Of a stretch of 37,843 nucleotides of DNA, positions 1 through 37,843 are shown in pieces. Made by a program: the position numbers and the translations under genes. Numbering within the stretch: position 1 is the first letter of the stretch; the number at the start of each line of letters is the position of its first letter. Source of the DNA: a virus; the IMG/VR virus record IMGVR_UViG_3300021963_004842, positions 1 to 37,843 of that record; one strand, 5' to 3'. The notes under the pieces are model-generated. The model did not search any database. It was not told the origin of the DNA and saw only the letters and a list, made by a program, of their open reading frames with translations.

Positions 1-483
1 ATAGTAGAGTTTTTAGAAGATATGAAAATTTTAAAAGCAAAGTATGGTCATCACAGACCAAATGTTGATTTAAATATTTTAAGATGGCCATCCTTCATGT
101 CTCCATTAGTATTACCGGATGATATTAAAATAATGTTACATGCTAAATTAAAAAATTGGTATGTAGATAATAAAGATAGTAATTTATTTACATCTGGAGA
201 AAAAGCACAAATTGAAAGGTTAATCGATTATATTGAAGTAGTACAAAGAGGACACAATACGACTGAATTGGATATGGATTTACAATTTCACGATTTTAAA
301 AGTTTCTACACTCAATATGATGTTCGTAGAAATAAAAATTTTGTAGAAACATTTCCTGAACTCAAAGAGTGGTATGAAGCATTGACTATCGATAATACTA
401 TAAGAAGTATTAGAGGTGGTAGTGGTAAACTAAGTAATTGGGAAACAGGAGAATATGTTTCGGATGTAAAAAATTATAATTAA
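1..483 (+). CDS. C-terminal part of a probable twitch-type radical SAM protein (5' truncated by window edge)
   Basis: The reading frame is open from the first base of the window, so the ATG at 22 is probably internal and the gene starts upstream. The visible 161 codons carry no CxxxCxxC cluster, which would lie in the missing N-terminal part. What is seen is a C-terminal region with the pattern LRWPSFMSPLVLPDDIK, then a segment with DVRRNKNFVETFPELKEWY. This combination resembles, from memory, the C-terminal region of 'twitch domain' radical SAM proteins common in T4-like phages and in surface-polysaccharide islands. The reaction is unknown. It ends 4 nt before the epimerase gene at 488, which suggests co-transcription with the sugar genes. 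Alternative: an unrelated phage protein; the family call depends on the missing N-terminus. Confidence 0.5.
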   Translation: MVEFLEDMKILKAKYGHHRPNVDLNILRWPSFMSPLVLPDDIKIMLHAKLKNWYVDNKDSNLFTSGEKAQIERLIDYIEVVQRGHNTTELDMDLQFHDFKSFYTQYDVRRNKNFVETFPELKEWYEALTIDNTIRSIRGGSGKLSNWETGEYVSDVKNYN

Positions 484-487
484 TAAT

Positions 488-1423
488 ATGAAAAAAGTTT
501 TAATAACAGGATGTAGTGGGTTAGTAGGAATTCATTTAGTAAAAAAATGTTTAGAAAGTGGATATGAAGTGGTAGGTGCTGATATCAGATATTCTGATAA
601 ATTGCCAAAATCTGATAAGTTCACATTTTATGAATTGGATTTAACATTGGGTGAAAATGTCAAAAATCTTTTCTTCTTTGAATCTCCAGATGTAGTATTT
701 AATACATTTGGTGTAAAAGGTTCTCCTATGAGAGCTAAAAATGAACCAGTAGATTTTCTATATCCATCATTTAAAATAAATACCGAACTAATTAACCAAT
801 GTGCAAACACCGATACGTGGTTAATATTTGTAAGTTCAGTAGGAGTATATGCACCTGCTGAAAAGTTTGTAGAAGATGATGTGTGGAAAACATTACCAGG
901 TCAAGCAGATTGGTTTCCGGCTTGGAGCAAACGAATGGGTGAAATCTTATTAGAAGCATGTAAGGTACAATACGGATATGAAAAATGGGCTATAATCAGA
1001 CCGGCAAATATATTTGGAGAATATGATGATTTTAATGGTAAAGGAACTGTTATAGCATCTACTATTAAAAAAGTATATGAGGCAACCGATTCTATTGAAG
1101 CATGGGGAGATGGTACACCAGTTAGAGATTTTGTGTACGCCGGAGATGTTGCCAACGCAATTATTAAATTGTATGAAAACCGATTACATACCACAATTAA
1201 CTTTGGTTCTGGCGAAGAAGTTTCTATTAAAGAAATGATTGAAATGATAATAGAAGTTAGTAAAAAGGATATATCTATAATATGGGATACAACTAAACCA
1301 AACGGAGATTTACGAAGATTGATGGATGTATCTAAACAAGAAAAATATGGATTAGTTACACAAACAAAACTAAAAGAATCAATATATAAGGTATATGAAT
1401 ATTACACTAAATCCATTAGATAA
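488..1423 (+). CDS. NAD-dependent epimerase/dehydratase (extended SDR), atypical active site
   Basis: A 311-residue extended short-chain dehydrogenase, probably acting on an NDP-sugar. The N-terminal Rossmann nucleotide-binding motif GCSGLVG lies at residues 8-14. The Ser of the catalytic set is in FVSSVGVY (about 117), and RPANIFG (171-177) and the distal VRDFVYAGDVA segment are typical of sugar epimerases and reductases. The usual YxxxK is replaced by PAWSK: Lys148 is present, but the position four residues earlier is Pro144, so the canonical Tyr is missing at that place. The same oddity occurs in the paralogue at 2120. The start ATG follows the upstream stop by 4 nt. The 3' end overlaps the dioxygenase gene by 29 nt. 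Substrate cannot be assigned; a GDP-fucose-synthase-like reductase is one option. Confidence 0.85.
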   Translation: MKKVLITGCSGLVGIHLVKKCLESGYEVVGADIRYSDKLPKSDKFTFYELDLTLGENVKNLFFFESPDVVFNTFGVKGSPMRAKNEPVDFLYPSFKINTELINQCANTDTWLIFVSSVGVYAPAEKFVEDDVWKTLPGQADWFPAWSKRMGEILLEACKVQYGYEKWAIIRPANIFGEYDDFNGKGTVIASTIKKVYEATDSIEAWGDGTPVRDFVYAGDVANAIIKLYENRLHTTINFGSGEEVSIKEMIEMIIEVSKKDISIIWDTTKPNGDLRRLMDVSKQEKYGLVTQTKLKESIYKVYEYYTKSIR

Positions 1424-2123
1424 TTTACCGAAATCATCATTAATTGATGAGGGAGTATATTGCGGAAATTTATTTAATTTTTTAAATTCTGAAGAAATTG
1501 AATATACAAAAACTCTAATAGATAGAGTAAAAAAATTTTCAATAGAACAAAGAGATACTGCATTATATTGTAGATATAATTATCAATTGAGAGAAGATTT
1601 GAAAAATAGTACAAATAAAAATGGTGAATATGTACATTCTATTAAATTATCAGAAGTAGCAAAGCGAGATGAATTTGTAAAAGAAAACAAAAGAGAGACT
1701 ACACAAAAATGGTTTGAATTTTGGGGATTTGATATGGATTGTAAATACTTTATGGAAATATCAAAAAAAATATTAGATACGTTTTATCCTAATATTAACA
1801 TAGAATATACAAATTCCCCACAATTTACATTATATGAAGATGGTCATTTTATAGCAGAACATAATGATGGTGAAAATATTGATAGAGTATGTGCTTTGAT
1901 TGTATATCTATCATACGATGAAGATTACAATGACGGTGGCGGTGAATTAATTGCAACCGGAAATTCGGGTAAAATATATACCATCAAACCAACCTTTGGT
2001 ACATTTAGTTTGTTAGATTTTACAAAAAATAATGTAAAACATTCAGTATCAGAAGTTAAAAATGGATTTAAGAGATATGCATTTATATCGTTCTTTAATA
2101 AACAAAAAATAAAAGTTATATGA
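1395..2123 (+). CDS. 2-oxoglutarate/Fe(II)-dependent dioxygenase, prolyl-4-hydroxylase-like
   Basis: A 242-residue protein with the double-stranded beta-helix signature of 2OG-Fe(II) oxygenases. HND gives the metal ligands His156 and Asp158. VKHSV gives the distal His216. KRY places Arg227 to bind the 2-oxoglutarate carboxylate. Between them are ALIVYLSYD and GGGELIA, typical of the P4H/PiuC-like family. The substrate may be a protein side chain or a sugar; its place between two epimerases hints at glycan or nucleotide-sugar modification but does not prove it. The ATG start lies inside the previous gene (29-nt overlap) with an AAGG-like sequence just upstream. The end overlaps the next gene through ATGA, suggesting translational coupling. 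Confidence 0.85.
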   Translation: MNITLNPLDNLPKSSLIDEGVYCGNLFNFLNSEEIEYTKTLIDRVKKFSIEQRDTALYCRYNYQLREDLKNSTNKNGEYVHSIKLSEVAKRDEFVKENKRETTQKWFEFWGFDMDCKYFMEISKKILDTFYPNINIEYTNSPQFTLYEDGHFIAEHNDGENIDRVCALIVYLSYDEDYNDGGGELIATGNSGKIYTIKPTFGTFSLLDFTKNNVKHSVSEVKNGFKRYAFISFFNKQKIKVI

Positions 2124-3094
2124 TAAACAAAGATTCAAAAATACTAATAACAGGTGGTTCTGGGTTAGTAGGACAAAACTTAACAAACCGATTATATAGA
2201 GAAGGTTATTCAAACATCAGAGTTAATTTACACAAACGAGGAGTACGAACTCCCATCGAAGGAGTAGAATATGTTCATTTTGATTTGAAAACATATGATG
2301 GGTGCTTAAATGCAACTAAGGAAATTGATGTAGTATATCACGCAGCAGCAAGTACTTCAAACGCAGTAGATACCGTAGTTGACCCGTTAGCACACGTTAC
2401 TCCAAATGTAGCAATGAATAATTTTTTAATCGATGCCAGTTGGAGAAATAAAGTTAAACATTATATTTTTCTATCATCTAATACGGTATATCCACCAAAA
2501 GGCGATACTCCGGTAGTTGAAACCGATTTCTTATTTGATGAACCATATCCGGTTTATTTTCCTGTGGGTTGGATGAAAAGATATGCGGAAGTACAATGTG
2601 AGTTATATGCAAAATACTTACCAGAGAAAATGAAATGTACGGTTATTAGACCGGCTAATTTATTTGGTCCACATGATAAATACGATTTTGATAAGTGTCA
2701 CGTTACTCCTGCAACAATTAGAAAAGTAGCAGATAAAATGAATCCAATTCCTGTATGGGGAGATGGAACTGAATTAAGAGATTTACTTTATATTGAAGAT
2801 TTTTGCGAAGCATTGCAAATCGTAATGGAAAATGAAACTGAAAATTATCAAATATATAATATTGGATGTAATGAAGTTTATTCAGTATTAGATGTATTAG
2901 ATAAGATGAAGAAAATTGCAAACTACGATGCTCCAATAGAATTCATAAAGGGTAAACCATCGATGATTCCTACACGTAAAATCGATTCAAATAAGATTTA
3001 TGATAAGTTGGGTTGGAAAGCAACTACATCGCTAGAAGATGGATTAAAATTAGCTTACGAATGGTATTCAGAGCATAAGAGTGAATTTAATTAA
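2120..3094 (+). CDS. NAD-dependent epimerase/reductase (extended SDR), GDP-L-fucose-synthase-like, atypical active site
   Basis: A 324-residue extended SDR. TGGSGLVG (11-18) binds the dinucleotide, VVYHAAA (71-77) and FLSSNTVYPP (118-126) are standard strands, and RPANLFGPHDKYD (178-190) is close to GDP-fucose synthases. Lys153 is in GWMKRYAE, but the residue four positions earlier is Val149 rather than the catalytic Tyr, paralleling the gene at 488. The two are paralogues, sharing for instance RPAN(I/L)FG and the (V/L)RD(F/L) region. The start overlaps the preceding stop as ATGA. Three nt separate it from the next gene. It probably makes or reduces a deoxy-sugar nucleotide; substrate unknown. 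Confidence 0.85.
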   Translation: MINKDSKILITGGSGLVGQNLTNRLYREGYSNIRVNLHKRGVRTPIEGVEYVHFDLKTYDGCLNATKEIDVVYHAAASTSNAVDTVVDPLAHVTPNVAMNNFLIDASWRNKVKHYIFLSSNTVYPPKGDTPVVETDFLFDEPYPVYFPVGWMKRYAEVQCELYAKYLPEKMKCTVIRPANLFGPHDKYDFDKCHVTPATIRKVADKMNPIPVWGDGTELRDLLYIEDFCEALQIVMENETENYQIYNIGCNEVYSVLDVLDKMKKIANYDAPIEFIKGKPSMIPTRKIDSNKIYDKLGWKATTSLEDGLKLAYEWYSEHKSEFN

Positions 3095-3097
3095 ACT

Positions 3098-3964
3098 ATG
3101 AAAATAAAAGATGATAAAATAACTAAAGGCATACTATTTGCTGGTTGTTCATTTACTTGGGGACAGGGATTGTATTATTATTCTAATATGTCCACACTAA
3201 AAGAGCCACCACCCGATGCATATAATTGGGAATTAGTTACAGATGCACATAATAAATTTAGAAAAACATTATACTTTCCAAGGTTAGTTGCTAATCACTT
3301 TGATACCTTTGAGGTTTCAATGATACAAAATGGCGGAGCGGAAGTAACATCATTTGAATATATTAAATGTGCATTTGGATTATTGGGCCCGTATCATCAT
3401 TTGATAACGGAAACATACACATATGATGAAATAGAGTATATAGTATTACAAACATCGCAACCACAAAGAAATACATATTATTACGATTATATTAATTCAT
3501 ATGGTAGTGTACATAAATCTGAATTTAGAACATTTTCACCGGAAACGCATGATAAATTTTATAAATATTTAGATGAACAAAAAAAATGTTCATTTGATGA
3601 TTGGTGGAAAGAACATGTTAAAAATTACTTTGAAAAAATAAAACAAGAATTACAATTTTATGAAAGTAAAGGAATAAAAACCCTTATATTTAATTGGGAA
3701 GAAGATTATATGCCATTTTACAAACATGATAAATGGATGAACGATAGACTAATTACATTTGAATATAATGGAAATAAATATGATACCATACGAACTATGA
3801 TGAATGAGAATAGACATTTGCACATAAATTCAGATTATGAACATTTCGAAATCACACCAAAAGACCACCATCCTTCAAAAGAGTGTCATATAGTTATGGC
3901 GGATGCAATTATTAAAAAAATAGAAGAATCAAAAAATAAACGTTATGAATCAAAGCTTATATAA
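3098..3964 (+). CDS. SGNH/GDSL-type hydrolase-like protein
   Basis: A 288-residue protein with an N-terminal GCSFTWGQGL (16-25) that matches block I of SGNH hydrolases, the Ser being the nucleophile. Near the C-terminus KDHHPSKECH is a good block V candidate, with the catalytic His before Pro-Ser. In the middle, EYIVLQTSQPQR resembles the strand that carries the block III region. There is no signal peptide, so action is probably cytoplasmic, e.g. O-acyl transfer or hydrolysis on a sugar or glycan. The gene lies 3 nt after the epimerase and overlaps the transketolase-like gene by 20 nt. Aspartate spacing in block V (DxH rather than DxxH) is unusual, so catalysis is not certain. Confidence 0.65.
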   Translation: MKIKDDKITKGILFAGCSFTWGQGLYYYSNMSTLKEPPPDAYNWELVTDAHNKFRKTLYFPRLVANHFDTFEVSMIQNGGAEVTSFEYIKCAFGLLGPYHHLITETYTYDEIEYIVLQTSQPQRNTYYYDYINSYGSVHKSEFRTFSPETHDKFYKYLDEQKKCSFDDWWKEHVKNYFEKIKQELQFYESKGIKTLIFNWEEDYMPFYKHDKWMNDRLITFEYNGNKYDTIRTMMNENRHLHINSDYEHFEITPKDHHPSKECHIVMADAIIKKIEESKNKRYESKLI

Positions 3965-4481
3965 AGATGCACTTACCTCTGCAATGACGGAGTTGGGAAA
4001 GATGGATAATACTATCTTTATAGGACAACAATTACTTTGGCATGGAAATCCAATGAGTACAACTGTTGGGGAAGTTCCTAAAGAAAAAATGATTGAATTG
4101 CCTGTAATGGAAGAATCTCAAATGGGCATGAGTTTAGGTATGGCAATGGCGGGAAAATTTGTAATAACATTTTATCCTCGTTGGGATTTTCTTATATGTG
4201 CCACAAACCAAATAGTTAATCACGTTGATAAAATAGTTGGAATGAGTAAAGGTGAATGGAATCCAAATATGATTATTAGAATTGGAAAAGGTTCTGATAA
4301 ACCATTGGATCCTGGCCATCAACATAAGGGAAACTATATTGAGGAATTTAAATCACTATGTAAAAATATAGAATTTCACGATGTTAAATCTAATTTAGAT
4401 ATTGAACTTGCTTATAAATACGCTATACAACATGGTGGAATACATTGTATAGTAGAATACCCAGAATTATATTATGTCTAA
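3945..4481 (+). CDS. Transketolase/2-oxoacid dehydrogenase E1-beta-like pyrimidine-binding subunit
   Basis: A 178-residue protein corresponding to the pyrimidine (Pyr) domain of thiamine-diphosphate enzymes. The segment ELPVMEESQMGMSLGMAMAG (51-70) aligns well with the E1-beta consensus, placing the cofactor-activating glutamate at Glu56. FYPRWDFL and the NQIVNHVDK stretch match the following helix/strand pattern. The usual C-terminal transketolase_C domain (about 130 residues) is absent, so only half of a normal E1-beta (about 325 aa) is present. The partner TPP-binding half is probably the minus-strand gene at 8659-9291. It overlaps both neighbours (20 nt and 8 nt). Likely role: carbon-carbon bond chemistry on a sugar precursor. 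Exact reaction unknown. Confidence 0.75.
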   Translation: MNQSLYKDALTSAMTELGKMDNTIFIGQQLLWHGNPMSTTVGEVPKEKMIELPVMEESQMGMSLGMAMAGKFVITFYPRWDFLICATNQIVNHVDKIVGMSKGEWNPNMIIRIGKGSDKPLDPGHQHKGNYIEEFKSLCKNIEFHDVKSNLDIELAYKYAIQHGGIHCIVEYPELYYV

Positions 4482-5244
4482 TAATCCAAATATTTATCTG
4501 GTAACCTTTGGAGCAAAATCGTTCGGTAAAGATTTTTCTTTAAGTCGTTGTAGATTAGAAAATGAAGCAAGAGATACCGGTTGGTTTACTGATGTTTTTA
4601 ATTACACTTCCAATGATTTACTATCATATAACAGGTTCTTTGCCTCTGCCGGCGCAGGTTGGTGGTGGTGGAAATCCGTTGTTTGCCAAATTTCTTTGAA
4701 TAAAATTAAAAAGAACGATATAATCTTATATTTGGATGCCGGCTGTTCTATAAATATAAAAGGTGAAAAACGATTTTGGGAATATGTAGAACTATGTAAT
4801 AGCGGACCTGGATTTGTTGGGTTTGGTGGTATCGGTAACAATTTTCCTACCGAAAAAATTTATACAAAGCGAGATTTACTTATAGATTTAGGATGCGATT
4901 TACCACAATACACAAACACAACGCAATTGGGAGGTGGTTTATTTTTTCTTAAAAATAATGAATTTGGAAATGATTTAATTAATGAATTTGTAGAATTATC
5001 TAAAAATGAACATTATATAAATAACGATATATCTTCACATAAAGAATACGATGAATTTTTTGGACATAGAAACGACCAATCAGTTTTAAGTTTATTAATA
5101 AAATTAAGATTACCAAAATTAAATAATTATTTATTCTCTCTAAAAGAAACAACCCACAATCCGGCAGAGGATTTAGATTTACAATACCCGTTGAAAGCTA
5201 CAAGAATAAATGATTCACATATATGGAATAATATTTTAAATTAA
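4474..5244 (+). CDS. Putative glycosyltransferase of the YWxWKP/DAG-motif type
   Basis: A 256-residue protein with GWWWWKSVV (about 62-70) followed by NDIILYLDAGCS (about 80-91). This pair resembles a family of bacterial and phage surface-glycan glycosyltransferases in which a 'GYWxWKP' motif precedes a DAG motif that substitutes for DxD. Further support comes from GGGLFFLKN and from HRNDQSVLSLL near the C-terminus, a nucleotide-sugar-transferase-like motif. It has no signal or membrane segment. It starts 8 nt inside the previous gene and converges with the minus-strand SGNH gene, their ends overlapping by 9 nt. Donor and acceptor are unknown; it may glycosylate a virion protein, host glycan or DNA base. 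Confidence 0.65.
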   Translation: MSNNPNIYLVTFGAKSFGKDFSLSRCRLENEARDTGWFTDVFNYTSNDLLSYNRFFASAGAGWWWWKSVVCQISLNKIKKNDIILYLDAGCSINIKGEKRFWEYVELCNSGPGFVGFGGIGNNFPTEKIYTKRDLLIDLGCDLPQYTNTTQLGGGLFFLKNNEFGNDLINEFVELSKNEHYINNDISSHKEYDEFFGHRNDQSVLSLLIKLRLPKLNNYLFSLKETTHNPAEDLDLQYPLKATRINDSHIWNNILN

Positions 5245-6114
5245 ATTTACCCAAAGTCGTTTTTTTGATAAAATACTTTCATTTTTTACATCCCACTCAT
5301 CTATTTTTTCAAAATTTGGTGGATTATTTTTTATAGATTCTTTTATTTTCGTCATTATATAATAGTCTGTTGTTCTATACTCTGAAGATTGGTTTTCAAT
5401 AATTGTTTTAATGATTAATGCCAAATAATAATTACCATATCTACCATAATGATAATCTTCTATCCATTCATTTGTCTCTTTATTTATTCTCAATTTGTCC
5501 CATTCAGGTATTATTTTAGAATATGTTGAATGTGACGGGTCCCATATAAAATATTTTTCGTTCTGAAATACATCACTAATATTATTAAATCCAGACCATA
5601 TAATTGGTTTATATTTTTTATGAAGGAAAAGTAGATATGAAAAAAATTCTACAACATGTGTTTTTATATATCCACCATTTTCAACACTATAATCTGCATT
5701 TATAGAATATTGTTGAAAAAATTCTCTTATTATTTTAGAAGTGTTCGGACCTAAAACTTCTCCAGTATTATGTACAGTCAAATTATTCCCATTATCATCT
5801 AACCAATTATGCCTATGAAAAGAGGTCATTGCGATTACTAATCTATCGCCTTCTTGAAAATCTTTATCTATTTTTGAAAATTGATACATTATTTCATAAT
5901 TAGAACAACCACCTATACCATAATTATAAACCTCATACCCCCATTCCTTTAACCAATCATCAAAATATAGTGGTAATGTTATTCCATTTTTGATAAAACT
6001 TTTTATATACATAGAAACACCATTATCGGATAGTTTTCCATCATCAATAGCTTTTTTTTCTTTATTGTATAAATTATCTGCAAAAGAATCGCCTAATATA
6101 AAAATCCTACTCAT
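5236..6114 (-). CDS. SGNH-hydrolase-like protein
   Basis: A 292-residue protein starting with IFILGDSFADNLY (4-16), a clear block I (GDSF) of SGNH/GDSL-type folds. The block III strand is probably RLVIAMTSFHRHNW. The C-terminal region has EDYHYGRYGNYYLA, where His could be the block V catalytic residue. It has no signal peptide. It lies 1 nt downstream of the duplicated glycosyltransferase-like gene on the same strand and is the last gene of the minus arm. It is a different subfamily from the SGNH protein at 3098. Substrate unknown; O-acetyl esterase or acyltransferase activity on a glycan is a reasonable guess. Confidence 0.55.
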   Translation of the reverse strand: MSRIFILGDSFADNLYNKEKKAIDDGKLSDNGVSMYIKSFIKNGITLPLYFDDWLKEWGYEVYNYGIGGCSNYEIMYQFSKIDKDFQEGDRLVIAMTSFHRHNWLDDNGNNLTVHNTGEVLGPNTSKIIREFFQQYSINADYSVENGGYIKTHVVEFFSYLLFLHKKYKPIIWSGFNNISDVFQNEKYFIWDPSHSTYSKIIPEWDKLRINKETNEWIEDYHYGRYGNYYLALIIKTIIENQSSEYRTTDYYIMTKIKESIKNNPPNFEKIDEWDVKNESILSKKRLWVNLI

Positions 6115-6115
6115 A

Positions 6116-8674
6116 CTATATTAATTTTTGTATAGTTCCTCTCACTCCTGTTTTAAATTCATAATCATATAATCCGGTTAGTTTTTTTAAGAAATCCCTA
6201 TCACTTGTATCATATGTCAACCCATGTGCTATATTGTGATTTTTCTGAAATCTTTCTTTATTATTTTTATAAAAATCAATAAAAAATTCTTTGTTATCAT
6301 TTATCCGTTTAATTTCTTTAACAAACGCACGTAATCGTTCTTTATGGTCTAATATATTATCATAACTATGGTCTATAACATCATCAAACCAATCAAAATT
6401 ATAACGTTTTTTTATTTCATAAATATGGGTTGGAGATGCCAGTATTAATGGAAATTGAAATGTAACGAATGGTTTAAATGATTTTTCAGTAACATGTATT
6501 TCATTAGTATCAAATTCCGTTTCAGTTGTAATATTTACATACGAATTTTTATAACTTAAATACTCATATGTTCTTCCCCAATCTACATAATCTATATTAT
6601 CATTTCTAAACCAATTTTTATCTTCTTCATAGAAACTTTTCTTTTGGTCTATATTGATAAAATACATCATATCATCAATCATTTTTTCCATATCCTCATC
6701 GGATAAACACGATTGATATAATCCGATTGGATGGCTTGCATATTTTTGTTTAGCATCCCATCCATTTGCTAACGACCAATCCACATTATCCAAAAGACCA
6801 TTTTGTTTTAACAAAACTAATAGAGAATATCTATGTGGCCTAATACGTCTATTATGACATAAGAAGAACTTACCTTCTTTTTCTGTGGTATATTTTAATT
6901 CCGGCATTGCTTCCATCATAGCTAATCCAATATGTGTTCTAACTTTTGATGTAGCATATACATTCATTTGGCTATTTAATTTTGCTTTATAATCTTCTAA
7001 CTTAATATTATTATTTACTATCCAAATTTGATTTTGATTTAAATTATTAAATTTAGTCCAAAAATGAACAAACTTAAAAGTATTAAAACTTTCAAATTCT
7101 TGTTCATTTGCCAAAACAACATTAAAGTTTGGATTTTCTCTCCAACAATCTATAATCTCTTGTGGAAATGGTAAGACTCTATCTCTTATTTTATTACCTA
7201 TTTGATTTGGTGTAAGTGTTACAAAATAATAAAACTTTCTATTCGGAAATTTTGCAACATCATTAATTGGATATCGTTTAATTCTTTCTTCCGGAAATCC
7301 CAAAGACCTAACAAATGATTCTAAATTCATAAGAAATGAATCTGTATAAATTTCTTTACAATTCATATCATATGGCTCTTGCAATGTTTCGTTCCAATTA
7401 TCATAAACTAAGTGTAAATCTACATCATCTATTTCTGGCTTTACTTCACTTAATTTTTTAAAAAACTCATAATCATAATTATTACCCCATCCCTTTAATA
7501 TGTCGTGATTTTTCTGAAATCTTTCTTTATTATTTTTATAAAAATCAATAAAAAATTCTTTGTTATCATTTATACGTTTAACTTCTTCAACGAATGTAAT
7601 TAATCTATCTCTATCATTTTTTATATTATCATAACTATGATTTATAATATCATCAAAGAAATCTAATTCAGGATAAGCTTTTCTAAAATATTCTAAATGA
7701 TGATATGAGGATAAAATCATTGGATATTGAAAATAAAAAAATGGTTTAAATGATTTTTCAGTAATATGAATATCTTCTCCTATAAAATTAGTTTCAGTTG
7801 TAATATTTAAATATGAATTTTCATAACTATTGGGTTCATTTGGCAATCTTTGAACTTCTCTATCATTCAATCCTTCGTATTGAGTTTCATAATTACTTTT
7901 TTTAATATCAATTGAAGTAAAATATTCAATTTCATCTAATAAATTTAATATATCTTCAGAGTTAAAAATAGAAGCAAACTGTGATTTAGCTTCTTTATCA
8001 AAAGACCATCCGTTTACCAACGACCAATTTGTATTGTCTAAAATATTATATTTTTTTAATAAACATAATAATCCATACCGATGAATTCTTGGACTTCTAT
8101 TATGACACAAAAAAAACTGATTCGGAGTTTTTAATGTTCTATATTTTACGGGAGGATGCATGCCCTGAACTGAAGTAGACATTGAACGGCATGTATGAAC
8201 ATTTATACTTGCATTTAATTCTTGCTTATGTTCCAATAATTTTTCACCATTATGAATAAACCAAACTTTTTTAGGATTTATTTTATGTAGTTTTACTATC
8301 TTATCAAGTCTTTCCAAAGACTGTTTTGTTTCAAACTCACATTCATTCATTATAATTAAATGTAAATTATTATTGGTTTTAATCATCCGAATTACCTCTT
8401 TATTCACAGGTAACATATCATTGGCAAAAAAACGATTATTCCAACCATTTCTATTCCATATATGATAATAAAACATTACATTCGGATTATTTGGAACATC
8501 TGATAGTTTCCAATTTTTAATCTTAGTTAGCGCGAATACAGCCATTGGTTGCGTAGATAGCACCCACGTATTCTCATTATCATCTTGATGAACATAATCA
8601 CTTAATCTATTAGGACGAGGTAAATCATTTACTTCATCCCAATCATCATAAACAAAATTTAAAAAGTTATCCAT
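6116..8674 (-). CDS. Tandem-duplicated exostosin/GT10-like putative glycosyltransferase
   Basis: An 852-residue protein made of two homologous halves of about 423 residues. Each half has an acidic N-terminal VYD(D/N)W motif, then FFLCHNR followed by HRY-LL-LLK, and N-W-SL-NGW. Each then has TTET-F-E-IH(I/V)TEKSFKPF (around residues 305 and 728) followed by a near-identical end with RINDNKEFFIDFYKNNKERF. The TEKSFKPF...FQ(F/Y)P(L/M)I pattern resembles the donor-binding segment of exostosin-like and fucosyltransferase (GT10) families, where TEK(I/S) precedes a PV motif. Reaction unknown. The start overlaps the end of the TPP subunit gene by 16 nt. The two halves may be two catalytic sites or one catalytic and one binding half. 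Confidence 0.6.
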   Translation of the reverse strand: MDNFLNFVYDDWDEVNDLPRPNRLSDYVHQDDNENTWVLSTQPMAVFALTKIKNWKLSDVPNNPNVMFYYHIWNRNGWNNRFFANDMLPVNKEVIRMIKTNNNLHLIIMNECEFETKQSLERLDKIVKLHKINPKKVWFIHNGEKLLEHKQELNASINVHTCRSMSTSVQGMHPPVKYRTLKTPNQFFLCHNRSPRIHRYGLLCLLKKYNILDNTNWSLVNGWSFDKEAKSQFASIFNSEDILNLLDEIEYFTSIDIKKSNYETQYEGLNDREVQRLPNEPNSYENSYLNITTETNFIGEDIHITEKSFKPFFYFQYPMILSSYHHLEYFRKAYPELDFFDDIINHSYDNIKNDRDRLITFVEEVKRINDNKEFFIDFYKNNKERFQKNHDILKGWGNNYDYEFFKKLSEVKPEIDDVDLHLVYDNWNETLQEPYDMNCKEIYTDSFLMNLESFVRSLGFPEERIKRYPINDVAKFPNRKFYYFVTLTPNQIGNKIRDRVLPFPQEIIDCWRENPNFNVVLANEQEFESFNTFKFVHFWTKFNNLNQNQIWIVNNNIKLEDYKAKLNSQMNVYATSKVRTHIGLAMMEAMPELKYTTEKEGKFFLCHNRRIRPHRYSLLVLLKQNGLLDNVDWSLANGWDAKQKYASHPIGLYQSCLSDEDMEKMIDDMMYFINIDQKKSFYEEDKNWFRNDNIDYVDWGRTYEYLSYKNSYVNITTETEFDTNEIHVTEKSFKPFVTFQFPLILASPTHIYEIKKRYNFDWFDDVIDHSYDNILDHKERLRAFVKEIKRINDNKEFFIDFYKNNKERFQKNHNIAHGLTYDTSDRDFLKKLTGLYDYEFKTGVRGTIQKLI
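6236..6304. repeat. 69-bp exact direct repeat, copy 1
   Basis: This 69-base stretch is identical to 7505-7573. The spacing of 1269 bases equals 423 codons, so the repeat is in frame within the duplicated glycosyltransferase-like gene and encodes the conserved end of each half (RINDNKEFFIDFYKNNKERF region). The rest of the halves has diverged much more, pointing to local gene conversion or strong constraint. Confidence 0.95.
7505..7573. repeat. 69-bp exact direct repeat, copy 2
   Basis: Second copy of the in-frame repeat described at 6236-6304, encoding the C-terminal end of the first half of the 852-residue protein. Homologous recombination between the copies would delete exactly one half without a frameshift. 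Confidence 0.95.
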
Positions 8675-9291
8675 TTACCAGTTCCGTAATGCGGCCATTT
8701 ATTTTTATAATTATACCAAACCACATTTGCCGGAATATCTCTTTTAACACCACCCCAAGTTTCAATTGTTGGAGTGTTAGTTGATACCCCATTATCTTCA
8801 ACGATAAATATAATAGGCAAGTTTAAATTGGTTGCGTATTTATGCATTTCATAAAATTGTCCTGTTTCAAATGCCATATCACCAACAAAACACCAAACCT
8901 TTTCAGTTCCACCATTACTCTTTATACCCATAGCAGCTCCAACAGCTATTGGAATTATTGATGAAACTATTGCAGATGCATAGAATTTATCTTTTTCACT
9001 TACTATGGTTATTGAACGACCTTCTAATATTTCCTGCTTTAACCAAACCGGAGATACTCCTTTAATTAAAGCATGGTAGTGAGAACGCCAAGTTGAAAAT
9101 ACCCAATCAGAATCATCCATCCTTTTTGATATTTCTAACAATTGTTCTTCATTTCCATTACATAGGTGTACCGGTCCTTGTATTCCTCCTTTTTCCCAAT
9201 GTTCTACTATATTATCTTCAAATGCGATTAACTCATCCGAAGTATATTTAGCTTCTCTAACTATTGGGTACTGTTCTAAATTTTGTATCAT
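8659..9291 (-). CDS. E1-alpha-like thiamine-diphosphate-binding subunit (short)
   Basis: A 210-residue homologue of the TPP-binding alpha subunit of 2-oxoacid dehydrogenases/transketolases. TWRSHYHALIKGV (67-79) matches the E1-alpha YRDHGH-L-GV region. IPIAVGAAMGIK precedes VWCFVGDMAFETGQFYEMHK (132-151), whose GD with N167 in VEDNGVST forms the GDx(n)N magnesium-diphosphate motif. Position three of the motif is Met instead of Gly. Normal E1-alpha is 320-360 residues; this one stops soon after the motif, with a short aromatic tail. It likely pairs with the Pyr-domain protein at 3945-4481. It overlaps the RmlC-like gene by 1 nt and the next gene by 16 nt, in an operon-like array. Confidence 0.78.
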   Translation of the reverse strand: MIQNLEQYPIVREAKYTSDELIAFEDNIVEHWEKGGIQGPVHLCNGNEEQLLEISKRMDDSDWVFSTWRSHYHALIKGVSPVWLKQEILEGRSITIVSEKDKFYASAIVSSIIPIAVGAAMGIKSNGGTEKVWCFVGDMAFETGQFYEMHKYATNLNLPIIFIVEDNGVSTNTPTIETWGGVKRDIPANVVWYNYKNKWPHYGTGKWITF

Positions 9292-9827
9292 TATCTATCT
9301 CTTTTTTGTAAAATTGGGTTATTCGTTGGCCATTCCATTTGGTATTCTTCATCATTCCATTTAACTACACCTTGCTCATCTGCATCCACATAACCATCTT
9401 TGTAGAATAGGTTATAGTGAAACATACAATCGGTTAATGCATAGTGTCCATTAGCAAATCCCGGTGGAACTAATACTTGATTTCTATCTTTTTCGGTTAT
9501 CATAAATGATTCCCAATCGCCAAATGTAGGAGATTCTTTCCTCATATCCAACACAATTAAATAAATATCACCAACTGCTGCTTGAACTAATTTCCAAGTC
9601 TTATTATCATAATGTAATCCTCTCAACACACCTTTGTATGATTTTGAGAATCTACCATGCACCTCATTTCCTTCACCAATCTTAGCCATAACAGGATGTT
9701 CTCCTGAATGAAAAGTTGTAAATATTTCACCCCTATACTCTCTGTAAATTGATGGAGTATATGTTGGCACTTCTAATCCGAATTTTTTTGATGGAGTTAT
9801 TTTAAACTCATCCCATTTATTGCTCAT
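9291..9827 (-). CDS. dTDP-4-dehydrorhamnose 3,5-epimerase-like cupin (RmlC family)
   Basis: A 178-residue cupin with the RmlC signature. KGVLRGLHYD (66-74) gives catalytic His72. Further matches are VGDIYLIVLDMRKESPTFGDW, VPPGFANGHYALTD (120-133), Tyr138 and the C-terminal WNDEEYQMEWP motif with Asp159. The usual GFAHGF is GFANGH: the structural or catalytic His is replaced by Asn, with a His two residues on, as in a divergent subfamily seen in phage and plasmid sugar clusters (from memory). It probably epimerises C3 and/or C5 of a 4-keto NDP-sugar. It lies 1 nt from the upstream epimerase gene and overlaps the TPP subunit by one base. Partial activity (3-epimerase only) is possible. Confidence 0.85.
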   Translation of the reverse strand: MSNKWDEFKITPSKKFGLEVPTYTPSIYREYRGEIFTTFHSGEHPVMAKIGEGNEVHGRFSKSYKGVLRGLHYDNKTWKLVQAAVGDIYLIVLDMRKESPTFGDWESFMITEKDRNQVLVPPGFANGHYALTDCMFHYNLFYKDGYVDADEQGVVKWNDEEYQMEWPTNNPILQKRDR

Positions 9828-9828
9828 A

Positions 9829-10806
9829 TTATGTTTGATTTGCGTAACCTAAAGGAAATCCGTTTCTAAATTCTGCTCCCATTTTTGGAACTATCATCTG
9901 ATATGCCATAATTAATTGCTTAATACCCATATCCAAATCCCACTCCGGTTTCCAACCTGTTGCTTCTATCTTTTCGTTTGATACTATATAATCCCTCTTA
10001 TCCGGGTCCTCATAATAATCATTATACGAAATAGCAAAATCTTTAACGTGTGATTGTATTTTTTCTAATAGTTCTTGCTTAGATAAATTAGCATCACTCA
10101 ATCCTACATTGAATACTTCGCCTTTATATTTATCATAATTTTCTAACATAAATAAAAACGCAGATGCTACATCTTCTATATGAATGAAATTTCTTTTAAA
10201 TAATTTCTCAAATACCACAATATATTTATCAGTAATTGCTTTATAAGTAAAATCATTTACTAATAAATCCGTTCTCATTCGAGGTGATACTCCGAATACA
10301 GTTGCCAATCTAAAAGTAATTGCTGATGTATTTGCTTTAAGAAAGTTTTCAGCTTCACATTTAGTTGAACCATAAACCGATATTGGATTTAATGGAGATT
10401 CTTCAGTACATTCGGTTTGTCCAACCCCAATACCATATCCACTATTTGTATTTGGGTATAATATTTTTTTATCTTTAGCAAATTTTACAATATTAAAAAT
10501 TTGATTAAAGTTGATTTCTTTTGCCAGTTGAGGGTCTGCTGCGCAAGCTGGAAATCCTACGATTGCTGCTAATGGAATAATTATATCAGCCTCTTTACAA
10601 AGTTTTTCTAATAATTCCTCATTACGAACATCTCCGTAAATAAATTTAAAATTTGGATTGGAAGTGTATTGGAGTAAAGATGTTTGATTGAATAATAATT
10701 TATCCAATACAATAACTCCATATCCAGCTTTGAGTAGTTTATCCACAATTACAGACCCCAAATAGCCTGCACCACCCGTAATTAATACTTTTTCGAAAGT
10801 AACCAT
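9829..10806 (-). CDS. NAD-dependent epimerase/dehydratase, canonical extended SDR
   Basis: A 325-residue NDP-sugar epimerase/dehydratase. GGAGYLG (11-17) is the Rossmann motif, with DVRN at 59-62 after a beta strand. IIPLAAIVGFPACAADP is the conserved loop, NSGYG supplies the Ser, and YGSTK (145-149) is a canonical YxxxK. I chose the ATG at 10806 because the upstream in-frame ATG at 10845 would add 13 residues of aromatic, AT-driven sequence before the core; the Rossmann strand begins right after 10806. It is the first gene of the minus arm, directly downstream of an AT-rich divergent promoter region. UDP-glucose 4-epimerase-like activity is one possibility; substrate not established. Confidence 0.85.
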   Translation of the reverse strand: MVTFEKVLITGGAGYLGSVIVDKLLKAGYGVIVLDKLLFNQTSLLQYTSNPNFKFIYGDVRNEELLEKLCKEADIIIPLAAIVGFPACAADPQLAKEINFNQIFNIVKFAKDKKILYPNTNSGYGIGVGQTECTEESPLNPISVYGSTKCEAENFLKANTSAITFRLATVFGVSPRMRTDLLVNDFTYKAITDKYIVVFEKLFKRNFIHIEDVASAFLFMLENYDKYKGEVFNVGLSDANLSKQELLEKIQSHVKDFAISYNDYYEDPDKRDYIVSNEKIEATGWKPEWDLDMGIKQLIMAYQMIVPKMGAEFRNGFPLGYANQT

Positions 10807-10812
10807 ATTGTT

Positions 10813-10845
10813 AATGTTTATATACTTATATATATAATACCACAC
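10813..10845 (-). promoter_or_regulatory. AT-rich putative promoter of the minus-strand sugar operon
   Basis: Read on the minus strand, this stretch contains TATATATAAGTATATAAAC just upstream of the start at 10806. It lies in the only divergent gap of the window, so a promoter for the leftward operon must be near here. The exact element is not certain. Confidence 0.3.
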
Positions 10846-10872
10846 AAAATATAAACTATAAAATACACGAAT

Positions 10873-11001
10873 ATGATAAAAAATTGGCCAATTATTTCTT
10901 TCTTTGTAAAACTATGGGAAGAGCGTGAAAGAAAGAAGCGATTTAAAAAGAAATTAGAAGAGCTTAAAAAAAGAGACCCATTTGTTTATAAACATTTCTA
11001 A
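10873..11001 (+). CDS. Small basic 42-residue phage protein (KRDPFVYK motif)
   Basis: A 42-codon frame in the divergent gap. The peptide begins MIKNWPIISFFVKLW, continues as a highly charged helix (EERERKKRFKKKLEELKK) and ends RDPFVYKHF. The arrangement of aromatic N-terminus, KR-rich helix and a terminal RDPF(I/V)Y motif resembles, from memory, a tiny protein found in marine T4-like phages. It is the first plus-strand gene of the structural region and ends 38 nt before the giant polyprotein start. Function unknown; a small membrane- or nucleic-acid-binding peptide would fit. It could also be chance, but the amphipathic pattern argues against that. Confidence 0.55.
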   Translation: MIKNWPIISFFVKLWEERERKKRFKKKLEELKKRDPFVYKHF

Positions 11002-11014
11002 TCTTTTCAAAAAA

Positions 11015-11026
11015 GATATTTATATA
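11015..11026 (+). promoter_or_regulatory. GATATTTATA promoter-like element
   Basis: The sequence GATATTTATATA lies 14 nt upstream of the GTG at 11040. The same core ATATTTATA is found ahead of several structural genes (19247, 22520, 30311, 36451). It resembles the T4 late promoter octamer TATAAATA in composition and position, but differs at two central positions. Confidence 0.45.
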
Positions 11027-11039
11027 CAAAAATAGGATA

Positions 11040-14000
11040 GTGGATAAACCAATAATTAAAAAGACGATAGTAATATATTCAGGCCGTTTTCAACCTTTTC
11101 ACAAAGGGCATTACGCTGCATATGAAAAATTGGTGTCAAAGTTTGGCGCCAGTAATGTTTATATTGGTACATCGGATAAAAGTGATGGTGGTAAATCTCC
11201 GTTTAATTTTAAAGAAAAAGTTGTAATAATGGGTAAAATGTTTGGAATCGCTCCAAGCAAAATAGTACAAGTATCAAACCCATATGCACCAAAAGAAATA
11301 CTTTCAAAATTCGATGGTAAAACAACAGCATATATTGCAGCTGTTGGTGATAAAGATGCTAGTAGATTAGCAGGAAAATACTTTAAACCATATAAAGGTA
11401 AGACTGGATATGGTTATGAAGAGATTGGTTATACTTATATTATACCATCTGAATCAAATCCAATTAGTGGAACTGATGTAAGAAAGTGGTTAAGTTCGGA
11501 TGATGCTGAGAAATTATTCTTAAAAGCATATCCAAAATTCGATAAAGAAATTTTTAAAATGATAACTAACAAACTGATTAAAGAGGAACTTGCAAAAGGA
11601 TATCCATCTAAAGAAGATGTTAAGAAAATACAAAAGAAAAACGATAATATTCGTTCAGTAGCAACTACCGATGATTCTTATGTATATGACCCAATAGCTG
11701 AACAAATTGCAAAATTAGTATTTGAAGCTGATAGTTTTATAGATGATTACTTCTTAGAAGAAGAACCAAATCCTATTATGGATAAGGAAATCGATTATAC
11801 TGCAGCTGATGGTAAAAAGAAAAAGATTACTGTTAGGGGAGCATTACGATTACCAAAAGACCACGAAGCACACATCCAAGCAAATAAATTAGTTGGACCG
11901 GATGATGCACCTGCTAACGAACCAAAAGGTAAAGCAGCAACTCAAGCAGCTAAACCTGCTGAACCTGGACAACCTGTTAAGAAAGACCAAACCGCACAAG
12001 GTAAAGCTGATAAAGCAAAAGGTGGAGATGCAGAATCACCAGAAGCACCAAACCCTCAAAAATTAAGTGGAGCAGAATTAAAATCATCAGCCGAAGATAA
12101 AGTTGCGAAGGAAAGAAAAGCTGAAGAATTAAAAACTGCATTAGATAATGAAGTTAAGAGTTTAAATAAAAATGAGCAAGAGTTCATTAAAAACGGAGAA
12201 CATAAGCAAGGTTCAAAGTTTATGAATTCTTTAAAAGAAGGTATAAAGAAAGTTGCAGATACTAAAGTTGTTAAAGCAATTGGGCATGTATTAAAACACA
12301 AAGCAGAAATGATTAGTGGTACATACGATGGTGTTAAAGCATTAGCAAGTGGACAGAAAGTTGGTTCAACTAAAAATAAAGAAACTGGCGAATGGGAATA
12401 CTCCGATGAGAAAAGAAAAGAGCAAGTAAGTCATATGAAGCATTTTGCTAAAGATGTGGCTCTTTTAGTTGGTAGTGTTGCATTAGGTGGCGGATTAGCA
12501 TATGGTGCAAAAGCAATAGCAGGAGGAGCTAGTTTAGGTGGTGCAGCCGCCGCCGTTGGAAAGGGCGCAGTGGGTGCATTTACTCACGGAGTAGGTGGAT
12601 TTGCTGCACATTTAGGTAAAGATACGATTAAGCACGTTGCATTAGAATCATTAGGATTAGGCGGTACACAAGCCGCAGTTGGTGGAGCAGGATTAGCGGG
12701 GGTAACTATGGGATTATTAGAAATTCGTTCCCTAATTACTGAAGAAGAAATGAATAACGAAAGATTTATGCAAAACTTTGTTAGTAAAATGGCGGAGAAG
12801 ATGGAAACTTTCGAAATGAATGATAAACAATTATTAGAATCCGTTAAATCATATAAGCAAGGTAAAAACTTTGGAGATTTAGTTAAAGAAGATATTAATA
12901 TAGATGTTGATAAGGGTGATACCGTCTTAATGGGAAAATTTAAGAACAAAAAAGTTGTTGTTAAAGATTTTGGAAAAGATGACCACGGAATGCCAACAAT
13001 TAATGGTAAAAAGGCAACCACATTTAGATTAGGTGATAAAGGACAAAATGTTTTTAAACAAGATAAGGAAGTAGATGAAGTTGGAGTTGGTGATTGGCAT
13101 TATAAAGCAATTATGTTAATGTGGGATAAAGCCAGTTCATATGGTAGAAAGAAAATTGGAGCAGCAGTTTGTGCAAATCCAAATGCTAATAAGAGAGAAG
13201 TAGAAAGAGAATTACGAAATTTTGGATATAGAGATATAACTGATGCTTCTGTTCAATTGGGATTACTAAAAGAAGAAGTTCCAGCTCCAGAGCAAAAAAA
13301 AAGTAAAGGAAGAATTATAGGCGAATTTATAAAATTTGCAAAAGATAGATTACGATTAATCAGCATACCATTTAATATTAAATTGGTAAAAGATGGCGAA
13401 TTTGCTACAACATTTAAATCATTTGGTGGGTTTGACCCAATCAATAATGATATATTTATATATGTTACCAATCGAAGTACTCCTGATATCCTAAGAACAT
13501 TAGCACATGAATTAGTTCATCTTAAACAAAGACAAGATGGATATATTGGCGGACCTGAAGATGGAGCAACTGGTTCTGATGTTGAAAACGAAGCAAACGC
13601 AGCTGCCGGAATTCTTTTAAGAGATTTTGGTAAACTTAATGGAAATATTTACGAATCAATAAATGAGGGACTAAAATGGGAAACATCTACATTAGAAATG
13701 TGTATGAATAATATGGTGCCGCTTACACTTCCAATAGTAAAACAATTAGTAGAAATTAGGAGAGCAAATGCATTTCATATTACGGATATAGATAACCTTT
13801 CGAAGTTAGTAAGTTTAGAGGGAAAGAGTAAATCTATTTCAGCTTTTAATAAAATGGATTCAGTAGCAGGACCCGCATCTGGTCAGGGAATGTGGACAAA
13901 TGGTGGAATTTTGGTTTTACTTTCTGGAATAGTTCTTGCAGAGAGTATTCACGATTTATGGTCTAAACCTGATAAATCTGGTATAAGATGGATTACCCCT

Positions 14001-16259
14001 GGCAATGCTATGTATGATGAATTTAGTAAAAAATATCAAATCATAGATTATGCTCCCAAATTAAAACCATTAAAAGAAAAATGGGAAAAATCTAAATCCG
14101 ATTTAACAAACCAGGAAAAACAATACTTTATCAAAACCTATATAGATACGGCATATAAGTTGATGATTGATAACAAACAACACTTTCAAAATAAATATTT
14201 AAATTCTAATACTTTGTATTATGATTCAGATTGGAATGAAGTAATCCTTAGTAAAATAAAAGTGGAAAAGATTGCAGTAATCGAAGATAGTGTTGCAATA
14301 GGAGGTGGAAGAACTAACTTACAAGATTACCCATGGGATATACAAAAGCAACACAGAGAATTGGAATTGGCTAAAGGTAGAGCAGAAGCCAATAAATGGT
14401 TAGAACGTCAGGATAATCCGAATGATAAATCAAAGGAAAATATCGATGCTATAAAAAGTAAATACAAAAATGTTGAAATAATTACCGCTAAAGATGTACC
14501 ATCTTTTATTAAAAAAAATGGAGGATACATTAGAGAATCTATAAACGAATTAACTCAAAAAGAACAAAGAATTAAAAACGGAAAACCAGGTAATACATAT
14601 TATGTATATTATAAGGGACAGTTTGCTGTTGATTATGATATGTTTGGAATGAGTGGAGTAGATAGATTTTATAGAGAAAAATTCAAAGTAAGAAAAGTAA
14701 AAGGTTCATCATTTAATCCTGATTTTATAATTATTACTAAAATAGACTATGATAGAAGCCCAAATCATTACGCAAAATTAAAACCATATGTAGATAAGTT
14801 TTGGGATAAATTACAAAGTGAATCGGTAAACGAAGAAACTGCACCTGAAATTATAAAAGATTTAGATAAGGTAAGACACGATTTGATTAAAAAGGTAGAT
14901 GTTTTAATTGCTAAAAAGAAAAAACTTTACTCTAATATTGATATTGAATCACCAATGAGTGCAGAAGAAAAGCAATTAGATAAAGATATACAATCTATAT
15001 TTTCACAAATCCAACAAATAATTCTTAAAAAAAGAACTTTAAAAGAATCTCTTTTAACCGAAGGCGGTGCATACGGACATATGAATCATCCATTTGATAT
15101 TTCAATGAATCTTACATTTGGTGATTTAAAAAAAATTGTTAATAATGCATTAGATGGTAAATTGGGAGTAGTTAGAGAAAAAACCGATGGACAGGCATTA
15201 GCAATCAGTTGGAAGAATGGTAGATTAATTGCCGCTCGTAACAAATCACATTTAGCAAATGGTGGAGCAAACGCTTTAGATATGAGTGCGTTGGCATCTA
15301 AATTTGGAGGAAGAGGCGCATTAAGTGATGCATACAATTTTGCAATGAGAGATTTATCAGCAGCAATTAGTGGATTAGGAGAGAAAGAAAGACAGAGTAT
15401 ATTCAAAGATGGTTCAGCATTTTGTAACTTAGAAGTAATCTATCCACAAAATGCAAATGTAATTCCTTATGGACAATCTTTATTAGTATTTCATAATGTA
15501 GTTGAATTTGATGAAAAGGGTAACGCTATTGGTAGTGTAAAGGGTGCAGAAAGTAAATTAGCATCTATGATTAAACAAACTAATGCACACGTACAATCTC
15601 AATATACATTACAAGGCCCTCCAATTACAAAACTTCCAACCGATGAGAAGTTAAGTTCTCAAAAAGGTAAATTCAACGGAATGTTATCCAAATTACAATC
15701 TGAATTTAATTTATCAGATAAGGCTGGTATAGCTGAATATCACTATTCTTGGTGGATGAAATTAATTAATAATTCTAAAAAGAATTTAACAAAATTAGAA
15801 AAAGAAGGGTTAGCAAGAAGATGGGCATTTGATGATAAAGCATTTGGTATTAAATCAATAACTGATGAAGATGCTAAGAAATGGGCAGATGGAGTAGATA
15901 AAGATGCTAAGGATAAAATAATGAAAGGTAATATTCGTAAATTCGAAGATATCTTTTTAGGCGTTGGAGCTGAAGTATTATCATTTATGAGTTCGGTATT
16001 AACTGCACAGCCAGATAAAGCATTACAATCGATTAAAGCATCATTAGAATCATCTATATCAGATATTCGGAATGGTGGTAGTGAAGCTCAAATAAAAAGA
16101 TTAGAAAAAGAATTACAAAGATTAAATGCTATTGGTGGATTTGAAAAATTAGTTCCAAATGAAGGATTAGTATTTTTCTATAAAGGAAACACATATAAAT
16201 TAACAGGAACATTTGCTCCCTTAAATCAAATTTTAGGAATTTTTAAGTTTGGGAGATAA
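11040..16259 (+). CDS. Giant multidomain polyprotein: nucleotidyltransferase, HELVH metallopeptidase-like and KxDG ligase-like domains
   Basis: A 1739-residue protein with a GTG start. Residues 10-200 form a cytidylyltransferase/NMN-adenylyltransferase-like domain: SGRFQPFHKGH with HxGH at 21-24, and ISGTDVRKW near 142-150. Residues about 250-400 are charged, Ala/Lys-rich linker. Residues about 470-560 are Gly/Ala-rich and hydrophobic. AHELVH (822-827) plus DVENEA downstream is a zinc-metallopeptidase signature. Residues 1342-1739 hold EKTDGQ (Lys1381-Gly1384), motif I of ATP-dependent ligases/nucleotidyltransferases. ESINE (872-876, 1166-1170), ESVNE (1261-1265) and ESLLTE (1336-1341) sit between modules and look like prohead-protease sites. 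It is followed by terminase-region genes. Pieces may be packaged in the capsid; this is inference. Confidence 0.75.
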   Translation: MDKPIIKKTIVIYSGRFQPFHKGHYAAYEKLVSKFGASNVYIGTSDKSDGGKSPFNFKEKVVIMGKMFGIAPSKIVQVSNPYAPKEILSKFDGKTTAYIAAVGDKDASRLAGKYFKPYKGKTGYGYEEIGYTYIIPSESNPISGTDVRKWLSSDDAEKLFLKAYPKFDKEIFKMITNKLIKEELAKGYPSKEDVKKIQKKNDNIRSVATTDDSYVYDPIAEQIAKLVFEADSFIDDYFLEEEPNPIMDKEIDYTAADGKKKKITVRGALRLPKDHEAHIQANKLVGPDDAPANEPKGKAATQAAKPAEPGQPVKKDQTAQGKADKAKGGDAESPEAPNPQKLSGAELKSSAEDKVAKERKAEELKTALDNEVKSLNKNEQEFIKNGEHKQGSKFMNSLKEGIKKVADTKVVKAIGHVLKHKAEMISGTYDGVKALASGQKVGSTKNKETGEWEYSDEKRKEQVSHMKHFAKDVALLVGSVALGGGLAYGAKAIAGGASLGGAAAAVGKGAVGAFTHGVGGFAAHLGKDTIKHVALESLGLGGTQAAVGGAGLAGVTMGLLEIRSLITEEEMNNERFMQNFVSKMAEKMETFEMNDKQLLESVKSYKQGKNFGDLVKEDINIDVDKGDTVLMGKFKNKKVVVKDFGKDDHGMPTINGKKATTFRLGDKGQNVFKQDKEVDEVGVGDWHYKAIMLMWDKASSYGRKKIGAAVCANPNANKREVERELRNFGYRDITDASVQLGLLKEEVPAPEQKKSKGRIIGEFIKFAKDRLRLISIPFNIKLVKDGEFATTFKSFGGFDPINNDIFIYVTNRSTPDILRTLAHELVHLKQRQDGYIGGPEDGATGSDVENEANAAAGILLRDFGKLNGNIYESINEGLKWETSTLEMCMNNMVPLTLPIVKQLVEIRRANAFHITDIDNLSKLVSLEGKSKSISAFNKMDSVAGPASGQGMWTNGGILVLLSGIVLAESIHDLWSKPDKSGIRWITPGNAMYDEFSKKYQIIDYAPKLKPLKEKWEKSKSDLTNQEKQYFIKTYIDTAYKLMIDNKQHFQNKYLNSNTLYYDSDWNEVILSKIKVEKIAVIEDSVAIGGGRTNLQDYPWDIQKQHRELELAKGRAEANKWLERQDNPNDKSKENIDAIKSKYKNVEIITAKDVPSFIKKNGGYIRESINELTQKEQRIKNGKPGNTYYVYYKGQFAVDYDMFGMSGVDRFYREKFKVRKVKGSSFNPDFIIITKIDYDRSPNHYAKLKPYVDKFWDKLQSESVNEETAPEIIKDLDKVRHDLIKKVDVLIAKKKKLYSNIDIESPMSAEEKQLDKDIQSIFSQIQQIILKKRTLKESLLTEGGAYGHMNHPFDISMNLTFGDLKKIVNNALDGKLGVVREKTDGQALAISWKNGRLIAARNKSHLANGGANALDMSALASKFGGRGALSDAYNFAMRDLSAAISGLGEKERQSIFKDGSAFCNLEVIYPQNANVIPYGQSLLVFHNVVEFDEKGNAIGSVKGAESKLASMIKQTNAHVQSQYTLQGPPITKLPTDEKLSSQKGKFNGMLSKLQSEFNLSDKAGIAEYHYSWWMKLINNSKKNLTKLEKEGLARRWAFDDKAFGIKSITDEDAKKWADGVDKDAKDKIMKGNIRKFEDIFLGVGAEVLSFMSSVLTAQPDKALQSIKASLESSISDIRNGGSEAQIKRLEKELQRLNAIGGFEKLVPNEGLVFFYKGNTYKLTGTFAPLNQILGIFKFGR

Positions 16260-16260
16260 A

Positions 16261-16282
16261 TTATATATATATGTATATATAA
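16261..16282 (+). promoter_or_regulatory. AT-only near-palindrome, possible promoter
   Basis: A run TTATATATATATGTATATATAA occupies the gap between the giant gene and the next gene at 16305. It is almost self-complementary and could be a promoter of the TATATA type or a weak AT hairpin. No U-tract follows it, so it is not a standard terminator. Confidence 0.25.
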
Positions 16283-16304
16283 AAGGTTATAAATAAAATA
16301 AATT

Positions 16305-16973
16305 ATGGCAAAGAGAAAAAGCTTTGAAGAAAAAAATAATCATATTCATCCAACCCGTAAACTAATTATAGATACGGTATTTGGTAGAACTGATGATAAT
16401 CAAACAACTTTTGGTTACGAAAAAGAAGGAGAGCAAACGAGAGAAGTTGGAGAAACGTGGGTAGATACCAATGGTAAAGAATGGGAACAAAAGGAAGGTT
16501 ATAAAATAACAGTTTCCCAAATGGATGAGGTTAGGCAATATTTAGATAAATTAAATAATTGTCAATCTGAAGAATGTGATACTATAAAATATAGTAATGC
16601 AGATAAGAAAGTAATTCGTAAAACAGGAATGTGTGTAACTTGTTTAAGAAAGTTTGAACAAAGATTAAAAGATGATGGAACATACCCATTTTATGAAGAT
16701 TATAAAATAACTAATAATCAATTATCATATGTTACGGATTTGAAAGCTCAATTTGAAGAAGGATTGAGAGGAATATCGCAAACAATGGAATTTATTAATG
16801 AAGATGGTACTATTCAAAAATGGCATTATGATATTGATATTGACAAAGTAAAAGAAGATTTACAAAATGATATTAATGGCGCTACCAAAGCAATTGAAGC
16901 TCTGTTGGAAAGGAAAGCGGCATTGGAAGATAAGTTACAAGAGCTTAATCATTTAGAGCTTATAAAAAATTAA
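16305..16973 (+). CDS. Unknown phage protein with Cys4 zinc-ribbon-like motif and C-terminal coiled coil
   Basis: A 222-residue protein not assigned to a family. Cys86/Cys91 (CQSEEC) and Cys110/Cys113 (CVTC) form a plausible zinc-binding knuckle pair. The N-terminus is polar (MAKRKSFEEKNNHIHP). Residues about 180-217 are heptad-like, rich in Leu, Glu and Lys, and probably form a coiled coil. Its position two genes upstream of the terminase large subunit raises the possibility of a small terminase (gp16-like) or a packaging accessory protein, since T4 gp16 is also helical and oligomeric. No motif proves that. It is well expressed-looking: short AT-rich leader and ATGGCA start. Confidence 0.5.
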   Translation: MAKRKSFEEKNNHIHPTRKLIIDTVFGRTDDNQTTFGYEKEGEQTREVGETWVDTNGKEWEQKEGYKITVSQMDEVRQYLDKLNNCQSEECDTIKYSNADKKVIRKTGMCVTCLRKFEQRLKDDGTYPFYEDYKITNNQLSYVTDLKAQFEEGLRGISQTMEFINEDGTIQKWHYDIDIDKVKEDLQNDINGATKAIEALLERKAALEDKLQELNHLELIKN

Positions 16974-16978
16974 AAATT

Positions 16979-17629
16979 ATGAAACAATTATTAAATTTAA
17001 AAAACATAGCAATTGCAGTTTTGATTGCAATAGTAGTTTTTCAACAATGTGGCGGAAATTATAAAAGAAATGCCGAAATTGTAAAAGTGGATGGTAAAAA
17101 GTATGAACTTCTTAAATACGCAATTGATACAGTTGAAATAGTTAAAACTAAAGTAGTAACTAAAAAAGGTGATGATATTTATCACGAAACAATTGTTGAG
17201 AAAGAAGTAATCATCCCAACAATCATTGATACTTTAGCATTATTAAAAGATTACTATTCAAAAGTATTATATAAGGATGTGTTAGTATTGCCTGATTCAT
17301 TAGGAACTGTAGATGTAACGGATACAATATCTCAAAATAAAATATTTGGTAGAACTTTTAATGCAAATATTAAACAAAGAATTATCAAAGAAACTACAAT
17401 TGTAAAAGAATTACCAAAAACCCAAGTATACTATGGAATTACAGGTGGATTTAATAAAGTAGATGTAGTTTCAAATTTAGGAGCTGGTGTATTGATTAAA
17501 ACCAAAGGTGATAAAATATATCAATTAGGTATAGGAGTTGCTAACAAAGTTGGAACTGATGGAACTAATGGAGTATTATCTCCATTTATTGGCGGTGGAG
17601 TGTTTTGGAAGATTAAATTTAAAAAATAA
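16979..17629 (+). CDS. Membrane-anchored protein of unknown function
   Basis: A 216-residue protein with an N-terminal hydrophobic helix NIAIAVLIAIVVFQQCGG (about 9-26), followed by charged beta-rich sequence. VEIVKTKVVTKK and IVEKEVIIPTIID look like alternating strands. The C-terminal half has beta-barrel-like, Gly-rich strands (VYYGITGGF, VLSPFIGGGVFWKIKF). The topology suggests an inner-membrane anchor with a periplasmic domain. Bacteroidota phages often carry similar anchored beta-rich proteins of unknown role, so a lysis/spanin-like or envelope-interacting role is possible. The Cys near the helix end is not preceded by a good lipobox. Its stop overlaps the terminase start (TAATG), implying coupling. 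Confidence 0.6.
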   Translation: MKQLLNLKNIAIAVLIAIVVFQQCGGNYKRNAEIVKVDGKKYELLKYAIDTVEIVKTKVVTKKGDDIYHETIVEKEVIIPTIIDTLALLKDYYSKVLYKDVLVLPDSLGTVDVTDTISQNKIFGRTFNANIKQRIIKETTIVKELPKTQVYYGITGGFNKVDVVSNLGAGVLIKTKGDKIYQLGIGVANKVGTDGTNGVLSPFIGGGVFWKIKFKK

Positions 17630-19239
17630 TGAGTGTACAGGGGCAACCTAAAAAGACACTAAAAGAAATCATCTCCGATGAGTATAAGAAGTGTGCGTTA
17701 GACCCAATATACTTTATGAAAAAGTATTGTATCATTCAACACCCTACTCGTGGAAAGATTCCGTTTCACCTATATCAGTTTCAGGAAAATTGTTTAACAG
17801 ACTTCAAAGATAATCGTTTTAATATTATTCTTAAATCTCGTCAGTTAGGTTTATCAACCTTATCTGCAGGATTTATTTTATGGAAGATGGTATTTAACCA
17901 AGACTATAACGCATTGGTTATTGCAACAAAAGTAACGGTAGCTAAAAACCTTGTAGAAAAGGTAAGAGTTATGCACGACTTACTTCCTATTTGGTTAAGA
18001 GATGGTAGTAATAGTTCAGTAGAAGATAATAAACTTTCCCTTAAATTAAAAAATGGTTCGCAAGTAAAAGCAATCGCAAGTTCTCCAGATGCAGGACGTT
18101 CGGAAGCCCTATCCTTATTAGTTGTGGATGAAGCCGCATTCATTAGAGATATTGATGATATTTGGTTATCAGCACAATCTACATTATCAACAGGTGGTTC
18201 TGCAATCGTATTATCTACTCCAAATGGTGTGGGTAATTGGTTTCATAAAATGTGGGTAGAAGGTGAGAGTGGTGCAAATGGATTTAATAATATAAATTTA
18301 CATTGGACTGTACACCCTGAAAGAAATCAGGAATGGAGAGATGGGCAAACTCGTATTTTGGGAGTAAAGGGGGCATCGCAAGAGTGTGATTGTGACTTTA
18401 TTGGTTCGGGTGATACTGTAATCGACCCAGCATTATTAACTTGGTATAAGGAAACATATGTAATGGAGCCCGTTGAAAAACGAGGTTTTGATGGAAATTT
18501 ATGGGTATGGGAACATCCCAATTATAACAGACAATATATGGTATCCGCTGACGTTGCACGTGGAGATGGAGCCGATTTTTCAACGGTACAAGTAATTGAT
18601 ATTGAAGATAGTTCACAAGTAGCTGAATATAAGGGTAAAGTTGATACAAAAGATTTTGGAAACTTCTTAGTAAGTTTAGCAACTGAATATAATAATGCAT
18701 TATTAGTAGTAGAAAACTCAAATGTAGGTTGGGCAACGATTCAACAAATCATTAATAGAGGATACCCAAATCTATTCTATATGAGTAATGATTTAAAATA
18801 TATTGACACCGAAAGGCAGATGAGTAATAAATTTTATAGAGATGAAAAGCAAATGGTTGCAGGATTTTCTACAACAACCAAAACTCGTCCTCTTATCATA
18901 TCAGCATTAGATACATATATGAAGGATAAAGATATTTTAATTCGTTCTAGTAGATTAATAGATGAGTTATTTACCTTTATATGGAATGGTGGTAAAGCTG
19001 AAGCAATGAAGGGATACAATGATGACTTAACAATGGCATTAGGTATTGGATTATGGGTTCGTAATACAGCATTAAGATTAAGACAAGAAGGTATTGATTT
19101 GACTAAGAGTATGTTGAACTCAACTACTATACAAAATGATACAGGCGTTTATGCTGCAAATTGGCAAAATCAACGTAATCCATATGAAATGCAAATAGGA
19201 AAAGGTGAAGTTGAAAACTTAACTTGGTTGCTAAAGTAA
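17629..19239 (+). CDS. 17: Terminase large subunit (gp17-like)
   Basis: A 536-residue DNA-packaging motor. In the N-terminal ATPase domain the P-loop region is LKSRQLGLST (68-77), a deviant Walker A lacking the usual GKT lysine but with Lys69 and Arg71 just upstream. Walker B is LLVVDEAAF (163-171), with the catalytic Glu168. The coupling motif is VLSTPNG (194-200). The C-terminal RNase H-like nuclease has Asp308 in SADVARGD, Glu362 in VVENSN and Asp465/466 in DDLTMALG. This fits T4 gp17 (610 aa) though slightly shorter. It is preceded by a coupled membrane protein and followed by a module polyprotein. It docks on the portal encoded at 20775. Confidence 0.95.
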   Translation: MSVQGQPKKTLKEIISDEYKKCALDPIYFMKKYCIIQHPTRGKIPFHLYQFQENCLTDFKDNRFNIILKSRQLGLSTLSAGFILWKMVFNQDYNALVIATKVTVAKNLVEKVRVMHDLLPIWLRDGSNSSVEDNKLSLKLKNGSQVKAIASSPDAGRSEALSLLVVDEAAFIRDIDDIWLSAQSTLSTGGSAIVLSTPNGVGNWFHKMWVEGESGANGFNNINLHWTVHPERNQEWRDGQTRILGVKGASQECDCDFIGSGDTVIDPALLTWYKETYVMEPVEKRGFDGNLWVWEHPNYNRQYMVSADVARGDGADFSTVQVIDIEDSSQVAEYKGKVDTKDFGNFLVSLATEYNNALLVVENSNVGWATIQQIINRGYPNLFYMSNDLKYIDTERQMSNKFYRDEKQMVAGFSTTTKTRPLIISALDTYMKDKDILIRSSRLIDELFTFIWNGGKAEAMKGYNDDLTMALGIGLWVRNTALRLRQEGIDLTKSMLNSTTIQNDTGVYAANWQNQRNPYEMQIGKGEVENLTWLLK

Positions 19240-19246
19240 TTTTTTT

Positions 19247-19256
19247 ATATTTATAT
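19247..19256 (+). promoter_or_regulatory. ATATTTATAT promoter-like element
   Basis: ATATTTATAT after a T-run lies 16 nt upstream of the ATG at 19273. Same core as at 11015, 22520 and 30311, all at a short fixed distance from a start codon. Confidence 0.45.
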
Positions 19257-19272
19257 GTTGAAACTCTTATAA

Positions 19273-20718
19273 ATGAACGAAGATTTAGATAAATGGTTTA
19301 AAGAAAAATGGGTAAACATCGGCAAAAAAGTTGATGGCAAACACCCACCATGTGGAACTTCGGGAGAAAAAAGAGGTTATGCAAAATGTGTTCCCGCCGC
19401 AAAAGCTGCCGGAATGAGTAAAAAAGAAAAAGAAAGTGCAACTCAAAGAAAAAGAGCTGCACAAAATGATGCAGGAAGAGGTGGTAAAGATAGTAGTGGA
19501 CAAGGTAAGAAACCAATAAATGTTTCTACTAAACCAAAAAATGAAGAGTGGAGTGATAAATATAAAAGTAGTATAGATTGTAATAATCCAAAAGGTTTCT
19601 CTCAAAAGGCACATTGTCAAGGAAAGAAAAAAAATGAAAATATGAATATAGAAGAAAGACTAAATTTATTTTTAGAAAAGAATTGTCCAACTGACCCAGG
19701 TAAGTGGTCTGCATCTAAAGCAGCCGCAAAATCTAAATTTGATGTATATCCATCAGCATACGCAAATGGATGGGCTGCAAAAAATTATAAAGGTAAAGGT
19801 GGTGGATGGAAAACTTGTAGTGAAAATGTAGTAAACGAAGATAATACAGCATTTGAAACATTAATGTTAATTAGAAATTTAGAACAAACAAATAAACTAT
19901 TAGCACAAGACCTTAAAACAAGCAAACGATTACCTAACGATAAAAAAGAAAATATCAAAAAATCTATTGTAGTAAATCAAGGTTTAATAAATTACTATAA
20001 AGAAACCTATAAAAATCTTAAAAATAACGAATCAGTAAACGAAGCACCAATTCCTATCAAAGATGGTAAATATCATTTTTATTATAAAGATGGTGTAGGA
20101 TATTTAGAATTTAATGGTAAAAAAATATCTTCGGGTGATTATGATATGGAAGATGGTAGTAATTCATATTGGATGAGTCATTCTTCTTTTAAAGGAAGTC
20201 AAAAAGCATTTAAAACAGGTAAAGATATAGTAAACTATTTTAAATCAAAAAAAATTACAACCGAATCAGTAAACGAAGCTTGCTGGGATGGATATAAACA
20301 AGTTGGTGGTAAAATGAAAAATGGCAAGATGGTGCCAAATTGTGTTCCTATAAAAGAAAATCATATAGATACAGATTATGATGAATTGGATGTAGAACCA
20401 GAAGAAATTGAAGATTTTATTGAATTTTTAAAAGCATATAAAAACACTTTAGCTGAAGCCAATTGTGGTTGTGTTTATGAAGCTGAATATCAGGGTAGAG
20501 AAGTTAAGTTGGGTAAACCAATGCAAGGTGATGTTAAGAAATTCAAAGTGTATGTAAAAAATCCTGCAGGCAAGGTAGTTAAGGTAAACTTTGGCCAAAA
20601 AGGAATGAAAATTAGAAAATCAAACCCCGCTGCTAGAAAATCATTTAGAGCAAGAATGAATTGTGATAACCCAGGTCCAAGAACAAAAGCAAACTATTGG
20701 AGTTGTAGAAAATGGTAA
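19273..20718 (+). CDS. Modular prohead polyprotein built from small Cys/Lys-rich phage modules
   Basis: A 481-residue protein made of small units. Residues 1-90 resemble a DUF5872-like module (KWFKEKWVNIG, GYAKCVPAAKAA). Residues 100-121 carry DCNNPKGFSQKAHCQGKKK. Residues 138-182 carry CPTDPGKWSASKAAAK and FDVYPSAYANGWAAK. Residues 190-252 are helical, 258-329 beta-rich, 336-361 carry CWDGYKQ...VPNCVP, and 406-481 are a basic module ending NCDNPGPRTK-YWSC. Units are separated by ENVVNE (184-189) and ESVNE (253-257, 331-335), which look like prohead-protease sites. These modules recur in T4-like phages as separate units (from memory). It is probably cleaved into basic peptides packaged with DNA, like T4 internal proteins. 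This is inference. Confidence 0.7.
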   Translation: MNEDLDKWFKEKWVNIGKKVDGKHPPCGTSGEKRGYAKCVPAAKAAGMSKKEKESATQRKRAAQNDAGRGGKDSSGQGKKPINVSTKPKNEEWSDKYKSSIDCNNPKGFSQKAHCQGKKKNENMNIEERLNLFLEKNCPTDPGKWSASKAAAKSKFDVYPSAYANGWAAKNYKGKGGGWKTCSENVVNEDNTAFETLMLIRNLEQTNKLLAQDLKTSKRLPNDKKENIKKSIVVNQGLINYYKETYKNLKNNESVNEAPIPIKDGKYHFYYKDGVGYLEFNGKKISSGDYDMEDGSNSYWMSHSSFKGSQKAFKTGKDIVNYFKSKKITTESVNEACWDGYKQVGGKMKNGKMVPNCVPIKENHIDTDYDELDVEPEEIEDFIEFLKAYKNTLAEANCGCVYEAEYQGREVKLGKPMQGDVKKFKVYVKNPAGKVVKVNFGQKGMKIRKSNPAARKSFRARMNCDNPGPRTKANYWSCRKW

Positions 20719-20722
20719 TTAA

Positions 20723-20754
20723 TTTGTTAATATCAAATAAATTCCATATCTTTG
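20723..20754 (+). promoter_or_regulatory. Bacteroidota-type promoter upstream of the portal gene
   Basis: TTTG at 20723-20726 and TATCTTTG at 20747-20754 are separated by 20 nt. This matches the Bacteroidota sigma-ABfr consensus of a -33 TTTG and a -7 TAnnTTTG box. The portal ATG at 20775 lies 20 nt downstream, giving a short leader. Such promoters are recognised by the host primary sigma factor. Confidence 0.6.
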
Positions 20755-20774
20755 AATTAAAATATAAAATATAA

Positions 20775-22502
20775 ATGGCAGCAGATAAATCATTTTTCGG
20801 TAGGTTACAAAAACTATTTTCAACCAATACAATAGTCCGTAAAACAAAACAAGGTATCAAAGTAATCGATACCGATGAGTATCAAGGATTAACAACAAAT
20901 TTAATAGATAGGTACACTCGTATGAAAACTCCACAATATAGTGGTGGTTTGATAGAATCTGCAATGGCTTATCAACAAGTTAGAATTGATTTGTTTAGAG
21001 ATTACGATGGAATGGATAATGACCCAATTTTATCATCAGCATTAGATATTTACGCAGATGAATCAACTGTGAAGAATGAAATGGGGGATGTACTTAAAAT
21101 AAATTGTGCAAACGAAAATACAAAAGAAATTCTTAGAAATCTTTTTTATGATATTTTAAATATTGAATTTAATTTATGGCCTTGGTCCAGAAACTTAGTA
21201 AAATATGGTGATTTCTTTTTACATTTAGAAATAGCTGAAGAATTAGGTATTGTAGGTGTACAACCTCTATCAACATATGAAACTTCGAGAGTTGAAGGAT
21301 TTGACCAACAAAATCCACAACGAGTTAAATTTGTATATGCACCATATCAGAATCCAAATAGTGCAGTAGTAACCGCTACTTCTAAAAGAGAATTTGAAAA
21401 CTATGAAATAGCTCACTTCCGTTTATATTCAGATTCAAACTTCTTACCATATGGTAAATCAATGCTTGAAGGTGGTAGACGAGTTTGGAAACAATTAACC
21501 CTAATGGAAGATGCGATGTTAATCCATCGTATTATGAGAGCCCCTGAAAAGAGAATATTTAAAGTAGATGTTGGTAATATACCACCAGCAGAAGTTGATA
21601 ACTATATGCAAAAAATTATCAATTCATCTAAAAAAGTTCCTTTCTTAGACCAAGCTACAGGTGAATATAACTTAAAATATAACATTCAAAACTTAATTGA
21701 AGATTATTATATGCCAGTTCGTGGTAGTGATAATGGAACTTCGATTGATACCTTAAAAGGTTTGGAATATAATATGATTGATGATATCAATTACTTAAAA
21801 GGTAAGATGATGGCAGCATTAAAAATACCAAAAGCATTTTTAGGATACGAAGAAGATATTAGTGGTAAGGCTACATTGGCGGCACAAGATATTCGTTTTG
21901 CAAAAACAATAGAAAGAATTCAGAAAGTATTAGTATCAGAATTAACTAAAATAGCAATCGTTCACTTATATGCACAGGGATTAGATAGTGAGGATGAATT
22001 GGATTTCCAATTAGAATTAACAATACCATCTAAAATTTATGAGCAAGAAAAAGTTGAATTATATACATCTAAGATAGCATTAATTACACAAATGCAACAA
22101 ACTAAGATGTTTTCTAAAAAGTGGATGTATGATGCTATTATGGATATGACTCCTGAAGAGCAAGATGAATTAACAGTGGATGTTATTGAAGATACTAAAC
22201 AAACATTCCGTTTAACATCAATTGAAACTCAAGGTGTTGACCCGGCAAAAGAAACCGGAACGGAAGAACCAACCAATGTGGAAGAAGAAATTCAAAAAAT
22301 AAAAGAAGAATTAGAGGAAGATGGAAAAGTTGGTAGACCAAAAGACCCGATTAGATATGGTAAGGATGACCATCATTTAGGAAGAGACCCATTAGGAATT
22401 AAAACTTTAAAGCAAAAAGCTCAAAGAGAATCTAAGGAAATATTTAAAGATATGTTAGGTAATAAAAAGACTATTTTGATGGAAGATTTACATAAAAAGT
22501 AA
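20775..22502 (+). CDS. 20: Portal vertex protein (gp20-like)
   Basis: A 575-residue T4-type portal. Characteristic segments are MDNDPILSSALDIYADEST (about 77-95), the LWPWSRNLVKYGDFFLHLE region, LPYGKSMLEGGRRVWKQL and the long helical crown before FLGYEEDISGKATLAAQDIRFA. The C-terminus has the acidic linker EEEIQKIKEELEEDGK and the common KDDHHLGRDPLG motif. It forms the dodecameric ring at the packaging vertex that holds the terminase and later the neck. Size is close to T4 gp20 (524 aa) with a longer tail. A host-type promoter lies just upstream, and the prohead-core genes follow in the same direction. Confidence 0.92.
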   Translation: MAADKSFFGRLQKLFSTNTIVRKTKQGIKVIDTDEYQGLTTNLIDRYTRMKTPQYSGGLIESAMAYQQVRIDLFRDYDGMDNDPILSSALDIYADESTVKNEMGDVLKINCANENTKEILRNLFYDILNIEFNLWPWSRNLVKYGDFFLHLEIAEELGIVGVQPLSTYETSRVEGFDQQNPQRVKFVYAPYQNPNSAVVTATSKREFENYEIAHFRLYSDSNFLPYGKSMLEGGRRVWKQLTLMEDAMLIHRIMRAPEKRIFKVDVGNIPPAEVDNYMQKIINSSKKVPFLDQATGEYNLKYNIQNLIEDYYMPVRGSDNGTSIDTLKGLEYNMIDDINYLKGKMMAALKIPKAFLGYEEDISGKATLAAQDIRFAKTIERIQKVLVSELTKIAIVHLYAQGLDSEDELDFQLELTIPSKIYEQEKVELYTSKIALITQMQQTKMFSKKWMYDAIMDMTPEEQDELTVDVIEDTKQTFRLTSIETQGVDPAKETGTEEPTNVEEEIQKIKEELEEDGKVGRPKDPIRYGKDDHHLGRDPLGIKTLKQKAQRESKEIFKDMLGNKKTILMEDLHKK

Positions 22503-22519
22503 TAATCCACAATAAACAT

Positions 22520-22529
22520 ATATTTATAT
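22520..22529 (+). promoter_or_regulatory. ATATTTATAT promoter-like element
   Basis: ATATTTATAT in the 46-nt gap after the portal gene, 19 nt upstream of the ATG at 22549. It belongs to the repeated element set described at 11015. Confidence 0.45.
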
Positions 22530-22548
22530 CAGAGAAATTATACAATTA

Positions 22549-23424
22549 ATGAAAAATATTAAGCACTCTAAATTTAAAAACACCGGATTCATTTTTGAAT
22601 TGCTAGTTAGGCAGATTACATCTGAAATCATGTCTGGCAAAGAAAATTCAAAAGCTGAAAAGATATTAAAAGAATATTTTTCAGGTAAAAAAGAGCTTTC
22701 AAAGGAATTGAAATTATATCAGTATTTGATTAATGAAAAATATAATTCAGAAAACAAAGCTGAAAAATTCGTTGAAACCGTATGTGAAGCCCGTAAAAGA
22801 TTAGATGAGCAAAAGCTTATGAAGGAAAAATATAATTTAATAAAAGAGATAAAAGAAGCTTATGATATAGATGAGTTTACTAAATCTTCAATTTCAAATT
22901 ATAAAAATTTGGCTTCTATTTATAAAATATTTGAAGCAACTGTTACAAAAGAATCATTTGAACCAAAAGATATCGTTAATTCTAAATTTACTGTTGTTGA
23001 GAATATGATTAACTCTTCAATTGAAAATAAAGATAAAAAATTAAATGATAGAGTTTTTGAAGAATATAAAAAGCAAGATGAGGAAGTTAGAATGCTATCA
23101 TACAAAATGTTAGTAGAAAACTTTAATAAAAAATACAACAACTTATCAGCTGGACAAAAGAATTTACTTAAAGAGTATATTAATAATATTAATAATACAG
23201 GTAAATTAAAAGAATATGTTAATGAAGAGGTTAATACTCTATCTGAAGGATTAAAAGAAGTTGGTTCTAAAATTTCTGATAAAGTTACAAAAATTAAATT
23301 AGCAGAAACAATTGCAAATATTAGAAAAATTAAATCAGTTAAGAAATTAAGAGAATCTCATTTGTCTGCATTAATGATGAGCTACGAATTATTAAAAGAA
23401 TTAAAAGAAAGTTTAAATAAATAA
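22549..23424 (+). CDS. Conserved prohead-region helical protein
   Basis: A 291-residue, Lys/Glu-rich, almost all-helical protein. The N-terminus MKNIKHSKFKNTGFIFELL with VRQITSEIMSGK resembles a conserved protein found between gp20 and gp21 in marine T4-like phages (from memory). A possible processing site YVNE then LSE lies near residues 225-233. The C-terminal stretch (IANIRKIKSVKKLRESHLSALMMSYELLKEL) is also typical. By position it could play the part of the T4 core proteins gp67/gp68, but I cannot show homology. It is 2 nt from the next gene. Confidence 0.55.
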   Translation: MKNIKHSKFKNTGFIFELLVRQITSEIMSGKENSKAEKILKEYFSGKKELSKELKLYQYLINEKYNSENKAEKFVETVCEARKRLDEQKLMKEKYNLIKEIKEAYDIDEFTKSSISNYKNLASIYKIFEATVTKESFEPKDIVNSKFTVVENMINSSIENKDKKLNDRVFEEYKKQDEEVRMLSYKMLVENFNKKYNNLSAGQKNLLKEYINNINNTGKLKEYVNEEVNTLSEGLKEVGSKISDKVTKIKLAETIANIRKIKSVKKLRESHLSALMMSYELLKELKESLNK

Positions 23425-23426
23425 AA

Positions 23427-23696
23427 ATGACAAATTATAGAATTTTTAACGCAAAAGAATATACAGCAGGACAATCTGGTTCATTAGAAAGAGTATGGGG
23501 AGTAATGAGAGGTTCGGCAATTTGTTCAGGTTCAATAACATTGGAAGGTGTTGTTGATAATAACCTAAGTGGTACAATCGCACAAACAAATAACCATACT
23601 ACTTTAAAATTAGAACACTTAACAGTAGGAGAGCCAGTTCCTTGTTATGTTAGAAGCATTACAGTAACATCTGGTAATGCATATTTATTAGCATAA
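23427..23696 (+). CDS. Small beta-rich structural protein
   Basis: An 89-residue protein of alternating polar and hydrophobic residues (CSGSITLEGVV, TLKLEHLTVGEPVPCYVRSITVTSG, YLLA). The pattern suggests a small beta sandwich. No catalytic motif or signal peptide is seen. It lies between two prohead-core genes, 2 nt after the first and 11 nt before the second, so it is probably a virion component such as a decoration or spike-like protein. Family not recognised. Confidence 0.5.
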   Translation: MTNYRIFNAKEYTAGQSGSLERVWGVMRGSAICSGSITLEGVVDNNLSGTIAQTNNHTTLKLEHLTVGEPVPCYVRSITVTSGNAYLLA

Positions 23697-23707
23697 TAAA
23701 GAAAAAA

Positions 23708-24475
23708 ATGCCAGCACAATCCAAAGCACAACAAAAATTTATGGGAATGGTTCATGCTACTCAAAAGGGTGATATGGAATCTCCATCTCCAGAAGTTAGT
23801 AAAGCAGCAGACTCAATGAGTGATAAAGATGCTAAAGATTTTGCATCAACATCTCATAAAGGGTTGCCTGATAAAATAAAAGAAATGGTATTGGCTGAAT
23901 TACGTTCAGTAAGAGCCATTCAAACGGATTACGCTAAAACCTTAGATGCTATTCAGCAAAACTTAGAAGGATATAAAAAATCTAAAGGAACTCCAAACGA
24001 AAATCAATATGTACAAAAACTTAAAGCACTAACTGCACAAAAGAAAAAACTTTCCGCAGAATTAGATGCAAAAGTTAGTGGTATGTATAAAGATGCTGAA
24101 TTAAAAGTTGATGAAATGAGTACTTCAGCAGCAGCCGGTCCATATAATACACCATTTGCGTTTGGTAAAGGTGAAGATGAAAAATCAAAAGGTAAAAGAC
24201 AAGCTGATTTAACAGGATATTCAGTAGTTAAAGAAAATCGTTGGTTAGAATTAAAAAGAGATGAATCAACTGCACAATCTAAGATTGGTAGAGGTATATC
24301 TAATATCAATAAACAATTAGCAGAAATGGAAAGATTTCTCAATTGGTATGGTAAAATTAAGAACGAAAGTGGAGTAGATAATAAAAGCTATTGGAAAAGA
24401 ACAAATAGTCATATTTATAGTATAAAGGAACGATTACTAAAATTAGACCAAAAAATAAGACAAATTTCAGAATAA
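23708..24475 (+). CDS. DUF3008-type modular prohead protein
   Basis: A 255-residue modular protein. Residues 1-60 fit the DUF3008 pattern: MPAQSKAQQKFMGMVHA then GDMESPSPEV, SMSDKDAKDFAST, HKGLPDK. A helical segment (65-135) follows. VDEMSTSAAAGPYNTPFAF (about 136-154) is another small module seen in phage virion proteins. The C-terminal 75 residues are a helical bundle ending LDQKIRQISE. VDEM and LAEL are possible (V/L)xE protease sites. Its final stop overlaps the next start (TAATGA), indicating coupling. Most likely an internal or core protein processed in the prohead; individual functions unknown. Confidence 0.6.
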   Translation: MPAQSKAQQKFMGMVHATQKGDMESPSPEVSKAADSMSDKDAKDFASTSHKGLPDKIKEMVLAELRSVRAIQTDYAKTLDAIQQNLEGYKKSKGTPNENQYVQKLKALTAQKKKLSAELDAKVSGMYKDAELKVDEMSTSAAAGPYNTPFAFGKGEDEKSKGKRQADLTGYSVVKENRWLELKRDESTAQSKIGRGISNINKQLAEMERFLNWYGKIKNESGVDNKSYWKRTNSHIYSIKERLLKLDQKIRQISE

Positions 24476-24789
24476 TGAAAATAGCTCAATTAAAAGAACT
24501 TGTTAAGCAAGTAGTGAAAGAAGAACACGAATATCAACAATTGTTTAAACATATGTTAGATAAGAGTAGCAAAGATATTCCATCTATGAGTGATGATGAG
24601 AAGAAGAAATTCTTTAATGCAGTAGATACGGCATATAAAGCAAAATCAGAAGGTAGATTAAGAGGATACAACGAAGCAGAACTAACAGCAGGACAAAAGA
24701 AAATTGATACTGATGGTGATGGTGAGATTGAAGGTTCAGATTTAGCAGCACTAAGAGCTAAAAATGAAGGAGCCAAAAAAAAAAAGTAG
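24475..24789 (+). CDS. EF-hand module protein; zero-frame product of a probable -1 frameshift gene
   Basis: A 104-residue zero-frame product. Residues 1-55 are helical (KIAQLKELVKQVVKEE, DDEKKKFFNAVD). Residues 78-89 form a canonical EF-hand calcium loop (D78, D80, D82, G83, I85, D89). The gene ends in an 11-A run followed by G and then TAG. The heptamer A AAA AAG at 24780-24786 and an AAGGAG at 24767-24772 fit a -1 frameshift that would fuse this protein to the downstream membrane/helical region, giving about 243 residues. It overlaps the preceding stop by 1 nt. See the linked entries at 24780 and 24786. Confidence 0.65.
   Translation: MKIAQLKELVKQVVKEEHEYQQLFKHMLDKSSKDIPSMSDDEKKKFFNAVDTAYKAKSEGRLRGYNEAELTAGQKKIDTDGDGEIEGSDLAALRAKNEGAKKKK
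24767..24786 (+). other. Probable -1 ribosomal frameshift signal
   Basis: An SD-like AAGGAG (24767-24772) lies 7 nt before A AAA AAG (24780-24786), the slippery heptamer used in E. coli dnaX, in the correct zero-frame register (AAA AAG then TAG). Backward slip by one base continues into a frame that is open until 25205. Transcriptional slippage on the 11-A run is an alternative; so is a homopolymer sequencing error. Confidence 0.6.
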
Positions 24790-25205
24790 TTAGTGAGGGT
24801 GTAATAGAAGGAATCCTTGCAACTATAACCTTAGCTATATTAGGTAAAGTAGTTATCTATTTTATGTATGAATTAGCTAAAAAAGTAGGAAACTATGTAA
24901 ATGGTAACGAAAAATATAAAAAAGCCGTTGCTAAAATATTAGAATCAATATCCAATAATAAACAAGCTATGAATGATATAGCTAAATTAATGGATAGTAA
25001 CGATGGAATAAATAATGGGGTTGCAGATAAGATAGTGAGAATGGGATATGTACAAACACTAATAATAAAAATGGTGGAAAGTACAAATAGTGAGTTAGAT
25101 GAAACGGAGTTAACAAATTATTTAAAAACAGCTTTATTAAAAGCGTGGGAAGATAAAGGATTAACTGATAGAGCAGCAGAAAAGGTAAAAAAAGATATAA
25201 AATAA
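24786..25205 (+). CDS. Trans-frame extension: transmembrane and helical domain reached by -1 shift
   Basis: This frame is open from 24768 and has no ATG, GTG or TTG start before 24864. From the slip site it reads VVSEGVIEG then a hydrophobic helix ILATITLAILGKVVIYFMY, followed by a Lys/Glu/Asn-rich helical domain ending KVKKDIK. The first ATG (24864) falls inside the hydrophobic helix and has no visible ribosome binding site, so independent translation (113 aa) would cut the helix. VSEG resembles a prohead-protease site. It is immediately followed by the protease gene (0 nt gap). Most likely the C-terminal part of a 243-residue membrane-associated prohead-core protein. Function unknown. Confidence 0.6.
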   Translation, partial: VVSEGVIEGILATITLAILGKVVIYFMYELAKKVGNYVNGNEKYKKAVAKILESISNNKQAMNDIAKLMDSNDGINNGVADKIVRMGYVQTLIIKMVESTNSELDETELTNYLKTALLKAWEDKGLTDRAAEKVKKDIK

Positions 25206-25796
25206 ATGAATAAAGGATTATTAATAGAGACCCATTTGTTTGAAGCTAAGCTTGTAGAACAAGATAACGGAACTTATTTAGTTAAGGGAATCCTACAAAG
25301 AGCAGGTGCTCCAAATCAAAATAATAGAAGATATCCTAAAGACATATTAGAAAGAGAGTGTAAGAAATACGAACAACTTATTAAAGAAAGAAGAGCATTA
25401 GGTGAATTAGACCATCCAGATTCTCCGGTTATTAATTTAAAGAATGTATCTCACAATATTAGAGAAATAGGTTGGGATGGAGATGATGTGGTTGGTACAG
25501 TAGAAATACTTTCAACTCCATCTGGAAATATCCTTAGAGAACTATTAAAAAACAATATTCGTTTAGGAATTTCATCGAGAGGACTAGGTTCAGTTAAAGA
25601 GTTATCAGACGGGACTGTAATGGTTCAGGAGGACTTTGAATTGGTAGGTTGGGATTTTGTATCTAACCCATCAACACATGGAGCATTTATGGCACCAATG
25701 AACGAATCAAAGCAGTGGGCTAAAGCTGCAGAAGAATGTGGAAAATGGTGTCGTTCACAAGATTTAATGAGAGAAATTATAATAGAATTAAACTAA
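25206..25796 (+). CDS. 21: Prohead core serine protease (gp21-like)
   Basis: A 196-residue protease of the T4 gp21/herpesvirus-assemblin type. Early segments VKGILQRAGAPNQNNRRYP (27-44) and LGELDHPDSP (65-74) are diagnostic; His70 is the probable catalytic His. GISSRGLGSV (121-130) contains the nucleophile, Ser123 or Ser124. FELVGWDFVSNPSTHGAFM follows. T4 gp21 cuts after (L/I)xE sites to mature the prohead and then itself; possible self-sites lie near the C-terminus (APMNE). It would be the enzyme that acts on the E-S-(I/V)-N-E linkers of the polyproteins in this window. The start abuts the upstream stop. Confidence 0.92.
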   Translation: MNKGLLIETHLFEAKLVEQDNGTYLVKGILQRAGAPNQNNRRYPKDILERECKKYEQLIKERRALGELDHPDSPVINLKNVSHNIREIGWDGDDVVGTVEILSTPSGNILRELLKNNIRLGISSRGLGSVKELSDGTVMVQEDFELVGWDFVSNPSTHGAFMAPMNESKQWAKAAEECGKWCRSQDLMREIIIELN

Positions 25797-25797
25797 T

Positions 25798-26052
25798 ATG
25801 GCAAAGTTAATAAACTTAATACCTGGTAGACAGATTAATGTTAAAGAATCCATTGATGATATGGATACAAATTTACCAGCACAAGTAGATAGATTTTTAG
25901 AAAGATTGATTACTCAAATTAAAGGGTACAATTTAACAAAGAAAAAAGAGCAGTTGGTAATTGCTAAAATAATTGATGCATTAGGTATGGATAAATCTCA
26001 ATTAATGCAGGCTATTACAAAAATTAAGAAAAACGATATTTTAAAAAAATAG
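25798..26052 (+). CDS. Small prohead-core protein
   Basis: An 84-residue basic helical protein. The N-terminus MAKLINLIPGRQINVKESIDD contains a possible processing site; the C-terminal part (KKKEQLVIAKIIDALGMDKSQ) is a helical bundle. It lies between the protease and the next core gene with 1-3 nt gaps, the place where T4-like phages encode small core or internal proteins. No catalytic motif. Family not named. Confidence 0.5.
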   Translation: MAKLINLIPGRQINVKESIDDMDTNLPAQVDRFLERLITQIKGYNLTKKKEQLVIAKIIDALGMDKSQLMQAITKIKKNDILKK

Positions 26053-26055
26053 CAT

Positions 26056-26532
26056 ATGATAAGGTTAAAAGATTTACTAAATGAGGAAGATAAGTTACAA
26101 CAACTTCCTACTGAAATCAAAAAACATTTCTTAGAAATTATTTCTACATTTGGCCAGTTTGGTGAACAAATGAATAGAAAATCTGATATTAGAACTATTG
26201 CTGAAACATTAGGTGGTATTGCCGATGCAGCACAAGAATATACTTTGAGAGAAGGTGGTGATTGGTTTGATAGAGTTACCATCAAACGAAATATGAAAGA
26301 GTTGAAAGCATTGCATGAGAAGTTCCAAAAGGAATCAATGGAAGCAAAAGCACAAGAACAAAGAATGGAAGCACTATATGAAGATATGGGGCACGTATTA
26401 AATAGATATTTTGAAATAGCAGATGTATCTGAAGATGTTATGAGACAGAGATTGGGTTTAAAAGAAAGTAAATCAAATTGTGGATGTAATACACATCACG
26501 ATTGTGGTTGTGGAGGAAATCATAAACATTAA
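26056..26532 (+). CDS. Helical prohead-region protein with Cys/His-rich tail
   Basis: A 158-residue protein. It begins MIRLKDLLNEED, where LLNE (7-10) is a good LxE prohead-protease site, so the first ten residues may be a removable targeting peptide. The middle is helical. The last 17 residues (142-158) are CGCNTHHDCGCGGNHKH, four Cys and four His, a likely metal-binding tail. Position among core genes suggests a virion or core protein. Function of the tail unknown; metal storage or redox cross-linking are possibilities, not shown. Confidence 0.55.
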   Translation: MIRLKDLLNEEDKLQQLPTEIKKHFLEIISTFGQFGEQMNRKSDIRTIAETLGGIADAAQEYTLREGGDWFDRVTIKRNMKELKALHEKFQKESMEAKAQEQRMEALYEDMGHVLNRYFEIADVSEDVMRQRLGLKESKSNCGCNTHHDCGCGGNHKH

Positions 26533-26541
26533 AAAACCAAA

Positions 26542-26913
26542 ATGGAACAATTAGCATCATTATTATTACATAGTAGAACGCAAGCACATACATTTCATTT
26601 TGGAGTTAAAGGAATTGGTTCACATTCAGCACATTTGGCATTAGGTATATACTATGATTCAATTGGTGGCATTATCGATGGTTTAGTAGAAGCTTACCAA
26701 GGACAATATGGTTTAATTAAAATACAACCTGTAAGTGGATTAGATACTAATTGTGAGATAAAAAATATTATCAACTATTTTGATAAAATGTGTAAGGCGG
26801 TTGCAAAATTGAGACAAGACGAAAAGTTACAAATGAGTTGGTTACAAAATGATATAGATACAATTGTAACTTTATTATATTCTACTAAATACAAATTAGT
26901 AAACCATCAATAA
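26542..26913 (+). CDS. DUF5856-like, ferritin/Dps-like helical protein
   Basis: A 123-residue protein with the pattern LLLHSRTQAHTFHFGVKG (7-24), ALGIYYDSIGGIIDGLVEAY (35-54) and QGQYG, resembling the DUF5856 family of phage proteins that appear Dps/ferritin-like: His and Glu/Asp residues spread over a four-helix bundle. The metal-ligand spacing (H..H..D..E) is only partly visible, so iron binding is unproven. It lies between the Cys/His-tail protein and bS21. Role in phage unknown. Confidence 0.55.
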   Translation: MEQLASLLLHSRTQAHTFHFGVKGIGSHSAHLALGIYYDSIGGIIDGLVEAYQGQYGLIKIQPVSGLDTNCEIKNIINYFDKMCKAVAKLRQDEKLQMSWLQNDIDTIVTLLYSTKYKLVNHQ

Positions 26914-26918
26914 AAGTT

Positions 26919-27116
26919 ATGTTGATTGTTGATGTAAAAGATGGAAACATCGAAAGAGCACTAAAAGTTTACAAAAATAAAGTAAAAAGCGTTAAGCAAA
27001 TAGAACAACTTAGAAGTAGAAAAGAGTTTGAAAAAGCTTCCGTAACTAAGAGAATTCAGAAGCTAAACGCAGTACATAAAGAGAAATTACAAAATTATTT
27101 TAATAAAAATAGTTGA
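26919..27116 (+). CDS. rpsU: Phage-encoded small-subunit ribosomal protein bS21
   Basis: A 65-residue protein matching bS21: MLIVDVKDGNIERALKVYKN at the start, then KQIEQLRSRKEFEKASV and a basic helical C-terminus. The MLI..KDG opening is the Bacteroidota-type form rather than the proteobacterial one. bS21 sits on the 30S platform near the 3' end of 16S rRNA and affects mRNA selection; in Flavobacterium it helps hide the anti-Shine-Dalgarno sequence. Relative to the host form I recall, the position of Tyr54 carries His53 here. No strong ribosome binding site precedes the ATG. It is the last gene before a terminator, within the structural operon, so probably expressed late. Confidence 0.85.
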   Translation: MLIVDVKDGNIERALKVYKNKVKSVKQIEQLRSRKEFEKASVTKRIQKLNAVHKEKLQNYFNKNS

Positions 27117-27142
27117 TTTCTTTAGTTTTCTAAAAAATTTAT

Positions 27143-27150
27143 ATATTTAT
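27143..27150 (+). promoter_or_regulatory. Partial ATATTTAT element before the terminator
   Basis: ATATTTAT lies in the 42 nt between bS21 and the terminator at 27159. It lacks the final A of the element core and is followed at once by a terminator, so it may be a degenerate copy or drive only a tiny transcript. Confidence 0.2.
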
Positions 27151-27158
27151 TTCTGAAT

Positions 27159-27184
27159 ATCCTATCTTATATAGGATTTTTTTT
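27159..27184 (+). terminator. Rho-independent terminator after bS21
   Basis: ATCCTAT and ATAGGAT form a 7-bp stem with a CTTAT loop, followed directly by eight T. It closes the prohead-core operon and separates it from the scaffold gene. Confidence 0.75.
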
Positions 27185-27301
27185 ATTACAATTAGTTGGT
27201 TAATGAATACCCTTCTCTATAAGGCGTGAACGAACAACCAGCAAAATATCATTGAAGTTCCACAATTACAATAACTTCACAGGAACAAAAATCATTTAAA
27301 A
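27185..27301 (+). promoter_or_regulatory. Structured leader ahead of the scaffold gene
   Basis: A 117-nt non-coding stretch with GTTGGTT (27195-27201) able to pair with AACCAGC (27236-27242, one G-U), inside which CCTT/AAGG (27211-27214/27221-27224) can pair. Then TGAAGTT (27253-27259) pairs with AACTTCA (27273-27279). GTTCC (27257-27261) could instead pair with GGAAC (27282-27286), giving an alternative fold. No clear -7/-33 promoter is visible. Its richer base composition than other gaps suggests a functional 5' leader. Confidence 0.4.
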
Positions 27302-28531
27302 ATGGCAAATTCAAAATTATTGAAAGAAGCAATCGCAGATGCTAAAGCGGTTAAAGAAACTGCATTAGCTAACGCAAAGCTTGCTTTAGAAGAAGCCTTT
27401 ACACCAAGACTACAGTCTATGTTAACTCAAAAGTTAAGAGCTGAAGCTGAAATGGAAGGCGATGAAGAGCAAGTTGATGAAGAATTGAGTTCAGATGGTA
27501 TCGGGTCTAAAACAGACGTTGGATATCCTGAAACTCCAGGTGCAACTCCAAACTTAACTGCACAAACTGATTTATCAGTAGGTGTTGCTAAAGATGGTGG
27601 AAAGCCGGAACAATCTGGTACTGACTATGAAAAAGTAGCAGATATCAACGAAGAAGATGAGTTCGGTATGGAATCAGAACCATCTGAAAAAGATGCAGAA
27701 ATCGCAGAATTGAAAGCGAGATTAGCAGAATTAGAAGGTGAAGCAGGTTCAGAAGAAGAAAATCCTTTCGCACAAGCAGAAGGTGAAGATGAAATGGGCA
27801 TGGATGACATGGGCATGGATTCTGAAATGGGTGGTGATTCAATGGACATGGAAGCTGATGAGGAATCAGAAGATGACATGGACTTAGAAGCAATCATCAG
27901 AGAATTAGAAGCTCAATTAGGAGATGACGAAGAGGTATCCGAAGAAGAATCTGAAGAAGAAAATCCATACGCAGCTAACGAAAACTTAGCAGATGGTTCT
28001 GAAGCAGGTACGGACAAAGGCGAAGACCCTAAAGTAGTCGTAACTAATGAAGAAGCAGACTCAGACGAAGTTGACTTAGAAGAAATTTTAAGAGAAATGG
28101 AAGCTGATATGAAAGGCGATGAAGAGAAAATGGATGAAGCTGAAGAAACCGAAAAAGACAAGGAAATCGAAGAAGCTTACAACACTATCAAATCATTACA
28201 AAGAACTATCAACGAAGTAAATTTGTTAAACGCAAAATTATTATTCGCTAACAAATTGTTCAGAGCTCATAATATGACTAACGAACAAAAAATTAAAGTT
28301 ATCGAAACGTTAGATAGAACAAAATCGGTAAGAGAGGTTAAATTGGTATTCTCTACATTAGCAGAGAACTTCAAATACACTTCAATTAACAAAAACGCTA
28401 AGAAAACAATCAAAGAAGGAATCGCTAGTAAAGTAGTTAAATCTACTAAGCCAGCAGTAGCTAGAACAGTAATTTCTGAATCAGCTCAAATTTCTGATAG
28501 ATTTAAAAAATTAGCAGGTATTATTAAGTAA
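27302..28531 (+). CDS. 22: Prohead scaffold (core) protein, gp22-like
   Basis: A 409-residue, very acidic protein. The N-terminus is helical (LLKEAIADAKAVKETALANA). The middle (about 60-290) is rich in Glu/Asp with a Met-Gly-Asp run (MGMDDMGMDSEMGG). The C-terminal third (NTIKSLQRTINEVN, FANKLFRAHNMTNEQK, and ISDRFKKLAGIIK at the end) is the conserved helical part of T4-like scaffold proteins. Many (L/I/V)xE triplets would let the gp21-like protease degrade it to peptides during maturation. It lies directly upstream of the capsid gene, as in T4. Codons are less AT-extreme, suggesting high expression. Confidence 0.85.
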   Translation: MANSKLLKEAIADAKAVKETALANAKLALEEAFTPRLQSMLTQKLRAEAEMEGDEEQVDEELSSDGIGSKTDVGYPETPGATPNLTAQTDLSVGVAKDGGKPEQSGTDYEKVADINEEDEFGMESEPSEKDAEIAELKARLAELEGEAGSEEENPFAQAEGEDEMGMDDMGMDSEMGGDSMDMEADEESEDDMDLEAIIRELEAQLGDDEEVSEEESEEENPYAANENLADGSEAGTDKGEDPKVVVTNEEADSDEVDLEEILREMEADMKGDEEKMDEAEETEKDKEIEEAYNTIKSLQRTINEVNLLNAKLLFANKLFRAHNMTNEQKIKVIETLDRTKSVREVKLVFSTLAENFKYTSINKNAKKTIKEGIASKVVKSTKPAVARTVISESAQISDRFKKLAGIIK

Positions 28532-28558
28532 TTAACAAAAAAAATAAATTAATCCAAA

Positions 28559-30184
28559 ATGGACTTAAAAAAATTAATGAACGGCGCGAACCCACAAAGC
28601 GTAATGCTTGAGCAAACTCGTGGTTTGAAAGCTAAATGGGAAAAAACAGGTTTGTTAGAGAACGCAGGTTCTGATACAACCAAGCATGGTATGGCAGTAA
28701 TGTTAGAAAACCAAGCAAAACAATTATTAGATGAGGCAACTCGTACAGGTACATCTTCAGGTTCTGAAGAGTGGGCTGGTGTAGCATTACCTTTGGTAAG
28801 AAGAATCTTCGGTTCTATTGCAGCGAAAGAATTCGTTTCAGTTCAACCAATGAACTTACCTTCAGGTCTTATATTCTACATGGACTTCAAATATGGTACT
28901 AACGCAGCAGGTAACCCAGATTTCTCTGGTTCATCTTTATTCGGTAATGGTGGAGCTTTTGGTAAAGATTCACAATCACCAGCAGGTAACAAATTAGGTT
29001 CAACTCAAGTAGCTGAAGGTGGTTTGTATGGTGCAGGTAGATTTGGATACACAATCAATAACGCAACTGCTGGTATTTCTGCAACTTTTGCATCAGCATC
29101 TTTAGCAGATATTGATTATGATTTAACAAACGCTACAGTTTCAGCATCTTTTGCAGCTAACACTTTGAAAAAAGTTGTAGTAGCATTACCAGCTGACGCT
29201 GACTTTAATGGTATTAGAGCTTTCGAACCAACAACAACTACTGGTTCTGTAACTTTCCATCCTCAATATACAACTAAGAATGGTTCTAACGTTGAATTTG
29301 TTGCAGTTGCAACCGGTTTATCAAACTTAGCAAATCTTGGTGTATCTTTAGCATACCATGTACAACCAACCGATACTTCAAGAGGTGATTTTGAAGATAG
29401 AGGTGCTGGTAATGGTTCTCCAGATTTAGCAATTCCAGAAATCGAATTGGAATTAAAATCTGAGCCAATCGTTGCTAAAACTCGTAAGTTGAAAGCAATT
29501 TGGACTCCTGAATTGGCGCAAGATTTGAACGCATATCACTCTGTAGATGCAGAAGCTGAATTGACTCAGATGTTAAGTGAGTACATCTCTTTAGAAATCG
29601 ATTTAGAAATCTTAGAAATGTTACAACAAAACGCTTTCACAACCGAATATTGGTCAGCAAAAGTTGGATACGATTGGAATGGTGCTGGATTCTCAGTAGA
29701 TACTGCTGCAGTTTCTTCTGGTGCATACCAAAAGAACACTTGGTTCCAGACTTTAGGTATTAAATTACAAAAAGTTTCTAACAAGATTCACCAATTAACA
29801 ATGAGAGGTGGAGCAAACTTCGTTGTATGTTCTCCAAACGTGGCAACTATCTTAGAATCAATGAACGGATTCTCTGCTAACCCAGGTAAAGATGCAACAA
29901 CATTCTCTGCAGGTGTAACAAATATCGGTTCTATCTCAAATAGATACGATGTTTACAAAAACCCTTATATGACTGAGAACGTATTATTAATGGGATTCAA
30001 AGGTTCTAACTTCTTCGAAACCGGAGCAGTTTACGCACCTTATGTACCATTGATTATGACTCCTTTAGTGTACGACCCAACTAACTTCACTCCAAGAAGA
30101 GGAGTTATGACTCGTTACGCTAAGAAAATAGTAAGACCAGAATTCTACGGTAAAGTAGTAATCGCTGGTTTAGAAACTCTTTAA
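28559..30184 (+). CDS. 23: Major capsid protein (gp23-like)
   Basis: A 541-residue T4-type major capsid protein. The N-terminal about 60 residues form a cleavable helical propeptide ending LLDE/ATRTG, where Glu59 fits the (L/I)xE site of the prohead protease; T4 gp23 loses 65 residues. Then come EEWAGVALPLVRRIFGSI, FVSVQPMNLPSGLIFYMDFKYG, and the C-terminal EFYGKVVIAGLETL. About residues 170-270 look like an inserted Thr/Ala-rich beta domain. It is followed by two strong terminators, consistent with a very abundant transcript. Synonymous codon choice is more biased (more C-ending codons) than in neighbouring genes. Confidence 0.95.
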   Translation: MDLKKLMNGANPQSVMLEQTRGLKAKWEKTGLLENAGSDTTKHGMAVMLENQAKQLLDEATRTGTSSGSEEWAGVALPLVRRIFGSIAAKEFVSVQPMNLPSGLIFYMDFKYGTNAAGNPDFSGSSLFGNGGAFGKDSQSPAGNKLGSTQVAEGGLYGAGRFGYTINNATAGISATFASASLADIDYDLTNATVSASFAANTLKKVVVALPADADFNGIRAFEPTTTTGSVTFHPQYTTKNGSNVEFVAVATGLSNLANLGVSLAYHVQPTDTSRGDFEDRGAGNGSPDLAIPEIELELKSEPIVAKTRKLKAIWTPELAQDLNAYHSVDAEAELTQMLSEYISLEIDLEILEMLQQNAFTTEYWSAKVGYDWNGAGFSVDTAAVSSGAYQKNTWFQTLGIKLQKVSNKIHQLTMRGGANFVVCSPNVATILESMNGFSANPGKDATTFSAGVTNIGSISNRYDVYKNPYMTENVLLMGFKGSNFFETGAVYAPYVPLIMTPLVYDPTNFTPRRGVMTRYAKKIVRPEFYGKVVIAGLETL

Positions 30185-30207
30185 TCTTAACGGATTAGGA
30201 TAATCGG

Positions 30208-30238
30208 AAAGAGGGGATAGAAATATCTCCTCTTTTTT
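30208..30238 (+). terminator. Strong terminator after the capsid gene (first of two)
   Basis: AAAGAGGGGATA pairs with TATCTCCTCTTT (12 bp, one G-U) around a GAAA tetraloop, followed by a T-run. It is the strongest hairpin seen in the window. Confidence 0.9.
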
Positions 30239-30272
30239 TGTCAAAAATTTAAATAAAATAAAGTAAACTAAG

Positions 30273-30304
30273 AAAGAGTGGTTAGAAATATCCACTCTTT
30301 TTTT
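30273..30304 (+). terminator. Second tandem terminator with GAAA loop
   Basis: AAAGAGTGG pairs with CCACTCTTT (9 bp), then a T-T mismatch and TA/TA around GAAA, followed by seven T. Sequence layout copies the first terminator 65 nt upstream. An in-frame ATG inside it (30278 reading as GTG-type start) is not used. Confidence 0.85.
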
Positions 30305-30310
30305 ATTTCT

Positions 30311-30320
30311 ATATTTATAT
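30311..30320 (+). promoter_or_regulatory. ATATTTATAT promoter-like element for the neck operon
   Basis: ATATTTATAT directly after the second terminator and 20 nt before the ATG at 30341. A promoter is expected here because two terminators close the previous operon, which makes this the best-supported copy of the element. Confidence 0.55.
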
Positions 30321-30340
30321 GTAAATATAATTGGATTAAT

Positions 30341-31540
30341 ATGTCTCAAAATTTAAAATGGACCGGCAGTGGTTCTGCTATATCGGGCTCAACACCATTT
30401 GGTATTTACGATAGTGATACCGACTTTAAAAACGATGGACCAAAGACGGCTGGATGGTGTGCAACACGATTAGGATATCCCGTAGTTGATGTAGAATTAA
30501 TTGATACACAATTTTATGCTTGTTTCGAAGAATCCGTTTCAGAATATTCAGCACAAGTAAATCAATTCAATCTTAGAAATAACTTAGATATTTTAAGAGG
30601 ACAGAAAAAGCAATCAGCTGGAGGTAGGAGTAATTATTCGCAAACATTAGTTGATGGTTCATTTCTTCCAACCATAGTTCGTATGTCCCAACAATATGGT
30701 ACATTGGCAGAAGTTGGTGGTAATATTGCTATTAAGAAAGCATATATTGATTTAATTCCAGGTCAGCAAAAATATAATTTAATGAGTGCATCTGTGGATG
30801 TAAACACATCTGGCTCATTTACAACTATATTTAGTGGTTCATCTACAATAGATGTAACTAGGGTTTATCACGAGGCAACTCCGGCAATTCAAAGATTCTT
30901 TGACCCATATTCTGTTGGAGGACAAGGTACATTAAATTTAATGGATGAAATGGGATTTGGTTCATATTCACCTTCCGCACAATTTTTAATGATGCCACTT
31001 TATGAGGATACATTGCGAGTTCAGGCGATTGAATTAAATGACCACATTAGAAAATCACACCATAGTTTTAATATTGTTAACAATACAATAGAAGTATTTC
31101 CTTTACCTAAATCAGGATTTGGTCCAACTAGATTATATTTTGATTATATGAGTAGAGATTCATTTGAACAAGATTCTCAAACTATTCAAGCCAATTCACT
31201 TTCTGATTATTCTGATATTCCATATGATTTTATTCAATATAGCAATATAAATGATGTTGGTAAACAATGGGTTAGAAAATATACATTAGCATTATCTAAA
31301 GAATTATTAGGTGCAATTAGAGAGAAATATTCATCTATTCCAATTCCAGATGCAGAAATCAGTTTAGATGGAGCAGCATTGAGAGCAGAGGCTCAAGTCG
31401 AAAAAGATATGTTGATAACACAATTAAGAGAAAACTTAGAAGAATTAAGTAGAAAAAATGTGATGACAAATAAAAACGATGAAGCCAATCATCAGCAAGA
31501 TATGTTGAGAAAAGTTCCTTTAAAAATATATGTAGGATAA
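30341..31540 (+). CDS. 13: Neck protein, gp13-like head-completion protein
   Basis: A 399-residue protein. I use the ATG at 30341 (MSQNLKWTGSGSAISG) because the longer frame begins inside the terminator hairpin. Key segments are YPVVDVELIDTQFYACFEES (about 46-65), SEYSAQVNQFNLRNN and GSFLPTIVRMSQQYG, a pattern of T4-like neck proteins that join head to tail. The C-terminal part has WVRKYTLALSKELLGAIREKY and a helical end. Longer than T4 gp13 (309 aa). It is followed at 1 nt by the gp14-like gene, with which it would form the neck. Confidence 0.65.
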   Translation: MSQNLKWTGSGSAISGSTPFGIYDSDTDFKNDGPKTAGWCATRLGYPVVDVELIDTQFYACFEESVSEYSAQVNQFNLRNNLDILRGQKKQSAGGRSNYSQTLVDGSFLPTIVRMSQQYGTLAEVGGNIAIKKAYIDLIPGQQKYNLMSASVDVNTSGSFTTIFSGSSTIDVTRVYHEATPAIQRFFDPYSVGGQGTLNLMDEMGFGSYSPSAQFLMMPLYEDTLRVQAIELNDHIRKSHHSFNIVNNTIEVFPLPKSGFGPTRLYFDYMSRDSFEQDSQTIQANSLSDYSDIPYDFIQYSNINDVGKQWVRKYTLALSKELLGAIREKYSSIPIPDAEISLDGAALRAEAQVEKDMLITQLRENLEELSRKNVMTNKNDEANHQQDMLRKVPLKIYVG

Positions 31541-31541
31541 T

Positions 31542-31997
31542 ATGCCAAAATTTATTTCAGAGAGAGATGTAGCTTTTTTTAAAGGATTAGCTAGAGAAAT
31601 TGTAGATGATATAGTACAAAATACTATTGTTTTATTTAAAATAAACTTAAATGAAACAAAAGTAAATTTGTATGGAGAATCTATTAACAAAACTTGGCAT
31701 TCCGGTATTGAATTATATGCATTAATTAACAAAGAAACCGAAACTTCTACATATGACGGATTTGGTTCGGATACAATGCAAAATATAGAATTTAGATTGG
31801 ATAGATTTATGTGTGAAGAAAAAAATTCATATCCAGAAATTGGTGATATAATTTACTTTGATAGTTCTTATTACGAAATAGATAATACAAATGAAGTACA
31901 ATTTGTTGGAGGACAAACTTATAATAGCTTTAGTATAGTATGTTCTACGTTTATGGTAAATAAATCAGCATTAAACATAGAAGAAAGAATTAATTAA
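31542..31997 (+). CDS. 14: Neck protein, gp14-like
   Basis: A 151-residue protein. ERDVAFFKGLAREIVDDIV (7-25), VNLYGESINKTWHSGIELYAL, QNIEFRLDRF and YPEIGDIIYFDSSYYEI (about 97-113) match the small T4-like head-completion protein that binds gp13 (from memory of marine T4-like phages). Shorter than T4 gp14 (256 aa). Coupled by 1-nt gaps to both neighbours in a tight structural operon. If not gp14, it is a head-tail connector of similar role. Confidence 0.55.
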   Translation: MPKFISERDVAFFKGLAREIVDDIVQNTIVLFKINLNETKVNLYGESINKTWHSGIELYALINKETETSTYDGFGSDTMQNIEFRLDRFMCEEKNSYPEIGDIIYFDSSYYEIDNTNEVQFVGGQTYNSFSIVCSTFMVNKSALNIEERIN

Positions 31998-31998
31998 T

Positions 31999-33114
31999 AT
32001 GTCTACAAACCCACTAAGACCCGATTTAAATAGGGCAAACGAAATAAAATCTGAAAAAGGGGATATTAAAAAAAGTGTAGGTCTTTTTGATATAGACTAT
32101 GCTATGATGACCTATTTGGAAGATACTGCTTTACCAAAATTAGATTATAATGGTAAATCGATAAGTATTCCTGTTATATATGGTAATTCGGAAAGATGGA
32201 AAGGTGCAAGGAGAGATGGTATTTATAGAGATAATAAGGGTAAAATACAATTACCACTTATGATGATACGAAGAACATCTATTGCAAAAGATGAAACAAT
32301 GCCTATGTTAAATAGACACATTTCATATCCAACTATAACAAAATATTCAAAAAATAATAGATACGATAGATTTACTGCATTAGGTGGTAATACTCAACCA
32401 AAATATGAATTATTCAATATAGTAATGCCTGAATATGTTGAAGTTAATTACGAATGTATGGCTTGGACTGATTATACAGAACAACTTAATTCAGTAATTG
32501 AACAACTAAACTTTGCATCAACATATTGGGGAGATAAAGATAAATTTAAATTCAGAACACAAGTATCCGATTATAATGTTATAAATGAAGTTGGTGAAGG
32601 GACTCAAAGAATTAATAGAGTTGAATTTACATTAAATGTAAAAGCATATTTACTTCCTGAAAAGTTTGATGGAGAATTGACAACTAAAAAATCAATATCA
32701 ACTAGAAAAGTTGTTATATCAACTGAAGTAGATGTAACTGCAAATGGTAGATTAGAAGGAATGCTTACAACTCCATCTCCGTATTATGATAATAAGGATT
32801 TAATTGATTTTCTTTCAATAAATAATAGTAAAGCACAAAATCCTGTTTCAAATAATACTATAACATTTACAAATATTAAATTAATAGAAGCACCTACTCA
32901 ATTACAATCGGTAATATCGGCTGGATTAACAGTAAATAGTTTAACATATGATATTAAAGTTTATATAAATGGTGTTAGATATTATCAAACTACACATTTT
33001 ACGTGTACAGGTACTTCAAATACTTTAACAATTAATTTTATTTCTGCTAATTTAGGATTTAATGTAACTTCGACTGATGAAATTATTATAACTGGTAAAT
33101 TCATAACTTTATAA
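31999..33114 (+). CDS. Tail completion / sheath stabiliser candidate (gp15-like by position)
   Basis: A 371-residue protein with KKSVGLFDIDYAMMTYLED (25-43), IPVIYGNSERWKGARRDGIY, MMIRRTSIAKDET and YECMAWTDYTEQLNSVIEQL, a set of segments conserved in marine T4-like phages as an unnamed structural protein. The C-terminal part (from about 250) is Thr/Ser/Asn-rich and beta-like, possibly an added domain. After gp13- and gp14-like genes the T4 order predicts gp15, the tail terminator, hence the tentative call. The stop and next start overlap (TAATG). Confidence 0.45.
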   Translation: MSTNPLRPDLNRANEIKSEKGDIKKSVGLFDIDYAMMTYLEDTALPKLDYNGKSISIPVIYGNSERWKGARRDGIYRDNKGKIQLPLMMIRRTSIAKDETMPMLNRHISYPTITKYSKNNRYDRFTALGGNTQPKYELFNIVMPEYVEVNYECMAWTDYTEQLNSVIEQLNFASTYWGDKDKFKFRTQVSDYNVINEVGEGTQRINRVEFTLNVKAYLLPEKFDGELTTKKSISTRKVVISTEVDVTANGRLEGMLTTPSPYYDNKDLIDFLSINNSKAQNPVSNNTITFTNIKLIEAPTQLQSVISAGLTVNSLTYDIKVYINGVRYYQTTHFTCTGTSNTLTINFISANLGFNVTSTDEIIITGKFITL

Positions 33115-33443
33115 TGAAAAGAAGCTTTTTAGATATAACGCAAAAAATCAGTAGAAACCCTGGTAAAGTTGTTTTAACTCCAAAAGATTTAACAAATTCT
33201 ACTTATTGGATTTTTGAAGCTACAGGTTGGAGATTTGTAAATATATTAAGAGAAATTCAATATAGAACTACACAAGATAGATTACAAGTTTATATTAACA
33301 CACAGTCAATAAGTGCAAGAGATTATATAGTTGAAGAAGGTGGAAGTGGTTTATTGATTAAATTTATAAAATCTAATTTTGAATTTAATTTGGATGATGA
33401 TGATTATATTGAAATAAAAGGAGATATAGAACAATATGCTTAA
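33114..33443 (+). CDS. Unknown small structural protein
   Basis: A 109-residue protein, MKRSFLDITQKISRNPGK at the start, then short beta strands (TYWIFEATGWRFVNIL, RLQVYINTQS, GLLIKFIKSNFEF) and an acidic end DDDDYIEIKGDI. No catalytic motif, no signal. It overlaps the previous gene by one base and the next by 8 bases, so it is part of the same translationally coupled set of neck/tail genes. Family not recognised. Confidence 0.55.
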   Translation: MKRSFLDITQKISRNPGKVVLTPKDLTNSTYWIFEATGWRFVNILREIQYRTTQDRLQVYINTQSISARDYIVEEGGSGLLIKFIKSNFEFNLDDDDYIEIKGDIEQYA

Positions 33444-33921
33444 ACAATTTAATTCAAATGCCAGAAAACTAAATAGGATTGTACCAAAAATAAATCCTAA
33501 TAATTTAGTGTCTAATGATTTGACAGGAAGTTTGTTAAATATCGAAATTCCATCATCAGCTTCATATCAATCACATACCCGTTCTAATCCAAATCCAATT
33601 AAAGTTGTAAATAACAAAACAACTATATCAGAGTTTTATCAAGAGATATTAGAACATAGTGCAAGATATGTACAAAGAAATGTTGATGTGTTTGACAATA
33701 ATACAAATACATTAACAGTACATAGTGCTAGTTTAGATTACGGAACAGAAGGAGCATCGCCTAATAATTTTGAAGTATTGGTGTTTGGTTTACATATTCC
33801 AGGAAACTATACAATAAAAGAAGTTGGAAATAATGTAGTAATAACTTTAAATGAACAATACATAGATTACGATAATGTAACTATAAATGATATTTATGTT
33901 ATGGGTAAGTTAAAAGAATAA
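33436..33921 (+). CDS. Unknown structural protein
   Basis: A 161-residue protein with a basic start (MLKQFNSNARKLNRIVPKINP), a helical middle (ISEFYQEILEHSARYVQRN) and a beta-rich C-terminus (LTVHSASLDYG, NFEVLVFGLHIPGNYTIKEV, NVTINDIYVMGKL). It overlaps the previous gene by 8 bases and lies before the fibre cassette. Probably a tail or neck accessory component; family not recognised. Confidence 0.5.
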   Translation: MLKQFNSNARKLNRIVPKINPNNLVSNDLTGSLLNIEIPSSASYQSHTRSNPNPIKVVNNKTTISEFYQEILEHSARYVQRNVDVFDNNTNTLTVHSASLDYGTEGASPNNFEVLVFGLHIPGNYTIKEVGNNVVITLNEQYIDYDNVTINDIYVMGKLKE

Positions 33922-33924
33922 AAG

Positions 33925-33933
33925 ATATTTATA
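33925..33933 (+). promoter_or_regulatory. ATATTTATA element next to a start codon
   Basis: GATATTTATA lies only 4 nt before the ATG at 33938. If it acts as a promoter box, transcription would begin at or after that ATG, so its job here is unclear; a leaderless mRNA or a fortuitous copy is possible. Confidence 0.3.
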
Positions 33934-33937
33934 GGAT

Positions 33938-34243
33938 ATGGCAAACTTAATAAGATTAAAACAAATAGAAAGTGGTTCTGCATTAACAAGTGCAGCAAAC
34001 ATAGGTGTAGATATAAATAGTTCAGTTGTTAGTATCATTAGTTCATCATTGAGTGGAGCTTTAGCTATACTTGCAACCGATGTGGAAGTGGCAGCAGTAA
34101 GTGCATCAATTGCGGCAACCGGAAGAGGATTTGTAACAACAGGTTCATTTAATTCATATACCGCATCTTTGGGAGATACATTTGCAACCGATATAGAAGT
34201 TTACTTAACTGCTTCAAACATTATAGACCAAGGGGAGTTTTAA
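33938..34243 (+). CDS. Small fibre-associated protein (GEF-ending), cassette copy 1
   Basis: A 101-residue Ser/Ala-rich protein. SSSLSGALAILATDVEVAAVSAS (about 35-57, shown in parts SSSLSGALAI and LATDVEVAAVSAS) and FATDIEVYLTASNIIDQGEF share the ATDxEV motif. The C-terminal end TFATDIEVYLTASN...GEF is paralogous to the end of the protein at 35999. It is followed 51 nt later by a long fibre gene, the same arrangement as downstream. Probably a small trimeric fibre or connector; function not established. Confidence 0.55.
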   Translation: MANLIRLKQIESGSALTSAANIGVDINSSVVSIISSSLSGALAILATDVEVAAVSASIAATGRGFVTTGSFNSYTASLGDTFATDIEVYLTASNIIDQGEF

Positions 34244-34294
34244 TTAATTAAAAGTTATACTTATATATAATAAAGTAAATTAAGAAGAATATAG

Positions 34295-35983
34295 ATGGCT
34301 CAATTAATACAACACAAAAGAGGTAGGTTAGAAAGGTTATCCACAATTACAGGTTCTTTACAAAAAGGAGAAATATTAATTGTAACCGGTTCATCTAATA
34401 TTACTTCATCAAATGGTTCATCTATTATATTCGCAGCAACTGAAAGTGGTTCAGTTCAAGCTACCAATAGATTTATAATTGGTAGTTCAGCACCAAATGT
34501 ATTTCCAGCATCGACTTATGGTGGTTTAGTAAACGGAGTTCCTTATTACGATAGTGGTAGTGGAACTTTATATTTATTAGGAAACGATGGTAATACTCCA
34601 ATCAACTTAACAGGTAACATCGGTACATTTAGTTCTTCAGTAGCAACATCATTTAGCGCGAGTAATGCAACTTTAAATACTTTAAGTTCTTCTATTTCCC
34701 AATCTATTATTAATATTGTAAGTGCATCATTAAGTAGTTCATTATCAGTTATAGCAACTGATATAGAAGTTGCAATTATTAGTGCATCGGTATCATCATC
34801 TCAAGCTTTAATATCTTCTTCTATAAGTTCTTCAATAGCATCAACTTTAAGTGGAAGTGCAGCATCAATTACGAGTTTAAGTTCATCAGTATCAGCTTCA
34901 TTGGCAACATTGAGTGCAAGTAGTGGGTTTATTAGTTATGTAACTAATAGTGTTCAAAATCTTACCGGAATTGAAGTTGCAGATTTCGATAGTAATACCG
35001 CAGTAACATTTACAAATGGAGTTCTTAAATTTATTTTTGGAACACCGGCAATACCAACATCGATAGCAACATCTTTAAGTGGATTTGCAACTGATAGATT
35101 TAATAATGTAACCGATGTATATTCAGTTAATGGAACTTGGAGTAATCAGGGATATACATTAGTAAGTGCATCATTATATGAAGGAGCAACACTATTAACG
35201 CAAGTTGGTAGTGGAACATCATTAACATATAGTACAACGACATCAGGTTCTCACACATATAGATTAGAATATACCGCTAGTTCTCCATTAGATGATAGTT
35301 TATACAAAACATCAACTACAACAACAGGAACAGTATCTAAAACAAATCCTGCAGCACCTACATTGACACCAACTACAACAATTCAATTAGGAACTACTTC
35401 AAATCAAATTGAACAAGGTGCAACCGGTAGTATTTCATTTACATCATCATCAGCAAATCCATCTAATAATTGGAATTTGACAAGTGTGACAACAAATGTG
35501 GTATCACCTTATTATGTAACAGGTTCGGCAACGGGTTCTACTTCAATTAGTTTAACTGCAACTGCAAACTACGCATCTCCAACGGGTGAGAATATTCCTG
35601 ATACTACAACAACATCAACATCAACTACTACATATACAAAAATTAGAAGTTTAAGACATGGTGCAAGTACGGCAACAGCATTTACTGCGGGTGAATTGGA
35701 AAATATTAGTGCATGGGATACTACATTAGGTGGAACAATAGGAACAATTGTAAAAGGAACAACAGCTGCAAGTGGACAAACCCTAACAATTAGTTGGACA
35801 GGTGATAAGTATCTTTATATAGTATTTGATTCAGCAAGAGCAAATTTAACAGGTATCTCAACAAGTGGTTTTGCAGTATTAGGACAATTTACATTAACAA
35901 CAGTTGGACAATATAAAGTTTATAGAACAACTCTTTTGAATGCAGGTGGTGCGGGAAGTAGTATAACATATATATTAACATAA
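34295..35983 (+). CDS. Ser/Thr-rich fibre/adhesin protein, cassette copy 1
   Basis: A 562-residue protein. The N-terminal about 120 residues (MAQLIQHKRGRLERLS, FQ/LQKGEILIVTGSSN, NRFIIGSSAPNVF, GVPYYDSGSGTLYLLG) are paralogous to the gene at 36522 and probably attach to the virion. Residues about 120-230 are Ser-rich repeats (SISSSI, SASVSSS, ATDIEVA). The rest is Thr/Ser-rich with Ig-like strand patterns and a distinct terminal domain. This architecture, constant base and variable tip, suggests a tail or head fibre that contacts the host surface. Leader has CTTATATATAATAAAG about 20 nt before the start. Confidence 0.65.
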   Translation: MAQLIQHKRGRLERLSTITGSLQKGEILIVTGSSNITSSNGSSIIFAATESGSVQATNRFIIGSSAPNVFPASTYGGLVNGVPYYDSGSGTLYLLGNDGNTPINLTGNIGTFSSSVATSFSASNATLNTLSSSISQSIINIVSASLSSSLSVIATDIEVAIISASVSSSQALISSSISSSIASTLSGSAASITSLSSSVSASLATLSASSGFISYVTNSVQNLTGIEVADFDSNTAVTFTNGVLKFIFGTPAIPTSIATSLSGFATDRFNNVTDVYSVNGTWSNQGYTLVSASLYEGATLLTQVGSGTSLTYSTTTSGSHTYRLEYTASSPLDDSLYKTSTTTTGTVSKTNPAAPTLTPTTTIQLGTTSNQIEQGATGSISFTSSSANPSNNWNLTSVTTNVVSPYYVTGSATGSTSISLTATANYASPTGENIPDTTTTSTSTTTYTKIRSLRHGASTATAFTAGELENISAWDTTLGGTIGTIVKGTTAASGQTLTISWTGDKYLYIVFDSARANLTGISTSGFAVLGQFTLTTVGQYKVYRTTLLNAGGAGSSITYILT

Positions 35984-35998
35984 ATAGAACGATAAGAA

Positions 35999-36388
35999 AT
36001 GGCGATTATATTACCTGGTGGGTTTAACATAACGAATAGTGAGCCTGTTGATGCAAGATTTGCATTAGCAAATCAGTCAGCTCGTTATGCTTTATCTGCT
36101 GCTAATATTTATAAGGGATTGGTTGTATTTCAACAAGACGACTCTACAATGTTTGTATTAACCGATACCACAAATGTAGGAAATTCAAATGGTTGGACAC
36201 AAATACAAATAGGAAGTGTTACATCAAACCTTCCAAGTGGTATTATAAGCAGTTCTCAACAAGTCATTGATATATTTAACGCAAACTTCACAGCAGGTTC
36301 TACAATGGCAACAACAGTAGATACCACTTTTGCAACTGATGCAGAGTTATATGTTACATCTTCTAACTTAGATGCAGGAGAGTTTTAA
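35999..36388 (+). CDS. Small fibre-associated protein (GEF-ending), cassette copy 2
   Basis: A 129-residue protein: MAIILPGGFNITNSEPVDAR then ARYALSAANIYKGLVVFQQDD and TMFVLTDTTNVGNSNGWTQI form a small beta domain of the kind seen in phage fibre-base proteins. The tail TTFATDAELYVTSSNLDAGEF (last about 21 residues, matching in TFATD, EVY/ELY, SN and GEF) is paralogous to the protein at 33938. It precedes another long fibre gene, repeating the cassette. Function unknown. Confidence 0.55.
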   Translation: MAIILPGGFNITNSEPVDARFALANQSARYALSAANIYKGLVVFQQDDSTMFVLTDTTNVGNSNGWTQIQIGSVTSNLPSGIISSSQQVIDIFNANFTAGSTMATTVDTTFATDAELYVTSSNLDAGEF

Positions 36389-36450
36389 TATAATAATAAA
36401 AAATATATTAAAATATAATCTACTTTAGTTATCGGTTACATAAAAAAAAG

Positions 36451-36459
36451 ATATTTATA
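36451..36459 (+). promoter_or_regulatory. ATATTTATA promoter-like element before fibre copy 2
   Basis: AAAAGATATTTATAACGG lies 62 nt upstream of the ATG at 36522, in a 133-nt gap. Its AAAAG flank is the same as at 11011-11015. A longer leader than at the other copies. Confidence 0.45.
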
Positions 36460-36521
36460 ACGGAATAGTATATATTAGCGTAAGCAATAGAATAACAAAA
36501 TAGAATAACCAATCCAAAAAT

Positions 36522-37843
36522 ATGGCACAAATCATTAGACACAGACGTGGTAGTTTAGAATCCCTTTCAGCAGCAACGGCATCGTTCCAAAAAGGTGAAT
36601 TAATAATTGTATCCGGCTCATCAAATCTTACTACAACAAATGGTAGTAGTATGGTATTCGCAGCTACCGCAAGTGGTTCAGTACAGGCAGTAAATAGATT
36701 TTTAATTGGAAACAACGCACCAAATGTATTTAGTTCATCTACTTATAATGGTTTAGTTAAAGGTGTTCCTTACTACGCAAGTGGTAGTTCAACTTTATAC
36801 TTACTTGGTTCTGACCAAAACGATATTCCAGATTTAACGGGTAACATTAGTAACTTTAGCTCATCAGTTTCGGCATCAATAAGTGCATTATCCGCATCAA
36901 TTGGTGGTGGTAGTATTGGAGTAGCAGTAGCAGCATTAAATACATTTAGTGGTTCTCAATTAACTCAAAATACTGCATTAGCAACTATTTCTGGTTCATT
37001 GATTTCATCAGCATCGGCAGCTAAAACTACAAATGATTCACAAGGTGTTTCAATAACAAATTTAAATACTTTTAGTGGTTCTCAATTAACTCAAAATACT
37101 GCATTAGCAACTATTTCTGGTTCATTGATTTCATCAGCATCAGCAGCTAAAACATCAAACGATACACAAGATGGTAGATTAAATAATTTAGAATCTAAAT
37201 CAGCTAGTGTTGATACTAGATTTACTGAAATTGGTGTAGTTAGTGGTAGTTTAATAGCATCAGCATCAGCAGCAAAAACAACAAACGACTCACAAGGCGT
37301 TTCAATAACAAATATAAATTTAACTACTGCAAGTTTAAACACTTCGGTATCAGAGTTAAATTCATATACATCATCATTAAGAGCAGCATTAACTGCAAGT
37401 GGTGTAAACTTAACTGCAAATGGTAATTTAAGTGTATTAGGTAACTTAACAGTAGCAGGAACAACAACTGCAGTAAACTCTACTACAATTCAATTAGGTG
37501 ATAACATCATTGAATTAAATGGTACGGGTGTTGCAAATGGTGGATTATTAGTTAAAGACCCAACTGCACCAAATACGATAAGTGGTTCTTTACTTTGGGA
37601 TTCTACAAACGACTATTGGAAAGCAGGAGCATTAGGAAGTGAATCTAAATTATTAAGAGCAGAAGGTGATTCGGTAGTAAGTGGTTCTTCACAAATTACT
37701 ATTTCTAATACAACTGGATATGGTGATTTTAGTGGTTCAGTTTCAGCATCAATTGCAGCAGTTGTTGCAAATGTAGGTTCTGGTGTTGGAGTTTCAATAA
37801 CAAACTTAAACTCATTCAGTTCTTCTACATTAGTTAGATTAAC
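36522..37843 (+). CDS. Ser/Thr-rich fibre/adhesin protein, cassette copy 2 (3' truncated by window edge)
   Basis: An open frame of 440 codons from MAQIIRHRRGSLESLS to the window end with no stop. The first about 115 residues (FQKGELIIVSGSSN, NRFLIGNNAPNVF, GVPYYASGSSTLYLLG) match copy 1 at 34295. After that come two 42-residue repeats (NTFSGSQLTQNTALATISG ... ISSASAAKT-NDSQG), a third partial one, and a segment with LGNLTVAGTTTAVNSTTIQL plus NIIELNG and GGLLVKDP, a pattern common in marine phage fibres. Likely a long trimeric fibre with host-contact function. It is still open at the end, so total length is unknown. Confidence 0.75.
   Translation, partial: MAQIIRHRRGSLESLSAATASFQKGELIIVSGSSNLTTTNGSSMVFAATASGSVQAVNRFLIGNNAPNVFSSSTYNGLVKGVPYYASGSSTLYLLGSDQNDIPDLTGNISNFSSSVSASISALSASIGGGSIGVAVAALNTFSGSQLTQNTALATISGSLISSASAAKTTNDSQGVSITNLNTFSGSQLTQNTALATISGSLISSASAAKTSNDTQDGRLNNLESKSASVDTRFTEIGVVSGSLIASASAAKTTNDSQGVSITNINLTTASLNTSVSELNSYTSSLRAALTASGVNLTANGNLSVLGNLTVAGTTTAVNSTTIQLGDNIIELNGTGVANGGLLVKDPTAPNTISGSLLWDSTNDYWKAGALGSESKLLRAEGDSVVSGSSQITISNTTGYGDFSGSVSASIAAVVANVGSGVGVSITNLNSFSSSTLVRL
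36945..37015 (+). repeat. 71-bp exact direct repeat, copy 1 (126-bp period)
   Basis: Identical to 37071-37141 at an offset of 126 bases (42 codons), in frame in the fibre gene, encoding FSGSQLTQNTALATISG and onward. A third, diverged unit begins near 37247. Confidence 0.95.
37071..37141 (+). repeat. 71-bp exact direct repeat, copy 2 (126-bp period)
   Basis: Second copy of the repeat at 36945-37015. Both flanks (one base before, one base after) differ, so the exact match is limited to 71 bases. Confidence 0.95.

Follow-up and report, generated by a model that had tools for sequence, protein, structure and literature searches.

A reduced two-subunit thiamine-diphosphate enzyme among the nucleotide-sugar genes of an aquatic phage, predicted to act on a 4-keto sugar

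The window analyzed here is the whole stretch of 37,843 bases given above, an IMG/VR record from an aquatic bacteriophage, whose large terminase has its nearest relatives in Flavobacterium phages immuto and a Microcystis phage (~53% identity). Two of its genes correspond to the two halves of a thiamine-diphosphate (ThDP) enzyme. The Pyr (E1-beta-like) half is encoded on the plus strand at 3945-4481; its 178 amino acids match the Pfam domain Transket_pyr at 34.9 bits, above the cut-off, and the catalytic Glu56 lies within ELPVMEESQMG. The TPP-binding (E1-alpha-like) half, of 210 amino acids, is encoded on the minus strand at 8659-9291 and matches E1_dh at 67.6 bits; it carries a GD motif at residues 137-138 and an asparagine at residue 167. 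Both sets of residues had been named in the original prediction and were confirmed in the translations. The view that each protein is reduced to its cofactor-binding core is borne out by size, since the comparable proteins Pau11 and Pau12 have 325 and 345 amino acids (PMC4425429). No homology between the TPP and Pyr halves was found by profile comparison. Both match the same PHROG of fused proteins, phrog_34187, in which the TPP half covers positions 2-200 of the profile and the Pyr half positions 236-401, and such agreement between two separate genes of the window is far beyond chance. Chance or decayed open reading frames are ruled out by the domain scores, together with the invariant residues and the co-divergence of the two halves described below.

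The TPP gene is translationally coupled, through a TAATG stop/start, to an RmlC-like 3,5-epimerase gene (9291-9827, minus strand; dTDP_sugar_isom, 112 bits). The eight best PDB matches of this epimerase all belong to the Campylobacter GDP-heptose modification set, and several are named GDP-4-keto-heptose 3- or 3,5-epimerase (7an4, 8dcl, 8dco). Beside it lies a short-chain dehydrogenase/reductase (SDR) gene of family SDR6 (9829-10806, minus strand), whose product matches 6vo6_A over 308 residues (E = 4.1e-109, 368 bits; next match 8rdg, 98.8 bits), an entry that we take to be Cj1427. Cj1427 is the C4-dehydrogenase that makes GDP-D-glycero-4-keto-lyxo-heptose from GDP-D-glycero-D-manno-heptose, and its structural analysis has been cited (PMC10680097). 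The window SDR is predicted from this similarity to be a GDP-D-glycero-D-manno-heptose C4-dehydrogenase and the source of the 4-keto acceptor, so that a Cj1427-type enzyme of the Campylobacter pathway appears to be present in the window. On its other side, in the window and in close relatives, the TPP gene is followed by a gene for an 852-amino-acid protein (family 15; 6116-8674, minus strand), which has no Pfam or PHROG match; the order TPP-15 recurs in loci L083, L090, L097 and L099. This protein consists of two repeats of ~425 amino acids with ITEKSFKPF motifs, and shorter relatives (family 0) are present in many loci. It is probably a tandem glycosyltransferase of an undescribed type.

Three genes of the plus strand encode further enzymes: two SDRs that resemble Fcl and C4-reductases, SDR5 at 488-1423 (Epimerase, 133 bits; PDB matches to GDP-fucose synthases) and SDR3 at 2120-3094 (Epimerase, 149 bits; PDB matches to GDP-4-keto-6-deoxymannose epimerase/reductase), whose likeness to Fcl in the PDB matches is general only, and between them a 2OG-Fe(II) oxygenase at 1395-2123 (2OG-FeII_Oxy_3, 41.7 bits) that lies within the module of some relatives. 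The next gene, at 3098-3964 on the plus strand, has no Pfam match and usually adjoins the Pyr gene in close relatives. Both halves had been said to overlap sugar genes. This holds for the TPP gene, which is coupled to the epimerase gene and shares 16 nt with the gene at 6116-8674, whereas the neighbors that the Pyr gene overlaps (3098-3964 and 4474-5244) are without Pfam match. An open reading frame of 1739 amino acids on the plus strand (11040-16259) begins with a CTP_transf_like region (22.1 bits) containing a GRFQPFHKGH motif, carries near its C-terminus a KTDG-type nucleotidyltransferase-like motif recognized by eye (EKTDGQALAIS), and precedes the terminase-portal block in many relatives. 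The GDP-heptose supply genes GmhA, HddA and HddC, which belong to the Campylobacter pathway, were not annotated among the window genes examined; the GDP-heptose is presumably supplied by the host.

The catalytic residues of the pair are conserved. Glu56 aligns with the E1-beta glutamate of human pyruvate dehydrogenase (PDH) E1, and the GD...N motif with the equivalent positions of E1-alpha. Across the TPP family alignment H42, H71, G137 and H201 are invariant and D138, R69 and N167 are conserved at 90% or more, and across the Pyr family alignment E56, R79 and H127 are invariant and H93 and R112 are conserved at 90% or more. H201, within YPHxGxGKW, may replace the loop histidine of E1-alpha, a suggestion that concerns a region, beyond residue 200, in which the model is poor. 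The single-chain AlphaFold2 models are otherwise confident (pLDDT 92.1 for the TPP half and 95.4 for the Pyr half). Foldseek ranks PDH E1 above DXS and split transketolase for both halves, with best matches to PDH E1-alpha (3exe_A, TMq 0.68) and PDH E1-beta (3exe_B, TMq 0.86).

By sequence, the two halves have the E1-alpha and E1-beta features of the two-subunit alpha-keto acid dehydrogenase E1 class (alpha-KADH2). The Pyr protein, however, ends at 178 amino acids without the C-terminal domain of E1-beta (Transketolase_C), and we therefore file the pair as a reduced variant rather than as a standard member of that class. Neither half matches Transketolase_N (PF00456) or Transketolase_C (PF02780) in Pfam at E 0.01. 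Among 23 phage records, searches for PF02780, for the E2 catalytic domain (PF00198) and for the lipoyl domain (PF00364) were all negative, and the control genomes were positive. These absences argue against an oxidative E1 complex, which is unlikely unless an E2 of the host is used, and make a non-oxidative carboligase likely. A single chain of the acetolactate-synthase (ALS) type, as in YerE (TPP_enzyme_N/M/C, flavin), was also considered and set aside, as two separate E1-type chains are encoded here and Pfam gave no more than a weak TPP_enzyme_C match (26 bits).

Such pairs had been thought unusual in a phage, yet relatives of the TPP half are encoded in 164 IMG/VR stretches, 80 of which were kept, and relatives of the Pyr half in 76. 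The pair is present in 66 non-redundant phage loci and in 46 loci of bacterial and archaeal assemblies. The latter, here called the genome collection, are cellular assemblies, mostly SAR11 single-cell genomes, Chloroflexota, Planctomycetota, Omnitrophota, candidate phyla and archaeal metagenome-assembled genomes (MAGs). Four loci with the phage version of the cassette (L161, L162, L163 and L210) were binned as Saccharibacteria, Pelagibacterales, Flavobacteriales and Gammaproteobacteria MAGs; because their neighbors are phage genes of the same cassette, they were treated as misbinned phage contigs and excluded from the 46. A plasmid search returned only ordinary E1-alpha-like enzymes. The relatives are mostly metagenomic contigs, with gene families defined by clustering and HMM best hit. 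Both halves were found in every locus not clipped by a contig end, including L156, where they lie ~11 kb apart, and their pairwise distances co-vary (Mantel r = 0.755, P = 0.001). The two genes thus co-occur in relatives, a point on which the original prediction had staked itself, and diverge together.

The pair is usually encoded on one strand. After removal of near-copies, 63 of 64 phage pairs are arranged in this way, with the TPP gene first in 60, and the window is the sole exception; in the genome collection all 46 pairs lie on one strand, 43 of them within 120 nt, with a median gap of about -1 nt. The commonest order of marker genes in phages is SDR6-RmlC-TPP-SDR5-SDR3-PYR (16 loci). The window instead has SDR5-SDR3-PYR on the plus strand and SDR6-RmlC-TPP on the minus strand, from which it follows that one block was moved and inverted. 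An assembly artifact is unlikely, as a sister IMG/VR contig (3300027294_000190; L002/L082), with halves 97% and 100% identical to those of the window, has the same layout. A functional meaning for the opposite strands, to which the original prediction had drawn attention, is not supported: the block SDR6-RmlC-TPP-(15) was rearranged locally, in a layout private to the window phage and this sister contig, and this implies no separate mechanism. The terminase-portal block is preceded by a large gene, and in 14 of 76 phage loci the Pyr gene is at most four genes upstream of that gene, a position that may, speculatively, hint at late expression and virion decoration.

A fused form was found in the cyanophages S-SM2 and P-TIM68 (L158 and L159), in which TPP and Pyr, in this order, are encoded by a single gene annotated as a "transketolase central region-containing protein" and located inside LPS-type clusters. 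The fused protein is homologous to both window halves (~38% and 35% identical), but its neighborhood, an LPS-type cluster with heptose-phosphate genes, differs from that of the window pair, and it represents a divergent subfamily, perhaps with another substrate. In both cyanophages a zinc alcohol dehydrogenase gene precedes the fused gene, and a carbohydrate kinase, an HldE-like gene and a phosphoheptose isomerase are nearby. Whether the LPS clusters of cyanophages function or are stuffer DNA was left undecided by a study in 2010 (PMC3037559).

In other phages and in bacteria, the pair occurs in an alternative context, with an SDR resembling GDP-mannose/heptose 4,6-dehydratases and often, adjacent to the TPP gene, a DegT protein nearest to ColD in which histidine replaces the PLP lysine. 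This context is the counterpart of the Campylobacter HS:5 route, which uses a 4,6-dehydratase, a PLP-dependent C3-dehydratase, a C5-epimerase and a C4-reductase (PMC10440746). Among the 66 phage loci, 34 have only the Cj1427-like SDR, 23 only the 4,6-dehydratase, two both and seven neither (P = 1.8e-9 for mutual exclusion, Fisher's exact test), counts to be read with the caution that SDR subfamilies are confusable at low identity and that some "neither" loci (L140, L147, L052) have the SDR elsewhere in the record. To allow for the relatedness of loci, switches between the two enzymes were counted on a tree of the TPP half, with L140 and L147 corrected to SDR; there were at least 12 on this tree, which came from a quick search and has some long branches. 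Among 10 independent pairs on the same tree there is no case of both enzymes changing in the same direction (median P = 0.016, sign test). The mutual exclusion and the switches indicate that the pair stays constant when the enzyme supplying the 4-keto sugar is exchanged. In some distant loci of the genome collection neither 4-keto enzyme is within reach.

At the level of sequence, two cofactor halves with their catalytic residues are constantly paired, in a GDP-4-keto sugar context served by two exchangeable routes, and this context strongly suggests a 4-keto sugar as the substrate of the pair, most likely a derivative of GDP-4-keto-heptose (or GDP-4-keto-mannose). Since both routes would give a GDP-4-keto sugar, the attachment of a two-carbon unit at C4 is the best reading, and we favor, with moderate confidence, a miniature non-oxidative ThDP carboligase of the E1 class that branches GDP-4-keto-heptose at C4. 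In this scheme, the TPP (alpha-like) and Pyr (beta-like) subunits would assemble into an alpha/beta heteromer whose active site lies between them. The Cj1427-like dehydrogenase would make GDP-4-keto-heptose, and the RmlC-like epimerase would set its configuration. ThDP would take up two carbons, most probably as an acetaldehyde equivalent derived from pyruvate by decarboxylation, and the resulting carbanion would be added onto the C4 ketone. One of the two Fcl-like SDRs would then reduce the branch carbonyl, and phage glycosyltransferases would transfer the branched product to the host surface or to a component of the virion. All steps beyond the making of the GDP-4-keto sugar are drawn by analogy with AviB1/AviB2, Pau11/Pau12, KbDH-alpha/beta and YerE. 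The proposal that the phage makes a branched-chain NDP-sugar thus stands as far as a split E1-alpha/E1-beta ThDP enzyme in a fitting context, with the reaction itself a matter of inference. As a counterpoint, SDRs resembling C4-reductases share clusters with the pair, and by analogy with Campylobacter these could simply reduce the C4 ketone, in competition with branching. Also speaking against the scheme are the small size of both halves, well below that of the characterised sugar-branching E1 pairs, the different surroundings of the fused cyanophage form, and the distant genome-collection loci that lack both 4-keto enzymes nearby.

The donor could differ from pyruvate: with a ketose phosphate, or with a 2-keto acid of greater length, the pair might transfer to the 4-keto sugar a hydroxyacetyl or otherwise functionalised branch of two or more carbons. 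Enzymes of the ErwE type prefer longer hydroxylated 2-keto acids, and split transketolases have been proposed for the hydroxyacetyl branches of miharamycin (PMC12247030). The invariant Arg79 of the Pyr half and its near-invariant His93 and Arg112 could, we infer, read a polar donor. The two-subunit E1 class has been reported, however, to be specialised for two-carbon branches from pyruvate (PMC12247030), and we regard another donor as unlikely.

The pair might instead be a miniature transketolase that provides sedoheptulose 7-phosphate, or another ketose phosphate, for GDP-heptose synthesis through GmhA, HddA and HddC. Relatives of HddA, HddC and GmhA are present in 26, 16 and 13 of the 46 genome-collection loci, and the fused genes of cyanophages have a phosphoheptose isomerase and HldE-like genes nearby. 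In phages, however, these supply genes are nearly absent (HddA and GmhA in one of 66 loci each; HddA-like genes in two of 23 records), and the pair is kept with the downstream 4-keto enzymes, which places it downstream, at the GDP-4-keto sugar, and argues against the making of sedoheptulose 7-phosphate. The halves also match E1 rather than transketolase in sequence and fold, and host bacteria already possess a transketolase. This explanation appears rather improbable.

The best named sequence matches of the two halves, PDH E1-alpha and E1-beta, would agree with an ordinary keto acid dehydrogenase E1, intact or as remnants, that has no role in sugar metabolism. This is nonetheless very improbable: the E2, lipoyl and Transketolase_C domains are missing from the 23 phage records, decay is ruled out because the catalytic residues are invariant and the halves have long been inherited together, and the nucleotide-sugar context is constant. 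That the TPP and Pyr genes are unrelated domains brought near each other by chance, as their opposite strands and separation of ~4.2 kb in the window could suggest, can be dismissed given the fused homologs, the near-universal pairing and adjacency elsewhere and the correlated divergence, and is already refuted by co-occurrence.

Like AviB1/AviB2, Pau11/Pau12, EvdU5/EvdS3 and KbDH-alpha/beta, the window pair is a split E1-alpha/E1-beta ThDP enzyme in a cluster of nucleotide- or keto-sugar genes, and it shares with pairs of the AviB1/AviB2 type the lack of an E2 and the predicted two-carbon transfer to a 4-keto sugar. KbDH-alpha/beta and YerE act on 4-keto sugars or their analogues (PMC12247030). 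Pau11 and Pau12 are longer and belong to actinobacterial antibiotic pathways, whereas the window pair lies in a GDP-heptose module and its Pyr half lacks the C-terminal domain. The likening to antibiotic pathways made in the original prediction fits the predicted branching, but an antibiotic-type gene context is not supported, as the neighbors in the window are nearest to genes of Campylobacter capsule heptose biosynthesis. YerE and ErwE, of yersiniose and erwiniose, share the predicted chemistry, in which a (3,6-dideoxy)-4-keto nucleotide sugar for a surface polysaccharide receives a carbon branch, but they are single chains of the acetolactate-synthase type that use CDP-sugars, unlike the E1-type pair with its GDP-type sugar genes. 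The capsular heptose pathways of Campylobacter jejuni provide a counterpart to the SDR of the window and likely ones to its epimerase and reductase-like SDRs, and the 4,6-dehydratase and C3-dehydratase route of HS:5 is paralleled in relatives of the window locus. The paper on the pathway names no transketolase or thiamine enzyme (PMC10680097), whereas the window has the ThDP pair.

More broadly, and only tentatively, the pair may represent an undescribed minimal family of two-subunit ThDP enzymes (~210 + 178 amino acids), spread across phages and the bacteria and archaea listed above, that makes C4-branched, nine-carbon GDP-heptoses for surface polysaccharides or virion glycans, with the acceptor module repeatedly exchanged and the branching enzyme kept. 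Our search of the literature on phage GDP-heptose, branched capsule sugars and heptose auxiliary genes found nothing on the TPP/Pyr pair. If the proposal is correct, it would assign a role to proteins that are widespread yet entered in PHROGs as "unknown function", and many aquatic phages would carry genes for rare branched sugars of the heptose type. Unusually small two-subunit ThDP enzymes acting on ketones would be of interest as a way to tertiary alcohols, and one could then test what phages gain from such sugars, be it virion decoration or an altered host surface. The acceptor is predicted by the way in which 4-keto modules are exchanged while the pair stays constant.

Two further kinds of gene were observed in relatives. 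In 12 of the 46 genome-collection loci a B12-binding radical SAM protein lies beside the TPP/Pyr pair (L196:4194-5714, L189, L206 and others), which might carry out a C-methylation or another radical reaction on the same sugar. Some phages encode a second, RfbH-like dehydrase (SFYPAHHMTMGEGG; L069:1-1167, L072:22-1098, L080:5305-6642), which is accompanied by another 4,6-dehydratase and apparently belongs to a separate dideoxyhexose cluster of the same genome.

Follow-up and report, generated by a model that had tools for sequence, protein, structure and literature searches.

The window analysed here is the whole 37,843-nt stretch of IMG/VR record IMGVR_UViG_3300021963_004842, from a T4-like phage. 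It contains two genes for long modular proteins, a putative third gene of this kind, and the genes for a prohead protease and the major capsid protein, as listed below (a slash within a sequence marks a joint).

11040..16259, + strand: giant putative polyprotein gene, 1739 aa, GTG start; relatives at 33 viral loci
19273..20718, + strand: second putative polyprotein gene, 481 aa, Cys- and Lys-rich beads (DLDKW, CWDGYK, AEYQGR, others); relatives among the best 80 of 591
23708..24475, + strand: putative third bead-carrying gene, DUF3008 N-terminus (PF11450, E 1.5e-6)
24224-24235, + strand: VVKE/NRWLEL joint in this third gene, located in its sequence
25206..25796, + strand: prohead core protease, Peptidase_S77, gp21-like (PF03420, E 9e-30; 1.4e-31 in a second search), the proposed cutter
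28559..30184, + strand: major capsid protein, assigned by position and relatives without a family search; L-x-E (LDE, aa 57-59) at the proposed propeptide junction

The gp21 homologue named in an earlier note on this DNA is thus present. For comparison, loci were drawn from the best 80 of 582 and the best 80 of 591 relatives. Stop-to-stop ORFs related to the 1739-aa protein span 1291-1980 aa, leaving aside those ended by a contig end, and this length variation arises because whole modules have been lost, gained or moved. The giant protein can be divided as follows.

11040..11585, + strand: module 1 (aa 1-182), HIGH-type nucleotidyltransferase (CTP_transf_like / phage cytidyltransferase; PF01467, E 5.5e-6, above cut-off; phrog_395, E 4.9e-14)
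11586..12890, + strand: aa 183-617, region without assigned function that includes a glycine/alanine-rich hydrophobic stretch, modules unresolved; right border VKE 615-617, 6 breakpoint partners
12891..13079, + strand: module 5 (aa 618-680), small domain, function unassigned; 103 matches among ORFs of the loci
13080..13274, + strand: module 6 (aa 681-745), function unassigned
13275..13667, + strand: module 7 (aa 746-876), zincin-like HExxH metallopeptidase, C-terminus NIYESINE (phrog_87 metallo-protease, E 2.3e-5)
13668..14549, + strand: module 8 (aa 877-1170), candidate ADP-ribosyltransferase-like fold, C-terminus YIRESINE (model pLDDT 74.5)
14550..14834, + strand: module 9 (aa 1171-1265), function unassigned, C-terminus LQSESVNE
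14835..15062, + strand: module 10 (aa 1266-1341), function unassigned, charged and by eye resembling a coiled coil, C-terminus LKESLLTE
15063..16256, + strand: module 11 (aa 1342-1739), RNA-ligase-like covalent nucleotidyltransferase (conserved ligase motifs, AlphaFold model)

Module 11 carries KxDG, EGxVF and K-L-T-G in 14/14 aligned rows; among 30 rows, KxDG is invariant and at least 90% keep the EG-V-F and K-T-G positions. We take KxDG to be the nucleotidyl motif, EGxVF motif IV and the K-containing element motif V. With its AlphaFold model (pLDDT 86.2), the top 11 Foldseek rows comprised ten RNA ligases and one putative DNA ligase, at E 0.02-0.3 (none reaching 0.001) and TM-scores of 0.20-0.28, and VIA gave Z 8.1 against T4 RNA ligase 1 (Rnl1; 181 aligned, rmsd 4.0). 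The PHROG RNA ligase profile reached only E 0.084, and comparison with PDB sequences gave no useful match. For module 8, VIA placed tRNA 2'-phosphotransferase at the top (Z 6.2, 95 aligned, rmsd 3.8), followed by CteC and DarT at 4.6, and an H, an S and an E are invariant; Foldseek returned no significant match, and HMM and PDB-sequence searches gave no support. The ADP-ribosyltransferase-like fold is accordingly a model-based prediction with weak to moderate support. A weak match of this module to DndB (E 0.02) was judged to be due to chance. Module 7 keeps HExxH in 9/9 aligned rows and had no match among PDB sequences, and residues 183-617 had no convincing match in Pfam and PHROGs profile searches. 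We regard the fold matches overall as moderate evidence. The chain thus joins more than one unrelated enzyme domain, the nucleotidyltransferase and zincin being recognized by profile and the ligase by motifs, with the ADP-ribosyltransferase-like fold only moderately supported. The earlier note had expected small basic or enzymatic products; four modules do resemble enzymes or enzyme folds, but small and basic does not describe all of them.

That note had also described a short linker, E-S-(I/V)-N-E, between unrelated modules of both proteins, and every motif it placed was found at the residues given.

13653..13667, + strand: ESINE border, aa 872-876, 29 breakpoint partners
14535..14549, + strand: ESINE border, aa 1166-1170, 6 breakpoint partners
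14820..14834, + strand: ESVNE border, aa 1261-1265, 4 breakpoint partners
15045..15062, + strand: ESLLTE border, aa 1336-1341, 35 breakpoint partners
19822..19839, + strand: ENVVNE border, aa 184-189 of the 481-aa protein, 13 breakpoint partners at 189
20029..20043, + strand: ESVNE border, aa 253-257, motif position
20263..20277, + strand: ESVNE border, aa 331-335, 17 breakpoint partners at 335
20473..20481, + strand: VYE border, aa 401-403, upstream of the AEYQGR module

The DNA shared by two joints is the 18-mer CGAATCAGTAAACGAAGC, at 20028 and 20262 (+), both within the 481-aa gene. The E-S-(I/V)-N-E linker is real, but the true consensus is wider, [ILVM]-x-E. Besides VYE, further border sites of this type were identified in the giant protein: IKE 180-182 (12 breakpoint partners), VKE 615-617, VDE 678-680 (30 partners) and LKE 743-745. 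All nine breakpoint clusters with at least 3 partners in the window proteins have [ILVM]xE at the breakpoint or within 8 aa (smaller clusters were left out). No cluster of that size was found at LKE 743-745 or at ESVNE 253-257, where both adjoining beads lack any other match (1 match each).

ES[IV]NE occurs 5 times in the two proteins, against a mean of 0.01 and a maximum of 1 in 1000 shuffles, and is absent from the remaining 35 ORFs of the list. In those same 35 ORFs [ILV]NE itself is not enriched (10 seen, 9.78 expected), so the signal lies in its placement at borders. Inside six window modules we counted 9 [ILVM]xE against 13.0 expected, which is near chance and only a weak sign of selection against internal motifs; we did not retain it as evidence. 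Since so short a motif also occurs within modules at about the chance rate, folding must shield those sites.

A test on 215 ORFs without predefined modules gave the same picture: among 2,930 sharp homology breakpoints, 75.5% have [ILVM]xE no more than 6 aa away, compared with 10.4% at 21-34 aa, a 7-fold difference. Eight control patterns in which D, K, N, S, T, Q, G or A takes the place of the Glu were not enriched (ratios 0.28-1.21), and [DNKQ]-x-E reached 1.25-fold; E-x-[ILVM], which ES[IV]NE strings contain, reached 5.1-fold. In a cruder earlier version (raw BLAST ends, tolerance 4), enrichment of [ILV]xE was about 2-fold. It ranked first in the giant family (2.28), whereas the 481-aa family gave better scores for patterns with a final T, S or Y (4.0, 2.7 and 2.4) than for E (2.0); raw BLAST ends are noisy, and the test was therefore redone with sharp ends. 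Breakpoints of related sequences are not independent.

The motif also precedes modules in their many other settings, where random windows contain [ILVM]xE at a rate of 10-18%. It stands immediately upstream of the ligase module in 113/114 distinct contexts and in 96/98 unique left flanks (about 35 upstream contexts), the exceptions at this joint being L212 (LLTC) and L112 (site absent); in L001 one joint is spelled SVNK. The corresponding unique left flanks number 15/15 for module 8, 9/9 for module 9 (about 7 upstream contexts), 18/20 for module 10 (about 11 contexts), 52/52 for the CWDGY module and 68/68 for the AEYQGR module, 63 of these last 68 sharing one upstream context. Joints preceding modules 5 (33/50 unique; control 0.10) and 6 (15/26 unique; control 0.12) are looser than others, some reading YNE or FE, and the first module has the motif in 47/66. 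As far as sequence comparison can establish it, these data show the beads to be exchangeable cassettes, whose joints retain the motif beside many differing neighbours. The earlier note had proposed alignment of homologues as a check, with loss of the motif from module borders as a refutation; the motif is kept there, and its polyprotein interpretation is supported.

Module 9 is also found in other bead proteins. Judging from relatives, 23708..24475 would be a third head-polyprotein gene: in L095 (module 10) and L215 (DUF3008 with module 9), relatives of this gene carry beads at similar joints. Other beads stand alone behind short leaders that end in the same motif, as in MKFLKSYEEFLNENLILE/GGSYGHL (L113), MIRLKKIVKE/DLDKW (L079), MKLRDLLKE upstream of CWDGYK (L126) and MKLAQLLKE/IKWQ, where module 8 forms a gene of its own (L196). 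The zincin bead is a stand-alone gene in Synechococcus phages B23 and S-SRM01, and in L187 a complete MIRLKKLLNE leader is embedded within a polyprotein. Leaders of the first bead form a series from MKGLAKFLVETILGE/A through MNLNE/VDKP to the window protein, which starts at the residue after the joint (MDKPIIKK) and has no leader, although many relatives have one; the 481-aa protein begins with MNE only.

Membership among S77 substrates would call for an S77 protease in the same phage and L/I-x-E (here also V or M) at the expected positions, and both are met, with cleavage inferred. A T4-type short leader with a cut site is not met by the window giant, and the route by which it would enter the prohead remains open, since its lineage lacks an N-terminal leader. 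The T4 gp21 rule, in the accessible part of its source, is L/I-x-E with the cut C-terminal to Glu, together with a 10-residue capsid targeting sequence (PMC9026906). The [I/L/V/M]-x-E joints appear close to this rule. Because borders were chosen by the motif, preferences at P3 and P1 cannot be used, and only variation at P2 and P1' is informative.

The S77 protease was identified in 15/16 large related records in addition to the window. Two records gave no S77 match, the 30-kb one of L196 and another of 83 kb; both may be fragments. The capsid site L[LIV][DS]E is conserved between the window and 13 closer relatives; C48C1 and HTVC008M, two more distant phages, do not align at this column. In 14 phages without detected S77, beads mostly lie at or near the start codon and lack the site. 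A scripted count found the site in 9/17 bead rows from 8 S77 phages versus 1/22 from these 14 (Fisher P 0.0009, rows not independent). Unblinded inspection by eye raised the former to 15/17, the site in several rows falling just outside the search window (for example MNE/GWSDKY and MKE/DLRDWF) and the two remaining rows being those of S-CAM9 (IAKE) and Melnitz-3 (MFGEEDP). In CRP-6, which has no detected S77, LEE stands ahead of a weakly aligned module. The comparison used 22 of 43 records, hand-picked partly on expected S77 status with the remaining 21 left out; Aegir and Kolga are near-identical in the region, and the phages with and without S77 are of different types.

Our preferred interpretation, to which we assign a probability of about 0.77, is that the genes at 11040 and 19273 encode head polyproteins from which the S77 prohead protease cuts out cargo for the head. 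Folded beads would be connected by short linkers that terminate in [I/L/V/M]-x-E, and the protease would cut C-terminal to each border Glu within the prohead, as T4 gp21 does. Cutting would free the nucleotidyltransferase, the zincin, the ADP-ribosyltransferase-like domain, the RNA-ligase-like domain and small Cys/Lys-rich beads, which would remain with the DNA and enter the cell at infection. An RNA ligase is probably among this cargo, whose role would most plausibly be RNA repair, the altering of host molecules or DNA protection. Cleavage, packaging and injection of the beads are all inferred, and none has been observed experimentally.

The same motifs could be recombination joints only, conserved DNA that serves cassette swapping without proteolysis. 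Modules do move, some joint DNA is common (the 18-mer occurs twice) and favoured ES[IVL]NE spellings recur, three 15-mers occurring 5 times each; however, the 30 ES[IVL]NE joints comprise 14 different 15-mers, and many joints retain just hydrophobic-x-Glu (LHE, LCE, VSE, IIAE, LLTE). Single genes, which need no joint, retain the site in their leader, and the site is mostly missing where S77 is undetected. We consider this reading improbable. We rate still lower the idea that the zincin module itself cuts the polyprotein. Processing by zincin-like peptidases is proposed for polyvalent proteins in the available text of PMC5512222, and the window and many relatives do carry an HExxH module. Yet the ligase joint is retained in 28/30 nucleotidyltransferase-plus-ligase ORFs without a zincin match (HExxH turns up at another place in one of these 30), HExxH is missing from the 481-aa protein, the joints match the gp21 rule, and in two cyanophages the zincin is a single gene.

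It is also conceivable, if unlikely, that the sites are cut while the beads are scaffold or propeptide material, degraded and expelled like T4 gp22 or the long SPN3US propeptides. In the portions of the literature available, gp22 of T4, like other core proteins, is cleaved into several fragments (PMC9026906), and in SPN3US the propeptides undergo several cuts and for the most part disappear (PMC10052503). Against such a fate, enzyme motifs are kept over long distances (ligase 14/14 rows, HExxH 9/9, the ADP-ribosyltransferase-like H, S and E), and identical bead types are single genes elsewhere. That these are ordinary multidomain proteins whose flexible linkers carry the motif by chance can virtually be set aside: LxE is frequent in Lys/Glu-rich proteins, but the left flanks, the breakpoint test with its control motifs, the window clusters and the shuffles contradict it.

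Returning to processing by the prohead protease, we tentatively extend it, at somewhat less than even odds, to an evolvable polyprotein cargo system across T4-like aquatic phages. Such phages would draw on a common repertoire of beads, every one bordered by a prohead-protease site and insertable in many orders into at least 3 late genes or singly behind a leader. One chain would then carry a stoichiometric kit (RNA ligase, ART/KptA-like enzyme, NAD- or nucleotide-handling transferase, zincin and small basic beads) to the head and then the host, perhaps as a ready-made kit for RNA repair and host takeover. If cargo processing is confirmed, DNA phages would share the polyprotein strategy of RNA viruses, with cutting confined to the prohead interior, and the giant, variable hypothetical proteins of aquatic T4-like phages would be accounted for. 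[ILVM]xE at homology breakpoints would provide a rule by which these proteins can be divided into domains for testing. It would also predict a naturally occurring cassette system by which phage heads are loaded with proteins.

Among the titles and abstract openings listed for this topic, none describes a prohead-processed string of differing products. The closest parallel lies in the internal head proteins (IPI-III, Alt) and core proteins of T4, which, in the accessible part of PMC9026906, likewise combine an S77 protease, L/I-x-E cuts, short N-terminal targeting peptides and varied cargo, including an ADP-ribosyltransferase (Alt). T4 differs in having one gene and one leader per cargo protein (Alt is also trimmed C-terminally), whereas the window has many beads per chain, sites at the joints and a leaderless giant. 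Polyvalent proteins (Iyer et al. 2017, PMC5512222), as far as the available text goes, are similarly large and multidomain, with zincins, ARTs and nucleic-acid enzymes, are in phages often encoded near virion genes, and have been compared with RNA-virus polyproteins. Their release is credited to embedded zincins, whereas the joints considered here suit the prohead protease, and do so in versions lacking a zincin as well; no mention of prohead-protease joints was found for them in that text. Many head proteins of giant phages (phiKZ gp175 and SPN3US gp245 substrates) are, in the portions available, also cut after Glu by a gp21-like protease, with several cuts per propeptide (PMC10052503, PMC9026906), but there a propeptide is removed, in contrast to the window's string of separate folded products. 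The Dar proteins of phage P1 (DarA, DarB, DdrB) are described in the available excerpts as head-packaged and co-injected, DarA being trimmed by the prohead protease and DarB bearing a targeting sequence (PMC12810830, PMC9024508). Unlike the beads, they are encoded by separate genes. We know of no repeated joints in them. Eukaryotic RNA viruses make polyproteins as a single chain with short repeated sites cut by a viral protease. Their protease and particles are unrelated to those considered here, and cutting of the window proteins would take place within the prohead of a DNA phage.

The window, whose own virus record has 37,843 bases, covers part of a T4-like phage genome, in which the ORF for the giant 1,739-residue protein precedes the terminase, portal, protease and capsid genes, and the ORF for the 481-residue protein lies between terminase and portal.

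488 and 2120: epimerase-like ORFs, identified by eye
1395-2123: 2OG-Fe(II) oxygenase, E 2.3e-10
8659-9291: E1/TPP enzyme half, E 1.2e-18
9291-9827: dTDP-4-dehydrorhamnose 3,5-epimerase, E 3.1e-32
11040-16259: giant protein
17629: large terminase ORF, identified by eye
19273-20718: 481-residue protein
Portal gene: Portal_T4, E 8.7e-73
25206-25796: prohead protease gene, Peptidase_S77 (S77), E 9e-30
28559: capsid ORF, identified by eye

Genes for sugar and surface functions cluster in the stretch 488-10845. The earlier note had read E-S-(I/V)-N-E linkers between the modules of both proteins, and every one of its motifs lies at the residues it gave. The two proteins contain five copies of ES[IV]NE, against a mean of 0.01 after shuffling, and the remaining 35 listed ORFs of the window contain none. 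The word TATTTATA stands at 11017-11024, 19248-19255 and 22521-22528, which is 23, 25 and 28 bases 5' of ORFs 11040, 19273 and 22549; these copies are possible late promoters. Across the window the word is not significantly frequent (17 matches against 11.6 expected, with as many in 8 of 100 shuffles).

We counted the joint motif [ILVM]xE in the unique 14-residue left flanks of module starts, with random windows from the same ORFs as control, in loci of the best 80 of 591 and the best 80 of 582 relatives.

Left flanks with [ILVM]xE at module starts in these loci (control rates 0.10-0.22, except zincin)
Ligase: 96/98; about 35 upstream contexts
Module 10: 18/20; 11 contexts
Module 9: 9/9; 7 contexts
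Module 8: 15/15; 10 contexts
CWDGY bead: 52/52; 7 contexts
AEYQGR bead: 68/68; 4 contexts, one holding 63
DLDKW bead: 18/20; 11 contexts
Zincin: 37/38 in a wider 26-residue window; control 0.28
Module 5: 33/50; 15 contexts
Module 6: 15/26; 9 contexts
First module: 47/66; 18 contexts

A separate listing from the same best-80 sets places the motif immediately ahead of the ligase in 113 of 114 distinct contexts; the sole exception, near 5470 of viral locus L212, reads LLTC/GGAYGHL, with Cys for Glu (a slash marks the proposed cut).

The association also holds without predefined modules. Among 215 ORFs of at least 250 residues carrying any of these modules, pairwise homology stops sharply at 2,930 points, counted with repeated 16-mers removed. 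[ILVM]xE lies within 6 residues of 75.5% of these breakpoints versus 10.4% at 21-34 residues, while control motifs ending in D, K, N, S, T, Q, G or A instead of E gave ratios of 0.28-1.21. E-x-[ILVM] is enriched too (5.1), as expected from ES[IV]NE. The breakpoints come from related sequences and are hence not independent. In the window's proteins, a site coincides with, or lies no more than 8 residues from, each of the nine breakpoint clusters that have three or more partners. An earlier, cruder test had given only about 2-fold enrichment, with other motifs equal or higher in the 481-residue family.

Scanning viral contigs for relatives of the giant yielded 33 loci. The relatives uncut by a contig end measure 1291-1980 residues, stop to stop, a spread due to differing bead numbers between HExxH and ligase. 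Read from HExxH to the ligase start, L014 passes from NIYES directly to LLTE/GGAYGHM, with no bead between. L001 and L016 have one (SINE/LTQ..., followed by SVNK-SLIME/GG and SVNE/SLIME/GG, respectively), the window three (SINE/GLKWE..., SINE/LTQ..., SVNE/ETAPE...), and L012 more, with different beads, too, between zincin and ligase. The ART-like bead is preceded by MVNE, TINE, TLNE or SINE, depending on its neighbour. Enzyme order is reversed in three loci (L089 from 2698, L110 from 3, L059 from 1), where a ligase-like bead precedes a nucleotidyltransferase bead in a single ORF. Another bead protein, L219 1627-3516, contains DUF5661 (E 4e-14) and a stretch resembling IF2_N, which scores below its cut-off; they stand among [ILV]xE sites.

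Module 1 is a HIGH-type nucleotidyltransferase and module 7 a zincin. Module 11 conserves KxDG, EGxVF and K-L-T-G. RNA ligases fill 10 of its best 11 Foldseek rows, none reaching E 0.001 and with low TM-scores; in VIA-align, T4 RNA ligase 1 scores Z 8.1, and RNA, tRNA or DNA ligases account for every one of the 37 rows at Z 5.5 or above. Module 8 has no significant Foldseek match; its residue pattern (H-x-T-D, S-I-S and E) suggests a putative ART. VIA-align, run after this idea, gave tRNA 2'-phosphotransferase at Z 6.2 and CteC and DarT at 4.6, with other ART-fold enzymes below and unrelated rows from about rank 16. For both modules the tool's notes call this Z range middling.

Beads also occur as single genes, several behind short leaders. 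The ligase bead is its own gene in an uncultured phage (L113), behind MKFLKSYEEFLNENLILE/, and the ART-like bead is a 277-residue gene in L196, behind MKLAQLLKE/, where the neighbouring genes are metabolic and not head genes. Two Synechococcus phages, B23 (MNYKQFLRE...) and S-SRM01 (no evident leader), encode the zincin bead by itself. CWDGYK follows MKLRDLLKE or MKLINLIPLKE, and DLDKW follows MIRLKKIVKE in L079. In L187 an entire leader, MIRLKKLLNE, lies within a polyprotein ahead of LLTE/GGAYGHM, which looks like fusion of a leader-bearing gene. First-bead leaders in relatives form a series, MKGLAKFLVETILGE/A..., MNLINE/VDKP... and MNLNE/VDKP..., down to the window's lineage, whose giant lacks a leader and begins with the residue that follows the joint. 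Small core-region ORFs at 24475-26532 open with leader-like peptides:

24475: MKIAQLKELVKQVVKE
25798: MAKLINLIPGRQINVKE
26056: MIRLKDLLNE

They are candidates for further head-targeted proteins, only a hint, weakened by LxE within 20 residues of the start in some unrelated ORFs.

S77 is present in 15 of 16 large records carrying these genes. Among named phages with small beads (22 examined of 43 matching), S77 was found in 8 and not in 14. With S77, the beads are mostly preceded by [ILVM]xE; without it, they mostly begin at or near Met (MAKYQGR..., MSLKKWFNEKW...). A site precedes the bead in 9 of 17 rows with S77 versus 1 of 22 without by script (Fisher P 0.0009, rows not independent), and in 15 of 17 versus 1 of 22 by eye. 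This sequence-based association is a correlation, since phage type, too, differs between the groups. The zincin module might instead cut the polyprotein itself, but the evidence speaks against it: the joint before the ligase is kept in 28 of 30 distinct nucleotidyltransferase-plus-ligase borders from ORFs without a zincin-module match, one of which has an HExxH string elsewhere. At its proposed propeptide junction the capsid protein has L[LIV][DS]E, which the window shares with 13 closer relatives; the capsid proteins of C48C1 and HTVC008M gave no alignment there.

Cutting by S77 inside the prohead, as the earlier note proposed, belongs to our best reading of the whole process: the polyproteins would be made late and enter the prohead core, S77 would cut after the border Glu, and the beads would stay with the DNA and be delivered at infection. 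The weakest step is entry of the window's leaderless giant; as a guess, an internal linker could act as targeting peptide or, alternatively, another bead could bind the core.

PMC9026906 supplies the T4 precedent: gp21 cleaves behind L/I-x-E, the 10 N-terminal residues of IPIII suffice for targeting, and the ADP-ribosyltransferase Alt is both packaged and cut by gp21. PMC9503650 presents evidence that ARTs are packaged and takes up RNA repair involving KptA and RNA ligases in its discussion. The listings from our literature searches included no chain that joins different products through prohead-protease sites. T4 internal proteins (PMC9026906), P1 Dar proteins (PMC12810830, PMC9024508), giant-phage head proteins (PMC10052503) and polyvalent proteins (PMC5512222) each share part of the bead-polyprotein picture.
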